This document shows positions 1 through 51,684 of a stretch of DNA of 51,684 bases, piece by piece. The DNA lies in the IMG/VR virus record IMGVR_UViG_3300035523_000125, positions 1 through 51,684 of that record; one strand, 5' to 3'. The notes beneath the pieces were generated by a model that made no database searches, was not told the DNA's origin, and was given only the letters and a program-made list of their open reading frames with translations. A program made the position numbers and the translations under genes. This DNA is from a virus. Position 1 is the first letter of the stretch. Every line of letters starts with the position of its first letter.

Positions 1-1
1 C

Positions 2-637
2 AAGCACCGCCTTCTCTGCGGCGACTCGACGAACGCGAAGGACCTCGCGCGCCTGCTCGACGGGGCCAGGGCGGACCTGTGCCTCACCGATCCTCCCTAC
101 GGCATCGGCGAGAGCTACGAGTCGCACGACGACACGCAGGAGAACCTTCGCCACCTGGTCGACGGGTTCTTCGGCCAGGCCCGCGCGGCGTCCGACGTGG
201 TGCTGCTGACGCCGGGCAACGTCAACCAGCGGCACTACCCGAAGCCAGAGTGGACGCTCGCGTGGTTCGTCCCGGCCGGCGCGGGCAGCGGGCCCTGGGG
301 CTTCTCGTGCTGGCAGCCGGTCCTCGCCTACGGGAAGGACCCTTACCTCGCGGCGGGCAAGGGGCGCAGGCCCGACGCCCTCGTGAAAACGGAGCCGTCG
401 GACCAGTCGCTTGCGCACCCCTGCCCGAAGCCGGTGGGCGTGTGGTCCTGGCTCATGGAGCGCGGCTCGCTCGATGGCGCGCTCGTGCTCGATCCCTTCT
501 CGGGCTCGGGGACCAGCTTCATCGCCGCGGAGCAGACCGGCCGGCGGTGCTGCGCCATGGAGCTCGAGCCCAAGTACGTCCAGGTCGCCATCGAGCGCTG
601 GCAGGGCTTCACCGGACAGAAGGCGGAGAGGGCCTGA
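2..637 (+). CDS. Phage DNA methyltransferase, 3' part (5' end outside window)
   Basis: The frame is open from the first bases, so the gene begins upstream of the window. The visible part starts with KHRLLCGDST, the usual entry into the methylase domain of ParB/methylase fusion proteins. It then has the catalytic DPPY motif (about residue 30 of the visible part) and ends with the SAM-binding motif DPFSGSGTS. The motif order DPPY before FSGSGT is typical of N4-cytosine/N6-adenine methylases of the beta class. The last 25 or so residues (ELEPKYVQVAIERWQ) are almost identical to the end of the next gene, so the two are tandem paralogues. It probably modifies phage DNA against host restriction, as do Mu-like and other phage methylases; the target sequence cannot be read from the protein. 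Confidence 0.85.
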   Translation, partial: KHRLLCGDSTNAKDLARLLDGARADLCLTDPPYGIGESYESHDDTQENLRHLVDGFFGQARAASDVVLLTPGNVNQRHYPKPEWTLAWFVPAGAGSGPWGFSCWQPVLAYGKDPYLAAGKGRRPDALVKTEPSDQSLAHPCPKPVGVWSWLMERGSLDGALVLDPFSGSGTSFIAAEQTGRRCCAMELEPKYVQVAIERWQGFTGQKAERA

Positions 638-639
638 CC

Positions 640-1929
640 ATGACTCGACCGTCCAAGACCGCCGCGCCTGCGACGCGCCTGGAGTGGATGCCGATCGGCC
701 AGCTCCAGGCCGCGAGCAGGAACCCGAAGCAGCACAGCCCCGAGATCGGGACGAGCATCGGTCGCTTCGGCTACGTCGAGCCGATCGTCCTCGACGAGCG
801 CACCGGTCGCATCGTCGCCGGCCACGGCCGCCGCGAGGCCCTGATGGCGATGCGACAGCGCGGCGATGCGCCGCCCGCGGGCATCCGCGCCGAGGGCGAC
901 GAATGGTTCGTGCCGGTGCTCCGTGGATGGGCCTCCCGCTCCGACGCGGAGGCCGAGGCTTACCTGCTGGCCAGCAACAAGCTCACCGAGGCGGGTGGCT
1001 GGGACAACCAGATGCTCGCGGAGTTGCTCAAGGACCTCGGTGCCCAGGACGCGCTCGACGGCGTCGGGTTCACCGCCGAGGAGCTGGAGGCGCTGCTCGG
1101 CGAGGCCGGCGGCATCGGCGCAGGCACGGAGGGCCTCACCGATCCAGACGAGGTACCGGAGGAGCCCACCGAGGAGGAGACCTACGTCAAGGCAGGGGAG
1201 CTGTGGGTCCTCGGCAAGCACCGCATCCTCTGCGGCGACTCGACCAGCGCAGCGGACATCGCCCGCGTGATGGACGGGGCCAAGGCCCAGCTCTGCTGGA
1301 CGGACCCGCCCTGGAACGTGGCCTACGGCTCGGCCGCCAACCACCCGAGCTGGAAAAGCCGGCAGATCGCGAACGACGACCTGGGGGAGAGGTTCCCAGA
1401 GTTCTGCCAGGCGTTCTGCAAGGGGATCGCCGCGGTCACTCAGCCCGGCGCCCTCCTCTATATGGCGATGAGCGCCCAGGAGTGGCCGACGATCCACGCG
1501 GCGCTCACCGCCACCGGCTTCCACTGGTCGTCCACGATCATCTGGGCGAAGGACTCGCTGGTCCTGTCGCGCAAGGACTACCACACGCAGTACGAGCCCA
1601 TCTGGTACGGCTGGAACGCCGAGGGCCCGCGGCTCCACCCGCTCGAGGACCGGCAGCAGAGCGACCTCTGGCAGATCGCGCGGCCGAAGCGCTCGGACGA
1701 GCACCCGACCATGAAGCCGGTCGAGCTCGTTGTCCGCTCGGTCACCAACAGCAGCAAGGCCGGCGAGGTCGTCTACGAGCCGTTCTCGGGCTCGGGGACG
1801 ACCATCCTCGCCTGCGAGAAGACCGGACGGCAGTGCCGGGCGATCGAGCTGGAGCCCAAGTACGTCCAGGTCGCGATCGAGCGCTGGCAGGCCTTCACCG
1901 GGCAGAAGGCCCAGCGGGGTGCCGCGTGA
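640..1929 (+). CDS. ParB-like nuclease domain / DNA methyltransferase fusion
   Basis: A 429-aa protein. The first 110 residues form a ParB/Srx-like domain (signature GHGRREA, about residue 65). A short acidic linker around residue 170 leads to the methylase domain, which begins VLGKHRILCGDST and has DPPW (about residue 222) and the SAM motif EPFSGSGTT (residues 380-388). The ATG lies two bases after the preceding stop, which rules out the much longer upstream reading of the same frame. This architecture is common in phage packaging regions directly before terminase. The likely role is adenine or cytosine-N4 methylation of phage DNA. It may differ in target from the paralogue upstream, since the middle regions are unlike (DPPW against DPPY) while the C-termini match. 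Confidence 0.88.
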   Translation: MTRPSKTAAPATRLEWMPIGQLQAASRNPKQHSPEIGTSIGRFGYVEPIVLDERTGRIVAGHGRREALMAMRQRGDAPPAGIRAEGDEWFVPVLRGWASRSDAEAEAYLLASNKLTEAGGWDNQMLAELLKDLGAQDALDGVGFTAEELEALLGEAGGIGAGTEGLTDPDEVPEEPTEEETYVKAGELWVLGKHRILCGDSTSAADIARVMDGAKAQLCWTDPPWNVAYGSAANHPSWKSRQIANDDLGERFPEFCQAFCKGIAAVTQPGALLYMAMSAQEWPTIHAALTATGFHWSSTIIWAKDSLVLSRKDYHTQYEPIWYGWNAEGPRLHPLEDRQQSDLWQIARPKRSDEHPTMKPVELVVRSVTNSSKAGEVVYEPFSGSGTTILACEKTGRQCRAIELEPKYVQVAIERWQAFTGQKAQRGAA

Positions 1930-2609
1930 GCCGGAAGGTCCACTCGGACGGTGAGCAGCGACCGCCGGCCGCCGCGCTCCGGGCCATTGATGCGTGGCTC
2001 GACGCCAACGGCCTGCGCCGCGTCACGCTGGTCGAGGCACTCGCCTCGAGCCAGGTGCACATCTCGCGGCTCTTCGCTGGCGGCGGCTACCTCTCGGCGA
2101 CGCAGCGGCGGGCCCTGGAGAAGCTCACGGGCGGCGCCATCACGACCGCCATGCTCGAGGGCAAGGCGGAGCCGCCGACGAGGATGGAGGCGAAGCGCCG
2201 GGCACCCGTCGCGCCACGGATTGCTGCGCCGCCGCCGGAGGTGGTCGCCCCCGCCGTGCCGGCAGCCCCGGTGGCGAAGCCGCAGACGACCGAGGAGGCC
2301 GAGCGCCTGGTCGACGAGCTCGCGACGAAGGCCATGCCCGCCGCGTTCAAGCTCGTCGTCCAGCAGATGGTGCAGGCGAAGAGCGAGTCGGAGAAGCGGC
2401 GCTGCGCCGAGATCCTCATCGAGCAGTTCCGCGGCAAGGCCAAGCAGTACGAGCGGCGCGAGAAGTCCGAGCCGCCGGCGACGGATGCGGAGCTCATCGA
2501 AGTCTTCCAGCGAATCGAACTCAACCTCGGAGTCACGAATGCTCGATCCCTCCCGCATGTCCCCGGTGGAGCGGCTGGTGATGGCTATGGGGGCGAAGGC
2601 CTTGCATGA
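1926..2609 (+). CDS. Putative terminase small subunit (HTH protein)
   Basis: A 227-aa protein starting at a GTG that overlaps the stop of the methylase gene (GTGA). An N-terminal helical part (residues about 15-75) includes a helix-turn-helix-like stretch (SSQVHISRLFAGGGYLSATQ). A Pro/Ala-rich linker (about 95-125) follows, then a charged helical C-terminal part. Position directly before the large terminase and this DNA-binding plus oligomerisation layout fit a small terminase, which recognises phage DNA and regulates the packaging motor. The assignment rests on context more than on a family signature. The 3' end overlaps the large terminase by about 70 bases, implying translational coupling. 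A phage regulator is the main alternative. Confidence 0.5.
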   Translation: MSRKVHSDGEQRPPAAALRAIDAWLDANGLRRVTLVEALASSQVHISRLFAGGGYLSATQRRALEKLTGGAITTAMLEGKAEPPTRMEAKRRAPVAPRIAAPPPEVVAPAVPAAPVAKPQTTEEAERLVDELATKAMPAAFKLVVQQMVQAKSESEKRRCAEILIEQFRGKAKQYERREKSEPPATDAELIEVFQRIELNLGVTNARSLPHVPGGAAGDGYGGEGLA

Positions 2610-3933
2610 CGCCCTCACGCCGAAGCAGCGCCAGGCGCTGCGGTATTGCTGGCCGCTCTGGGAGCGCCCCAGCATCCGCCTCGCGCCGCCGGCGCCGCCG
2701 AAGCACGAGCCCGGCTACGGGCTCTGGACCGGCCAGCAGGAGCCGCCGGGCGGGTGGCTCTACTGGATCTTCTGTGGGGGCCGCGGTGTCGGGAAGTCGC
2801 GGCGGCTCACCCAGTTCGTCCTCGACCGCGCGCAGCGCTTCCCCGGCTGCCGTATCGCGGTGGTGGCGCGCACGGCAGGCTCGCTGTGGGGCGAGGTCGT
2901 CGAGGGCCAGTCCGGGATCCTCCCCTGTTCGCCACCCTGGTTCCTTCCCAAGGTCCAGACGAACAAGCGGCGCCTCGTCTTCCCGAACGGCTCCAAGGCG
3001 ATCCTCTTCACCGGCGAGGAGCCCGACAACCTCCGCGGGCCGAACAACCACTTCGGCGCCGTCGACGAGCTGGCGGCCATGCCCTACGCCGAGGAGGTCT
3101 GGCGGCAGCTGCAGATGACCATGCGGTCGGGCCTGCATCCGCAGACCATGGTCGCGACCACGCCGCGCCCCTTGAAGCTGCTCATCCGCCTGACCCAGGA
3201 CGAGCGGTCCGCGGTCACCATCGGCGCGAGCCACGAGAACCGCGCGAACGTCGCGCAGAGCTGGCTCGACGAGAACCTGAAGGTCTACGAGGGCACCGCG
3301 TTCGGTCGCCAGGAGATCGGTGGCGAGATCCTCGAGGAGATGCCGGGCGCGCTCTTCAAGCGCGAGTGGTTCGAGCGGTCCTGGTGCCCCGACGTGCAGC
3401 GGGACTCGCCGTTCCGGCGAATCGGCATCGGTGTCGACCCGGCCGAGACCAGCGGGGAGAAGGCGGACAACTGGGGCATCGTCGCGGCGGGCCTGCGCGA
3501 GGACGGGATCATCCAGGTCCTCGAGGATGCGACGGTCAACGCCACGCCGGACGTCGCGGCCAAGGCGGCGGTCGCCCTTTACTGGAAGCACGGCGCCAGC
3601 TTCATGGTCGCCGACGTCGGCCGCAGCGGGGCAATGGTCGACTCGATGATGAGGCTCGTCGACCCGCGGGTCCGCGTTCTCAAGAAGGGCGGGAACAAGG
3701 GCAAGCGAGCGTGGGCCGAGAGCGTCGCGGTCCTCTACAGCAAGCACCTCGTCTCGAACGCTCCCGGGCTCGGGAAGCTTGAGGACGAGTGCTGCCAGTG
3801 GACCGACGACGTGAAGGCGTGGAGCCCCGATCGGATGGACGCGCTCGCGTACGTGATCAGCGAGCTCGCGTTCAAGTCGCCGCTGGCGCAGGCCGGGCTG
3901 AACCGCGAGCCCGTGGCCCCGCGGCGCATGTGA
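2539..3933 (+). CDS. Phage terminase large subunit
   Basis: A 464-aa DNA-packaging motor. The ATPase half shows Walker A in CGGRGVGKS (residues 79-87) and a Walker B/catalytic acid at VDE (175-177). The nuclease half (RNase H fold) shows the first metal ligand in GVDPAETSG (D300) and the terminal SPDRMDAL motif (D434) typical of terminases. It cuts concatemeric or integrated DNA and pumps it into the prohead through the portal. The ATG at 2539 was chosen because the similarity-like stretch begins shortly after it. ATGs at 2557 and 2581 are alternatives and would shorten the overlap with the small terminase. The frame is open further upstream only as a shadow of the previous gene. Confidence 0.93.
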   Translation: MLDPSRMSPVERLVMAMGAKALHDALTPKQRQALRYCWPLWERPSIRLAPPAPPKHEPGYGLWTGQQEPPGGWLYWIFCGGRGVGKSRRLTQFVLDRAQRFPGCRIAVVARTAGSLWGEVVEGQSGILPCSPPWFLPKVQTNKRRLVFPNGSKAILFTGEEPDNLRGPNNHFGAVDELAAMPYAEEVWRQLQMTMRSGLHPQTMVATTPRPLKLLIRLTQDERSAVTIGASHENRANVAQSWLDENLKVYEGTAFGRQEIGGEILEEMPGALFKREWFERSWCPDVQRDSPFRRIGIGVDPAETSGEKADNWGIVAAGLREDGIIQVLEDATVNATPDVAAKAAVALYWKHGASFMVADVGRSGAMVDSMMRLVDPRVRVLKKGGNKGKRAWAESVAVLYSKHLVSNAPGLGKLEDECCQWTDDVKAWSPDRMDALAYVISELAFKSPLAQAGLNREPVAPRRM

Positions 3934-3966
3934 AGCACCAACGCAGTCTTGGCGGAGGTGGACCGC

Positions 3967-4320
3967 ATGGCAGACCTGCTCTCGTTCATGCTCAACAACA
4001 ACGTGGCCCTCGGCCAGGGGCTGAGCGTCCTCTATCGGGACAGCCTGACCGCTCGCAACCTCAACGACTGGCGCCCCGGCAGTCCCGACCGAGAGCGCAA
4101 GCGGATCCCGTGGTACCGGCGCGAGGAGAAGAAGCAGCACACCGACGAGTACCGCTGGCGCATGGAGACGGAGCGCCACGTGGCTCGGGAGATCAAGAAC
4201 CGCACGCCGAGCGGGCAGTACCTCGAAGCGCGCCGCCAGCGCGTCCTCGCGGCGCTCGGCATGTCCTACGAGATGGCGCTGTCGAAGCTCACCTTCGAGG
4301 GGAAAGGGGCAAACGCATGA
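3967..4320 (+). CDS. Small phage protein of unknown function
   Basis: A 117-aa, highly charged, mainly helical protein. The ATG is preceded by a good Shine-Dalgarno (ggaggtgg); a TTG at 3949 would add six residues. No family recognised. The central part is rich in Arg/Lys/Glu and the C-terminus is helical. It lies between terminase and a small HTH protein, and its stop overlaps the next start (ATGA), so it belongs to the packaging/head operon. Confidence 0.7.
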   Translation: MADLLSFMLNNNVALGQGLSVLYRDSLTARNLNDWRPGSPDRERKRIPWYRREEKKQHTDEYRWRMETERHVAREIKNRTPSGQYLEARRQRVLAALGMSYEMALSKLTFEGKGANA

Positions 4321-4538
4321 ATGGAGATGCTTTCGAGGACGCGGTCTTCTTCTCGCTGCCCGAGCTCGCCGAGCTCTCGGGGCTCAGCAAGAAGCGGCTC
4401 CGTCACATCCTCGAGACGGGCGGGGTGACCTTCATCCGCTCGGGCCGTCTCGTCCTGGTCTGCCGGGTCGAGCTGAGGGAGGCGATGCCGTCGGTCTACG
4501 AGGCGCTGCTGCAGCGCGCGCAGCGGAAGGTGGCCTGA
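4317..4538 (+). CDS. Small helix-turn-helix (excisionase/MerR-like) protein
   Basis: A 73-aa protein starting in a 4-base ATGA overlap with the gene before. The sequence FSLPELAELSGLSKKRLRHI is a typical winged-HTH/excisionase DNA-binding start (helix, turn, recognition helix with KKRLRH). The next residues (ETGGVTFIRSGRLVLV) read like the wing of the Xis/MerR fold. It may be a phage regulator or a DNA-bending factor. There is no partner integrase in view. Confidence 0.65.
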   Translation: MNGDAFEDAVFFSLPELAELSGLSKKRLRHILETGGVTFIRSGRLVLVCRVELREAMPSVYEALLQRAQRKVA

Positions 4539-4547
4539 ACGAGGATT

Positions 4548-4596
4548 CCCGCTCGTGCCCGCTCGGGCCACTCGTGCCCGCTCGTGCCCGCTCGGC
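4548..4596 (+). repeat. Short tandem repeat, about five 10-base units
   Basis: Five imperfect head-to-tail copies of CCCGCTCGTG (4548, 4558, 4568, 4577, 4587; the third is 9 bases, the second and last end in GG). They sit in the 113-base gap between the HTH gene and the portal gene. They could be slipped-strand duplications or binding sites for a regulator; nothing in the sequence decides. Confidence 0.75.
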
Positions 4597-4651
4597 CCTG
4601 ATTTGCAGTGGGGTATGAGAGGCGCGCAAGGACGCGGCTCCGAAAGCGACC

Positions 4652-6001
4652 TTGCCAGTCCCCAAGCCCAGCCAGGCGCCTCGCGCACAGCGAAACGAGA
4701 CGGATTATTGGGAGCGCGCCCGGCTGGGCGCCTCCCCGGTCCGCGTTCGCTACCGCGACCTGCCGATCTCGTCGTCGCAGTCCTTCGACGAGGTCGCGAC
4801 CGTGCGCCAGGCGCTCGTCGACCTCGAGCGCGGCCAGTTCTACTCGGTCGCGCAGCTCTGCGACGCGTTCGGCTGCGACGACCGCATCAACGGCGTTCTC
4901 CAGACGAGGGTCGATGCTCTCTGCAGCCTTCCGCTCGAGCTCAGCGGGCGGACCTCGAAGCGGAAGGCCGGGAAGCTGGCAGCGCGGGCGCAGGACGAGT
5001 GGGGTGGCTGGTTCCCCGATGCCGAGGTGAAGCGGCTGCTGCGGTGGGGTTTGCTGCTCCGCCTCGGCATCGGGGAGTTGCTGTGGGACACGAAGGAGCC
5101 CGGCTACTGGGCGCCCCGGCTCAAGGTCTGGGACCCGCGGTTCGCCTACTGGCGGTGGGACACGAGGAGCTTCTGGCTCTCGACCCTCGACGGCCAGGTG
5201 GAGATCACACCCGGCGACGGGCACTGGATCCTGTACGCGCCGGACGGCTACGCGCGCGGCTGGATGAACGGCCTCGTCAGGTCCCTGGCGCTCCTGTTCC
5301 TCATCCGCCACTGGGCGACGCGGGACTGGGCGCGGTACTCCGAGGTTCACGGCCTGCCGATCAAGAAGGCGGTCGTGCCGGCGGATGCGAAGGCAGAGGA
5401 CAAGGAGGCGTTCGAGGACGACCTCCGGACGCTCGGCGGCGAAGGCGTCATCCGGGTCGCCAAGGATGAGCAGGGTCTCGGGTTCGACATCGCGCTGGTG
5501 GAGGCGGCGAGCCAGAGCTGGGAGGGCTTCCAGAAGCTGATCGAGAAGTGCGACGAGTGCATCGCGGTCGACGTGCTGGGGCAGAACCTGACGACCTCGA
5601 TGAAGAGCGGTGGCTCGTACGCGGCGGCCAACGTCCACGATCGCATCCGGCTGGACCGGCTCGAGGCGGACGCGAAGAGCCTCGGTGACTGCCTGGCCGA
5701 GCAGGTCATGGTCCCGTGGGCCGCCTACAACTGGGCGGACGAAAAGCTGGCGCCGCGGGTGAGCTGGAGCACGAAGGCGCCCGAGGACCGGGCCAGCACG
5801 GCGACGACGCTGAACAGCCTGGGCGACGCGCTCAACAAGCTGAAGACGGCGGGGCTCAACGTCGATCTGGTGGAGGTGGCGAAGCAGTTCCGCATCCCGG
5901 TGGTCGAGGGCGAGCCGGTGATTGAACCGGAACCGGCGCCAGCGCAGCCAGGTGCAGAGCCGCCGCGGGAAGAAGCGGAGCCTACGGAAGATCCTCGATG
6001 A
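4652..6001 (+). CDS. Mu-like portal protein (DUF935 family)
   Basis: A 449-aa protein of the DUF935/Mu gp29 portal family, which forms the dodecameric ring through which DNA enters and leaves the head. Family features seen are the early YRDLPISSSQ segment, the WDPRFAYWRWD region, RYSEVHGLPIKKA in the centre, and the long C-terminal helix region QNLTTSMKSGGSYAAANVHD followed by IRLDRLEADAKSL. The start is a TTG. No stronger start fits because the conserved part begins soon after it. The C-terminal tail is Pro/Glu-rich and overlaps the end of the convergent gene by 20 bases. In Mu a gpF-like minor head protein follows the portal; here it is absent. Confidence 0.88.
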   Translation: MPVPKPSQAPRAQRNETDYWERARLGASPVRVRYRDLPISSSQSFDEVATVRQALVDLERGQFYSVAQLCDAFGCDDRINGVLQTRVDALCSLPLELSGRTSKRKAGKLAARAQDEWGGWFPDAEVKRLLRWGLLLRLGIGELLWDTKEPGYWAPRLKVWDPRFAYWRWDTRSFWLSTLDGQVEITPGDGHWILYAPDGYARGWMNGLVRSLALLFLIRHWATRDWARYSEVHGLPIKKAVVPADAKAEDKEAFEDDLRTLGGEGVIRVAKDEQGLGFDIALVEAASQSWEGFQKLIEKCDECIAVDVLGQNLTTSMKSGGSYAAANVHDRIRLDRLEADAKSLGDCLAEQVMVPWAAYNWADEKLAPRVSWSTKAPEDRASTATTLNSLGDALNKLKTAGLNVDLVEVAKQFRIPVVEGEPVIEPEPAPAQPGAEPPREEAEPTEDPR

Positions 6002-6371
6002 AGACCCGCTGGCCCTTGAGCACGACCTCGAAGCCGGTCCCGGTGGCGATGAGATTCCAGCCGGCCCCATGAAGGTGGATGCGGGTCCTGCCGCTTCTCT
6101 TGAAAGGCAGTGGAACGAGGTTGTCGAAGGTCGCTTCAGCAACCTGGACGCTCCCATCCAGGATCCACAGATCGCCCGGCGGGGGAGCGATTTCGATCGT
6201 GCCCTGCTCGATGACCGCCTCGGCCTCCTGCGCCCAGCCAGTCCCCGGGTCACGTCCCGGCTCCACAGCGCTCGCTTGCAGGTAGAGCGACAGGTCCATG
6301 TGGACCTTGCCCTCGACCTTTCGCACTCCAAGCAAGTGCGAGTCGTGCAGCTCGAACGCCAGATTCTCCAA
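5982..6371 (-). CDS. Reverse-strand moron-like gene, unknown function
   Basis: A 129-aa protein transcribed against the head operon. The start chosen is a TTG at 6371 (ENLAFELHDSHLLGV) with a strong Shine-Dalgarno (ggaaggaa) eight bases before it; the frame is open further upstream without a good site. The composition is that of a folded beta-rich protein: hydrophobic strands alternate with charged loops (VHMDLSLYLQ, GTIEIAPPPGDLWILDGSVQ, TRIHLHGAGWNLIATGTGF). This differs from the Arg/Pro-rich shadows elsewhere. Family not recognised. A lone reversed gene between portal and protease is the usual form of a phage moron. Function unknown. Confidence 0.65.
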   Translation of the reverse strand: MENLAFELHDSHLLGVRKVEGKVHMDLSLYLQASAVEPGRDPGTGWAQEAEAVIEQGTIEIAPPPGDLWILDGSVQVAEATFDNLVPLPFKRSGRTRIHLHGAGWNLIATGTGFEVVLKGQRVFIEDLP

Positions 6372-6427
6372 TGCCTTGTTCCTTCCCACGCGGGGCTTCG
6401 GCCGCAACGGGAGCAGAGAGGATACCG

Positions 6428-7651
6428 ATGGCCCGCGAAAAGTCACCGCGCATCACGGCACGCATCGAGGAGCGGAACGGCCAGAAGCGCGGCGCACTCC
6501 ACCTCTACGACGCTGTTGGTGGGTGGGATGGCATTCGCGCGAAGCACGTCGTCGAGAAGCTCGAGGCCCTGAAGGGAGAAGGCGCCGAGCACCTGGACGT
6601 GCACATCAACTCGCCCGGCGGGGACGTCTTCGAGGGGATGGCGATCCACACCGCCATCGCCTCCTGGCCCAACGGCGAGAAGCGCGTCCACGTGGACGGG
6701 CTGGCGGCCAGCATCGCCTCGATCGTCGCGATGGCGGGCGACGAGATCGAGATCAGCCCGACCGCGATGGTGATGGTCCACGAGCCGCGCGGCTTCGCGA
6801 TGGGCGGCGCCGCCGACCTCCGCAAGATGGCCGATCGCCTCGATTCGATCAGCGATGTGATGTGCGACGTCTACGCCGCGCGCACGGGCCTCGCGAAGGC
6901 CGAGGTCGAGAAGCTCGTCGCGGCCGAGACCTGGATGTCCGCGAGCGAGGCGGTTGCGAAGGGCTTCGCCGACAAGGTCACCGAACGCGAAGACGACGAC
7001 GAGGACGACCCCGACGAGGACGACGACGAGCGCGAGGACGACTCGCTCGCTCGAGCGGTGGCGCTCTTCAAGCACGCGCCGCCGGACGTCGCCCGTCTGC
7101 TGAACCAACCTCTCACCCGCCGCAAGGAGCCGCAGATGCCCGAGCCGATCGCTGCCGTCGAGACCAAGGCCTTCGAGGCCCGCTTCGCTGCGCTGACGGA
7201 GCGCGCCGAGGCGGCGGAGAAGATCCAGGGCGAGTTGCTCGCCATCACCGGCAAGGCCACGGCCGGCGAGGCCCTCGCGCTGGTCGCGGGCCTGAAGGAG
7301 AAGGCGTCGAAGGCCGACGAGCTGGCCGCCCAGCTCTCCGCGCTCGAGGCTGAAAAGCGCATGGGTCAGGTCGCCGCGCTGCTCGATGCCGCCTCCCGCG
7401 AGGGGCGCCTGACCCCGGCCAAGCGCGAGGAGCTGATGAAGGCGGACGCGCCGGCCTTCGCGCGCGACCCCGCCCAGCTCAAGGTCTTCCTCGACTGCCT
7501 GCAGCCGGTCGTCGTGCCCGTCGCGGCGCCGAAGCACGAGGAGCCGAAGGCCGCGCCGGAAGCGGCGCTCACCGAGGACGAGAAGCACTTCGCCGAGCAG
7601 CTCAAGCTGGACCCCGCCAAGGTCGCCGCCGCCAAAAACAAGAAGCAGTAG
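6428..7651 (+). CDS. Prohead protease (ClpP-like) with C-terminal scaffold domain
   Basis: A 407-aa protein. Residues 10-190 are a ClpP/S49-type serine protease: NSPGGDVFEG forms the oxyanion-side loop, the nucleophile is S95 in AASIAS, and the His is H118 in MVHEPRGF. An extremely acidic linker (about 188-212, Asp/Glu runs) joins it to a helical coiled-coil part (235-407, AEAAEK and KADELAAQL segments) typical of scaffolds. The protease clears the scaffold during head maturation. The layout matches Mu gpI with an internal gpZ and lambda C with an internal Nu3. The ATG at 6428 lies just beyond the divergent gene's start. Confidence 0.88.
   Translation: MAREKSPRITARIEERNGQKRGALHLYDAVGGWDGIRAKHVVEKLEALKGEGAEHLDVHINSPGGDVFEGMAIHTAIASWPNGEKRVHVDGLAASIASIVAMAGDEIEISPTAMVMVHEPRGFAMGGAADLRKMADRLDSISDVMCDVYAARTGLAKAEVEKLVAAETWMSASEAVAKGFADKVTEREDDDEDDPDEDDDEREDDSLARAVALFKHAPPDVARLLNQPLTRRKEPQMPEPIAAVETKAFEARFAALTERAEAAEKIQGELLAITGKATAGEALALVAGLKEKASKADELAAQLSALEAEKRMGQVAALLDAASREGRLTPAKREELMKADAPAFARDPAQLKVFLDCLQPVVVPVAAPKHEEPKAAPEAALTEDEKHFAEQLKLDPAKVAAAKNKKQ
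7136..7651 (+). CDS. Nested in-frame scaffold protein start inside the protease gene
   Basis: An in-frame ATG at 7136 begins MPEPIAAVETKAFEARF. An AAGGAG Shine-Dalgarno sits six bases before it (7124-7129), which is rare inside a coding region. It lies just after the acidic linker, exactly where the protease ends and the coiled-coil scaffold begins. The product would be 171 aa. Internal scaffold starts are known for lambda Nu3 and Mu gpZ. The proposal here is inference from the SD/ATG pair and its domain position. Confidence 0.7.
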   Translation: MPEPIAAVETKAFEARFAALTERAEAAEKIQGELLAITGKATAGEALALVAGLKEKASKADELAAQLSALEAEKRMGQVAALLDAASREGRLTPAKREELMKADAPAFARDPAQLKVFLDCLQPVVVPVAAPKHEEPKAAPEAALTEDEKHFAEQLKLDPAKVAAAKNKKQ

Positions 7652-7714
7652 CCAGTCCGACAACCCTCACCGCCGTCGGGCGCTGCGATTGCGGCGGCCC
7701 ACGCAGGAGAAGTC

Positions 7715-8149
7715 ATGACCGCTCTCTCGAGCTACCGCGACACCAAGCGGATGGGCGACGACGTCATCCCGTCTGTCTTCGACCTCCTCGTCGCCGACAA
7801 CGTCCACATCTTCAAGGGCGCGATCGTCGGCCTGGCTGGCGGGTACGCCGCCCCGGCGGGGAGCGCCTGCACCAAGGTCGTGGGCATCGCCGAGTCCGAG
7901 GTGGACAACACGCAGCCCGGGCACGCGGTCGGGGCGAAGCGCGTGCGCGTGCGCCAGGGGACGTTCAAGGTGGCGAACAGCGCCGCCGCGGACGCGCTGG
8001 CGATCGCCGACGTCGGCAACCTCTGCTACGCGGCCGACGACCAGACGGTCGCCAAGACCGCGGGCGCGAACCTGCCGGTCGCCGGCACCGTCATCGGCAT
8101 CGACCCCGATGGCGTCTGGGTCCAGATGAACCTCGACGGCCGCAGCTGA
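7715..8149 (+). CDS. Capsid decoration/stabilisation protein (DUF2190-like)
   Basis: A 144-aa protein that is glycine- and valine-rich with predicted beta structure. It has the pattern of DUF2190 and head-decoration proteins: VHIFKGAIVGLAGGYAAPA near the start, regular Val-x-Gly-Ile repeats (VVGIAESEVDN), and GTVIGIDPDGVWVQ at the end. It sits directly between scaffold and major capsid, the usual decoration-protein slot. The ATG follows a GGAGAAG Shine-Dalgarno. Confidence 0.75.
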   Translation: MTALSSYRDTKRMGDDVIPSVFDLLVADNVHIFKGAIVGLAGGYAAPAGSACTKVVGIAESEVDNTQPGHAVGAKRVRVRQGTFKVANSAAADALAIADVGNLCYAADDQTVAKTAGANLPVAGTVIGIDPDGVWVQMNLDGRS

Positions 8150-8208
8150 TCCACCTCGCAGCCTCACCAACAAGCCGCGCTCTCGCGTGAGGGCGCACGG
8201 AGACACGC

Positions 8209-9150
8209 ATGGGCGCACTCACCCCCGCGAAGTACGAGGCCGCGACGCTCACCTTCTCGACGCTGTTCCGAGAGGTGCTGAGCGACACCCCGACCTACTA
8301 CCAGCAGATCGCGACCGAGATCCCGAGCTCCACCCGCGAGATGCGGCACGCCTGGCTGGACCGCATCCCGCAGATGCGGGAGTGGCTCGGCGAGCGCGTG
8401 GTCAACAACCTCGCCGTCCGCCTGCAGAGCATCGAGAACCGGCTCTTCGAGGACACGGTGGGGGTGAAGCGCGTCGACATCGAGGACGACCTCATCGGCA
8501 CGTACCGGCCCGTGATCGAAGAGCTGGCCATGCAGACCAAGGCGTGGCCCGACAAGCTGATCATCGACGCGATGCTGGGCGGCACGAGCGCGGTGGCCTA
8601 CGACGGCCAGCACTTCTTCGACAGCAACCACCCGCAGAACATGGATGACCCGGCGAGCCCGCTGCAGTCGAACCTGCTCGCCGGCCACGATCTCGACGTC
8701 GACGCGCTCGCGGACGCCATCCAGGTGATGATGAGCTTCATCGGCGCGGACGGCCGGCCGCTGGAGATCATCCCCGACCTGCTCGTCGTGCCGCCCCAGA
8801 TGAAGTTCCGGGCCGCGCGTCTGCTCCAGGCCGAGCTCATCGGCCGGGACATCGCGCTCGCCACCGGCCACGGGGCGGCGGCTGACACCAACGTCCTCAA
8901 GGGCTCGCTGGACCTGCTCTGCCTGCCGCGCCTAGCGGGCGAGCCGAAAAGCTACTACGTGCTCTGCACGAAGCGGGCGATCAAGCCGTTCATCTTCCAG
9001 AACCGCGAGGCGCCGGAGTTCACGGCGCTCACCAAGCCCGACGACGAGAACGTCTTCAAGCGCGACGAGTTCCTCTACGGCGTCCGCGCGCGCGGCGCGG
9101 CCGGGTACGGGCCGTGGTTCCTCGCCATCAAGTGCACCGCGACCCCGTAG
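8209..9150 (+). CDS. Mu gpT-like major capsid protein
   Basis: A 313-aa major head subunit of the Mu gpT family. Features include the N-terminal region TLFREVLSDTPTYYQQIATE, the central YDGQHFFDSNHP motif common to gpT-like capsids, PDLLVVPPQMKF, and the C-terminal PEFTALTKPDDENVF and FLYGVRARGAAGYGPWFLA. Size agrees with the family (about 300 aa). It polymerises around the scaffold into the icosahedral head. Confidence 0.92.
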   Translation: MGALTPAKYEAATLTFSTLFREVLSDTPTYYQQIATEIPSSTREMRHAWLDRIPQMREWLGERVVNNLAVRLQSIENRLFEDTVGVKRVDIEDDLIGTYRPVIEELAMQTKAWPDKLIIDAMLGGTSAVAYDGQHFFDSNHPQNMDDPASPLQSNLLAGHDLDVDALADAIQVMMSFIGADGRPLEIIPDLLVVPPQMKFRAARLLQAELIGRDIALATGHGAAADTNVLKGSLDLLCLPRLAGEPKSYYVLCTKRAIKPFIFQNREAPEFTALTKPDDENVFKRDEFLYGVRARGAAGYGPWFLAIKCTATP

Positions 9151-9167
9151 TCCAAGGAGACAGAGCC

Positions 9168-9440
9168 ATGATCGTCACGGTCGTTTCGAAGGCGGAGCAC
9201 GGGCACCGGCGCGCCGGCCGGTTCTGGCCCACCACCCCGGTCACCGCGGACGTGTCGGAGACGCAGCTCGCGGAGCTCCGGGCGGACAAGCGCATCGCGG
9301 TGCTCGACGGGAGCGCGCCCTCGGCGGAGGCGGTCGTCGAGAAGCTGGCTGCGGAGAAGGCAGCCGCAGAGAAGGCCGAGGCCGAGCGCCAGGCCGCCGA
9401 GCGCGCCCACGGCGAGAAGCAGCGGCGCGGGAGCCGGTAG
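9168..9440 (+). CDS. Mu gp35-like small head/connector protein
   Basis: A 90-aa protein with a compact N-terminal domain: HRRAGRFWPTTPVTADV is the recurring RaGrrFt.epv-type signature of the FluMu gp35/HI1506 N-terminal family, followed by LAELRADKRIAVL. The C-terminal helix is built from Ala/Glu/Lys repeats. It directly follows the major capsid gene as in Mu. Function in Mu-like phages is not well defined. Confidence 0.65.
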   Translation: MIVTVVSKAEHGHRRAGRFWPTTPVTADVSETQLAELRADKRIAVLDGSAPSAEAVVEKLAAEKAAAEKAEAERQAAERAHGEKQRRGSR

Positions 9441-9443
9441 CCG

Positions 9444-9842
9444 ATGGGTTACGCCACGGCGGCAGACTTCGACCGCTTCGGCATCCGGCCGGAGGCGCTC
9501 CCGCAGAGCATCACCGCGGCGGACAAGGAGGCCGCGATCAGTGCTGCCTCGGGGCGCGCAGATAGCTACCTCGGCGCGCGCTTCCGTCTCCCGATCTCGG
9601 CCTGGGGCGACGACCTGCGCCAGACGGTCTGCGCGATTGCGGCGTTCGAGCTGGTCGCCGGCCAGGTCGGGTTCAACCCCGAGGCCGGCCACAACATGGT
9701 GTTGGTGACCCGCAAGGAGGACGCGGTGCGCTGGCTCGAGCAAGTGTCGCGTGGGCACGTGACCCCGGCGGGGATCACCGAGATGCCGCCGCCTGCGTCC
9801 TCGATCTCGCGGGTGAAGAGCAACAAGCAGCGGGGCTGGTGA
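9444..9842 (+). CDS. Mu gp36-like head-completion protein (DUF1320)
   Basis: A 132-aa protein starting three bases after the previous stop. It has the DUF1320/gp36 pattern: MGYATAADFDRFG at the start, an alpha-helical core with ASGRADSYLGARFRLP, and VRWLEQVSRGHVTP near the end. Family members act as head-tail connectors at the portal. Its stop overlaps the next start (TGATG). Confidence 0.8.
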   Translation: MGYATAADFDRFGIRPEALPQSITAADKEAAISAASGRADSYLGARFRLPISAWGDDLRQTVCAIAAFELVAGQVGFNPEAGHNMVLVTRKEDAVRWLEQVSRGHVTPAGITEMPPPASSISRVKSNKQRGW

Positions 9843-10354
9843 TGCCGGTGACGGGGGCGTTCAGCGAACTCGGCCGGACGATCGAGTCGCTCAGTCGGGT
9901 CGCAGCCGGGGAGACGGTGCGGTCCTTCGGCGATGCGCTGCGCGCGCGGGCGCTCGAGCTGGCTGCGCAGGGCTGGGACGCCAGGGAATCTCCGCGCGGG
10001 GTTCCCTGGCGCCCAGCTAAGGGCGGGCTGTCGGGCGACCTCTCGCTCACTGGCCGGTTGCGCGCCGCGCTCCGGGTCGAGGCGCGCCCCCGCGGGTTTG
10101 CGATCACCGACCGCGCCCAGGCCGCGAGCGGCCAGTTCTACGGGGGCACGCATCAGTACGGCCGGACGATGCGCGCCAAGGGCCTCAAGCCGATGCGGTG
10201 GCGCACGCCGGACGGCGGCTGGCACTCGGCCATGAAGGTGCGTGTGCCCGCACGGCCGATCCTCCCGCGGTCGGGTGAGCTGCCGGAACGGTGGGCGGAA
10301 GCGTTCGAGCTGGTGCTGCGCGAGCGGATGGCACGCTCACGCGATGGAGGCTGA
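9842..10354 (+). CDS. Phage virion morphogenesis protein (Mu gpG-like tail completion)
   Basis: A 170-aa protein of the phage virion morphogenesis/tail-completion family (P2 gpS, Mu gpG). Features are GWDARESPRGVPWRP, LTGRLRAALRV, the GGTHQYG motif that is near-universal in the family, and the C-terminal PARPILPRSGELP. The ATG overlaps the previous stop; a GTG three bases upstream would add one residue. The protein connects the finished head to the tail. Confidence 0.88.
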   Translation: MPVTGAFSELGRTIESLSRVAAGETVRSFGDALRARALELAAQGWDARESPRGVPWRPAKGGLSGDLSLTGRLRAALRVEARPRGFAITDRAQAASGQFYGGTHQYGRTMRAKGLKPMRWRTPDGGWHSAMKVRVPARPILPRSGELPERWAEAFELVLRERMARSRDGG

Positions 10355-10356
10355 AG

Positions 10357-10818
10357 GTGGCGCTCGATGGACTCATCCACGCGGTGGTGAAGGCGTTCAA
10401 CGACTCACGGTCGCACAGGACCCCCTCCTTCATCGGCGAGAAGCACATCGCCCAGCACGACACGCCGCCCCGCCTCGTCTGGATTCCGACGGCGGACGCC
10501 TTCGGCCCGCCGGTGCAGGTCGGCGCGAACCCGAAGTCGTACGCCACGCGGGTCGCTGGCGTGGACTGCGCAGTCTGGGGCGAGGACCTCGCGAAGACCG
10601 AGGAGATGGCGAACGACCTCATCGTCGCCATCCACCAGCAGTGCAAGTCGCGAGGCAACTACGAGCTGCGAGGTGGCGAGTGGATAACCGCGGGCGAGCT
10701 GACCAACAACGGGATCGTCTACCTGCTGCACCTCGCGATCGACGTCCCGATCGTCGGGAGGCCAGCGACCCCGGTCCGGCCGAAGACCGAGATGTCGGAC
10801 TACCACGTGATCCCGTGA
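10357..10818 (+). CDS. Putative tail terminator (Mu gp37 position)
   Basis: A 153-aa protein with a GTG start two bases after the gpG stop and a ggagg Shine-Dalgarno inside the upstream gene. Mixed alpha/beta pattern: an N-terminal helix (LIHAVVKAFNDS), then strands ending in IVYLLHLAIDVPIV. This resembles tail-terminator/neck proteins, which often contain a conserved W-x-E-D/DLAKTEEMAN-type segment (here AVWGEDLAKTEEMANDLI). Assigned mainly by gene order (after gpG, before sheath). Confidence 0.6.
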   Translation: MALDGLIHAVVKAFNDSRSHRTPSFIGEKHIAQHDTPPRLVWIPTADAFGPPVQVGANPKSYATRVAGVDCAVWGEDLAKTEEMANDLIVAIHQQCKSRGNYELRGGEWITAGELTNNGIVYLLHLAIDVPIVGRPATPVRPKTEMSDYHVIP

Positions 10819-10826
10819 GGCCACCG

Positions 10827-10988
10827 ATGCCCAAGCAGCCGATCGAGAAGTGGGCCGAGCAGAAGAAGCTGCCGGCCTGGAAGTTCGCTGCGGCCAAGGC
10901 ACACGAGAACTGGCCGCAGGGCTTCGAGGTCACCGAGGAGGAGTTTGATCAGGCAGTCCAGGCCGCATGTGGCATCGCCCTGAGGTAG
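10827..10988 (+). CDS. Small phage protein before tail sheath
   Basis: A 53-aa protein, PKQPIEKWAEQKKLPAWKF at the start, with charged and aromatic residues. Its position corresponds to the small gp38-type ORF that precedes the sheath in Mu, but I see no clear sequence similarity. The ATG lies eight bases after the preceding stop with a weak Shine-Dalgarno (gaggcc). Function unknown. Confidence 0.6.
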   Translation: MPKQPIEKWAEQKKLPAWKFAAAKAHENWPQGFEVTEEEFDQAVQAACGIALR

Positions 10989-10991
10989 CCC

Positions 10992-12692
10992 TTGCTCCCC
11001 AAGATCTCCCAGATCATCCAGGACGGCTCCCTCGGGATCGTCCCGCCCTCGCCGGCGAACGTCGTCGCCAAGCTGGGCGTGTGCAGCGCGGGCGCGGCGA
11101 ACACGGTCCAGCAGTTCTCGGGCCCGAGCGTGAAGGTGATCAAGGACGCGCTCGGCACTGGCCCGCTCGCAGAGGCGGCTGCGCACTCGCTCGAGATCGC
11201 CGGCGGGCCCGTCATGACCGTGCCGGTCAACCCGAGCGTTCCTGGCGCGGCCGGGGCGGTCACGCACGTCGGCACCGGCGCGGCAGTGCTCACGGTGAGC
11301 GGGGCGCCGAAGGACTCCTACCAGGTGGAGGTCCGCGTCACGCGCGCAGCCACGGGCTTGGCAGCGGCGGCGGCCGCGTTCGTGTTCAGCGTCGACGGCG
11401 GCGACACCTTCTCGCCCGAGATCGCGGTGCCGGCGAACGGCGTCTACGCGGTGCCGAACACCGGGCTGACGCTCACGTTCTCGGATGGCTCGTTCGTGAA
11501 GAACGACGAGTACACGTTTTCGTGCGCGGCCCCGAGCTACACGACCACCGACCTGTCGACGACGATCGATGCGCTCCTCGCCGACCCCCGCAAGTTCGGC
11601 TGCCTGCACGTGGTCGGCGCGCCCGCGCCGTCTGCGACCGCGGTGACGGCCCGCGGCACGAGTCCCTTGGTCCGGCTGTCGGGCTCGCCGGCCGCGTGGC
11701 TCGACGGCGTGGTGCTCGTCACCCTCGCGGGGCCGATTGGGACCGGCAAGTTCAAGCTGAGCATCGACGGCGGTGCGACCTTCGGCGCGGAGCAGGCGCT
11801 GGTGGCCTCGTACGTCATTCCGTCGTCTGGGCTCTCGCTGCTCTTCTCGCCGGGGACCTACAACCAGGGCGACTCCTACACCTTCAACACCTACGCCTCG
11901 ATCCCCGCGCTCTTCGCCGCGGTCGATACGAAGATGACCTCGGCGGAGAACATCTACAAGTACGCCTTCGCCGTGCTCGAGGCGCCGGACGCCCCCGACG
12001 CGATTCTGCTCAAGGCGACCGCCAACCTCGCCAGCACGCGGGTGATGCTCGCGGCGGGGTACTGCGAGCTCACCTCGAGCCTGTCCATCGTCGGCGGCAG
12101 CACCTACAAGCGCAGTGACGCTTGGCCGATCACCGCCCGCATCGCCGGGGCGCCGATCCACGAGGACCTGGGCCGCTACCGCAGCGGCTCGCTGCCGGGG
12201 GTGGTCGCGCTCTACCGCGACGAGTACGTCACCCCGGGTCTGGCCTCGGCACGCTTCGAGACGCTGCGGACCATCCCCGACGCGCCCGGCTACTACATCG
12301 CCAGCGACACGGGCGGGAACATGATGGCGCCGCTCGGCTCGGACTACGCCTTCGTGCAGAACCGCCGCGTGATGGACGAGGCCTGCCGGGTCAACCGCGT
12401 CGCGATGCTGCGCTACCTCAACGACGACCTGCTGGTGGATCCGAAGAGCGGGTTCATCCTCGAGACCGAGGCTCGGCGCATCGAGGCAGACGTGAACGCG
12501 CAGCTCGAGGCCGACCTGGTGTTCGGCGCCTCGCGCCACGCCTCGGCGGTGCGGACCCGAGTGAAGCGCGACGAGAACATCCTCTCGACGCACAACCTGA
12601 CGACCAGCGTCAGCGTCACCCCGAAGTCGTACGCGAAGACGATCACCACCATGATCGGCTTCCGCAACCCGGCGATCGCGCAGGCGGCGTGA
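10992..12692 (+). CDS. Tail sheath protein with two inserted beta modules
   Basis: A 566-aa contractile tail sheath subunit. The C-terminal half is sheath-like (VMDEACRVNRVAMLRYLND, FILETEARRIEADVNAQL, VSVTPKSYAKTITTMIGF), matching the region that forms the handshake arms. The start is a TTG three bases past the previous stop. Two related modules of about 90 residues lie at about 85-180 and 213-303, each with an SVDGG/SIDGG turn and ending GxY/F...GDxYTF. The baseplate J gene carries two more copies. These modules probably decorate the outside of the sheath. Size and order agree with Mu gpL, here extended by the insertions. Confidence 0.88.
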   Translation: MLPKISQIIQDGSLGIVPPSPANVVAKLGVCSAGAANTVQQFSGPSVKVIKDALGTGPLAEAAAHSLEIAGGPVMTVPVNPSVPGAAGAVTHVGTGAAVLTVSGAPKDSYQVEVRVTRAATGLAAAAAAFVFSVDGGDTFSPEIAVPANGVYAVPNTGLTLTFSDGSFVKNDEYTFSCAAPSYTTTDLSTTIDALLADPRKFGCLHVVGAPAPSATAVTARGTSPLVRLSGSPAAWLDGVVLVTLAGPIGTGKFKLSIDGGATFGAEQALVASYVIPSSGLSLLFSPGTYNQGDSYTFNTYASIPALFAAVDTKMTSAENIYKYAFAVLEAPDAPDAILLKATANLASTRVMLAAGYCELTSSLSIVGGSTYKRSDAWPITARIAGAPIHEDLGRYRSGSLPGVVALYRDEYVTPGLASARFETLRTIPDAPGYYIASDTGGNMMAPLGSDYAFVQNRRVMDEACRVNRVAMLRYLNDDLLVDPKSGFILETEARRIEADVNAQLEADLVFGASRHASAVRTRVKRDENILSTHNLTTSVSVTPKSYAKTITTMIGFRNPAIAQAA

Positions 12693-12762
12693 TCGTCGCG
12701 AGTAGCTGCTGAACGGCGGGCCGCCCGGCTCGCGAAGTCCAACCCACAGAGAGAGGTGAGCA

Positions 12763-13083
12763 ATGAAGTCCCACTTCATCGCGGTGGTCGTGTGCTCGTT
12801 CGCGCTGGTCGCGCTGGCCGGCTGCAGCTTGCTGGGCATCGAGACCTGCGGCTTCGGGGCGACCCGATGCAAGGGCAACACCGTCCAGGTCTGCAGGTCC
12901 GGCCTGGGCTGGAGCGACTCGGTCAACTGCGACGACGTCGCCGCGGGCGAGGGAGGCAAGTGGAGCTGCGGCAGCCCCAAGGGCGTGTGCCAGGAGGCCT
13001 TCCAGTGCCTCCCGAGCCCGGAGAGGAGCGAGCCGGCGGTCGCCCCGTCCATCAAGCAGGAGAAGCCCGACAGGAAGCGGTAG
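12763..13083 (+). CDS. Cys-rich lipoprotein inside the tail operon
   Basis: A 106-aa protein starting with MKSHF, a hydrophobic signal stretch and a lipobox LAGC, so Cys20 should be lipidated after signal peptidase II cleavage. The mature part has eight further Cys in a C-x6-C-x5-C...C...C pattern (ETCGFGATRCKGNTVQVC), a style frequent in myxobacterial outer-membrane lipoproteins. The Shine-Dalgarno gagaggtg is good. A secreted lipoprotein between sheath and tube genes is not part of the virion plan. It could be a superinfection-exclusion or host-surface protein expressed from the prophage. Function unproven. Confidence 0.75.
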   Translation: MKSHFIAVVVCSFALVALAGCSLLGIETCGFGATRCKGNTVQVCRSGLGWSDSVNCDDVAAGEGGKWSCGSPKGVCQEAFQCLPSPERSEPAVAPSIKQEKPDRKR

Positions 13084-13152
13084 CTCGCCGCGCGTTCGCC
13101 CGGGTCACCCGGCTCGGGCGAACGCGTCCCCTCACCAACCGAGGAGATCGCA

Positions 13153-13578
13153 ATGGCCGACGCGCCCGACGCGCTGGAGTCCATCAAGGAGCTGCTCGCT
13201 GAGGTCGCCCGCGAGACCGAGCGGCTTCGCAACTCGCAGACGCAGCACGCGGCGATGGCGGTGGCCGGCCGAATGCTTGCCGCCGACCTCCCGAGCGCGC
13301 TCATCGCGCAGATCCAGGCCGACCTGGATTCCGGCGACCTGAACGGACGCTGGCTCCGAGCCATGGAGCGCGTCGGCACCGAGAGCCAGGCGGTGGTCGC
13401 GGTGGTCGGCGCCCTGATGACCGACGTGGCGGCGGCCGCCGCCCGCTACGTCGGAGGGCGCGCCGAGGAGTGGGAGGCCACCGCCCACCAACTCGAAGGC
13501 CGCGCCTGCGCGCTCGAGGCGCAGTCGGCCCGGCTCGAGGAGGTGCGAAAGGCAATCGCCAGGAACCCGAAGGCGTAG
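13153..13578 (+). CDS. Helical phage protein of unknown function
   Basis: A 141-aa, almost entirely helical protein: heptad-like segments at both ends (LESIKELLAEVARETERL, CALEAQSARLEEVRKAI) flank an Ala/Val-rich middle (VVAVVGALMTDVAAAAARYV) that may be a membrane-active or packed helix. It lies between the lipoprotein and the tail tube and follows a gaggag Shine-Dalgarno. Together with the lipoprotein it may form an insertion of two genes between sheath and tube. No family recognised. Confidence 0.65.
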   Translation: MADAPDALESIKELLAEVARETERLRNSQTQHAAMAVAGRMLAADLPSALIAQIQADLDSGDLNGRWLRAMERVGTESQAVVAVVGALMTDVAAAAARYVGGRAEEWEATAHQLEGRACALEAQSARLEEVRKAIARNPKA

Positions 13579-13590
13579 AGGGAGCGCGCG

Positions 13591-14031
13591 ATGGACTACC
13601 CCCAGATCAACGGCATCGCCTACGGGTGGGCCGAGGTGGTGCTCAACGTCGCCGGAATGCCCATCCGCGGCGTCAAGGCGATCAACTACTCGGAGAGCGT
13701 CGAGCGCGGGAAGGTGCGCGGCACCAGCCAGCGCAAACTCGCGCTCACCAGCGGCGAGCACGATGCCGAGGGCGACATCGAACTCTACATGGCCGACTGG
13801 TACGACCTGCTCGATGCCCTCGGCGACGGCTACATGATGATCCCCTTCGCCATCTCGGCCAGCTACACCAACCTCAACGATTTCCACACCGACGAGCTGA
13901 TCGGCGTGCGCATCAAGAAGGTCGGCAACGCGCACGCGCAGGGCAACGAGCCGCTCACCATCAAGCTCGACCTGGACATCATGCGGCTCAAGCGCGACGG
14001 CCTGGACGGCATCGGCTCGGCCAACCTGTAG
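13591..14031 (+). CDS. Tail tube protein (Mu gpM-like)
   Basis: A 146-aa protein of tube-protein size and pattern. It begins DYPQINGIAYGWAEV, has strand-rich segments, GKVRGTSQRKLALTSGEHDA in the long loop, and ends with a beta hairpin (IKLDLDIMRLKRDGLDGI). Tube subunits form hexameric rings inside the sheath. Order sheath, tube, chaperone, tape measure is kept apart from the two inserted genes before it. Confidence 0.8.
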   Translation: MDYPQINGIAYGWAEVVLNVAGMPIRGVKAINYSESVERGKVRGTSQRKLALTSGEHDAEGDIELYMADWYDLLDALGDGYMMIPFAISASYTNLNDFHTDELIGVRIKKVGNAHAQGNEPLTIKLDLDIMRLKRDGLDGIGSANL

Positions 14032-14056
14032 GTCCACCTTCAACCGCGAGGCACCC

Positions 14057-14383
14057 GTGACCAACGAGATCGATCCCAAGGTCGTCGACGAGCTGAAGGC
14101 CAAGTACGGCGATGTCTACATCCTCACCGCCGACGAGGCCGGCGTGCAGGTCGTCTGCAAGCGCCCGAGCCGGCCGGTCTACCGGAAGTTCCGCGACCAG
14201 CGCTCGGACCCGAACAAGCGCTCGATGGCCTTCGAGGATCTGTTCCTCTCGTGCCTGGTGCACCCCGCGCCCAAGGAGTTCGACCGCGTCCTCGACGAGA
14301 TGCCGGCGCTCGCCGACACGTTCGGCGTGGCCCTCTGGGACAAGGTCACCGGCGCGGAGGATGCCTCGGTAAAAAAAGCGTAG
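14057..14383 (+). CDS. Tail assembly chaperone (short form, gpG/gp41-type)
   Basis: A 108-aa protein starting at GTG 14057. It contains VYRKFRDQRSDPNKRSMAFE and ends FGVALWDKVTGAEDASVKKA. Size, acidic helical character and place just before the tape measure fit the G-type chaperone that coats the tape measure. The last codons run through GTA AAA AAA GCG then TAG, the slippery site of the next entries. This is the product made without a shift. Confidence 0.75.
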   Translation: MTNEIDPKVVDELKAKYGDVYILTADEAGVQVVCKRPSRPVYRKFRDQRSDPNKRSMAFEDLFLSCLVHPAPKEFDRVLDEMPALADTFGVALWDKVTGAEDASVKKA

Positions 14384-14529
14384 AGCGGGCGCGCGCCGAT
14401 CTGGAGTACGCCGCCGACTGCCTGACCGACTTCGTGCGCGGCCACGAGACGGAGCGGGCGGAGACGGGCGCGCTGCTCGCGGCTGAGTTCATGCTCCTCG
14501 TCACCGGATTCCTTCGGCCAAGAAATTAG
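14057..14529 (+). CDS. Tail assembly chaperone, -1 frameshift product (gpGT-type)
   Basis: A -1 shift on A_AAA_AAA at 14371-14377 avoids the TAG at 14381. Translation continues SVERARADLEYAADCLTDF to a stop at 14527-14529, giving about 157 aa. The extension has the helical, Leu/Ala-rich look of GT domains and has no good start of its own. Phage chaperone pairs produced by -1 shifting are known from lambda G/GT and Mu gp41/42. The minor fused form links the tape measure to tube subunits. Efficiency cannot be read from sequence. Confidence 0.75.
14371..14377 (+). other. Programmed -1 frameshift site (A7)
   Basis: Seven A in an otherwise GC-rich gene, in phase A_AAA_AAA, followed by GCGTAG. The zero frame stops two codons later, while the -1 frame stays open for 50 codons. 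Such a homopolymer is conspicuous here. Confidence 0.75.
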
Positions 14530-14588
14530 CGGTTCCCTTCGCGCGCGGTCGCTAACGCGACGAAGCAACGGCTTTCCGGTGAGAGGTC

Positions 14589-14789
14589 CTACTTCTTGGT
14601 GCCCCGGCAGGCCTTGCACCAAGCCTGCTTGCGAATGACGCCACCTTTCTTCATGCGGCGGAAGCCAAAGTCCTTCATAGGCTTCACTTGCTCGCAGTTC
14701 GGGCACCAGCCCGCCATTCCCTGGCAGTCGATCTGGGTGTCGTCGTCCTGAACCGTCGTGATCTCGCTCTGCTTGTTCCTCTTCGCCAT
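14589..14789 (-). CDS. Reverse-strand small zinc-ribbon-like protein
   Basis: A 66-aa protein on the opposite strand between the chaperone and tape-measure genes. The ATG is preceded by a gggagga Shine-Dalgarno. It has two Cys pairs, WCPNCEQ and WCKACRG, 24 residues apart, the spacing of a zinc ribbon as found in the small HNH/endonuclease-VII-like and zinc-binding phage proteins; no HNH His triad is visible. Basic C-terminal half (FRRMKKGG). It may bind nucleic acid. It is a probable moron with its own promoter, and a hairpin-prone stretch at 14540-14566 could terminate it or the forward operon. Confidence 0.7.
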   Translation of the reverse strand: MAKRNKQSEITTVQDDDTQIDCQGMAGWCPNCEQVKPMKDFGFRRMKKGGVIRKQAWCKACRGTKK

Positions 14790-14858
14790 TGCTTCCTCCC
14801 TGGGCCGGGCTGGTAGGGCTCGAGCGGCTTACCAAGACCGTCCTCCTGGACCGATCGA

Positions 14859-16733
14859 ATGTCCACCAAGAAGCTCGAGTGGCTCTTCGGCCTCGACGAC
14901 AAGATGTCCGGGCCAGCCTCGGTCGCGGAGAAGAAGCTCGAGCTGCTCGAGCGGCGCATCAAGTCGGTGGCCAAGGCCGAGTCGGAGATGTCCGGCCCCA
15001 AGAAGGAGCGACTGACGTTCGCCCGCCTCAACCTCGAGATCCAGCGGGACCAGCTCCGCGGTGCGGGCAAGCACGAGAAGGAGGAGGGTTTCCACTCCCA
15101 CGCGATGGAGAAGGTGCAGGGGCTGATCGAGGGCACGAAGAAGCTCGCGGCCGGCGCGACGTCGTGGGTGGGGCTCCTTGACCACGGGCTGGGCATCGTC
15201 GAGAAGGTCGCGCATGCGGCAATCGCGATCGGCGAGGCCTTCGTGCACGCCGCCGAGCAAGTCGGTCACCTGATCTACCGTTTCGGCGAGCTCGGGGTGG
15301 AGGCCGCCTCGGCGAAGGAGAACACCATCATCACCTTCAAGGCGCTGCTCGGAAGCGAGAGCGCTGCCGAGGCGATGGTCGAATCCCTGGAACGCCTGTC
15401 GTACGTGTCCCCGTTTTCCTCCGACCAGGCGGTGGGGCTCGGGCGCAAGCTCATTGCCGGCGGGTTCGGTCCCGAGCAGGTTCCGACGCTGCTGCGCGCC
15501 CTTGGGGATGCAGCCGCCGCCACGGGGGCCGGGTTCGAGAAGGCGGACGAGGCGGTCGGCGCGCTGCGTCGGATCCGCGCCGAGGGGACGCTCAGCACGA
15601 AGACGCTGCGGGCGCTGAGCGCCGCTGGCGTGCCGGCGGGGGCAGTCTACGAGCGGTTGGGCGAGGTCTTCGGGGTCACCGCGCTGCAGGCGCGGGAGCT
15701 GGTGAAAGCGGGCAAGGTCGACTCCGCCAACGCGCTCTTCGCCATCGTCGGTGCGGTGAAGGACAAACGATCGGGCGGGGCCCTCGGCGATGCGGCGCAG
15801 CGGTACGCGACGGAGACGCTCTCCGGACTGCGGAAGAGCATCGCAGACAAGAAGGAGGAGCTGTTCGGCGACCTGTTCAAGTCGGCCGGCTTCGGCTCGT
15901 TCAAGGGGTTCCTCAAGAACGTCAACGAGGCGCTCGACCCCGAGAACCCCATCGGCAAGCGCATCCGCGACCGCGTGACCGGCACGTTCAACCGCATCTT
16001 CACCGCCTTGTTCGGACCGCTCACCGGCGACCAGGGCCTCGAGCGCATCGAGAAGGTGGTCAATAAGGTGCTGCTCGCGATCGACCTGCTCGTCGGCGCG
16101 GGGAGAATGCTGTGGAACGTCTTCGAGGGCTTCGTCACCGGCGTGCTCGCGGCGTTCGGGCTCGACGTCGACGAGCTGCTCGGCGCCGGCGGCGCGCTCG
16201 ACCCGGCGAACATCGAGGTCATCGTCCGCGCCGCGCACCAGCTCGGCTGGGAGTTCGGGTACATCGCGACCAAGGTCGAGCTGGCCATCGACTGGGTCTT
16301 CGGCTTCTCGAAGGCCATCGACCAGGCGATGGGCCTCGTCGAGCCATTCGCGAAGCTCATGGACCTCGGCGGCAGGATCGTCGGCCTCGGCGGCGGAGGT
16401 GAGGAGATCGACGAGCAGAAGCTCAAGGTCTGGAAGGCCTGGAAGATGTACCAGGCGCGATCCGGTGAGCAGATCCCGCTCGGCGCGTTCATCCACGGCT
16501 ACGCGAACGGCAAGATCACCATGCCTGCGCCGCAGCCCTCGGTGACCGCGCACGATCTCGCGAAGGGTACGCGCAGCCGCGTCTTCAGCCCGAAGGTCGA
16601 GAACCACATCAACGTCCAGGGTGCGGCGGCGGCGGATCCCGAAGCGATCGGCGAGGCGGTGGCGGACGCCACGACCGACTCGCTGAGCACCTGGGAGAAC
16701 GCCTCGATGGCGATGGGCGCGACGGACGGATAG
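14859..16733 (+). CDS. Tail tape measure protein
   Basis: A 624-aa protein starting STKKLEWLFGLDDKMSGPAS, a typical tape-measure beginning. A hydrophobic segment lies at about residues 100-145, followed by a conserved region (NTIITFKALLGSESAAEAM, FSSDQAVGLGRKLIAGGF). Several amphipathic helices follow, and the Gly/Ala-rich C-terminus ends NASMAMGATDG. At roughly 1.5 angstrom per residue it would set a tail near 90 nm, short for the type. It is the longest gene of the tail operon, which supports the role. Confidence 0.88.
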   Translation: MSTKKLEWLFGLDDKMSGPASVAEKKLELLERRIKSVAKAESEMSGPKKERLTFARLNLEIQRDQLRGAGKHEKEEGFHSHAMEKVQGLIEGTKKLAAGATSWVGLLDHGLGIVEKVAHAAIAIGEAFVHAAEQVGHLIYRFGELGVEAASAKENTIITFKALLGSESAAEAMVESLERLSYVSPFSSDQAVGLGRKLIAGGFGPEQVPTLLRALGDAAAATGAGFEKADEAVGALRRIRAEGTLSTKTLRALSAAGVPAGAVYERLGEVFGVTALQARELVKAGKVDSANALFAIVGAVKDKRSGGALGDAAQRYATETLSGLRKSIADKKEELFGDLFKSAGFGSFKGFLKNVNEALDPENPIGKRIRDRVTGTFNRIFTALFGPLTGDQGLERIEKVVNKVLLAIDLLVGAGRMLWNVFEGFVTGVLAAFGLDVDELLGAGGALDPANIEVIVRAAHQLGWEFGYIATKVELAIDWVFGFSKAIDQAMGLVEPFAKLMDLGGRIVGLGGGGEEIDEQKLKVWKAWKMYQARSGEQIPLGAFIHGYANGKITMPAPQPSVTAHDLAKGTRSRVFSPKVENHINVQGAAAADPEAIGEAVADATTDSLSTWENASMAMGATDG

Positions 16734-16823
16734 CGTTCAACACGTCGCCGTGTGCCGTGGATGGTGCGCGGTCCGCCCTCGCGCAAGCACCAGCCTACAA
16801 CCGGCGCCCGGGGCGGCCGTAGG

Positions 16824-17666
16824 TCAGGCTCCCGCATCTTTGGGAGTGGGGCGCTTCGAGCATTCAGCGGCCGCCAGCTTTCTATTGGCGGCCTCGAGCT
16901 TGGCGCAGATGACGTCAGCGTCCTGCGCCCGCTCTTGGACGAACCGATCGAGCGTCCCTTCGACGACAACATCGATGGCGACGAATCCGTTTTCTGATCG
17001 GACTCCGCCCCAAGCGATGTGCGACTGCTCGACCTCCGTGACTTTCAGCTCTCCCTTTTCGTCCAACACCACCTCGAATAGCTGGCCCCGGACGACGATG
17101 ACAGGAAGGGCAACGACCAACCTTTCATCTCGAGGGAGGCTCTCGATGAGAGACAAGGTGGCGGAGCTCACAGAACAGAGCGCCTCATAGAAGTCATCGG
17201 TAGCACCCTTTTCCTTGAGCGAACGCACTCCGGCAAAGCCCACGGGGCTGCGCTCGCGGTAGGGGCTGAGGTTCCAGATCTCCTCCAACTCATCGGGGTC
17301 CATCGCCTCCATGACGGCGTGCGCGCGCACGCTCGCATTGATCGAGGGGACCTCTTCAATGTTTCCCGAGAAGACCAAGAATGGGCTTCTTGCGAACTTG
17401 CACTCGACAACGTGTAGGACGATGCAGGCGCCGCGTTCTTCCCCGCCGCGCCCGGCGAGTACGTCGACCTCCCGCTGCTTGCCGGTCTCGCGATCCCGTA
17501 CGAAGGATGACTGCTCAACCCGAAACCCAGCCCTCCGGAACTTCCCCGCCGTGACGAACTCCAAGGGGTATCCGTGCGTCCCGAGCCACTCGAGGATCTT
17601 CTCCTCCATCGACTTGGGGGAACTCGCCGGCGCCTCTGCGCCTTCCTTCTTGGGATCGCATGGCAT
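16824..17666 (-). CDS. Reverse-strand PD-(D/E)XK nuclease-like protein (moron)
   Basis: A 280-aa protein on the opposite strand, with ATG and an aggaga Shine-Dalgarno. Residues 20-95 form a restriction-endonuclease-like core: an alpha helix (MEEKILEWLGTHGY), GFRVEQSSF, then the catalytic acid D68 in REVDVLAG, a strand, and E88-C-K90 in LHVVECKFA. This is the PD-(D/E)XK order with spacing 20. The C-terminal 150 residues are mixed alpha/beta without a recognised family. It interrupts the tail operon between tape measure and hub. A prophage-borne nuclease that restricts other phages is a reasonable reading; DNA repair or replication use is possible. Function untested. Confidence 0.75.
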   Translation of the reverse strand: MPCDPKKEGAEAPASSPKSMEEKILEWLGTHGYPLEFVTAGKFRRAGFRVEQSSFVRDRETGKQREVDVLAGRGGEERGACIVLHVVECKFARSPFLVFSGNIEEVPSINASVRAHAVMEAMDPDELEEIWNLSPYRERSPVGFAGVRSLKEKGATDDFYEALCSVSSATLSLIESLPRDERLVVALPVIVVRGQLFEVVLDEKGELKVTEVEQSHIAWGGVRSENGFVAIDVVVEGTLDRFVQERAQDADVICAKLEAANRKLAAAECSKRPTPKDAGA

Positions 17667-17760
17667 CGCGTTCTCCTGGTCGGACTGCCTTCCAACCCTC
17701 GTCGCTCAGTCGCGTGACTGTCAACCGCCAGACTGCTCGACGAGAAGCCCCCAGTGAAGG

Positions 17761-18357
17761 ATGTCGCGCCAGCCAATGTCATCGTCCGCGTGGGGCACCG
17801 CAGGGCTCGACCCGACGCCGCAGCTTGGCGCTTGGGACGTCGTCGACGTCGCAGGCGTGGTGTTGCCCGGGCTCGCCAAGGTCACCGGCCCCGGCGTCGA
17901 GCACGCCATCGACATCAAGAAGGCACCGGGGAAGAACGGCGCGACCATCACCGACCTCGGCCGTTCGCTGGGACGGTTCACCATCACGCTCGTCCTCTGG
18001 TCGGCCTCGCAGTGGGACGAGTTCAAGAAGGCGCGCGGGATGCTCCAGCCGCTTTCGCGCACCGGGCAGTTGCAGGCGCTCAAGGTCCGACACCCCGCGA
18101 TCAACGCGCTCGGCATCGACAGCCTCTACTTCACCAGAGTGGGCGTGCCGCACCCCGGCAGCGCGGTTGGTACCTACGAGGTCGAGCTGGAGTGCCTTGA
18201 GTTCCGGCTTCCCCAGCAGACGAGCGCGGGCAGCGCCCAGACGCCGACGAAGGACTTCACGACTCTGGACCCGAAGGCGCCCAACTTCTCCACCTCCGAC
18301 GGTCGCCAGATCCGCGTGAGCAGCAAGGCACCGAGCAAGACCAACGCCGGACCCTGA
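17761..18357 (+). CDS. Tail hub/baseplate adaptor (Mu gpN-position)
   Basis: A 198-aa protein. Its core (RFTITLVLWSASQWDEFKKA, then LQALKVRHPAINAL) follows the pattern of the N-terminal domain of DNA-circularisation/baseplate adaptor proteins, in which a strand, a helix and the HP motif occur in this order. The C-terminal 50 residues are low-complexity, Thr/Ser/Lys-rich. It lies directly before the hub gene as gpN does in Mu, but is far shorter, so only the N-terminal half is represented. The ATG at 17761 has a weak site; the ATG at 17776 is an alternative. Confidence 0.6.
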   Translation: MSRQPMSSSAWGTAGLDPTPQLGAWDVVDVAGVVLPGLAKVTGPGVEHAIDIKKAPGKNGATITDLGRSLGRFTITLVLWSASQWDEFKKARGMLQPLSRTGQLQALKVRHPAINALGIDSLYFTRVGVPHPGSAVGTYEVELECLEFRLPQQTSAGSAQTPTKDFTTLDPKAPNFSTSDGRQIRVSSKAPSKTNAGP

Positions 18358-18363
18358 ACCACG

Positions 18364-19548
18364 ATGGCCCTCGTCACCGTCAACGGCACGCCCTGCGTGC
18401 GCGCCACGATCCGCATCCCGCGCCTCGGCGTGTGGTTCGCCGATCTCGCAGTCGACGTGGCAAGGACCATCTCGGGCCCGGTGACCATCTCGGTCTGCGA
18501 TGGCGCGCTCGAGCTCAAGGGCCGCGCGGCGCGCACGGGCGTCTTCAAGGACACCGCGATCCTGCGCGTTCTCGGCGGGGCGGGCGGCCTCGCCACCGAG
18601 GTGCCGGCGAAGTTCTACCGGCGCTGCCCGGCGAAGGTGCCGCTGCAGGACATCCTCACGGCGGCGGGAGAGCAGCTCTCGAACCAAGCCGACCAGAGCC
18701 TGCTCAGCCAGCAGCTCGTCGCGTGGACGCTGTTCAAGCAGAAGGCGGGAGAGGCGCTTCGCACGCTCGCCGACGAGCTCGGCGCGGTGTGGCGCGTCCT
18801 GCCCGACGGCACGGTCTGGCTCGGGGCGGAGAACTGGCCCGCGGTTCACATGCCCGACGTGGACCTGCTCTCGGAGGACCCCCGCGCGCGCACCGCGGTA
18901 ATCGGTACCGACTCGCCGACGCTGCTGCCCGGCACGATGTTCCTCGGCCGCCGCGTCTCGATGGTCGAGCACCAGGTTCTGCCGGAGAGCGTCCGCACGA
19001 TGGTCTGGTTCGAGGGCGACTCCGGCTCGGGAGAGGGAGACCGACTCACCCGCGCGGTCGGTGCGATCGTGCGCCACCTCACCGCGCACTTGGACTACTT
19101 CGCGCTCTACCCGGCGAAGCTCGTGAGCCAGAACTCGGACGGCACGCTTGAGCTCAAGCCCGACGACAGCCGGCTGCCCGGGCTCTCGAAGGTGCCTATC
19201 CGCTACGGCATCCCGGGCGTGACCGTGAAGGTCGCCTCAGGCGCGCGGGTGCTGGTGGCCTTCGAGGGCGGCGATCCCGCGGCGCCGGTGGCAACGCTAT
19301 GGGAGAGCGGCTCGGTGACCGAGCTAACGATCGACGCGACGAGCGACATCAAGGTGAACGGCGGGACGAAGCCGGTCGCGCGCCAGGGCGACTCGGTGCA
19401 CGCGGGCTACCTGACGGGAAAGGCCGACAAGATCCCGGTGGTCTTCACCTACTCGCCCTACGACCCGAACACGCCGCCGACGGACCCGACAGCAACTCCC
19501 TTGAGCGGCGGCCAGATCACGTCGGGAGCCCCCAAGTTCCATGCCTAA
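18364..19548 (+). CDS. Baseplate hub/spike protein (gpP and gp45-like fused)
   Basis: A 394-aa protein. The first 220 residues resemble the gp27/gpP hub domain (TRTISGPV-like start, WTLFKQKAGEALRTLADEL, then GAVWRVLPDGTVWLG). From about residue 240 an OB-fold and spike stem follow (LVSQNSDGTLELKPDDSRLPGLSKVPIRYGIPG, VLVAFEGGDPAAPVATLW), as in gp5/VgrG-type spikes. In Mu these are separate genes (gp44, gp45); here they are one polypeptide. The C-terminus (SPYDPNTPPTDPTATPLSGG) overlaps the next gene by eight bases. Confidence 0.8.
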   Translation: MALVTVNGTPCVRATIRIPRLGVWFADLAVDVARTISGPVTISVCDGALELKGRAARTGVFKDTAILRVLGGAGGLATEVPAKFYRRCPAKVPLQDILTAAGEQLSNQADQSLLSQQLVAWTLFKQKAGEALRTLADELGAVWRVLPDGTVWLGAENWPAVHMPDVDLLSEDPRARTAVIGTDSPTLLPGTMFLGRRVSMVEHQVLPESVRTMVWFEGDSGSGEGDRLTRAVGAIVRHLTAHLDYFALYPAKLVSQNSDGTLELKPDDSRLPGLSKVPIRYGIPGVTVKVASGARVLVAFEGGDPAAPVATLWESGSVTELTIDATSDIKVNGGTKPVARQGDSVHAGYLTGKADKIPVVFTYSPYDPNTPPTDPTATPLSGGQITSGAPKFHA

Positions 19549-19918
19549 CTCGCCGGACTACGGGACCGACGTCTCGACGTACCCCGACCTCGACGACACG
19601 TTCGCGCCGCTCTCCGGCATCGCTGCGATCGCCCAGGCGATCGCACGATCGCTCGAGGATGCCCAGCACGGCGTGGATCTGCGGCAGTGGCTCAACGAGA
19701 GCCTCGAGGCTGCCGATGTCGCCCACCTGCAGCAGACGATCGAGTCGCAGTGCCTCCGCGATGAGCGCGTGCAGGACGTCTCGGTCGTCGTGAGGCAACC
19801 CCTCCTCTACGAGCTGAACGTCGCCATCGACATCGAGCCGTCGCAGCGGGGCCCGTTCCGGCTGACGCTCAAAGTCACCGCCCTCACCGTCGAGCTGCTG
19901 TCCGTCGAGCCGTCATGA
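19541..19918 (+). CDS. Baseplate wedge protein, gp25/gp46-like
   Basis: A 125-aa protein. It begins with a Pro/Asp-rich lead (SPDYGTDVSTYPDLDDTF) and continues with a helix (AIAQAIARSLEDAQHGVDLRQWL) and three strands (VQDVSVVVRQ, LLYELNVAIDIEP, FRLTLKVTALTVELL), the gp25/W/Mu gp46 arrangement. Stop and next start overlap (ATGA). Confidence 0.8.
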   Translation: MPNSPDYGTDVSTYPDLDDTFAPLSGIAAIAQAIARSLEDAQHGVDLRQWLNESLEAADVAHLQQTIESQCLRDERVQDVSVVVRQPLLYELNVAIDIEPSQRGPFRLTLKVTALTVELLSVEPS

Positions 19919-21627
19919 CCATCTCGCTCTCTCAGCTCCTGGTCGCGCGCACGTCCGACGATCTCTTGGCGCAGCTCATCCAGGCGCTCAAGGGCGTGGG
20001 GTTCGTGCGCCAGACCGGGACCGGCACCGGCTCGGTTCAGGCCACGGGCGTCGCACAGGGCAACTTCGCAGTTGTGGTCGAGATCACCGCCACGGGTGAG
20101 CTCGGCACGGCGCAGTACCGCTACAGCCTCAACGGCGGGGCGCTCTGGTCGAACGTTGCGCCGGTGCCGAGCACGCCGGTTGGCCTCCCGGGGACGGGCG
20201 TCACGATCGCCTTCGCTGCGGGCCCGGGCGGCGCCGGCGACAGCTTCGTCGCCCTCGACCAGTTCACCTTCTACGTCGCGACGCCGACCTTCGGGCAAAC
20301 GGCGTGGCAGCAATTCTCGTGGCAGCGTCGCATCATTGAGCTGGAGGCGGAGGCGGGCGGGGACGTCGCGGCGCTCATCTCGGCAATCGCGGCGGGCGGG
20401 TACCTCGACGAGGCGGCTGCGGCCTGGCTCGACCTCTACTGCGACAACGTCTACGACGAGCTGCGCCACGAGGCGATCCAGGCCAAGGGCGTCTGCGTCC
20501 TGTCGGATGCCGGGAATGGGGGGCCGTACTCCATCGCCGCGGGCCAGCTCTGGGTCGCGACTGCCGACGGGACGCTCCGCTTCGTCAACACGACCGCCGG
20601 GTCGCTGCCCGCCGGTGGAACGCTCGCCCTCGAGTTCGCCGCGGAGTCGCCGGGCGCGGCCTTCAACCTCGGCAACGGCGCCATCGCGCAGATCATCACG
20701 CCGCTGCCTGGCGTCACGGTCGCCAACCCGTCGCGCATCGGAGGCGTGGTCCCGAGCCGGACCGGGGCGCCCGCTGTGGTCGCGCTCGCCGCAGGCTCTC
20801 TCCAGGGGGACTACCGCGTCCGCATCGAGGTGACGACTAGCGGCGCCCTCGGAGCAGCGGTGTTCCGCTACTCGCTCGACGGCGGAGCGCACTGGGCGGT
20901 GAGCACGCAGACGGTTCCGGCGAACGGCCAGTACACGCTCGGCACGACGGGCCTGACCCTGGCTTTCGGGGCGGGCACCTACAAGGCGGGCGACCTCTAC
21001 GACTTCGAGGCGACCGTCTCCTGGCTCTCTCAGGCAGGAGTCGACCGTGAGACCGATGACGCGCTTCGGGTTCGCTGCCGGAAGAAGTGGGCGAGCCTCG
21101 CCATCGGCCGCACCAATGCCGGCTTCGAGTACTGGGCGCTCGAGGCGAGCGACCAAGTCACGCGGGCCTTCGCGCGTCAGAGCGCCACCGTCCCGGGGCG
21201 GGTCGAGCTCTTCCTCGCCGGTGCGAGCGGGGGAGTCGCCGCAGCCATTGTCGCGGTGGTCGACGCCTACGTGCAGCCGCGGGTGCCGCTGACGACGTCC
21301 TGCGTGACCGCCTCGGCCAAGACGGTGACCGTCAAGCTGACCGGTACGGCCTACGTGCGCTCCGGGCTGCGCACTCAGGCCCAGGCCGCCGCGGAGGCCG
21401 CGCTCGCCGAGTACATCGCGGCGGTGCCGATCGGCGGTGAGAAGGTGGGCACGGCCGGCGTGGTCTCGCGCGAGGTTCTGGCCGCCTGCATCGCGCGCGG
21501 CTCGCCGGCCAACCGCGTCGATGGCGTGGTTGACCTCACCCTCACCACGCCGGCAGCTGACGTCGTGCTCGGCGCCACCGAGGTCCCGATCCTCGATGTG
21601 AGCAACCTGACCTGGACCGAGGTCTGA
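19915..21627 (+). CDS. Baseplate J-like protein with inserted beta modules
   Basis: A 570-aa J-like baseplate wedge protein (Mu gp47, P2 gpJ). The J core is split: residues 125-280 contain EAEAGGDVAALISAIAAGGYLDEAA and a strand-rich part, and residues 370-570 contain GVDRETDDALRVRCRKKW, the characteristic motif for this family, and the C-terminal VDGVVDLTL. Two modules of about 90 residues (37-127 and 281-373) interrupt it. Both have the sequence YSLxGGAxW and end in a Gly/Phe/Tyr turn, and both match the sheath modules. The start overlaps gp25's stop by four bases. Confidence 0.88.
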   Translation: MTISLSQLLVARTSDDLLAQLIQALKGVGFVRQTGTGTGSVQATGVAQGNFAVVVEITATGELGTAQYRYSLNGGALWSNVAPVPSTPVGLPGTGVTIAFAAGPGGAGDSFVALDQFTFYVATPTFGQTAWQQFSWQRRIIELEAEAGGDVAALISAIAAGGYLDEAAAAWLDLYCDNVYDELRHEAIQAKGVCVLSDAGNGGPYSIAAGQLWVATADGTLRFVNTTAGSLPAGGTLALEFAAESPGAAFNLGNGAIAQIITPLPGVTVANPSRIGGVVPSRTGAPAVVALAAGSLQGDYRVRIEVTTSGALGAAVFRYSLDGGAHWAVSTQTVPANGQYTLGTTGLTLAFGAGTYKAGDLYDFEATVSWLSQAGVDRETDDALRVRCRKKWASLAIGRTNAGFEYWALEASDQVTRAFARQSATVPGRVELFLAGASGGVAAAIVAVVDAYVQPRVPLTTSCVTASAKTVTVKLTGTAYVRSGLRTQAQAAAEAALAEYIAAVPIGGEKVGTAGVVSREVLAACIARGSPANRVDGVVDLTLTTPAADVVLGATEVPILDVSNLTWTEV

Positions 21628-22328
21628 TGCTCTACCGCGAATTCATCCCCCGCGAGCTTGCGCCGGGCTGGCTGCAAACGCCGAAGAACAAGGCGTGGCT
21701 GCGCGCGTCCGGCGACCTCAAGGACTCGCTCGCTGAGCGGTGCAAGCAGGCGGTGAAGGTCCGGTTCGCCCGGCTCGCGCCACGCGATGGCCTCGACCAG
21801 CTCGGTGGCGAGCGGCAGATCGAGCGCGGGCCCGCGGAGCTCAACGCCGCGTTCGCCGAGCGCGTGGTCGATGCCTGGAACATCTGGCGTTGGGCCGGCA
21901 CCGCGCAGGCCGTCCTACTTGCCCTGCGCGACGTGGGCTACGCCGAGGCGCTGGTCGAGATCGTCAACGGCAACCAGTACGGCCTCGACGCGAAGGGAGA
22001 GCTCGACATCCAGGTGCTGCCCAACGGGAGCTGGTCGTGCGACGCGACCCCCGACTTCTGGTCCAAGTTCGCGGTCGTGTTTCCCCACAACCCTTGGGGC
22101 AGAGTCGGCAGGCAACCCCATGCTGACTGGGTGCGTCCGAGCACCGATGACCCGCGCGTCGAGCAGATTCGCCGCCTTGTTCGCCGCTGGAAGAGCGCGC
22201 ACTCGACCTGCTCGGACATCGCCGTGATCAATGTCGGTCGCACCTGGGACTACCCGCACCGCCACCGGACCTGGGACAACCAGGGCGGGAAGTGGAGCGG
22301 CAACGACGTGATGCACTTCGCGCCGTGA
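21627..22328 (+). CDS. Baseplate/tail protein, Mu gp48 / P2 gpI-like
   Basis: A 233-aa protein, LYREFIPRELAPGWLQTPKN at the start, then VDAWNIWRWAGTAQAVLLALRD and ALVEIVNGNQYGLD. The position is immediately after J, as with gpI/gp48. The C-terminal half is strand-rich (VVFPHNPWG, IAVINVGRTWDYPHRHRTWD). The first part is likely the baseplate wedge/tail-fibre anchoring portion. The start overlaps the J stop (TGATG). Confidence 0.8.
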   Translation: MLYREFIPRELAPGWLQTPKNKAWLRASGDLKDSLAERCKQAVKVRFARLAPRDGLDQLGGERQIERGPAELNAAFAERVVDAWNIWRWAGTAQAVLLALRDVGYAEALVEIVNGNQYGLDAKGELDIQVLPNGSWSCDATPDFWSKFAVVFPHNPWGRVGRQPHADWVRPSTDDPRVEQIRRLVRRWKSAHSTCSDIAVINVGRTWDYPHRHRTWDNQGGKWSGNDVMHFAP

Positions 22329-22337
22329 GACGCGCCC

Positions 22338-23327
22338 ATGCCTTCCAACTACGCAGGCAACTCGGCCCACGTCGGGCAAGGGCAGAAGCCCGTCATCGCG
22401 TGCCCGGTCGGCACCGATGCGCCCAACGCGGCAAGCGTCAACAAGCCGCTCCAGACGCTCGCCGACTTCGTCGCCTACCTGCAGCGGTACGCCGCGACCG
22501 CGGGGACACAGCAGCCGAACACCGAGACGCTCGAGGTGGATGGGAACCCCGCGCTGCGAACCGCGAAGACCCTCGCGGCGGGCGCACGCACCTGCCTCTG
22601 GGAGACGCTCGTCACGGCGGGGGCGGGCCAGTACACGGCTCGCATCTACCTCACCGCCGCCGGGGCGATGGAGCACGTCCACAACTGCTACTGGGAAGCG
22701 GCGAGCTCGCTCTGGAAGGCGGACCCGGCCAGCACGGAGCCCACCTTATATAAGGTGGTGACCGCGGGCGCTGCTGGCCCCGCGCTCTTCGCCGCAGCCA
22801 AGAACGCGAACGGCTGGGCTGATAGCGCGTGGGGCGTCGTCGTCAAGCTTAGCGGGGGCGCTGGCGGGCTCGCGGTGACCGACGGGGTCGTGTCCTTCGT
22901 CGGGACCAGCACCGGCCCCACCGGATCCAACCCAGCCACGACGACCGCTGCGGGCAACGTCGTCTGCGCCAAGAACACCTGCAAGGCCTGGGGGTCGGCG
23001 TCGCTCGGATACACCGGCTTCTCGCTCGATGACGGCTTCAACGTCGCATCGATGACCCGCGTGAACCTGGGCAAGGACTTCAGCAACAACGACATCTGGG
23101 GAGCCCGGATCACCTTCGCGACGCCGATGCAGAGCGCGATCTACTCGGTGAGCTTCGCGATCCGCGACACCTCGCGCCCCGACCTGCTCCACCTGCCCAC
23201 ACTGTTCGCGAAGACAGCGACCTACTTCGACTTCGTCCTGCGCAGGCCGGGCAGCAACTTCTTCGACGATGTCGGCTCGCTCGCCGTTGGCGTGGACTTC
23301 CAGGTTTTCGGTCGGCAGGACACCTGA
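22338..23327 (+). CDS. Tail fibre / receptor-binding protein
   Basis: A 329-aa protein following gp48, the usual tail-fibre slot. The N-terminal 130 residues (NAASVNKPLQTLADFVAYLQ, TAGAGQYTARIYLTAAG) are likely the shaft and anchoring domain. The C-terminal 190 residues are beta-rich with repeated Gly/Thr and may carry the receptor-binding head. The boundary is marked by an 18-bp palindrome and rare codons (TTA TAT AAG at residues 137-139). No assisting chaperone is obvious. The identity rests on place and composition. Confidence 0.65.
   Translation: MPSNYAGNSAHVGQGQKPVIACPVGTDAPNAASVNKPLQTLADFVAYLQRYAATAGTQQPNTETLEVDGNPALRTAKTLAAGARTCLWETLVTAGAGQYTARIYLTAAGAMEHVHNCYWEAASSLWKADPASTEPTLYKVVTAGAAGPALFAAAKNANGWADSAWGVVVKLSGGAGGLAVTDGVVSFVGTSTGPTGSNPATTTAAGNVVCAKNTCKAWGSASLGYTGFSLDDGFNVASMTRVNLGKDFSNNDIWGARITFATPMQSAIYSVSFAIRDTSRPDLLHLPTLFAKTATYFDFVLRRPGSNFFDDVGSLAVGVDFQVFGRQDT
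22741..22758 (+). repeat. Perfect 18-bp palindrome inside the tail-fibre gene
   Basis: The 18 bases CCACCTTATATAAGGTGG equal their own reverse complement. They encode part of EPTLYKVV, with TTA and TAT codons that are scarce in the surrounding GC-rich genes. No loop is present. It could be a protein-binding site or a trace of domain exchange. No partner copy seen in the window. Confidence 0.9.
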
Positions 23328-23413
23328 ACGCAACACGGAGAGCCCAGGCCTTCGCTCGCGTTCGAATGCAAGCGGCTGCTCATTCAAGTTGTCGAAATAA
23401 CACACGAAATCAG

Positions 23414-23484
23414 CTTGATGCTCAACGCGCGCAGAGCGTGCATTTGCCCACGGCGGAGCTTGAACCGCCGCCGAAACGCAGGCC
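23414..23484 (+). ncRNA. Repeated leader element, copy A (potentially structured RNA)
   Basis: This 71-base stretch ends 17 bases before the ATG of the next gene. It shares blocks with copy B at 24275: CTTGATGCTCA, AGAGCGT, GGCGG.GCTTG and CGCCGCCGAAACGCAG (16 of 16). Two hairpins are possible: GCGC-AGA-GCGT, and GGCGG-AGCTTGAA-CCGCC. The loop sequence GCTTG is kept in both copies. Copy B has a stop in the frame that is open here, so the sequence is conserved as nucleic acid. A regulatory leader is likely; class unknown. Confidence 0.6.
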
Positions 23485-23501
23485 GAGCAAGCGAGGCGAC
23501 G

Positions 23502-23876
23502 ATGGCAGCGAAGCGCAGCAGGGTGGCAGACGTGGAGAAGGCCGAGGTGGCCCTTGGGAAGAGTGAGCACGGCAACGATCAGCCAACGTTGGTGATCGGA
23601 ATCCGAACGCGCGACTGGATCCGCGGTCCGCACCTCGCCCGAGCGGTGGGTCTGCATGCGGCGGCAGAGGTCGAGCTTGCGCTCGGAGCGGCCCTCGACA
23701 CGAGTTGGGGGGTCAACGCGCCAGAGTGGGGCAACGAGCAGCGCCTCCCAGAAGGCTGGCGCACCACCTTCAAGATCCACCTTGAGGGCAGGCGTGGCGC
23801 CAACGCTGAGGTCGCGATGAAGGCTCTCCGCCAGGTTGCCGACTCGCTCCGCGCCGGAAAGGGAGTGCGGCGATGA
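23502..23876 (+). CDS. Phage-edge protein of unknown function
   Basis: A 124-aa protein starting at ATG 23502 after GAGGCGACG. A Lys-rich N-terminus precedes RTRDWIRGPHLARAVGLHAAA, an Ala-rich helix, and FKIHLEGRRGANAEVAMKALRQVA. The pattern is that of a small soluble alpha/beta protein; no family recognised. Upstream frame-open codons belong to the leader element and are not taken as coding. The stop overlaps the next start (ATGA). Confidence 0.65.
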   Translation: MAAKRSRVADVEKAEVALGKSEHGNDQPTLVIGIRTRDWIRGPHLARAVGLHAAAEVELALGAALDTSWGVNAPEWGNEQRLPEGWRTTFKIHLEGRRGANAEVAMKALRQVADSLRAGKGVRR

Positions 23877-24058
23877 CTGCACCCGACTTTTTCCAGACGC
23901 GGATGGGGGCTCGGTTCTACGAGGCGACCATGCCGAAGATCGCCGATCAGCTCGAGCGCCTCAACGGGAGCCTCGAGGCACTTGTCACCGAGCTGCGCCT
24001 CCAGCGCGAGGCGCAAGCGAGCCAGCAGCCGGCGCCGACGCCGGACGACAAGCGATAG
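23873..24058 (+). CDS. Small helical protein, unknown function
   Basis: A 61-aa protein in a 4-base overlap with the gene before it. One long amphipathic helix (MPKIADQLERLNGSLEAL, then VTELRLQREAQ) and a Pro/Asp tail suggest an oligomerising or capping peptide. Its coupling to the preceding gene suggests a pair. A hairpin terminator follows 22 bases after the stop. Confidence 0.6.
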   Translation: MTAPDFFQTRMGARFYEATMPKIADQLERLNGSLEALVTELRLQREAQASQQPAPTPDDKR

Positions 24059-24080
24059 ACAGCCGGCAGCAACCTTGAAC

Positions 24081-24108
24081 GCCCCGCAGGCCAAGTGCCT
24101 CGCGGGGC
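24081..24108 (+). terminator. Hairpin terminator after the small-gene pair
   Basis: GCCCCGC...GCGGGGC arms with an inner AGGC/GCCT stem and loop CAAGT, followed by CTTCTCGT. No long T run, as is common in GC-rich genomes. It is closely related in sequence to the hairpin at 25086. Confidence 0.7.
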
Positions 24109-24274
24109 CTTCTCGTGCCCGGGGTAAGCCTTCTAGGCGCATCACTCCGAGGGCGGGCAAGTCAACTCGGTTCTTGAGATCAGGCAGTTCCGCGCCTTCG
24201 CTCCTCTCGGACTGGATAGCAACTTGTTCCGCGATCGGCCCATCTCAACCCGCCGAAATTTCTAGCGAATCCGA
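24109..24274 (+). other. Non-coding spacer between terminator and leader copy B
   Basis: No gene seen. Somewhat lower GC near 24160-24235, with TTGAGA and AACTTG-like hexamers that could serve as promoter parts, but no convincing -35/-10 pair. Confidence 0.4.
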
Positions 24275-24346
24275 CTTGATGCTCAGGCGCTGAAGAGCGT
24301 CCATGTGCTCAAGGCGGGCTTGGGAACGCCGCCGAAACGCAGAGCC
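24275..24346 (+). ncRNA. Repeated leader element, copy B (potentially structured RNA)
   Basis: The second copy of the element at 23414. Hairpin 1 is GCGCT-GAAG-AGCGT; hairpin 2 is GGCG...CGCC with the loop GGCTTGGGAA. Both are maintained although the arm and loop bases differ from copy A. The block CGCCGCCGAAACGCAG is unchanged. It lies 27 bases before the ATG of the DUF2924-like gene, upstream of an AAGGAG Shine-Dalgarno. The short frame MLRR-stop starting inside it shows it is not coding in the frame used by copy A. Confidence 0.6.
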
Positions 24347-24373
24347 AACCACGCAGCGAAAAGGAGCACCCAG

Positions 24374-25039
24374 ATGACCAAGACCTCGAAGGCGAACAAG
24401 GCCAGCAGCAAGAAGACCACCCCGATCACCCTGCACATCGCGACGCCGGGCACCGGCAAGCCGCTCTGCGGCGCCGCCGGGAAGGGCGTCAAGAATACCC
24501 TGACCCCGGCCGACGCAACCTGCATCGACTGCCAGAAGATCGCGGCGCACGCCGAGGAGAAGGCGAAGAACGAGGCGAAGGAGGCGAAGGCGGAGACCAA
24601 GGCCGCCGAGAAGCCCGAGACCAAGAAGGCGGCGAAGCCGGCGGCCGAGCCCCGCGAGCGCGACCCGCGCCTGCCGCCGCCCGGCACCACTATCAAGAAG
24701 CTCGACCGGGCTGGCGGGGTGCGCGCGGAGGTGAAGGTGACGGAGACGGGCTTCATCTACCAGGGCGAGGAGTTCCGCTCGCTCTCGGGCGCCGCGATGG
24801 CGGCGGCGAAGGACCTGGACATCAAGGGCGCCGTCAACGGCTACCTCTTCTGGGGCCTTCAGAAGCAGGCCCCCCGAGTGACCGACCCGGTCGAGGCGCT
24901 CGAGGCCGCGTGGAACCGCTACCACGAGCGGCTCAAGGCGATCGCCGCCAGCGAGCTGGAAGCGCCGGTCAGGACGAAGCTCGCCAGTTCCCTCGATCGC
25001 CAGGGGCGCGAGATCATCGAGCTGGGCGCCGCCCTATAG
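24374..25039 (+). CDS. DUF2924-like protein with N-terminal Cys/Lys-rich region
   Basis: A 221-aa protein with AAGGAG before ATG 24374. Residues 1-30 are Lys/Ser-rich. Residues 30-65 hold three Cys (PLCGAAGKG and TCIDC). An Ala/Lys/Glu helix (about 65-100) precedes a DUF2924-type domain: RLPPPGTTIKK, VKVTETGFIYQGEEFRSLSG and IKGAVNGYLFWGLQ. DUF2924 is common next to site-specific recombinases in phages and islands; the biochemical role is unknown. The C-terminal 60 residues form a helix. A related gene is at 41987, on the other side of the defence operon. Confidence 0.75.
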   Translation: MTKTSKANKASSKKTTPITLHIATPGTGKPLCGAAGKGVKNTLTPADATCIDCQKIAAHAEEKAKNEAKEAKAETKAAEKPETKKAAKPAAEPRERDPRLPPPGTTIKKLDRAGGVRAEVKVTETGFIYQGEEFRSLSGAAMAAAKDLDIKGAVNGYLFWGLQKQAPRVTDPVEALEAAWNRYHERLKAIAASELEAPVRTKLASSLDRQGREIIELGAAL

Positions 25040-25085
25040 TCCGGCGCGGACGCGCCGCCCGGAGCGGGCGGCTGCAGCGCACGAA

Positions 25086-25117
25086 ATGCCCCGCGGGCCA
25101 CTTGGCTCGCGGGGCAT
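25086..25117 (+). terminator. Hairpin terminator after the DUF2924-like gene
   Basis: ATGCCCCGCG-GGCC-ACTT-GGCT-CGCGGGGCAT: a 10-bp outer stem and an inner GGCC/GGCT stem. It closes the phage-side unit and separates it from the defence operon. Its similarity to the hairpin at 24081 supports duplication of the whole unit. Confidence 0.75.
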
Positions 25118-25134
25118 CGCTTATTGCCTCCGGT

Positions 25135-25150
25135 AGCGACGGACGTCGCT
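25135..25150 (+). promoter_or_regulatory. Inverted repeat upstream of the defence operon
   Basis: AGCGAC-GGAC-GTCGCT, perfect 6-bp arms, 86 bases before the first possible start of the methyltransferase gene. It may be an operator or a short hairpin. No clear -10/-35 box recognised nearby. Confidence 0.35.
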
Positions 25151-25236
25151 AGGCTGGGGAACGAGATCCCAAGTGTTTTTCAGATGGCATCCGGGGGAGA
25201 GGGGCCTAGACTCACCACCTGCGGGGCGCACCAGAC

Positions 25237-27438
25237 ATGACGGGTTGCGAAGACCCATCTGCTGACTCGACCCAAAGCGCTTACGGGCTTGGTGCTAGGA
25301 GCACTCCAAGTACGGCAACGGAACGGACTTCCATCCCACCGGAGAGGACCAGGACCTTGGCTAGCCGAACGCGAACGACCGTTGAAGAGCCTGCAACGGA
25401 CCCTGCCACGCCAGATGAGGGAGAGGAGGGCCAGGAGCCCCTTCCAGAGGACACAGTCATCTGTGCCTTGACTGGGAAGTCGATGCCCGATCGGCCGGAG
25501 GAGCAGGTCCTTCAGAGCTTCATCGAGCAGTTGCATCGCGAGTACCGCGTGGACCTCGCGGACATGCAGCGCGACGTGAAGGTTCCGTGCGCTGACTCCT
25601 CGGGGAAGCGGAAAACTGTGTCTGTTGGGATCGCGGTCTACGAGCAGGGCAAGCCGCACGAGCTCGAGAACATCACCCGTGTCGTCCTGGTGGCCAAGGC
25701 CGGCACAAAGGTCTCCGACGCGGCGGTAGGCCAACTTGACCTGGTGCTCTCGAACCTGAGCGAGGACCGGGCGCAGGTCTTCGGCGTTTGGACCAACGGG
25801 AAGGAGATGGCGTTCCGGATGCGGACGTTCGATTCCGCAAACGGCTTCCCGCTATCCACCGAGCTGACCGACTTCCCGGGCCCTGATGAAACGCTGGAGG
25901 ACCTAGACGATGCCGACCGCCGTCCATTGCGACTGGCTGCTGGAGACTCGCTTCTCCGAGCGTTCAACCACTGCCACGACTATCTGTCGACGCAAGGCCT
26001 CCGGGACGAGAAGGCGTTCTGGCAGCTCCTGTATCTGATATTTGCGAAGATCCTCGACGAGCAGCAGAGCAAGCGCCTGTTCTTTGTCGGGGCGACGGAG
26101 CGCAATAGTCCAGAAGGACAGGAACGAATCGCCGCACGCATTCACAAGCTGTTCGATGCCGTGAAAACTGAGTTTGAGGACGTCTTCGACGGGTACGAGC
26201 GCCTAGAGCCTAATGATCGCGCGCTCGCCTATGTGGCATCTCAGCTCGCGCGTTTCGACCTGCTATCCACGGACACAGATGCGAAGGGCATGGCTTTCGA
26301 GGCCATTACCTCGCACACCCTGAAGCAGAAAAAGGGCCAGTTCTTCACGCCGCGCAACGTTATCCGGATGATGGTTGATATGGTTGACCCGCAGCCCGGC
26401 AAGCGGGTGCTTGATCCTGCTTGCGGCAGCGGCGGGTTCCTTATCGTCGCACTCAATCACGCTCGACGACGTGCGCTCGCCGAGATTGGCTGCCCATATC
26501 CCGATTTTCCGGTTCAGAGCGAGATCAAGAAGGTAATCCCGAAGGTTCGCAAGTACGCTCGGGAGAGTTTGTTCGGCTTTGACGTGGACAGCGACCTGCG
26601 CAAGGCCGCCCGAATGAATATGGTCATGAATGGAGACGGACACGGTCACATCTTCAACTTCAATAGTCTCGAGTACGGCGTACTCGGGCAGCGCGAAACC
26701 ATCGACAACACGCGCTACCGAACACCCGAGATGAAGTTGGTGGAGCGAGAACTGGACGTGGGCCCCGGCGGCGCGCATGGACAGTTCGACTACGTGTTTA
26801 CCAACCCTCCCTTCGGGGCCAAAATCCCTGTGGAGGACCCCGAAGTTCTGCGTCACTACGATCTAGGGCACACCTGGCGCAACGACGGTACCACCTGGAC
26901 GAAGCATGCCCTGCAAAAGAAGGTGCCGCCTGAGGTCCTCTTCATAGAGGCGTGCTGGAAGTTTCTAAAGCCGGGCACGGGCATTATGGCGCTCGTATTG
27001 CCAAATGGAATTCTGGGGAACCCCGGGGAGCAGATGGAGTTCGTTCGTTGGTGGTTGCTGCGTCACGGGGAGCTCATGGCTAGCGTTGACTTGCCCGCAG
27101 AGACTTTCCTGCCGCAAGTGTCGGTCCAAGCCAGTTGCGTATTCGTTCGGCGTCGCGCACCCGATGAACTTCGAATGACCGGAGCGCATGGCCCAAAGCA
27201 GAGACCGGTGTTCATGGCGATCGCAGAAAATTGCGGCCACGGACGCCGAGGCGAGCTACGCCACCTTCGAGAGCCCGATGGATCCGAGAGTCTCCACGAA
27301 GACCAGGTTGTGGCCCGTTGGGAGCGTGGCGGCCGAATTCAAGAGCGCGTCCGGCTTCGCAAAAGCAAGAGGATAGCCGATGACCTCCCGATGGTTGCGA
27401 CCGAATACCGCGCGCTCAATAAAGGCAAGCTTCCGTGA
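25237..27438 (+). CDS. Type I-like N6-adenine DNA methyltransferase of the defence operon (MADS MAD2-like)
   Basis: A 733-aa HsdM-type protein. Residues 75-230 form the N-terminal nuclease-like/HSDR_N-type region (EEQVLQSFIEQLHREYRVDL). The helical HsdM domain follows (FNHCHDYLSTQGLRDEKAFWQL, MAFEAITSHTLKQKKGQFFTP). SAM motif I is DPACGSGGF (393-401) and the catalytic motif is NPPFG (523-527). The first 40 residues are low-complexity; a TTG at 25357, after ggagagg, is a likely alternative start. It should methylate host DNA with the S subunit encoded next, whose GTG start overlaps this stop. GC is lower than in the phage genes, a sign of transfer. In MADS this is, from memory, the MAD2 slot. 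Confidence 0.85.
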   Translation: MTGCEDPSADSTQSAYGLGARSTPSTATERTSIPPERTRTLASRTRTTVEEPATDPATPDEGEEGQEPLPEDTVICALTGKSMPDRPEEQVLQSFIEQLHREYRVDLADMQRDVKVPCADSSGKRKTVSVGIAVYEQGKPHELENITRVVLVAKAGTKVSDAAVGQLDLVLSNLSEDRAQVFGVWTNGKEMAFRMRTFDSANGFPLSTELTDFPGPDETLEDLDDADRRPLRLAAGDSLLRAFNHCHDYLSTQGLRDEKAFWQLLYLIFAKILDEQQSKRLFFVGATERNSPEGQERIAARIHKLFDAVKTEFEDVFDGYERLEPNDRALAYVASQLARFDLLSTDTDAKGMAFEAITSHTLKQKKGQFFTPRNVIRMMVDMVDPQPGKRVLDPACGSGGFLIVALNHARRRALAEIGCPYPDFPVQSEIKKVIPKVRKYARESLFGFDVDSDLRKAARMNMVMNGDGHGHIFNFNSLEYGVLGQRETIDNTRYRTPEMKLVERELDVGPGGAHGQFDYVFTNPPFGAKIPVEDPEVLRHYDLGHTWRNDGTTWTKHALQKKVPPEVLFIEACWKFLKPGTGIMALVLPNGILGNPGEQMEFVRWWLLRHGELMASVDLPAETFLPQVSVQASCVFVRRRAPDELRMTGAHGPKQRPVFMAIAENCGHGRRGELRHLREPDGSESLHEDQVVARWERGGRIQERVRLRKSKRIADDLPMVATEYRALNKGKLP

Positions 27439-28817
27439 AGGCCTTTCTTGTAAGTGAACCCCGTTCTTCGGCACTCCGGGCGCTCAATTACTCACCAACC
27501 CTGGAGAGAATTCGCAAGTCAGGCTCCGGCTCTTCCGCATCGCTTGGCTCAATGCTCTCGCATATGGGCGAGTCGTACTGGTCGGTATTCACCAGACATG
27601 ACTGCGAGCCGAAATTCGGCGTTGAGCTGCTGTCGCAGACAGACATGTTCGCAGCAGAGCCGGCAGGGCGCGTTATTCGCCGCGATTCAATGCCGAACCC
27701 GGATGCGCATCGAGTCGAGAAATGGCAGGTACTCATTGCTGGCGCGGGTCAGATGGGGGAGGGCAACCTCTTCGGACGCAGCATCATTGCGGATGGCCGC
27801 CTCGCAGGTGGCTATCTTGGCCCTCACGCAGTTGCGTTGACATTCGCCGAGCCAGGTAGTCCTGAGAATCTCTGGACGTATGCATATCTCAATTCGTCGG
27901 CGGGGCTTGCCTCCATAAAGACAGCTGCATTTGGCACTTCCGTGCCAGGACTGCGCCTGGACTTGCTGCGTGAACTCCCAGTTCCGATAGGGCCACCGGC
28001 AATCGTGAAGCGCGTTGCCGCTCTCATCCGCGCGTGCGTTGAACAGCGAGAGCGATTCTTGAGCTCGCTGGCTAGGGCGCGATCTGAGGTCAACGCACTG
28101 CCGGAGATGCAGCAGGCGGAGGAAATGTGCGCAGGCCGCACTTCCCGCTCTGTCTTATGGGAGGGGCCACTGCGCTCGCTATCTGCTTGGAATGCTGCAT
28201 CGTCGGGAGGGGCGCTCCAATACCTTCGCCGAAAATGGAACAAAACGCTTGGGGACATGGTAGCCCAGCGAGGCATCTACAACGGGCCTCGATTCGCACG
28301 CGTGGATTGCGCGGAGCCGCATGGTCTTGAGTTCATGTCTCAGCGCGATGTCATGCTGATCAGGCCAATGCCCCGCCGTATTCGCCACCCGGGTTTTGAA
28401 GACAGAATGATCTTCGCGCAACAGGGAACCATCCTCGTTGGTGGACATGGGACTTTGGGCGAGGGGGAGATCTTTGGGCGAGCAGGACTCGTGTATGGGC
28501 GCCTATCACGGGCTGCATTTACGCAAGATCTCCTGCGAATCGTGCCCGTTGCATCGCATGAGCACTTGCTCTACGCCTATCTCTCAACCACGGTGGGCTT
28601 TAGGCTCCTTCGGTCAACGGCGGTGGGCACCAAGATTCTTAGCATGCGAGAGGACATGCTTCGAGACCTTCCTGTCCCTACCTGGCCGAGCAAGGTGGCG
28701 AAGAAGGTTGATGAGCTCATTCGCATCGCCTTCGAAGCTCGCGAGGCGGCTGATTTAGCTGAAGCCGATGCGGTGGGCATTATCGAGCAGGAGGTCTTGC
28801 CTCAATGGCTCGCGTGA
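27435..28817 (+). CDS. Restriction-modification S subunit (MADS MAD5-like)
   Basis: A 460-aa specificity subunit with two target-recognition halves. Each half has a TRD followed by a helix: half one ends with GTSVPGLRLDLLRELPVPIG and KRVAALIRACVEQRERFL, and half two ends with GTKILSMREDMLRDLPVPTW and KKVDELIRIAFEAREAADL. Both contain a GxGEG(N/E)(L/I)FGR motif (MGEGNLFGRSI, LGEGEIFGRAG). The doubled plan means a bipartite recognition sequence. The GTG start is in a 4-base overlap with the methyltransferase stop, and it overlaps the kinase gene by 13 bases. Confidence 0.85.
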   Translation: MKAFLVSEPRSSALRALNYSPTLERIRKSGSGSSASLGSMLSHMGESYWSVFTRHDCEPKFGVELLSQTDMFAAEPAGRVIRRDSMPNPDAHRVEKWQVLIAGAGQMGEGNLFGRSIIADGRLAGGYLGPHAVALTFAEPGSPENLWTYAYLNSSAGLASIKTAAFGTSVPGLRLDLLRELPVPIGPPAIVKRVAALIRACVEQRERFLSSLARARSEVNALPEMQQAEEMCAGRTSRSVLWEGPLRSLSAWNAASSGGALQYLRRKWNKTLGDMVAQRGIYNGPRFARVDCAEPHGLEFMSQRDVMLIRPMPRRIRHPGFEDRMIFAQQGTILVGGHGTLGEGEIFGRAGLVYGRLSRAAFTQDLLRIVPVASHEHLLYAYLSTTVGFRLLRSTAVGTKILSMREDMLRDLPVPTWPSKVAKKVDELIRIAFEAREAADLAEADAVGIIEQEVLPQWLA

Positions 28818-31800
28818 TCTACACGCCGTCTGGTGGCGACGGTCCGGTCGGTCCCTTCGAACACGAGGTATTGGAGTTGCTGCACAGGGCGCTTCCCCGC
28901 ACCTGGGGCCTCGCGCCGAACTTCCAGCTCAAGCAACGCGGTCATGACGCTCTCGAGTACGACATCGTGCTCCTAGCCTCGCACGCGCTCTTCGTGATCG
29001 AGGCCAAGGAGTGGTATGGCCGGCTAACAGGCGACGATCAGGAGTGGCTCCTCAATCAGACTCCGAAGCGTTGCCCGATGTGGACTGTGAATCACAAATG
29101 TAAGGTACTGAAGACCGAGCTAGGCGCGCTCGCGAACGAAGTACAGGTAGCACCGGTCTTCGTCGTGCCGGACGGCACCGCCATCCAACTAAGCGGATCC
29201 TGGAAAGGGTCGGTAGTCAACCTCGGAGGTCTCGCCGCTTGGTTGCAGGACGTACGTAACGTTCCGTCTCACCGGCGGGGCGAGGATCTTTCTCCCCGAT
29301 TTCAGGCAATGGAGCAGGCGCTCCAGGGCAAATGGGGCGCCCGACAGCGCCAAAGTCGTCGCCGAGTCGGCAGCTACGAGATCGTTGAGACTCTCCATGT
29401 TGCGCCGGAAGAGGCGATGTACGTCGCCAAGCGGGCATATGTAGAGGGCGATCCGTCCAGGTATCGGGTCCGAACGTGGAAGATAAACCCGCTTGGCGCA
29501 CACGAGGAGGTTGAACAACGAAAGGCGGTCGTAAGACGCCCGACGGAGGCCATTGCAAGGATCGGTCGTCATCCGAACCTATTGCCCGTACTCCAATTCG
29601 ACTACATCGACGAGGACCATGAGTTCTTCGAGGTGACCGAGTGGTCGGAATACGGCACCCTTCACGGCTTCCTAAGCAATGCAGAGCGGGACAGGCTGAC
29701 CATTCGCGAACGGCTGGAGATTGCGGAAGGAGTCGCCGCCGCCCTTGAAACCGTTCACGCGGCCGGTGTCGTTCATCGAAACGTTTCTTCGGCGGCCGTG
29801 CTCATCGGCTTCGACCGAAAGCCGCGCCTTACGGACTTCGACCGGGCGTGGATGGAGGCGGGGCGCACGGTGTTCGCTGACACCGAGAACCGCGCCATCC
29901 GGCCATACCTGCCGCCCGAGCTCGCCAACGTATCGGACTATGACTTCGACACGACGTCGGACATGTACTCGTTTGGCGTCTTGCTCTACCAGCTCCTAAC
30001 CGACGAGTTGCCATTCGAGGGACCAGAGGCTGCCAAAGCTGCCGGCGGATGCCCAACCAAGCTGCCGTCGGAGGTCCGGGCAGGGGTGGACAGCACCATC
30101 GACGAGCTTGTGCTCAATCTGCTGCGCACCGACGACTTCAAGGCGCGCCCGACAGCTTCTAGTGCGCTTCAGCGGCTTCACAGTGTGCTTGGGATGACGA
30201 CCGGGCCCGGGCGCAAGGAGCCGTCACAGCCCCCAGCGCCTCCATTAGAGTTGAAAGTTGGCGCCATCCTTGACGGCGTCTGGCGCCTCGACGAGGAAAT
30301 CGGGAGGGGCACTTTCGCCAGGGTCTTTCGGGTTTTCAACTTGGACCACCAGCGCACCTACGCAATGAAGGTTCTGGTGGACGGCGAAAACGCCGACTTG
30401 GCCCTACACGAGTTCAACCAAGTCCAGCCGCACCTGCCAGCACATCCCAACATTGTTCACATTGTCTGGATGGCGAGGCTCGGCCCACCTCTCGACCACC
30501 CCTATATCGTCTCAGAGTTCGTGAAGGGCGAGACTCTTGAGCCCTACTGCGCAGACGAGCGCCGGCTTGCCTGGTCCGATATCAAGTCCATCGGAATCCA
30601 GCTCCTCGACGCCTTAGCCGCGCTGCATGGAAATGGAATCTTTCACCGCGACATTAAGCCCGCGAACGTGATGCTGGAGTTGCCGACACACCAGCCAAAG
30701 CTCATCGACTTCAATATCGCTGCCAAGTCTGGCGAGGCGAAGGGCAAGGCTGGCACGCGGCGATACTGGGCTCCCGATGTTGCAACGGCCGGATGGGGTC
30801 CACACGCCGACCTGTTCTCGCTCGGGGTTGTGCTCTACGAACTGGTGGTCCATCGCCATCCATTCCCGCATGACAGGCCAGATGGCGGCATTCCGTACGA
30901 TCCTCGCCAATTAGCGGTAGGCGTGAGCCTCTCCGAGGAACTGGCCAAGTTTCTGTTGAAGGCCGTACAGCCGCAGGCAAGCGAGCGATTCAATGCGGCC
31001 GCCGAAATGCGGGATGCGCTGGCCGCCGTGCCTTCGATGCTGGCTCCGGCTGGGCCGCCAATTGTTTCGCTTGACGCGTTTGCAGGTATTCAGCTCGAGC
31101 CGGCGGAGATGGGACGGGCGGACTACAACCCCTTCGTCACGCGGTTGCTAACGCTGTACAGCCAGGCACGTAGAACGAATGCCGGGACGCGAGGGCTCGA
31201 TGAGATCGCCAGACTCACCTACGTGCGCACCGGGCTCGACGACAAGCTCGCGCCCGCAATTACGACAGGGCGCTACCGCCTCGTGATTGTCACTGGAAAC
31301 GCAGGTGATGGCAAAACAGCCTTCCTTGAGCAGGTCGAGACGCTCTTTGAGCTGAACGGTGCGCAAATTAGCCGCCTTCCGACTAAGAACGGCTCTACCT
31401 GGACCTGGGAGGGGCGGTCCTACGAGACGAACTACGACGGGTCCCAGGACGAGGAGGATCGTTCAAACGATGCAGTACTCGATGCCTTCCTTAAACCCTT
31501 CGAGGGTGACGAGATGGGAGGCTTGGCGGGTTCCGCTGTACGCCTCATAGCCATCAATGAGGGACGGCTGCTCGATTTCCTCGCTCACGGTCCCCGCGCC
31601 GGGGCGTACGGTGGCCTGCGCCGGTTCGTCAACTCTGCGCTCGCAGGGGGGGCGCTGCCAGATGGGGCCCTGTTGGTAAATCTCAACCTTCGCGCGGTGA
31701 CGGCTGGCGGTGCGAACTCCTTGATAGAGCGGCAGCTCAAGCAGCTGCTTCAGCCGGCTCTTTGGGCTCCCTGCGACGCCTGCTCCGTTCGGGCCTCGTG

Positions 31801-32968
31801 CCCAATCTTGCATAACGTCAATACTCTGCGGGACCCAAATTCTGGACCAGCGGTGCGGGAACGCGTGCGTCGCTTGTTCGAGGTGGTTCACCTGCGTCGT
31901 CGTGCGCACGTCACGATGCGCGACCTGCGGTCAGCGCTTTCATGGCTCCTGCTGCGCGACCACGGGTGCTTGGACGTGCAGAGCATACTCAAGCAGCTCG
32001 ACCAGGATGGGCCGACCTCCCTGGTCGCGCTGTATTACACCGAGGCGTTTGCCGATCTCGAAGCGGGCGTCCGTCCTCCTGTGAGAACAGCAGACCCGGA
32101 GCGTACGACTGATAGGCTCGTGGGCAGGCTTCGTGAGGCGGATGTCGGCCGGGTGAACCACCCGATGCTCGATCGTGAGCTCGACCGGAACATCGACGGC
32201 GCGGTGCCGTGGATGACCTTCGAGGCGCGTAGCGAAACGGCGGCGGCGCAGCTTCGTCGCTTCGCTAGCGGAGTCCCTCGTCCCGGCGATGACGTGCCTT
32301 TCGAAAAGGTAGTGGAGGATCGACGGCAGCTTGCCGGAGTCCTCCGCCGCTGGGCGTACTTCGAGAGACGTGACAACGCTTGGGAGGACATGCTGCCGTA
32401 CAGGTCGGTCGGGCTCTTGGAGTCCGTAATCAATGCCTCCAGCGAGGCCGACCGAGACAAGGCTTGCCGCGAACTGCGGGATCGCATGGTCGAGGCAGTG
32501 AGCGTGGCCGAGGGGGTCCGAAACCCCAGGCTGAGGCGCAACTACCTCGCGCTTCGGGTCTCTCGGGTCAAGACGGCAGCCATCCGCTCCTATCGCCTCT
32601 TTCCGAAGGCTGGATTCGAGATTCGCGTCGCACGTCCGTCTCAAGAGACCTATCTGGAGTTCTCCCCCGACGTAGTGGAGTTGGTCTCCCTGGACGGGCC
32701 TGCGAGGCTGCGCATTTCTCTCGACCTCTTGGAGATGATGGAGTTGATCCGCCACGGCTATCGCCCCACCGCGGCCGATCTTCAGGGCTTGTTCGTAAAT
32801 CTTCTGATCTTCCGGAACGAGTTGTTGGCGACCACTTTTGACCGTGTCCTGCTCTCTGCTGACGAAGAGCAGTTCTTCGAGGTCTCTGCCGAGGCTCGGC
32901 CCGAAGGAATCCGGCTGGCGCTCATGCGGCATGGGATCGAAGTCGATGATGCTGTGGAGGGGGCATGA
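28805..32968 (+). CDS. NERD / pseudokinase / Ser-Thr kinase / P-loop protein (MADS MAD6-like, PglW-like)
   Basis: A 1387-aa multidomain protein. Residues 15-150: NERD nuclease-related domain, D53 and E66-A-K68 (the nuclease triad order). 190-465: a kinase fold with the HRD changed to H324-R-N326 and DFD for DFG, so probably a pseudokinase. 495-760: an active-looking kinase, Gly loop GRGTFARVF (about 500), AMKVL lysine, H614-R-D616, then IDFN at the DFG site. 830-1100: P-loop G831-NAGDGK-T838 and a Cys cluster (CDACSVRASC). The C-terminal 280 residues are helical. PglW of Pgl/BREX type 2 has a similar NERD-kinase start but there is no PglZ or BrxC here. A role in sensing phage and phosphorylating partners is the family expectation. 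Confidence 0.85.
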   Translation: MARVIYTPSGGDGPVGPFEHEVLELLHRALPRTWGLAPNFQLKQRGHDALEYDIVLLASHALFVIEAKEWYGRLTGDDQEWLLNQTPKRCPMWTVNHKCKVLKTELGALANEVQVAPVFVVPDGTAIQLSGSWKGSVVNLGGLAAWLQDVRNVPSHRRGEDLSPRFQAMEQALQGKWGARQRQSRRRVGSYEIVETLHVAPEEAMYVAKRAYVEGDPSRYRVRTWKINPLGAHEEVEQRKAVVRRPTEAIARIGRHPNLLPVLQFDYIDEDHEFFEVTEWSEYGTLHGFLSNAERDRLTIRERLEIAEGVAAALETVHAAGVVHRNVSSAAVLIGFDRKPRLTDFDRAWMEAGRTVFADTENRAIRPYLPPELANVSDYDFDTTSDMYSFGVLLYQLLTDELPFEGPEAAKAAGGCPTKLPSEVRAGVDSTIDELVLNLLRTDDFKARPTASSALQRLHSVLGMTTGPGRKEPSQPPAPPLELKVGAILDGVWRLDEEIGRGTFARVFRVFNLDHQRTYAMKVLVDGENADLALHEFNQVQPHLPAHPNIVHIVWMARLGPPLDHPYIVSEFVKGETLEPYCADERRLAWSDIKSIGIQLLDALAALHGNGIFHRDIKPANVMLELPTHQPKLIDFNIAAKSGEAKGKAGTRRYWAPDVATAGWGPHADLFSLGVVLYELVVHRHPFPHDRPDGGIPYDPRQLAVGVSLSEELAKFLLKAVQPQASERFNAAAEMRDALAAVPSMLAPAGPPIVSLDAFAGIQLEPAEMGRADYNPFVTRLLTLYSQARRTNAGTRGLDEIARLTYVRTGLDDKLAPAITTGRYRLVIVTGNAGDGKTAFLEQVETLFELNGAQISRLPTKNGSTWTWEGRSYETNYDGSQDEEDRSNDAVLDAFLKPFEGDEMGGLAGSAVRLIAINEGRLLDFLAHGPRAGAYGGLRRFVNSALAGGALPDGALLVNLNLRAVTAGGANSLIERQLKQLLQPALWAPCDACSVRASCPILHNVNTLRDPNSGPAVRERVRRLFEVVHLRRRAHVTMRDLRSALSWLLLRDHGCLDVQSILKQLDQDGPTSLVALYYTEAFADLEAGVRPPVRTADPERTTDRLVGRLREADVGRVNHPMLDRELDRNIDGAVPWMTFEARSETAAAQLRRFASGVPRPGDDVPFEKVVEDRRQLAGVLRRWAYFERRDNAWEDMLPYRSVGLLESVINASSEADRDKACRELRDRMVEAVSVAEGVRNPRLRRNYLALRVSRVKTAAIRSYRLFPKAGFEIRVARPSQETYLEFSPDVVELVSLDGPARLRISLDLLEMMELIRHGYRPTAADLQGLFVNLLIFRNELLATTFDRVLLSADEEQFFEVSAEARPEGIRLALMRHGIEVDDAVEGA

Positions 32969-34572
32969 AGCTTCGCAAGCAAGACCAGGAGTTTCGCAAC
33001 CCGCGCCTCTTCTACGCCGACCCGAAGAACGTGGATCTCGACCGGGTGTTGATAGTCCTCTTCCTCTGGCTCAAGACTGGCGGCATGCGCCCTGCGACGA
33101 CGGGACGCCAGAAGAAGGAATTCGAGAAGGTGGATGTCCACTTCAAGCGATTAGCTGGCCTGCCGGGCGTCAGCGGCTTTTCCGAGAATGAGGAGATTGC
33201 GCGCCGGTGGCTTGAGACGGACGTTTTCGACCTTGTGAACCGCGGGCGGCCGACAGAGGCAATCGCTTCACTGCGACCACTGCACCTTGATGCCCACAAG
33301 ATCCGAGTTGCGAAGCATTGTCGCGACTACAACTTCGCGGATGCGCTGTATGCGATGCTTGAGCACGGCGAGGGGACGGCACATAAGGAGCTCAAGGCGT
33401 ATCTTGAGTGCGGACGCCAGTTTCAGGCCGGCGCGAAGCTGGACCTAGAAACCCTGGCAGTTCTCAAACTTGTCGAGGGGGTAAGTGACTCCTTCCCTTC
33501 TGGGGAGAAGATCACCCCATATCCGCCGATCTGTCGGGGTCAGTCCCGCGTTCTATGTGACGACATCGAGCGCATCCTTTCCTATAAGGACGTACCGCGC
33601 TCTGTAATGATAGACTACTTGCGCACGATCCTAGGATTGCACCTGGGTCTCTACACCCTGCGCCTAGGGCGCCAGCTTTCGGGCTGGGTCCGCGACTGCA
33701 GTTCGAACGCGACTTGCCGGAATTGCGCCGTCTACGGGAATTTGGACGATCCCTTCGCGCAGTGCGCGTACCCCGTCTCATTCACCACTGACATGGGGGG
33801 CGACTACCGGAGTCGGATGGCACAGCTGGCGCAGGAGGATGCCGGCGCTGAGTACGCGCGGCTTGGCGACCTTGTGAAGGCAGTCTTCGCAATGAACCAG
33901 CTATTGCGCTACGCGCGGGAGGAAGGGACCTCGGATGACCCTTTCGATGTTCCATCTCTTCTGGCGAATCCGAAACCTGAATTCGAGTCCGACTTCAAGG
34001 CGATCTTGAAGCAAATCCGCGGCCTGAATTCGGAGGATGAGGCTTTGTCTCCCGAGGTCGAGGCTATCCTCAACTCCGGCCTGTCGTCGTTCGATATCTT
34101 GATCGAATTGGTAACGCATGTTCGGCAAGCTCATCACATCAAGTACCTCGTACAGATGACTGACAAGCTGTTCCAAAAGAACTCGCCCTTTGGTGCTCTG
34201 GTGCAGGGGAAATCGAAGACCAACCCGCGGCGCTGGCACCTCGGTGGTCGAATGCTAGAGGTCCTCGTGCAGCTTGCCGTTCTCAGGGCAAAGGACACGC
34301 CAGCGGGTCGTCGTTTTTCTACAGAGCCGATTCTGGTCGAAGACTTCTTGCACTGGGTTGAGCGACGGTACGGCTTCGTCATTGCCCCCGGCGTCACAAA
34401 TACCGGCCGGAAGCCGGTGACGCTGGACGAGCACCGGGCTTTTCGCGACAACGTGCGTGCCTTCAAGGACCGCTTGCGGGAAATCGGCTTCTACGACGAC
34501 CTGTCGGATGCCTACAACGCCCAAACCATCCACCCGCGCTACGAGTTGCGTGCAGAGGAGAATGCGTCGTGA
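32965..34572 (+). CDS. Cys-cluster protein of the defence operon (MADS MAD7-like)
   Basis: A 535-aa protein, KLRKQDQEFRNPRLFYADPK at the start. Helical, with tetratricopeptide-like spacing around residues 80-160 (ADALYAMLEHGEGTAHKEL). The stretch DCSSNATCRNCAVYG (residues 249-263) with a further Cys after 10 residues is a likely metal site (C-x5-C-x2-C). The C-terminal half is helical with a basic RWHLGGRMLEVLVQLAVLR segment. No catalytic motif seen. It starts in an ATGA overlap with the kinase gene and ends in a GTGA overlap with the giant ATPase gene, so all three are coupled. I recall a MAD7 of comparable position and size in MADS. Mechanism unknown. Confidence 0.7.
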   Translation: MKLRKQDQEFRNPRLFYADPKNVDLDRVLIVLFLWLKTGGMRPATTGRQKKEFEKVDVHFKRLAGLPGVSGFSENEEIARRWLETDVFDLVNRGRPTEAIASLRPLHLDAHKIRVAKHCRDYNFADALYAMLEHGEGTAHKELKAYLECGRQFQAGAKLDLETLAVLKLVEGVSDSFPSGEKITPYPPICRGQSRVLCDDIERILSYKDVPRSVMIDYLRTILGLHLGLYTLRLGRQLSGWVRDCSSNATCRNCAVYGNLDDPFAQCAYPVSFTTDMGGDYRSRMAQLAQEDAGAEYARLGDLVKAVFAMNQLLRYAREEGTSDDPFDVPSLLANPKPEFESDFKAILKQIRGLNSEDEALSPEVEAILNSGLSSFDILIELVTHVRQAHHIKYLVQMTDKLFQKNSPFGALVQGKSKTNPRRWHLGGRMLEVLVQLAVLRAKDTPAGRRFSTEPILVEDFLHWVERRYGFVIAPGVTNTGRKPVTLDEHRAFRDNVRAFKDRLREIGFYDDLSDAYNAQTIHPRYELRAEENAS

Positions 34573-37500
34573 CCACGCTACTCCCACTCGTCCCGGCGGA
34601 GTCTGGCGACCACCATGAGGCGCTCTCGCTGCTGTTGGCGCCGCGACTGCGGGAAGTGCTGGAAGGGGCCGGGCCGGGCCACCGCTTGCGCGTCACAACC
34701 CTGCCGCACCCCGTGATGGAGCGGCTCGCAGTGGCCCTCGAAGACCCTCGGTGGTTGGTCCGAGTGGTGAGCGAGCACCCGGCGCGGCCCTACGAGGCGA
34801 CCGCCGCGACGATAATCCGGCTTCGAGACCATGCGAAGACCCCGGTTCTCGTTTTCTTTCCACCTGGTCCTCGCACCGCCTCTGAGGATTCCCTCGACAT
34901 CGCCACGTTCACCGAGCTCTCGCTGGCCTCTGTCGCGCAGAGTCTTGCAGACGCACTTCTGGAGCGATTGGACGAACCGCTGCGGGGCGAAGTGCGTGAG
35001 GTATTGAAGCACCTCGCGGAGGTCCGACAGATTCGACACCCGGACGAGCAGGTGGATTACCTTCTCACGGTTCTCAAGAATGGAGCCACGCCGGCGGCGG
35101 CCGGGGGAGCCCTGTTTCAGTTCGGTTTGGTGCCGGATTTCGGACTATTCACGCGGGGCGCGGGGGGCACGCTGTTCTGGCTTTCCAGGAATCTTCAACA
35201 GTGTGCCAAGCTCTCCGACGTCAACCAACCGCTTCAGCGGCGACTGCGCGGGCTGGGACTCAAGCCTGATACGCTGCAACAAGAACTCTTCCGCTTCTTT
35301 CGGCTGCGACACACAGAAGAGCCCCGGTCCTGGGGCAGGTTGGTTGCGTGCGATGCGAGCAATCGCCATCTCTCGCTCGATCGGTGGGAGTTCGCTGACG
35401 CGGAAAGCGAAGGCGAGCTTCGGCTAGTTCTCGATTCTTTGAATCTGCCGCGCCAGATCGCCGATGACGTGGCGGGCGCAGACCGAATGCCGGTCCTGAA
35501 TATTACCGGCAAGGAACCGCTGAAGGTGGTGTTCCGGTCGATTCCCAATCCGTCTCAGGCCCCTGCCTGGGTGCATTGGCGGGTGCAGTTCTTGGCTATC
35601 GGGGATGGCGCCGCGACGGTCGCGTGGGAGAGCAACAACTTCCCAAAGCCCGCGGGTGGGCGGCTCGCGAAGGTCCGGCGTTCGATCAAGACCAAGGACT
35701 TGGAGTCCCTTGACGAAGGGACCTACTTCTTGCGGGTCGATGCCTACGACGCTGGAGGCGCTCTCCTGACGACGCCTCGACGCCTCGACCCCAAGAACGA
35801 GGCATCACGGGCCGAGAACGAGTCTGAACCTTTCCTAGTGGTCCGGGAGGAGGTTGTTATCGAGGACCCCGATGCACGGGCGACCTTCGTCCCGTCGCTT
35901 CTGGCAGCTTGGATTCGCGGCGGGTTGAAAGCCCTCGACGGGACGACTAGGGAGTCGGTGCCAAGCCGCGCAAGCCTTGCGGGGTCCTGGAATCAGCCGA
36001 TAGGTGCATCAGTGAAGGGCGACGTGCGTTTCGACCTCGAGTCCGAAGGCTTCAATGGGTTCGCGGTCGTCGTCCCCGGGCTGTTGCGCAAAGTAGAGAG
36101 CATGTTCCTTGGCAATCCTCGCGCTCTCGGGGTGTACTCGATGGCGCTTGGGGAAGCCCGAACTCCTGGCGATGTGGAGTTGGTGTGCAAGGAGCCGGCG
36201 GTCCTTGATGGTGTTCCCAGTATCGCCTCGTTCCTCAATGCGCGGGAGGAGGTATTTCGACGAATCCGTGACCAGCACCTGCCGCCAGGCGCGATGCCAG
36301 AGGAACGCGCCGCGAGACAGGGCATCGTGGAGGTGGTGGACCTCGCGCCACATTCAAGCGCCGTCCGAGCGTACGCCCAGTCGTTCGCCGAGCTCGTTCG
36401 TGGAGCAATGGAGCTTGATAGCGCGCATAGGACTGCCCTACTGCGCGCTATTGCCTGGCTTGATGCAGTCGAGCTGCGATGGCGTGCCCAACCGGGCGAT
36501 CCCGGGCGCGCTGTGCTGCTCGGGCCGACTCACCCGCTTCGGCTCTTGTGGCATCTCGCGCATACCGTCGAATGCGCCAATGCGATCGAGGCGTGGGATC
36601 ATCGAACGCACCAGGTGCCAGACTGGAGGCGGTTTGTTGAGCAACTACGGGACGAGTTGCTGCCCCTCAACCTTCCGATGGCTCTCTTCGACCGACGCGG
36701 GAGAGCGTACACTGAGGCTCTCCCGATAACGTCATTCTGGGGCCTGTACCTTCCGGACCGGGACCTAGATGGCCGACACGTGGATACCGCAGCAGCACGC
36801 GATCGGGCGCTCGCGAGCATGGGCGTCCGTTCCCGTTCCGTGGCAGTGACGACCGTCAACTCTGATGAAATCGCGGCACGCCTGTACGACTTCGTCGTCC
36901 AGCACCCCTACGTCGAGCAACTGCGGCTCAATGTCTTCAACCCTGGCAACGGAGAGTTGGTCGCCGACGTGCTTCGGGGAGTCGAAGCTCTGCGGCGTGA
37001 ACACCGCTCTCCGTCTTCGCTGCGGTATGCCGTCCACCTGTTTGCTCCCGCGAGCCAGCTCGACTCTGTGGGTGAGGCGGTCGAGAGCCTGCTCGATCCC
37101 GAGCGGCACGTCGGTGAGGACGATGAGTTCACTCTGTATAGTGGCAACCACCTTCAGCCGAAGCTCCTGGTCGCCCGCAATGACCTTGCCGATTTCGTGG
37201 CCGAGCACACTCGGTATCCGGCCCACCTTTCCGTTCTTGTCGAGCAGTTCGCTGCTCAAGGACGCGTTGGGCCCCTCAAGTTGTTCCGGCGCGGCTCCTT
37301 TGTCGGCGGGCTAGTTCAAGAGCCGGAGACTGTGCCGCTAGATCAGCCAGTGGCGCAGGCCCAACGCGTTGTGGGTTGGTCGAAAGCGGTCCGCCCCGCA
37401 ACCCGCGCCGTGGCGGAGCCGTTGGAGCAACTGATTGCCGAGACGCTAGCCGCCACACACCGCCTTCAGGCAGCCGTAGCTCTTGGCCAGCCAGTGGGAG

Positions 37501-40058
37501 CCGAAGTCGGGCCCATGCTGGCTCTCCAGTTGGACGTGCAAGCGCAGGCGCTCCTACGTCAAGTCCACGAGGTGAGCGACCGCGTCATTACTCTCGACCG
37601 ACATCTGGGGGTCGACTTTTTCGACGCGCCCGCTGCTGGCAAGGAAACGGGATACCTCCTGGATTTCGCGCCGGAGTTTCTCCAAGAGGAGCGACAGCGC
37701 ATTGTCCTGACGACCAGGAACACGCAGGAGATCGAGGGAGTCCTGTCCCCGATGCTCAAGTCGTACGGCATCAACTTGCGACCAGGTGATGAGCTGATGG
37801 TGTTGGAGGGCCTTCGGTCGCTGTCCGGTCGCCTAGCCATTAGGTTGGAGGGATCGACGACACGGGCGCAGGAAGTAGTGGGCCTACTGTTCGCGCGATG
37901 GCTCCTGGAAGAAGTCGGCGCGCTTGAGAACCGCATCGTTCTCCCGCTGGATGCTCACCGTTCGTGGTTCCAGGGCCCTGGGCCTCAGCGGCGGGCCGAT
38001 CTCCTCTTGGTCGGTTTCCCGGGCAGCGGCGTAGTGCGCATGGACGTGATCGAGGTGAAGTTGCGGGAGGAACTCCCGCCGGGAGCGCGGGAACCTCTCT
38101 ACCGGTCGATGCGTGAGCAGACCGACGTGACGACCGAGCGTCTGCGCGCGCTATTCGACCCGGCTCTCTACGCCCTGCCTCGGGCAGACCAAGCGCTTCG
38201 TGCGAAGGAACTCGCAGGGGTGCTCTCCTTCTATATTCGGCGCGCGGTGAGATACGGCCTGCTCATGCCGCCTGCAGGGCAAGCGGCACTGGCCTTTGCC
38301 GAACGCCTCGATGACGGTTACAAGCTCGATGTCCAGCGCATGGGCGTGGTGTTCGAGCGCCTTGGCTCCGGCCTCCACATCGATGAGGACGAACCGGGCT
38401 TCACTGTCTACCGCTTCGGCGCGAACAAAGCCCGCAAGCTGTTCCATCTCGCGATGGGGCGCTTTGACGAGCGCTCGTCTGTGCGTGGCGGCGAATCGAG
38501 CGAGGCTTCGGTCCCCGAGGGGAGCAGCGTCGGTCTCGTTGAAGATGTCGGCGAAGAGCGCTTGGTGGAGGTGTTGCGTACTACCCTACATGTGCCGCCA
38601 TCGCGAACGACATCTGAGCCAGCGGGGCCCATGCGAGCAGACGAGCGGGCGAACGAACAGCCGGCCACCTACCCGGAGGATTCGAAGAAGGGCGAGGAAC
38701 CTGCGACGGCCAAGCCTTCAATCTCCGACAGCGGTCAGAAGGTCGAAGCGGCGCCTGTGCCAAGCGTGCCCGTCGAAGTGCCCCAACCCTCTAGCGAAGA
38801 AGGAAGTGCGGCCGAACCGAGGGCTACCGCGCTCGTTGTGCCCAAAGTAGTGCCGGACGTTCTCCTGGGCGCAACCACAATGACTCCCCAGTACGGTGTT
38901 CTCGGTCGTTTTGGATCGAGCTCGGTCGCCCTTGACCTCAATGGCTGCAACACCATCTCGCTTTTCGGTGTGCAGGGCTTCGGCAAAAGCTACACGCTTG
39001 GAGTAATCGCCGAGATGGCGTCGGTCCAGAATACGGGCGTCAACTTGCTACCGTCGCCTCTTGCGACGGTGATCTTCCACTTCCATAAGAGCGACGCCTA
39101 CGAGCCTGAATATGTCACAGCGGTAGCTCCGAATCGAAAGGCCTCGGAGGTAGACCGACTCTTGGCGGAGTACGGCGCGAAGCCTAAAGGACTCGAAGAC
39201 GTCGTCCTACTAGCACCGGAGGCGAAGGTCGAACGTCGGCGTCAAGAGTATCCGGGCCTCCGTGTTGAACCGATCAAGTTCAGTTCCTCAGAGTTGGGGG
39301 CGGAGAGCTGGAAGTACCTCCTTGGTGCCTATGGCAACGACTCGCTCTACATTAGGCAGCTAGTTGCCATCATGCGCCGGCACCGTGACGGGCTCACTCT
39401 CGAAACCCTCAGACAGGAAATCGAAGATGCCGAGCTTCCTCCGGCCGCGCAGCGCCTCGCCGAAGACCGCCTCAATCTTGCCCGGCCCTACATCGACGAC
39501 AACCGCCGACTAGGAGAAGTGCTTCGCCCTGGGCGGACGGTCATCGTAGACCTGCGTGACGAGTGGATCGAAAAGGATGAGGCCTTAGGCCTATTCGTCG
39601 TCATGCTGCGCATATTCGCGGCGAGCCGGCATGAAGGCCGGGAGTTCAAGAAGCTCGTTGTCTTCGACGAGGCCCACAAGTACATCTCGGAATCGGACCT
39701 GGTTTCGCAGGTGGTCGAGAGCATTCGCGAGATGCGACACCAGAACACCAATGTGATCATCGCGAGTCAAGACCCCCTGTCAGTGCCTAGAGTGATCATC
39801 GAACTCTCTACCATCGTGGTCCTCCATCGGATGACGTCGCCGCAATGGCTCAAGCACCTTCGGACCGCCCTTGTCTCGCTGAATGATGTGCAAGACAGCG
39901 CGGTGACGTCGCTCCAGCCCGGAGAGGCATTGGTGTGGGCCCAGAGAAGTACCGACAAGCGATTCACGTTGAGGCCGCAGAAAGTCTCGATTCGCCCGCG
40001 GTTCACGCTGCATGGGGGTGGCACAAAGACCGCGGTAGCGGGTGAAACGATTAAGTGA
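34569..40058 (+). CDS. Giant PD-(D/E)XK plus HerA/FtsK-like ATPase protein (MADS MAD8-like)
   Basis: An 1829-aa protein. The first 1000 residues are a mixed-fold region with no family I recognise. Residues 1130-1170 show a nuclease-like motif: D1144 in RRADLLLVGF and E1162-V-K1164 in MDVIEVKLRE. A Pro/Glu-rich low-complexity linker (1340-1420) follows. The ATPase domain (1430-1800) has Walker A GVQGFGKS (1467-1474), a Walker B-like DEA (1700-1702) in LVVFDEAHKYISES, and IIASQDPLSVP, the arrangement of HerA/FtsK-type translocases. It could load on or move along phage DNA and cut it. The GTG start overlaps the stop of the previous gene. Confidence 0.8.
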   Translation: MTTLLPLVPAESGDHHEALSLLLAPRLREVLEGAGPGHRLRVTTLPHPVMERLAVALEDPRWLVRVVSEHPARPYEATAATIIRLRDHAKTPVLVFFPPGPRTASEDSLDIATFTELSLASVAQSLADALLERLDEPLRGEVREVLKHLAEVRQIRHPDEQVDYLLTVLKNGATPAAAGGALFQFGLVPDFGLFTRGAGGTLFWLSRNLQQCAKLSDVNQPLQRRLRGLGLKPDTLQQELFRFFRLRHTEEPRSWGRLVACDASNRHLSLDRWEFADAESEGELRLVLDSLNLPRQIADDVAGADRMPVLNITGKEPLKVVFRSIPNPSQAPAWVHWRVQFLAIGDGAATVAWESNNFPKPAGGRLAKVRRSIKTKDLESLDEGTYFLRVDAYDAGGALLTTPRRLDPKNEASRAENESEPFLVVREEVVIEDPDARATFVPSLLAAWIRGGLKALDGTTRESVPSRASLAGSWNQPIGASVKGDVRFDLESEGFNGFAVVVPGLLRKVESMFLGNPRALGVYSMALGEARTPGDVELVCKEPAVLDGVPSIASFLNAREEVFRRIRDQHLPPGAMPEERAARQGIVEVVDLAPHSSAVRAYAQSFAELVRGAMELDSAHRTALLRAIAWLDAVELRWRAQPGDPGRAVLLGPTHPLRLLWHLAHTVECANAIEAWDHRTHQVPDWRRFVEQLRDELLPLNLPMALFDRRGRAYTEALPITSFWGLYLPDRDLDGRHVDTAAARDRALASMGVRSRSVAVTTVNSDEIAARLYDFVVQHPYVEQLRLNVFNPGNGELVADVLRGVEALRREHRSPSSLRYAVHLFAPASQLDSVGEAVESLLDPERHVGEDDEFTLYSGNHLQPKLLVARNDLADFVAEHTRYPAHLSVLVEQFAAQGRVGPLKLFRRGSFVGGLVQEPETVPLDQPVAQAQRVVGWSKAVRPATRAVAEPLEQLIAETLAATHRLQAAVALGQPVGAEVGPMLALQLDVQAQALLRQVHEVSDRVITLDRHLGVDFFDAPAAGKETGYLLDFAPEFLQEERQRIVLTTRNTQEIEGVLSPMLKSYGINLRPGDELMVLEGLRSLSGRLAIRLEGSTTRAQEVVGLLFARWLLEEVGALENRIVLPLDAHRSWFQGPGPQRRADLLLVGFPGSGVVRMDVIEVKLREELPPGAREPLYRSMREQTDVTTERLRALFDPALYALPRADQALRAKELAGVLSFYIRRAVRYGLLMPPAGQAALAFAERLDDGYKLDVQRMGVVFERLGSGLHIDEDEPGFTVYRFGANKARKLFHLAMGRFDERSSVRGGESSEASVPEGSSVGLVEDVGEERLVEVLRTTLHVPPSRTTSEPAGPMRADERANEQPATYPEDSKKGEEPATAKPSISDSGQKVEAAPVPSVPVEVPQPSSEEGSAAEPRATALVVPKVVPDVLLGATTMTPQYGVLGRFGSSSVALDLNGCNTISLFGVQGFGKSYTLGVIAEMASVQNTGVNLLPSPLATVIFHFHKSDAYEPEYVTAVAPNRKASEVDRLLAEYGAKPKGLEDVVLLAPEAKVERRRQEYPGLRVEPIKFSSSELGAESWKYLLGAYGNDSLYIRQLVAIMRRHRDGLTLETLRQEIEDAELPPAAQRLAEDRLNLARPYIDDNRRLGEVLRPGRTVIVDLRDEWIEKDEALGLFVVMLRIFAASRHEGREFKKLVVFDEAHKYISESDLVSQVVESIREMRHQNTNVIIASQDPLSVPRVIIELSTIVVLHRMTSPQWLKHLRTALVSLNDVQDSAVTSLQPGEALVWAQRSTDKRFTLRPQKVSIRPRFTLHGGGTKTAVAGETIK

Positions 40059-40138
40059 TGGAGCTATGGCGGCGCCGGCGGGCTGGGAACGATTAGCAAA
40101 GCAAGATATTCCGAGACTTGGCTCAGGCAGGATCCGAT

Positions 40139-41767
40139 ATGCCAACCATCAATGTCTATGACATCCAAATGCCCCTGTTTGGGATGGTAGAGGCGTCCGA
40201 CCAGGGGCCATTTCGTAAGGCGTTCTCGAGCTCGGGGAAAGCAATACCGGTTTCATTCGATGATGGAGTGCTCGATTTCATTGCCGAGTCTCTTGAGCTC
40301 GATGCTGATGGCCTTGTTTCGGCGGCCGAACGGTATGCGAGCGGGCGATTTCGGGCGAAGGCGCGCGGCATTGGAGGAACGCAACTGGGTGATCTTGGCG
40401 AGATCCTAGTCTACCTTCTGAATCGGGCGGTAGTGGGCCGTGACATCGTCCGTGTTCTTTCGTGGAGGCTTGGGGCTCAACAGCAAGCGATCAAGGACGG
40501 GCGCTTCCCGCAGCCCGATTTCATCGTAAGAGAGCATGGGCTTCATCGGGCGCTTGAAGTGAAGTCTACGGAGGCGCTGGACTTCTTGGAGCTGAGTGGC
40601 ACCGCCAAGAAATGGACGATGCTGAAGCCATGTAGTGGCGTGGGAGATTGCCGCGCTGAGGCACTTGCTCAACTCGGATACTCGGGCAATGTGGTCACTC
40701 CGCAGCTTCACTCTCTGAAGCTCAAGGACGGAGGCATCGTGCCGTTCCCGGTCGGCGGGGCCATTGCCGCTGCGGTGCTGGCGCGCGATGGACGGCTGGA
40801 TGCGCTAAAGACTGACCCGAGGTACCGAACCCCACCTGCGTGCAGAGACGAAACTCCTCCGATGGACTGCTGGAGTTGTCTGGAGGCAAGTCGTCAATCC
40901 GTCGTAGCGACAATGCCGAACGAGCCAGGCTGGCTGCCTCTGGCGGGCGACGCGGGCGCCGACTCGCAATGGTTGGGTGCCTATAAACGCTGGTGTGAGG
41001 CCGTTCTATTTAGAGACTTGATCTCCAGTGAGCACGCGACTCGATGGCTGTTGGAGTCCCTCGAACGATGGGTTGACGACCTGCCGGAGGAAGGACGCGC
41101 GACTCTTCGTGGCTTCTGGGGGGCCTATCTGGGAGATGTCAGTCGCTACTATGGCTTGAAGCTGGCATCCACGCCGGTGCTGGATGAAATGGCCGGTCTC
41201 ATCAGAGGACTGGGGTGGGAACCTGTACAGCGCCCGATGCCCGTGCGCGAGGTGAGCGAAGGAGACCTGCGCGCCGCGTTGCGGAATGTTGCCGAACTCG
41301 ACGATGTGGCCTTCACCGTGAACGTGAGCACGGAGGATGCCAACCCCGAAACGATGACTGTGGCTGTTTCACGGAGCGAGGTTCGATTTAATCTCACCTC
41401 GGCCAGCTGGTGGCACGCTCGACTGGTGGACGACGCCGGTTCCGCAGCACTGGCGGGGAGAGTGTTGGCGTACGCGATCAGTCTTTCTGGATGGCCGAAC
41501 CCACTTTGGCAAGCGTTGCCAGTGGAGAGGGTGGCCCCAGTTGTCGGCGACCAAGAGGTCGTACTGGGGTGGATTGCACGCAGCCTGAGAAGAGGCGAGG
41601 AGGTGCCTTCGAGCTACACCTTGGGAACTTGGCTGGCGACAGGATTCCTGGAGCCCGCCTGGCCCTCGCTTCTCGTTCTCGGAGATCCAAGACTCCGCCT
41701 GCGCGTCTATCCCGACGGACGTGCAGACCTTAGGGTCCATAGGTCCGTCTGGCGACCGCTGCAATAG
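40139..41767 (+). CDS. PD-(D/E)XK nuclease-like protein, sixth gene of the defence operon
   Basis: A 542-aa protein starting at ATG 40139 (aggcagga before it; a TTG at 40118 would add seven residues). Residues 85-145 have the restriction-endonuclease core: E88 in LGEILVYLLNR, D127 in PQPDFIVREHG, and E140-V-K142 in ALEVKST, a textbook E...D...ExK order. Further on there are Cys pairs (CRDETPPMDCWSC, residues 240-252) and a long alpha/beta C-terminal region. It lies 80 bases after the giant ATPase gene, just before a terminator, so in the same operon. It may be the cleaving effector. No equivalent is known to me in MADS, so a new partner is possible. Confidence 0.75.
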   Translation: MPTINVYDIQMPLFGMVEASDQGPFRKAFSSSGKAIPVSFDDGVLDFIAESLELDADGLVSAAERYASGRFRAKARGIGGTQLGDLGEILVYLLNRAVVGRDIVRVLSWRLGAQQQAIKDGRFPQPDFIVREHGLHRALEVKSTEALDFLELSGTAKKWTMLKPCSGVGDCRAEALAQLGYSGNVVTPQLHSLKLKDGGIVPFPVGGAIAAAVLARDGRLDALKTDPRYRTPPACRDETPPMDCWSCLEASRQSVVATMPNEPGWLPLAGDAGADSQWLGAYKRWCEAVLFRDLISSEHATRWLLESLERWVDDLPEEGRATLRGFWGAYLGDVSRYYGLKLASTPVLDEMAGLIRGLGWEPVQRPMPVREVSEGDLRAALRNVAELDDVAFTVNVSTEDANPETMTVAVSRSEVRFNLTSASWWHARLVDDAGSAALAGRVLAYAISLSGWPNPLWQALPVERVAPVVGDQEVVLGWIARSLRRGEEVPSSYTLGTWLATGFLEPAWPSLLVLGDPRLRLRVYPDGRADLRVHRSVWRPLQ

Positions 41768-41783
41768 ACTGGGGGTGGTCTAT
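41764..41783 (+). terminator. Terminator at the end of the defence operon
   Basis: ATAGAC-TGGGGGTG-GTCTAT followed by TT. The left arm overlaps the stop codon of the nuclease-like gene. A 6-bp stem with a short T tract; a plausible rho-independent end of the six-gene operon. Confidence 0.55.
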
Positions 41784-41986
41784 TTAGTCCTGGCAAGCGC
41801 CCGGGACGCACGCGAGCGCGCCACGGGACCGGCCGATCGAATGCTTCGGCGGCTCTATGCGGCTGGGGGGGTGGGCGGTTGTTCCGCGTGATTAGGGCGG
41901 ACGCCGGAAGGGACGCCGAAATGCCTTGCAGGCGACGTAAGGAGGAGGCGTCATCAGCGACGGGCGGCGCTTGCCCCGGGGACAAG

Positions 41987-42448
41987 ATGACGAGCCACGA
42001 TGACCTCACGGCAGTCGAAGTCCTTCCGATTGCGGCGCTTCGCGCGAAGTACCGCGAGGTAGTCGGTCTCGATGTCCGCACGCATAACCGCGCCTATCTA
42101 CTGCGACGAATCGCTTACGTGCTGCAGCAGCGGGCCGAGGAGGTCGCCCGGCCCGAGGTGCCTTCGGCGGCGCCGGCCAGTCCGTCGATGCCGCCCACAG
42201 CGGCGCCAACGCCGCCCTGCGATGAGCAGGATCCGCGGATGCCTCCGCCCGGGACGACCCTCGAGCGGCAGTACAAGGACGCCGTGGTGCGCGTGAAGGT
42301 CCTGGCGGACGGGTTCGAGTTCGAGGGCCGGCGATACCGCTCCCTCTCGGCCATCGCGCGCGAGGTCACCGGCACCATCTGGAACGGGATGCTCTTCTTC
42401 AACCTCGCCCGCAGGAAGCCCTGGAAGAAGCCCTCGCGGGGCGGGTGA
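41987..42448 (+). CDS. DUF2924-family protein
   Basis: A 153-aa protein starting at ATG 41987. The N-terminal helix part (LPIAALRAKYREVVGLDVR) is the usual DUF2924 start; TRNR-like THNRAYLLRRIAY follows. The C-terminal domain has MPPPGTTLERQYKDAVVRVK, LADGFEFEGRRYRSLSAIARE and GTIWNGMLFFNLA, which is the family hallmark. It shares the PPPGTT and RSLS segments with the gene at 24374. DUF2924 genes usually precede a recombinase; here an ATPase follows. Preceding 219 bases (41768-41986) hold no gene. Confidence 0.8.
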   Translation: MTSHDDLTAVEVLPIAALRAKYREVVGLDVRTHNRAYLLRRIAYVLQQRAEEVARPEVPSAAPASPSMPPTAAPTPPCDEQDPRMPPPGTTLERQYKDAVVRVKVLADGFEFEGRRYRSLSAIAREVTGTIWNGMLFFNLARRKPWKKPSRGG

Positions 42449-42627
42449 TCCGCCGCTGATCGCGCTGGGTTGAGCCAAGTCCGCCCTGCCGGTCGTGTCG
42501 GCCCCGCGTGCTATCAGTCCAGCCTCGACCCACACCGAGGTTGGCGGCTTTGACCACTCCAAGACCCTCCCGTATCTTCGGCGCCTGCTCCGACCAGGAC
42601 AGCGGAGCCCCAAGCGCGGAGTCCACC

Positions 42628-44556
42628 ATGACGAAGGCGCGGCAACCTCCGGCCAAGACGTCGAGCGAGCCCGAAGCGGCGCGGCCCCACCACACCATCG
42701 TCTCGCTCGAGTCGACCGGGGGCTTCCTCAAGGGCGCGAAGCTCGAGTTCGCCGACGGCCTCAACTGCATAATTGGCTGCCGCGGCACCGGGAAGACGAC
42801 GGTGCTGGAGTTCATGCGCTACGCGCTCGCCTTGATGCCCGATGAGAAGACCAGCCCAGCGAGGTCGCGCGCCATCCGGGGCCTGGTCCAGAGCAACCTC
42901 GGCAACGGCCGGCTCCGCCTGAGCGTCCGCACGAAGCACGGACGGGGCTACCTCGCTGAGCGGCCGTGGAACGACACAGCCCAGATCACCAACGACCAGG
43001 GAGAGGCAACGACCATCTCCTTCGACCGCGACGGCATCTTCAGGGCCGATGTCTACAGCCAGGACGAGATCGAAGAGATCGCCACCAACACGAACCTCCA
43101 ACTCGCCCTCCTCGACAAGTTCATCGAGGAGGACGTTCGGCGGATCGAGGGGGAGATCAAGAAGACCGAGAGGGACCTCGCCCAGAACGCGAGCGACATC
43201 CTTCGCCTCGAACTCGAGATGCGCGATCTCGGCGAGTCCGCCGCGGATGTGGCTGCCATCGAGGAGAAGCTGAAGGGGCTCCAGGAGACCGCGGGCCCCG
43301 ACGCGAAGGCGGTGAACGCGGCGCACACGCTGCGGGCGTTGAGGGAGAAGGAGCGAAAGACTCTCGAGGGACTCAAGTCCGACATTGCCAAAGCTGCGAC
43401 CGAGTTCGAGGCCGTCGTCACAGGTGCCTCGCGCCGGTTCACCGGCCGCATCGATAAGGACGTCGAGGCCGGGGCCAACCAGGAGGTATTCGCCCAGGTT
43501 GCCGAGCAGGTTCGAGAGATGAGTGCCCTGCTTGCCGCCTGCAACGTCAAGGTCTGCGAGAAGGCGGACGAGCTCGCGAAGATCGTCGACGAGCAGGCCG
43601 CGCAACTGGCCGAACGCCACGCCAAGCAGGACCTCGAGTACCGCGCGCTGGTGGCGCAGTCACAGGAGGAGACGGGCAAGGCGGCGGAGCGCAACCAGCT
43701 ACAGCAGCGGTATCTCGAGGTCACCACGGCGCAGAAGGACTTCGACCAGCGGAAGCGGGAGCTCACCGAGCGCGAGGACTACCGGGGCATGCTGACGAAC
43801 CAGCTCTCGGAGCTCCGCAACCAGCGCTTCGAGCTGCGGAAGAAGGTCGCCACCGAGCTCACGGAGGGGCTCGCGCCCACGATCCAGGTCTCGATCACGC
43901 AGAGCGGGAACCGCGACCGCTACAGGGAGCTGCTCGCGGAGGCGCTCCGCAACCAGAGCATGAAGGCCACCTCAGTCGCGGACAAGATCGCGGCGATCGC
44001 GACACCCGAGGAGCTGGTGGTCCTTGCGAAGAGCAACGACGCGCAGCGCCTGGCGGAGAAGACTGGCCTCGATCTCGAGCGGTCGCGGAAGGTCGTGGAT
44101 GCGCTGCGTGGGTCCGAAATGCTCTATCGGATTGAGACGGTCGAGCTCGACGACCTTCCGCTGATCGAGCTGCTCGACGGGAAGACCTACAAGGACTCGG
44201 CGGAGCTGTCGACCGGGCAGCGCTGCACGACCATCCTGCCGATCCTGCTTCGCGAGAGCGAGCGGCCACTGCTCATCGACCAGCCCGAGGACAATCTCGA
44301 CAACGCCTACATCTACGCGACGGTCGTCAACACCCTGCGGAAGGCGAAGGGGCGGCGCCAGCTCATCTTCGTGACTCACAACCCGAACATCCCCGTCCTC
44401 GGAGACGCGGAACGGGTGTTCCTCCTGGGGTCCGACGGGAAGCAGAGCAAGCTGGAAAAGGTCGGCACGGTCGACGAGCTCAAGCACGACATCGAGACGC
44501 TGCTGGAGGGTGGCAGCGAGGCCTTCATGCTGCGCATGAAGCGGTACGGGCACTGA
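42628..44556 (+). CDS. SMC/TrlF/PtuA-like ATPase
   Basis: A 642-aa ATPase. Walker A is GCRGTGKT (50-57) in LNCIIGCRGTGKTTVLEFMR; a central coiled coil of about 330 residues (about 155-485, heptad-like EAIRE, EKLKGLQ, AERHAKQ) follows. The ABC signature is STGQR (528-532) and Walker B is IDQPEDN (550-556), then the D-loop DN and THNPNIPVLGD. The STGQR and IDQPED signatures are typical of the TrlF/PtuA ATPases found in Septu-, retron- and other defence systems. No fused PHP, HNH or TOPRIM. It should sense phage DNA or replication and signal to its partner genes. The operon continues with a kinase 13 bases downstream. Confidence 0.85.
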   Translation: MTKARQPPAKTSSEPEAARPHHTIVSLESTGGFLKGAKLEFADGLNCIIGCRGTGKTTVLEFMRYALALMPDEKTSPARSRAIRGLVQSNLGNGRLRLSVRTKHGRGYLAERPWNDTAQITNDQGEATTISFDRDGIFRADVYSQDEIEEIATNTNLQLALLDKFIEEDVRRIEGEIKKTERDLAQNASDILRLELEMRDLGESAADVAAIEEKLKGLQETAGPDAKAVNAAHTLRALREKERKTLEGLKSDIAKAATEFEAVVTGASRRFTGRIDKDVEAGANQEVFAQVAEQVREMSALLAACNVKVCEKADELAKIVDEQAAQLAERHAKQDLEYRALVAQSQEETGKAAERNQLQQRYLEVTTAQKDFDQRKRELTEREDYRGMLTNQLSELRNQRFELRKKVATELTEGLAPTIQVSITQSGNRDRYRELLAEALRNQSMKATSVADKIAAIATPEELVVLAKSNDAQRLAEKTGLDLERSRKVVDALRGSEMLYRIETVELDDLPLIELLDGKTYKDSAELSTGQRCTTILPILLRESERPLLIDQPEDNLDNAYIYATVVNTLRKAKGRRQLIFVTHNPNIPVLGDAERVFLLGSDGKQSKLEKVGTVDELKHDIETLLEGGSEAFMLRMKRYGH

Positions 44557-44569
44557 ACCGGGGGCTGGC

Positions 44570-45682
44570 GTGGCACTCATCGACGCGACGCTCGCGGCGC
44601 TCGCTGCAAAGCCCACCTGGAAGCTGGTGGAGGACACCGGAGATCTCCTGCGCCGTGGTGGGCTGCAGGACAACGACGTGGCCTGTGCAGGCACCCTGCT
44701 CGTGGACCTCGCGGCCCATCCGCGGTGGGAGATCCGCAAGGCGGTCGCACACGCGATCCAGCACCTCCACCACCCGACGTTCCAGATTGCGGTGTCGCGG
44801 CTGCTCGACGACGACAACTCGTTTGTGCGGTCCGCGCTTGAGAGCACGCTGGCGCGCCGGGCGGAGCGCGCCCAGAGCGACACCCTCTCTGACCAGCACG
44901 CCGATCTCCTGCGGGCCTGGGTCTCGGGCCTCGAGGAGCGCCACGGCGCCAAGGCCAGCAGGGAGGCGATCCGCATCGCCGAGCGCTACGCGGGGACGAT
45001 CATCAAGATGGCGCGGCACGAGATCATCCGCGCCATCTCGCCCGTGGACGCCTCCCTTTCCAGGATCGGCGAGGTAGTGTCCAGATCGAAGGTCGATCGC
45101 AAGGACGTCGGGTCGCATGTCGTTCGAGCGCAGCAGTGCATGCGACATCTCGGCTCGATCGTGAAGTTCCTCGGCGAGGTCACCTGCGAGGTCGTCCCGG
45201 AATTCGCGGCTGAGAACCTCCACGAGGTCCTCGTCGAGACGATCGCGCAGGTCCGAGATCGCTGGAAGGACAGGAAGGAGCCCATCCAGGTAGCGCTGAC
45301 CTGCGTTGAGTCGTTCCCGATCGTCGTGCACAGGAGCCGGCTGGTGCAGGCGCTCTCCAACGTGTTGAACAACGCGTTCGAGGCCTACAGCAAGGACAGG
45401 GCGGGCCGCGTGCGTGTGGCGGCGGGCGTCCGCGGGGAGTCCGCGGTCATCACGATCGTGGACTCGGGATGTGGGATGAACCAGGAGATGCTCAGCGACG
45501 CCTTCCATCTGTTCTCGACGAGCAAGGCCGGCGGAACAGGGGTCGGCCTGACGATCGCGAAGAAGATCATCGAGAGCGAGCACGGGGGCACGATTTCGCT
45601 CACGAGCACCGAGGGGCGGGGTACGACCGCGACGATCGTCCTTCCGCTCGAGCAGGAGAGCCGGCAGGAGTCGAACCCATGA
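44570..45682 (+). CDS. Histidine kinase with N-terminal helical repeats
   Basis: A 370-aa soluble kinase (no membrane segments). Residues 1-120 have HEAT-like helical repeats (GTLLVDLAAHPRWEIRKAVA, VSRLLDDDNSFVRSALEST). The dimerisation/phosphoacceptor part includes H150 in ARHEIIRAISP, close to the HEIRNPL-type box. The HATPase domain has N box N267-NAFE271, G1 DSGCGM and G2 GTGVGLTIAKK. A protein with helical repeat sensor and no membrane part fits a cytoplasmic signal, such as binding of the neighbouring ATPase. The GTG start follows gctggc. The stop overlaps the response regulator start (ATGA). Confidence 0.88.
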   Translation: MALIDATLAALAAKPTWKLVEDTGDLLRRGGLQDNDVACAGTLLVDLAAHPRWEIRKAVAHAIQHLHHPTFQIAVSRLLDDDNSFVRSALESTLARRAERAQSDTLSDQHADLLRAWVSGLEERHGAKASREAIRIAERYAGTIIKMARHEIIRAISPVDASLSRIGEVVSRSKVDRKDVGSHVVRAQQCMRHLGSIVKFLGEVTCEVVPEFAAENLHEVLVETIAQVRDRWKDRKEPIQVALTCVESFPIVVHRSRLVQALSNVLNNAFEAYSKDRAGRVRVAAGVRGESAVITIVDSGCGMNQEMLSDAFHLFSTSKAGGTGVGLTIAKKIIESEHGGTISLTSTEGRGTTATIVLPLEQESRQESNP

Positions 45683-46596
45683 GCAAGCGACACGTAGCGC
45701 TGCTGGTCGAGGACGAGAAGTCGATGGCGGACGACGTAAAGGAGATGCTCGACTCGCTCGGGCACGACTACCAGCACGCTGAGACGCAGATGGATGCGCA
45801 GCGCCTCGTCGATGAGCACGAGTTCTGCTACGCGCTCGTGGACCTGCAGATCCCTGTCGACAAGAAGTCCATCCGGCCGCGCGTCGAGGCGGGCCACCAC
45901 TTGATCGAGTACATCCGCGAGAAGTACCCGTACGGCCCCAAGCGCAAGAGCAAGTTCCAGATCCTGGTAGTGAGCGGGCACGCCAAGGAAACCCCAGACG
46001 TGGTCAAGGCGATGCAGGCGGGGGCGGACGACTTCCTCGTGAAGCCGCTGAGCGAGAACAAGGTTCCGCTCAGCGACAAGATCCGCGAGGCGCTCCGGCT
46101 CAGCGGTCGCGAGAGCCACGTGGCCTGTGCGGCCTGCGCGGCCGTCGGCCGGGCCGAGCAGGCGGGCGCGACCGAGGTGGGGAAGCCCTCGGTGGACCTC
46201 GCCATCCCGGGGAGGCGAAACGGGAAGCGAATCGAGGTCGCCATCGGCGGGAAGCCGATCCTGCTGTCCCGGGAGCCGTTCCTCCTGTTGCTGCGGCTCG
46301 CCCTCGGGCGCTTCCGAATGGAAGAGGGCTGGGTGGACAAGTGCGACCTTGGCTGTAGCAAGGAGCAGGGGTGGACCGGCGCCTCTCGTCTGAGGAAGGA
46401 GCTGCAAGGGCTCCCGGACGGACTGGAGGCGGTCGAGAACAATGGCCTGGGTGACTACCGGCTCAATCCCGCAGTGGTGATCGGCCAGATCGTTGCCGGG
46501 TCGCTGGGGAACGACGGCCAGATCGCGCCGCTCGTCGCCGAGATCGCGAGCCTCCGCGCGCGAAAGGTCCAGTTGTCAGGCAGGCGTCAGGCCTGA
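45679..46596 (+). CDS. Response regulator with C-terminal winged-helix-like domain
   Basis: A 305-aa protein. The receiver domain (1-135) has the acidic pair at VEDE, phosphoacceptor D55 in ALVDLQIP, S in VVSGHA and K122 in LVKPL. A Cys-containing linker (ACAACAAVG) leads to a C-terminal part (170-260) with GGKPILLSREPFLLLLRLAL, GWTGASRLRKELQ and DYRLNP, reminiscent of an OmpR-type winged helix (recognition helix SRLRKEL). Cognate partner of the kinase by overlap. It could control sigma-54-type gene 46711 downstream. Confidence 0.85.
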   Translation: MSKRHVALLVEDEKSMADDVKEMLDSLGHDYQHAETQMDAQRLVDEHEFCYALVDLQIPVDKKSIRPRVEAGHHLIEYIREKYPYGPKRKSKFQILVVSGHAKETPDVVKAMQAGADDFLVKPLSENKVPLSDKIREALRLSGRESHVACAACAAVGRAEQAGATEVGKPSVDLAIPGRRNGKRIEVAIGGKPILLSREPFLLLLRLALGRFRMEEGWVDKCDLGCSKEQGWTGASRLRKELQGLPDGLEAVENNGLGDYRLNPAVVIGQIVAGSLGNDGQIAPLVAEIASLRARKVQLSGRRQA

Positions 46597-46600
46597 CAAC
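46572..46600 (+). terminator. Hairpin at the end of the response-regulator gene
   Basis: GTTGTCAGGC and GCCTGACAAC form a perfect 10-bp stem with a 9-base loop, overlapping the stop codon. No T tract follows, so it may be a terminator of the three-gene operon or a regulator binding site for the next gene. Confidence 0.5.
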
Positions 46601-46710
46601 GACCTGGCGGCTCCTCCTCTGGAGCCGACGATCCGTTGACGTACCGGCGTCGATGAGAGGCACGCACCTGCTCGGCTACGTTGGACGCGTTCTCACCGAG
46701 CGAGCGTCCA

Positions 46711-47766
46711 GTGGCCCTGCAGCGCACACAGATCATCGGCAAGAGCCCGGCCCTGCGAGAGGTCCTGCGGGGCGCCAGCAAGGTCGCCAAGGCCAAGGTG
46801 CCGGTGCTCATCTTCGGCGAGAACGGCACGGGCAAGGAGCTGCTGGCGCGGCACATCCACGAGGCCAGCGCGCGCGCCGACAAGCCGTTCGTGGTCGTGA
46901 ACTGCGCGGCCATCCCGAAAGAGCTGCTGGAGTCGGAGCTCTTCGGCCACAAGAGGGGCGCGTTCACCGGCGCGGTAGAGGCCAAGCCGGGCGCGTTCGT
47001 GAGGGCCGACGGCGGGACCCTCTTCCTGGATGAGGTCGGGGAGCTGGCCGTCGAGCACCAGGCCAAGATCCTCCGCGCCGTCCAGGAGGGAGAGGTACAG
47101 GCGGTCGGGGCGGCGGAGACGAAGCGCGTGGATGTTCGCGTGATCGCCGCCACCAACCGCGATCTGCGCGCGGACAAGGCCGACGGGATGTACCGCGAGG
47201 ACCTCTTCCACCGGCTCGCGGGCTACGAGCTGACCCTGCCGCCCCTACGGGAGCGCGGGCGCGACGTCGTCGAGATCGCCAAGGCGATGCTCGAGGCGGG
47301 GAACGGGGCTCCGGTGGTGAAGGGGCGGTTCTTCTCCAGGGACGCCCAGGAGTTGCTGCTCGCCAACCCGTGGCCGGGCAACGTGCGGGAGCTCGGGAAC
47401 GTGGTGCGGGCGGCGATGGTCGACTGCCGAGGGAAGCGGATCACCGCGAAGGTGCTGCGCCGCAACCCCGCGCTCGCGAAGACCGGCGCCGCGCCGACCA
47501 CCGTTCCAGCGTCCGAGCAGCGCTTCGACGCAGTGCAGGGGCTGTTGGCTGCACGCGGCCGGGTGAGCGCCACCGACGTGCGCGGCCTCTTCGGCGTCAG
47601 GAAAACCCGCGCCTTCCAGTTGCTCCAAGCCTGGGAGCAGTCGGGCCTCCTGGCGGCGCGTGGGGCGGGGCGGGGGGCGCACTATGTGGCAGTCGCCACG
47701 AACAACACCGTACACTCCGCGGCTTCGGCTTTGAGAACTGGCATCGCTGTGGTCCTCCCGGTCTGA
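46711..47766 (+). CDS. Sigma-54-dependent AAA+ activator
   Basis: A 351-aa bacterial enhancer-binding protein without a receiver domain. AAA+ core (1-225): Walker A GENGTGKE (36-43), the sigma-54 contact loop GAFTGA (83-88), Walker B LFLDEVGEL, and the R-finger region ATNRDLR. A C-terminal DNA-binding domain (about 260-330, ARGRVSATDVRGLFGVRKTR) contains an HTH unlike the usual Fis type. Start GTG 46711; an in-frame TTG at 46681 would add 10 residues. The missing receiver suggests that it is controlled by another protein. Myxococcota genomes contain many such genes. Confidence 0.85.
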   Translation: MALQRTQIIGKSPALREVLRGASKVAKAKVPVLIFGENGTGKELLARHIHEASARADKPFVVVNCAAIPKELLESELFGHKRGAFTGAVEAKPGAFVRADGGTLFLDEVGELAVEHQAKILRAVQEGEVQAVGAAETKRVDVRVIAATNRDLRADKADGMYREDLFHRLAGYELTLPPLRERGRDVVEIAKAMLEAGNGAPVVKGRFFSRDAQELLLANPWPGNVRELGNVVRAAMVDCRGKRITAKVLRRNPALAKTGAAPTTVPASEQRFDAVQGLLAARGRVSATDVRGLFGVRKTRAFQLLQAWEQSGLLAARGAGRGAHYVAVATNNTVHSAASALRTGIAVVLPV

Positions 47767-47824
47767 GATCGATGTCTGTCTGCCGGAGGTGTACCGTAGG
47801 CGCGGAGCCTGCGGGAGAGCCGGC

Positions 47825-49471
47825 ATGGACGTGGTTCGCTTTGGTCCGCTTGTCATCGACAACCAGTTCTCCCCCTCGCATGTGGACGCTCTCGCGCACT
47901 GGCGATTCGGAGGCGCGCCTCAGCGGAAGCTCCTCAGGAGTTCCGACTGCAAAACGCTTGGACTGCCGTTCTCCTTCGCAGACGCGATAGAGAAGCCTGG
48001 GAGGGACGGCTTCTTCGACGCCACCTACAGTGAGCTTGAGAGAATCGCCGAGACCAACACCCACCGAGACATGAAGAGGCTTGTCGTCTCGAGGGCTACT
48101 GCGACTGGGTTCGGCGTTTACCCGGACGGCATCGGCGTCCAGGGCGTCTACACGTTCGCCGATCTTCTGGTAGCCGATGGTCGGAGCATCGCCTTCGTTG
48201 AGTGCCTCACGGCTCACAGCGCTACGAGGCAAACCGTCCAAAAGAAGATGCAGCTCGCGCATCACGCGCCTCTGGTCTTCGTCGTCGAGCCCTCCGCAGA
48301 CCTTTCGAGCTTTCGCGACGTTCCCCCTGAGAACATTTTCTTTGCTCTCCTTCACAAGGCAATCTTCGCGCCGTCTGATTACCAAGGAGAGGTCTGCGTT
48401 CGCTGCGACAGTCACGTGCCACGCGCCCAGATGCACGTCGTCCAGATCGAACGGGACGAACCATGTGCAGAACTCGGGCTGGCGGCCGAACCCGTCACTC
48501 GTCGAGGGGCGTTATGCTCAGCCTGTGCCTCAGTGGTGCAGGAAGCCCTGTCCCGAGAACGGAAAAAGCGGGACCGAATTGCTACCGAAAACTCCAACCG
48601 TGCTAAGGCGATTGCCGCATTCGGGCGCGCCTGGGATCAGTCAGCAATCGCCGCGTTGCCCCACCTTCAGCGGGAGCATGCAGGGACGCTTCCCAAACAG
48701 TTGAGGAAGATGCCCCTGTCCTCGCAGGCAATGCGCGATGCGCTGGTCGCAGACCTAGCTGGTTGGTTCCTGGGCGAGGCTCCACACCTCTGGACCGAGA
48801 CAGCCCACGAGCGCGAGGAGGGTTGGGACAGCGAGCATCACACAGGACGGGCCCGCGTCGCACTCACAGTCGGTGGGCTCGAAGCCAGCTTCGATTACCG
48901 GTACAGAGGCAACGATTGGGGGCCGAACGAGGAGAGCGAGTCGATCAGAATCCGTTGGCTTGACGGAGACACCTGTTTTGACGACGTTCTTGGCGCAGCA
49001 ATCGCTTGCGAGCGGTGCGGGGCGTCAGGGTGTACTCGTTGCATTGAGCAGGGGGAGTTCTTCCAGGCTCGAACCAGCCACAGGAGTGCCGTCGAGGCCC
49101 TGCTGGACGAAGAAGTACCACGCACGACCATCTTGCACCTTCAAATCGAAGGCGTCGGAATTACCACGCTGAAGAGAATCTCCGAAGCACTGCCAAGCGG
49201 GAGAGATGTACTCGATTCTGCGCGATGGAAAAGGAAGACCGGCCACCTTAACCGCGTCGTCACGAGGAGCGCCGCGATTCGAGAGGAACTGGAACGCGCG
49301 GTTCTGGCAGACCTGCTGCGGCGAATACCATTCTCGCGTGTGATTTCGGCAGTCTGCAGCAAGTGCCGCTCCGGCTTTGTCACGCGCGAGGAAATGGAGC
49401 AACGGAGAGAAGCGGCTCTGGTCCGGGCAGTGCAACGGATTCGAAGGTGTAGTGCGCCAGCTGGATCGTGA
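47825..49471 (+). CDS. Multi-Cys-cluster protein, C-terminus altered by the IS
   Basis: A 548-aa protein. Residues 85-190 look like a nuclease-type alpha/beta core (GVQGVYTFADLLVADGRSIA, AFVECLTA, then HHAPLVFVV); D and E are in place but the usual Lys after E is replaced by Leu. Four Cys clusters (CVRCDS, CSACAS, CERCGASGCTRC, CSKCRSG) suggest zinc binding and nucleic-acid contact. The last seven residues (CSAPAGS) come from the left end of the inserted IS. Without the insertion and duplicated bases the protein would end RRSG two codons later, so only the tail is changed. The gene may have been followed directly by the PLD gene. Function unknown. Confidence 0.7.
   Translation: MDVVRFGPLVIDNQFSPSHVDALAHWRFGGAPQRKLLRSSDCKTLGLPFSFADAIEKPGRDGFFDATYSELERIAETNTHRDMKRLVVSRATATGFGVYPDGIGVQGVYTFADLLVADGRSIAFVECLTAHSATRQTVQKKMQLAHHAPLVFVVEPSADLSSFRDVPPENIFFALLHKAIFAPSDYQGEVCVRCDSHVPRAQMHVVQIERDEPCAELGLAAEPVTRRGALCSACASVVQEALSRERKKRDRIATENSNRAKAIAAFGRAWDQSAIAALPHLQREHAGTLPKQLRKMPLSSQAMRDALVADLAGWFLGEAPHLWTETAHEREEGWDSEHHTGRARVALTVGGLEASFDYRYRGNDWGPNEESESIRIRWLDGDTCFDDVLGAAIACERCGASGCTRCIEQGEFFQARTSHRSAVEALLDEEVPRTTILHLQIEGVGITTLKRISEALPSGRDVLDSARWKRKTGHLNRVVTRSAAIREELERAVLADLLRRIPFSRVISAVCSKCRSGFVTREEMEQRREAALVRAVQRIRRCSAPAGS
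49433..49447 (+). repeat. 15-bp direct repeat, left flank (target duplication)
   Basis: CAACGGATTCGAAGG directly before the left IS end; identical to 51036-51050. Confidence 0.85.
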
Positions 49472-49476
49472 CAGGC
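49448..49476 (+). repeat. Left terminal inverted repeat of the IS
   Basis: 29 bases, TGTAGTGCGCCAGCTGGATC at the start, ending GACAGGC; 23 of 29 match the reverse complement of 51007-51035. Confidence 0.85.
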
Positions 49477-49512
49477 TTCGCGCCGTGGTAGCTAAACGGC
49501 ATGGAGGTCGTC

Positions 49513-49827
49513 ATGAGCCGTCGTTCTCGTCGCCACCATTCGCCTGAGCAGAAGGCCGAGCTGTTGCGGAAGCACCTCGTGGACAAGGTCCCGGTGTCGC
49601 AGCTCTGCAACGAGGCCGACATCCAGCCCAGCCTGTTCTACCTCTGGCTCCGCCAGCTCATGGAACGGGCGCCCTCAGCACTGACCGCGCCGGTCGGCAA
49701 CAGCCGGGAGAAGGAGCTCGAGCAGAAGGTCGCCGCGCTCGAGGCGAAGCTGGCGAAGAAGGACTCCGTCATCGCCGAGATCTCGGAGGAATACGTGCAG
49801 CTAAAAAAAGAGCTTGGGGAGCCCTGA
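49513..49827 (+). CDS. IS3-like transposase OrfA
   Basis: A 104-aa protein starting at ATG 49513, with GGAGGT five bases upstream; ATG 49501 is less likely. Residues 10-55 form a HTH (SPEQKAELLRKHLVDKVPVS, then QPSLFYLWLRQL). A leucine-zipper-like coiled coil (EKELEQKVAALEAKLAKKD) follows. It binds the terminal repeats and dimerises. The end of the gene carries the slippery run. OrfA alone acts as a regulator in the IS3 family. Confidence 0.9.
   Translation: MSRRSRRHHSPEQKAELLRKHLVDKVPVSQLCNEADIQPSLFYLWLRQLMERAPSALTAPVGNSREKELEQKVAALEAKLAKKDSVIAEISEEYVQLKKELGEP
49803..49809 (+). other. Programmed -1 frameshift site (A7) of the IS
   Basis: In phase A_AAA_AAA followed by GAG. A -1 shift joins OrfA to OrfB as RAWGALTGEW. 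The zero frame stops at 49825-49827. Standard IS3-type control. Confidence 0.85.
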
Positions 49828-50795
49828 CCGGCGAGTGGGTTCCCCACGACACGCGCGACCTCGTCGTCGACTTCGTGCGCGACCTGAGCGCCAAGACCGA
49901 GATCCCGACCTGGCAGATCGTCTGCTGGGTCGGGGTCTCTCGCGGCAAGTTCTATGACTGGCGCAAGCGCTACGGGCGGGTCAACGAGCACAACGGCAGC
50001 CTTCCTCGCGACCACTGGATCGACCTGGCGGAGCGCAACCGCATCATCGATTTCCACGGGCGCTTCCCGCTCGAGGGGTACCGCCGGCTCACCTTCATGA
50101 TGCTCGACCAGGACATCGCCGCCGTCAGCCCTTCGACGACCTACCGCATCCTCTCTGGGGCGGGCCTGCTCGACCGCTGGAACAAGGGCTCCTCGCGGAA
50201 GGGCAGCGGCTTCGTGCAACCGCTCGCAGCGCACGAGCACTGGCACATCGACATCGCCCACCTGAACATCGTCGGCACCTTCTACTACCTCTTCTCGATC
50301 CTCGACGGCGCCAGCCGCGCCATCGTCCATTGGGAGCTCCGCGAGCGCATGACCGAGGCCGACGTCGAGTGCATCCTCCAGCAGGCGCGCGAGAAGTTCC
50401 CCGACGCCAAGCCGCGCATCATCTCGGACAACGGTCCGCAATTCGTGGCGCGGGACTTCAAGGAGTTCATCCGCGTCTCGGGCATGACGCATGTGCGGAC
50501 CTCGCCCTATTACCCGCAGTCCAATGGCAAGCTCGAGCGCTACCACAGGACCGTCAAGGGCGACGCCATCCGCCCGGCGTCACCCTCGTCGCTGGAGGAC
50601 GCGCGCAAGGTCGTCGCCAAGTTCGTCGAGCACTACAATGGCGTCCGGCTTCACAGCGCCATCGGATACATCACGCCCAACGACTTCCTGGCCGGCCGCG
50701 GCAAAGCCATCTGGGCCGAGCGCGACCGCAAGCTCGAAACTGCACGCGAGCAGCGCCGGATCAAGCGCCAAACCGCTCGGCAGATCGCCGCATGA
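49809..50795 (+). CDS. IS3-like transposase OrfB (made as OrfAB fusion)
   Basis: The -1 frame is open from the slippery run to TGA 50793. It encodes an integrase-fold catalytic domain. An HTH_21-like region (LPRDHWIDLAERNRIIDFHG) precedes the core. The DDE triad is D in HWHIDIAHL, D in IISDNGPQF, and E in QSNGKLERYHRTVK. The C-terminal sequence has NGVRLHSAIGYITPNDFLAG. A weak GTG at 49875 could start a shorter OrfB. The fused product is the active transposase. It appears intact. Confidence 0.9.
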   Translation, partial: RAWGALTGEWVPHDTRDLVVDFVRDLSAKTEIPTWQIVCWVGVSRGKFYDWRKRYGRVNEHNGSLPRDHWIDLAERNRIIDFHGRFPLEGYRRLTFMMLDQDIAAVSPSTTYRILSGAGLLDRWNKGSSRKGSGFVQPLAAHEHWHIDIAHLNIVGTFYYLFSILDGASRAIVHWELRERMTEADVECILQQAREKFPDAKPRIISDNGPQFVARDFKEFIRVSGMTHVRTSPYYPQSNGKLERYHRTVKGDAIRPASPSSLEDARKVVAKFVEHYNGVRLHSAIGYITPNDFLAGRGKAIWAERDRKLETAREQRRIKRQTARQIAA

Positions 50796-51006
50796 ACACC
50801 ACCTCAACAGTCCTCGCCGCCGGCCGGCCCCTCAAAGCGAAGCGGGGCCGGACGACGGCGCCGGCACCTCTCGCCAACCTCGGCTCCCTCCCGGTGGTCG
50901 AGGAGGAGCGGCGACCGGCGTGCCAGCGCAGTTTGCTGGCGCGGCGTTCGTCAAGCGACGAGCGAGGCGCTTATCCTTTCTGGTATTCTCCCTTTCGAAT
51001 TCACCC

Positions 51007-51035
51007 GCCTGTCGCGATCACGCTGGGCCAGTACA
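51007..51035 (-). repeat. Right terminal inverted repeat of the IS
   Basis: Reverse complement begins TGTACTGGCCCAGCGTGATC and ends GACAGGC; pairs with the left repeat. Confidence 0.85.
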
Positions 51036-51050
51036 CAACGGATTCGAAGG
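51036..51050 (+). repeat. 15-bp direct repeat, right flank (target duplication)
   Basis: CAACGGATTCGAAGG directly after the right IS end. Joined to 49447, the following AGTGGTTGA restores an ending for the interrupted gene. Confidence 0.85.
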
Positions 51051-51119
51051 AGTGGTTGACCGACGGTGGCCTAGGCATCCAATCCCTTCTCATGTTGGGA
51101 GCCACTTGGGAGGATAGCG

Positions 51120-51684
51120 ATGCAGTTCCTTGCAGGCTATGAGCTCTGGCAGACGATCCGTAAGCGCGCCTCTGCCTCTCGACACACAACTGCCGTTGTC
51201 GGCTTCCTTGGTCGTCATCCTGACGAACTATTCAAGTGGTCCAAGTCGGTCACTGTGGTAGCCGACCTTTCGGAGGAAGCAGTTGCCCGTGGGGCATCGT
51301 CCGCTAGAGGCGCATTGGCCCTCAAAGGGATGCGGCATTCGGCTGTTGACCTCTATTCGCTTCCAAACCTTCATGCGAAGGTGTTGCTCTTCGACAGATG
51401 TGCCGTTGTCTCGTCGGCAAATCTCTCACTCGAGTCGGAGTCCAAGCTTGTGGAGGCGGGTGTTCTGGTCACCGAGCCGCGCGCTCTTGCGTCGATTCGT
51501 CGGTTTGTGAGGCAGGTCGTCGACAACGAGGCGTTGCCCCTGGACAAAAAGAGGCTTCTGGAGCTGGCTTGCCTTGAGAAGGAGAACAACAAGGCCGCGC
51601 GATCCGTTGGCGCGCAGCGAAGCGCCTCGTTCTTTCCCGATGGTGCCTGCGTGTGGCTCTCTTCATTGAACCATTCGTTCGACA
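51120..51684 (+). CDS. PLD-family (phospholipase D-like) protein, 5' part
   Basis: ATG 51120 follows a gggagga Shine-Dalgarno. The frame stays open to the window end (188 residues visible). It begins QFLAGYELWQTIRKRAS. A PLD motif HxKx4D is exact: H85-A-K87-V-L-L-F-D92, followed by SSANLS (97-102), which matches the N-x-S part of the HKD signature. Most such nucleases need two motifs or dimerise; a second would be outside the window. The gene begins 69 bases after the IS flank, so before the insertion it followed the Cys-cluster gene in an operon. A DNA or membrane phospholipid substrate is possible; a nuclease in defence is likelier by context. Confidence 0.75.
   Translation, partial: MQFLAGYELWQTIRKRASASRHTTAVVGFLGRHPDELFKWSKSVTVVADLSEEAVARGASSARGALALKGMRHSAVDLYSLPNLHAKVLLFDRCAVVSSANLSLESESKLVEAGVLVTEPRALASIRRFVRQVVDNEALPLDKKRLLELACLEKENNKAARSVGAQRSASFFPDGACVWLSSLNHSFD

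Follow-up and report, generated by a model that had tools for sequence, protein, structure and literature searches.

A box and leader repeated ahead of small gene units at the right edge of a Mu-like phage: a probable promoter or operator and a possible regulatory RNA

The window analyzed here is the whole of virus record IMGVR_UViG_3300035523_000125 (G000; 51,684 bases). The phage in it is Mu-like, as judged by its Mu-like protease and Mu-like gpT head protein; the best phage record for its baseplate J-like protein is Myxococcus phage Mx4 (38% identity), and our best guess for the host is a myxobacterium. Behind the last tail genes, in the late region at the right edge of the phage, lie two small units, A and B, each headed by a copy of a repeated element. 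Orthologs are from IMG/VR record IMGVR_UViG_3300035523_000117 (G001; 82,586 bases), stretches of which are cited as L003 and L006. The features are as follows.

23393–23413, plus strand: box of copy A, CGAA-N8-CGAA (CGAAATAACACACGAA), with spacer; putative promoter/operator
23414–23482, plus strand: leader copy A, ~69 nt, 5' of the 124-aa gene
23502–23876, plus strand: first gene of unit A, 124 aa; L003 ortholog 58% identical over 109 aa
23873–24058, plus strand: second gene of unit A, 61 aa, of no known family; L003 ortholog 73% identical over 60 aa
24078–24108, plus strand: GC-rich, terminator-like hairpin closing unit A, a 31-nt repeat with a weak U-tract
24254–24274, plus strand: box of copy B, CGAAATTTCTAGCGAA, with spacer; putative promoter/operator
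24275–24343, plus strand: leader copy B, ~69 nt, 5' of the DUF2924-like gene
24374–25039, plus strand: gene of unit B, 221 aa, with an N-terminal Cys-containing part and a C-terminal DUF2924 domain
25085–25115, plus strand: GC-rich, terminator-like hairpin closing unit B, a repeat of the hairpin at 24078, which folds

The 124-aa product has no match in Pfam or PHROG, and its G001 ortholog (L003:2260-2630) contains an in-frame stop and may be a pseudogene or partly read. The 221-aa protein matches PF11149 (E 1.9e-10) and has two relatives in G001; the Cys in its N-terminal part is conserved. A first, sequence-only reading had described both units as closed by related terminators. The two closing hairpins are indeed related (84% alike) and both fold stably; however, they have poor U-tracts, and neither was called in a terminator scan.

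Copies A and B are alike at 51 of 69 positions in an ungapped comparison. When copy A was scanned over the window, the runner-up after copy B reached 36/69 (mean 18.8, sd 4.0), which places the A/B likeness 8 sd over background; the repeat is therefore real and not due to chance. The blocks that had been reported as common to the copies at 23414 and 24275 (CTTGATGCTCA, AGAGCGT, GGCGG, and CGCCGCCGAAACGCAG) were all found. The reported extent of ~72 bases did not stand: in a MAFFT alignment with flanks, the likeness starts ~20 bp 5' of the reported start, with the CGAA-N8-CGAA boxes at 23393 and 24254, and the conserved unit of ~90–100 bp consists of this box followed by the ~70-nt leader. Both copies lie just 5' of a start codon, as had been claimed, with ~20–30 nt between the end of the leader and the ATG (23502 in A and 24374 in B) and a Shine-Dalgarno-like stretch in this gap. 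The flanks of the two copies have no evident similarity, and the genes behind them are unrelated.

G001 contains three more copies (Ga, Gb, and Gc), which brings the total to five copies in two records and three prophages. Ga and Gb lie behind tail genes orthologous to those of G000 and ahead of orthologous genes. Gc lies near the opposite end of G001, 3' of a terminase gene, part of a protease gene, and a broken-up gpT gene, and it apparently belongs to a degenerate second Mu-like prophage. The remains of that prophage (L006:3396-6979) include a terminase 71% identical to that of the window, a protease of which there is a fragment only, and a gpT gene split into three pieces.

On the DUF2924 side, conservation of the leader exceeds that of the flanks: the leaders of B, Gb, and Gc are 81–93% identical over 69 nt with no gaps (59/69 for B and Gb), and their upstream regions are 61–72% identical. 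The contrast is smaller for A and Ga, with 55/69 (80%) ungapped identity in the leader and ~70% upstream with gaps. The three further copies in G001 show that selection acts on this sequence. It is very unlikely that the repeat was kept by recombination or by recent duplication of the units alone, with no function of its own; Gb and Gc do share their whole unit together with a long noncoding block 5' of it, but A and B have only the module in common, before unrelated genes, and each has an orthologous copy in G001. The noncoding block (L003:2829-3250 and L006:8080-8490) is ~370–400 nt long, highly similar 5' of Gb and Gc, and contains a 9-bp perfect hairpin (CCGCTCGCT/AGCGAGCGG); it was not seen 5' of copy B and has no Rfam match.

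Exact-pattern scans of IMG/VR with four patterns returned only G001, the remaining matches being chance, and a pattern scan of 84,980 bacterial and archaeal species (one genome each) gave 12 matches, all chance. No match to copy B turned up among phage and plasmid records by blastn, and protein-led neighbor searches recovered only G001. In Mx4, the element is absent from the 19-kb stretch searched with a model, and the box is absent from the whole record. Exact patterns overlook diverged copies, so the range of the element may be wider than these two records, which at present are too narrow a basis for claiming a widespread class. The element is apparently undescribed.

Could the leader simply be part of the protein encoded behind it? 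The frame that starts at the leader ATG meets a stop after four to seven codons in B (after four), Gb, and Gc. No stop interrupts this frame in copies A and Ga; it continues in phase into the 23502 gene in A, whereas in Ga it does not share the phase of its gene. A protein-coding extension of the downstream gene was rejected on account of these stops and of the phase in Ga. The difference in coding capacity noted earlier between copies A and B is thus as described, and the homologs in G001 speak against coding as well.

A search with 4227 Rfam models gave no match at the gathering threshold in the window, L003, or L006, and at a laxer threshold it gave only a chance match to ALIL (11.8 bits against a gathering value of 50). 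A known RNA family is ruled out by this search, in keeping with the earlier statement that no riboswitch or leader class was recognized.

Each copy had also been said to fold into two hairpins, and this was so only for the consensus of the five copies. The minimum-energy folds of A and B are unlike each other and no better than those of shuffled sequences (z 0.15 and −0.55); the same holds for the other single copies, Gc excepted, and the predicted ensembles of single copies disagree. In the RNAalifold consensus, two adjacent stem-loops within ~70 nt form one nested structure with the pairings ATGCTC/GAGCGT, TGYG/CGCA, and GGCGG/CCGCC. This structure pairs 97.3% of cells in the five copies, compared with 21–52% when the partner columns are slid, and its energy is marginal relative to column shuffles of the alignment (z ~−1.9, p ~0.04). 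The fold energy is −18.3 for the sense strand and −15.6 for the antisense strand. The stems are largely invariant (3 of 30 paired columns vary, compared with 26 of 42 unpaired columns; Fisher p 8e-6, with the structure fitted to the same alignment). No pair shows a compensatory double change in the five copies; because most stem columns are invariant, this lack of evidence does not count against the structure. At U6-G25, every one of the five copies has a wobble pair, which fits RNA better than DNA.

In four of the five copies, the 5' half has as its lowest-energy fold a competing hairpin, long and irregular, whose variable apical part pairs above permuted residues (p ~0.008 for a region picked post hoc). 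By this same test, the interior of hairpin 1, which is variable, tends to retain CGC/GCG pairing in differing registers. A fixed-column version of the long hairpin combined with the 3' hairpin pairs only 78% of cells. We consider an RNA structure of the leader plausible; a function as RNA is only weakly supported. The sequence-only reading had made its case depend on further copies with covariation, and three further copies were found but no compensatory double change. Its proposal of a new regulatory RNA stands insofar as the leader is conserved, noncoding, present in several copies, and outside Rfam; a new regulatory RNA class is possible.

Across the 134 kb of G000 and G001, CGAAWWWN5CGAA is present at the five leaders (two and three, respectively) and nowhere else; Mx4 has none, and the backward control gave 0. 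A sigma-70 promoter scan of the region found none. Box A and its Ga counterpart are 67% identical, no better than the flank (70%), for a box that is short. Because the CGAA-N8-CGAA box is constant 5' of every copy, the element probably includes, at the least, a promoter or operator.

A serious rival, which we rate as possible though on balance doubtful, is that the element acts as DNA only: a composite promoter/operator at which a phage activator or repressor binds, with the stems as protein half-sites and no leader RNA function. The tie of the box to every copy fits this well, as do the constant spacing of ATGCTC-N10-GAGCGT, with arms invariant in all copies save one Gb base, and the lack of any double compensatory change. 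The candidate binding sites would be the paired CGAA boxes and the TGCTC-N10-GAGCG dyad. In Mu, several late promoters are activated by C, and com and mom are subject to post-transcriptional control through their leader at the right end. The C protein, as one activator for several late promoters, is a precedent for DNA-only control. The present phage is Mu-like, and it would resemble Mu in having several promoters under common control as well as post-transcriptional control at its right end. However, conservation over ~90 nt, reaching to ~20–30 nt before the start codon, exceeds what a single operator would need; a G-U mismatch is fixed within the dyad; GGCGG-N11-CCGCC-GAAA-CGCAG does not look like a core promoter; and the CGC/GCG pairing kept in shifting registers would suit RNA better.

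Because the element lies 5' of ribosome binding sites, with a constant box and a constant length, we favor a promoter or operator combined with a leader RNA, and the repeat is probably a shared switch of this kind. It is lineage-specific and most likely a cis-regulatory module of the Mu-like phage, and we see roughly even prospects that this module comprises a promoter/operator and a structured 5' leader for small edge units. The 5' part (CGAA-N8-CGAA, including the AT-rich bases that it encloses) would probably be a phage-controlled promoter or operator with transcription starting near CTTGATG, and the next 70 nt would probably be transcribed as a structured 5' leader with two hairpins, one formed by ATGCTC/GAGCGT and the other by GGCGG/CCGCC enclosed in TGYG/CGCA, where GAAA, which is invariant, faces YCAA. 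Promoter activity, the start site, the fold, and its action are inferred from the letters; the leader might act on the transcript through mRNA stability, translation, or antitermination past the closing hairpins. Each copy would head a self-contained, moron-like unit at the right phage edge, made up of the module, one or two small genes, and a GC-rich hairpin.

Two narrower versions of this explanation specify the action of the leader. One is an antitermination RNA like HK022 put or lambda nut, in which the two hairpins, at the start of the transcript, would modify RNA polymerase and cause read-through past the hairpins that close the units and on into the cargo genes. The lambda nut site has a boxA (CGCTCTTA-like) followed by a boxB hairpin and works with an N-like protein. 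On inspection of the leader, only the TGCTC of a boxA was seen. The putL and putR sites of HK022 encode antiterminator RNAs, in two ~70-nt copies with two stem-loops each, that suppress termination via the β' zinc-binding domain of RNA polymerase; they follow PL and PR, where the early operons begin (PMC9378689). The layout reported for putL and putR (PMC9378689) resembles the one predicted here: two ~70-nt copies per phage near the start of their units, each with two stem-loops (predicted from sequence), after a putative promoter and 5' of terminator-like hairpins. Unlike put, however, the leaders here do not serve early operons but late, right-edge units, which are very short and follow the tail region; the single-copy folds are not robust, and the closing hairpins are only putative terminators. 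We hold antitermination of this type to be improbable, and give the same low probability to a sequence-unrelated new class of put-like antitermination (or RNA polymerase- or protein-binding) leaders serving as a portable module for Mu-like edge cargo units.

The other narrower version invokes RNase III-type processing or stability hairpins, as in T7, or a translational operator to which a phage protein binds, in the way that Com acts on mom mRNA in Mu, with the DUF2924-like protein itself perhaps as the regulator. In favor of it are the place of the module, directly 5' of ribosome binding sites, the conserved N-terminal Cys of the DUF2924-like protein, and the Mu-like protease and gpT of the phage. 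Unlike in Mu, no Com family match was found among the proteins scanned; in addition, A and Ga precede another gene and not the DUF2924-like one, and the leader is missing from the canonical DUF2924 genes found at other places in the two records. We regard this version as unlikely.

Phage morons are small promoter-gene-terminator insertions between phage genes. The units described here are similarly self-contained, lying behind tail genes with their own upstream module and closing hairpin, but they differ in that one conserved leader heads unrelated units, which is not a defining trait of morons. Since every copy heads its own small unit, unrelated edge genes would share one control. If the leader acts as RNA, the element would illustrate how unrelated accessory genes at the edge of a Mu-like phage come under one control, and it would add an undescribed phage leader to those of the model phages; if it is a promoter or operator only, it is still a usable marker of the regulon of this phage group.

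A canonical DUF2924 gene with no leader lies at 41879–42448 of the window, and G001 has two such genes, likewise with no leader, on its minus strand (at 7376 and 64191). To the right of the cargo, positions 42508–50795 encode an SMC-like AAA ATPase, a histidine-kinase ATPase domain, a sigma-54 activator domain, and an rve integrase; this stretch may be host DNA or more cargo, which makes the right end of the phage uncertain. Immediately after unit B, a large operon (25237–40058) resembles the MADS defense system. It encodes a methyltransferase (best match MTase_II, with a match to mad2 too), a specificity subunit-like protein (weak match to mad5), a NERD-kinase (mad6/PglW-like), a mad7-like protein, and a protein of 1829 aa with a match to mad8 at its C-terminal end.
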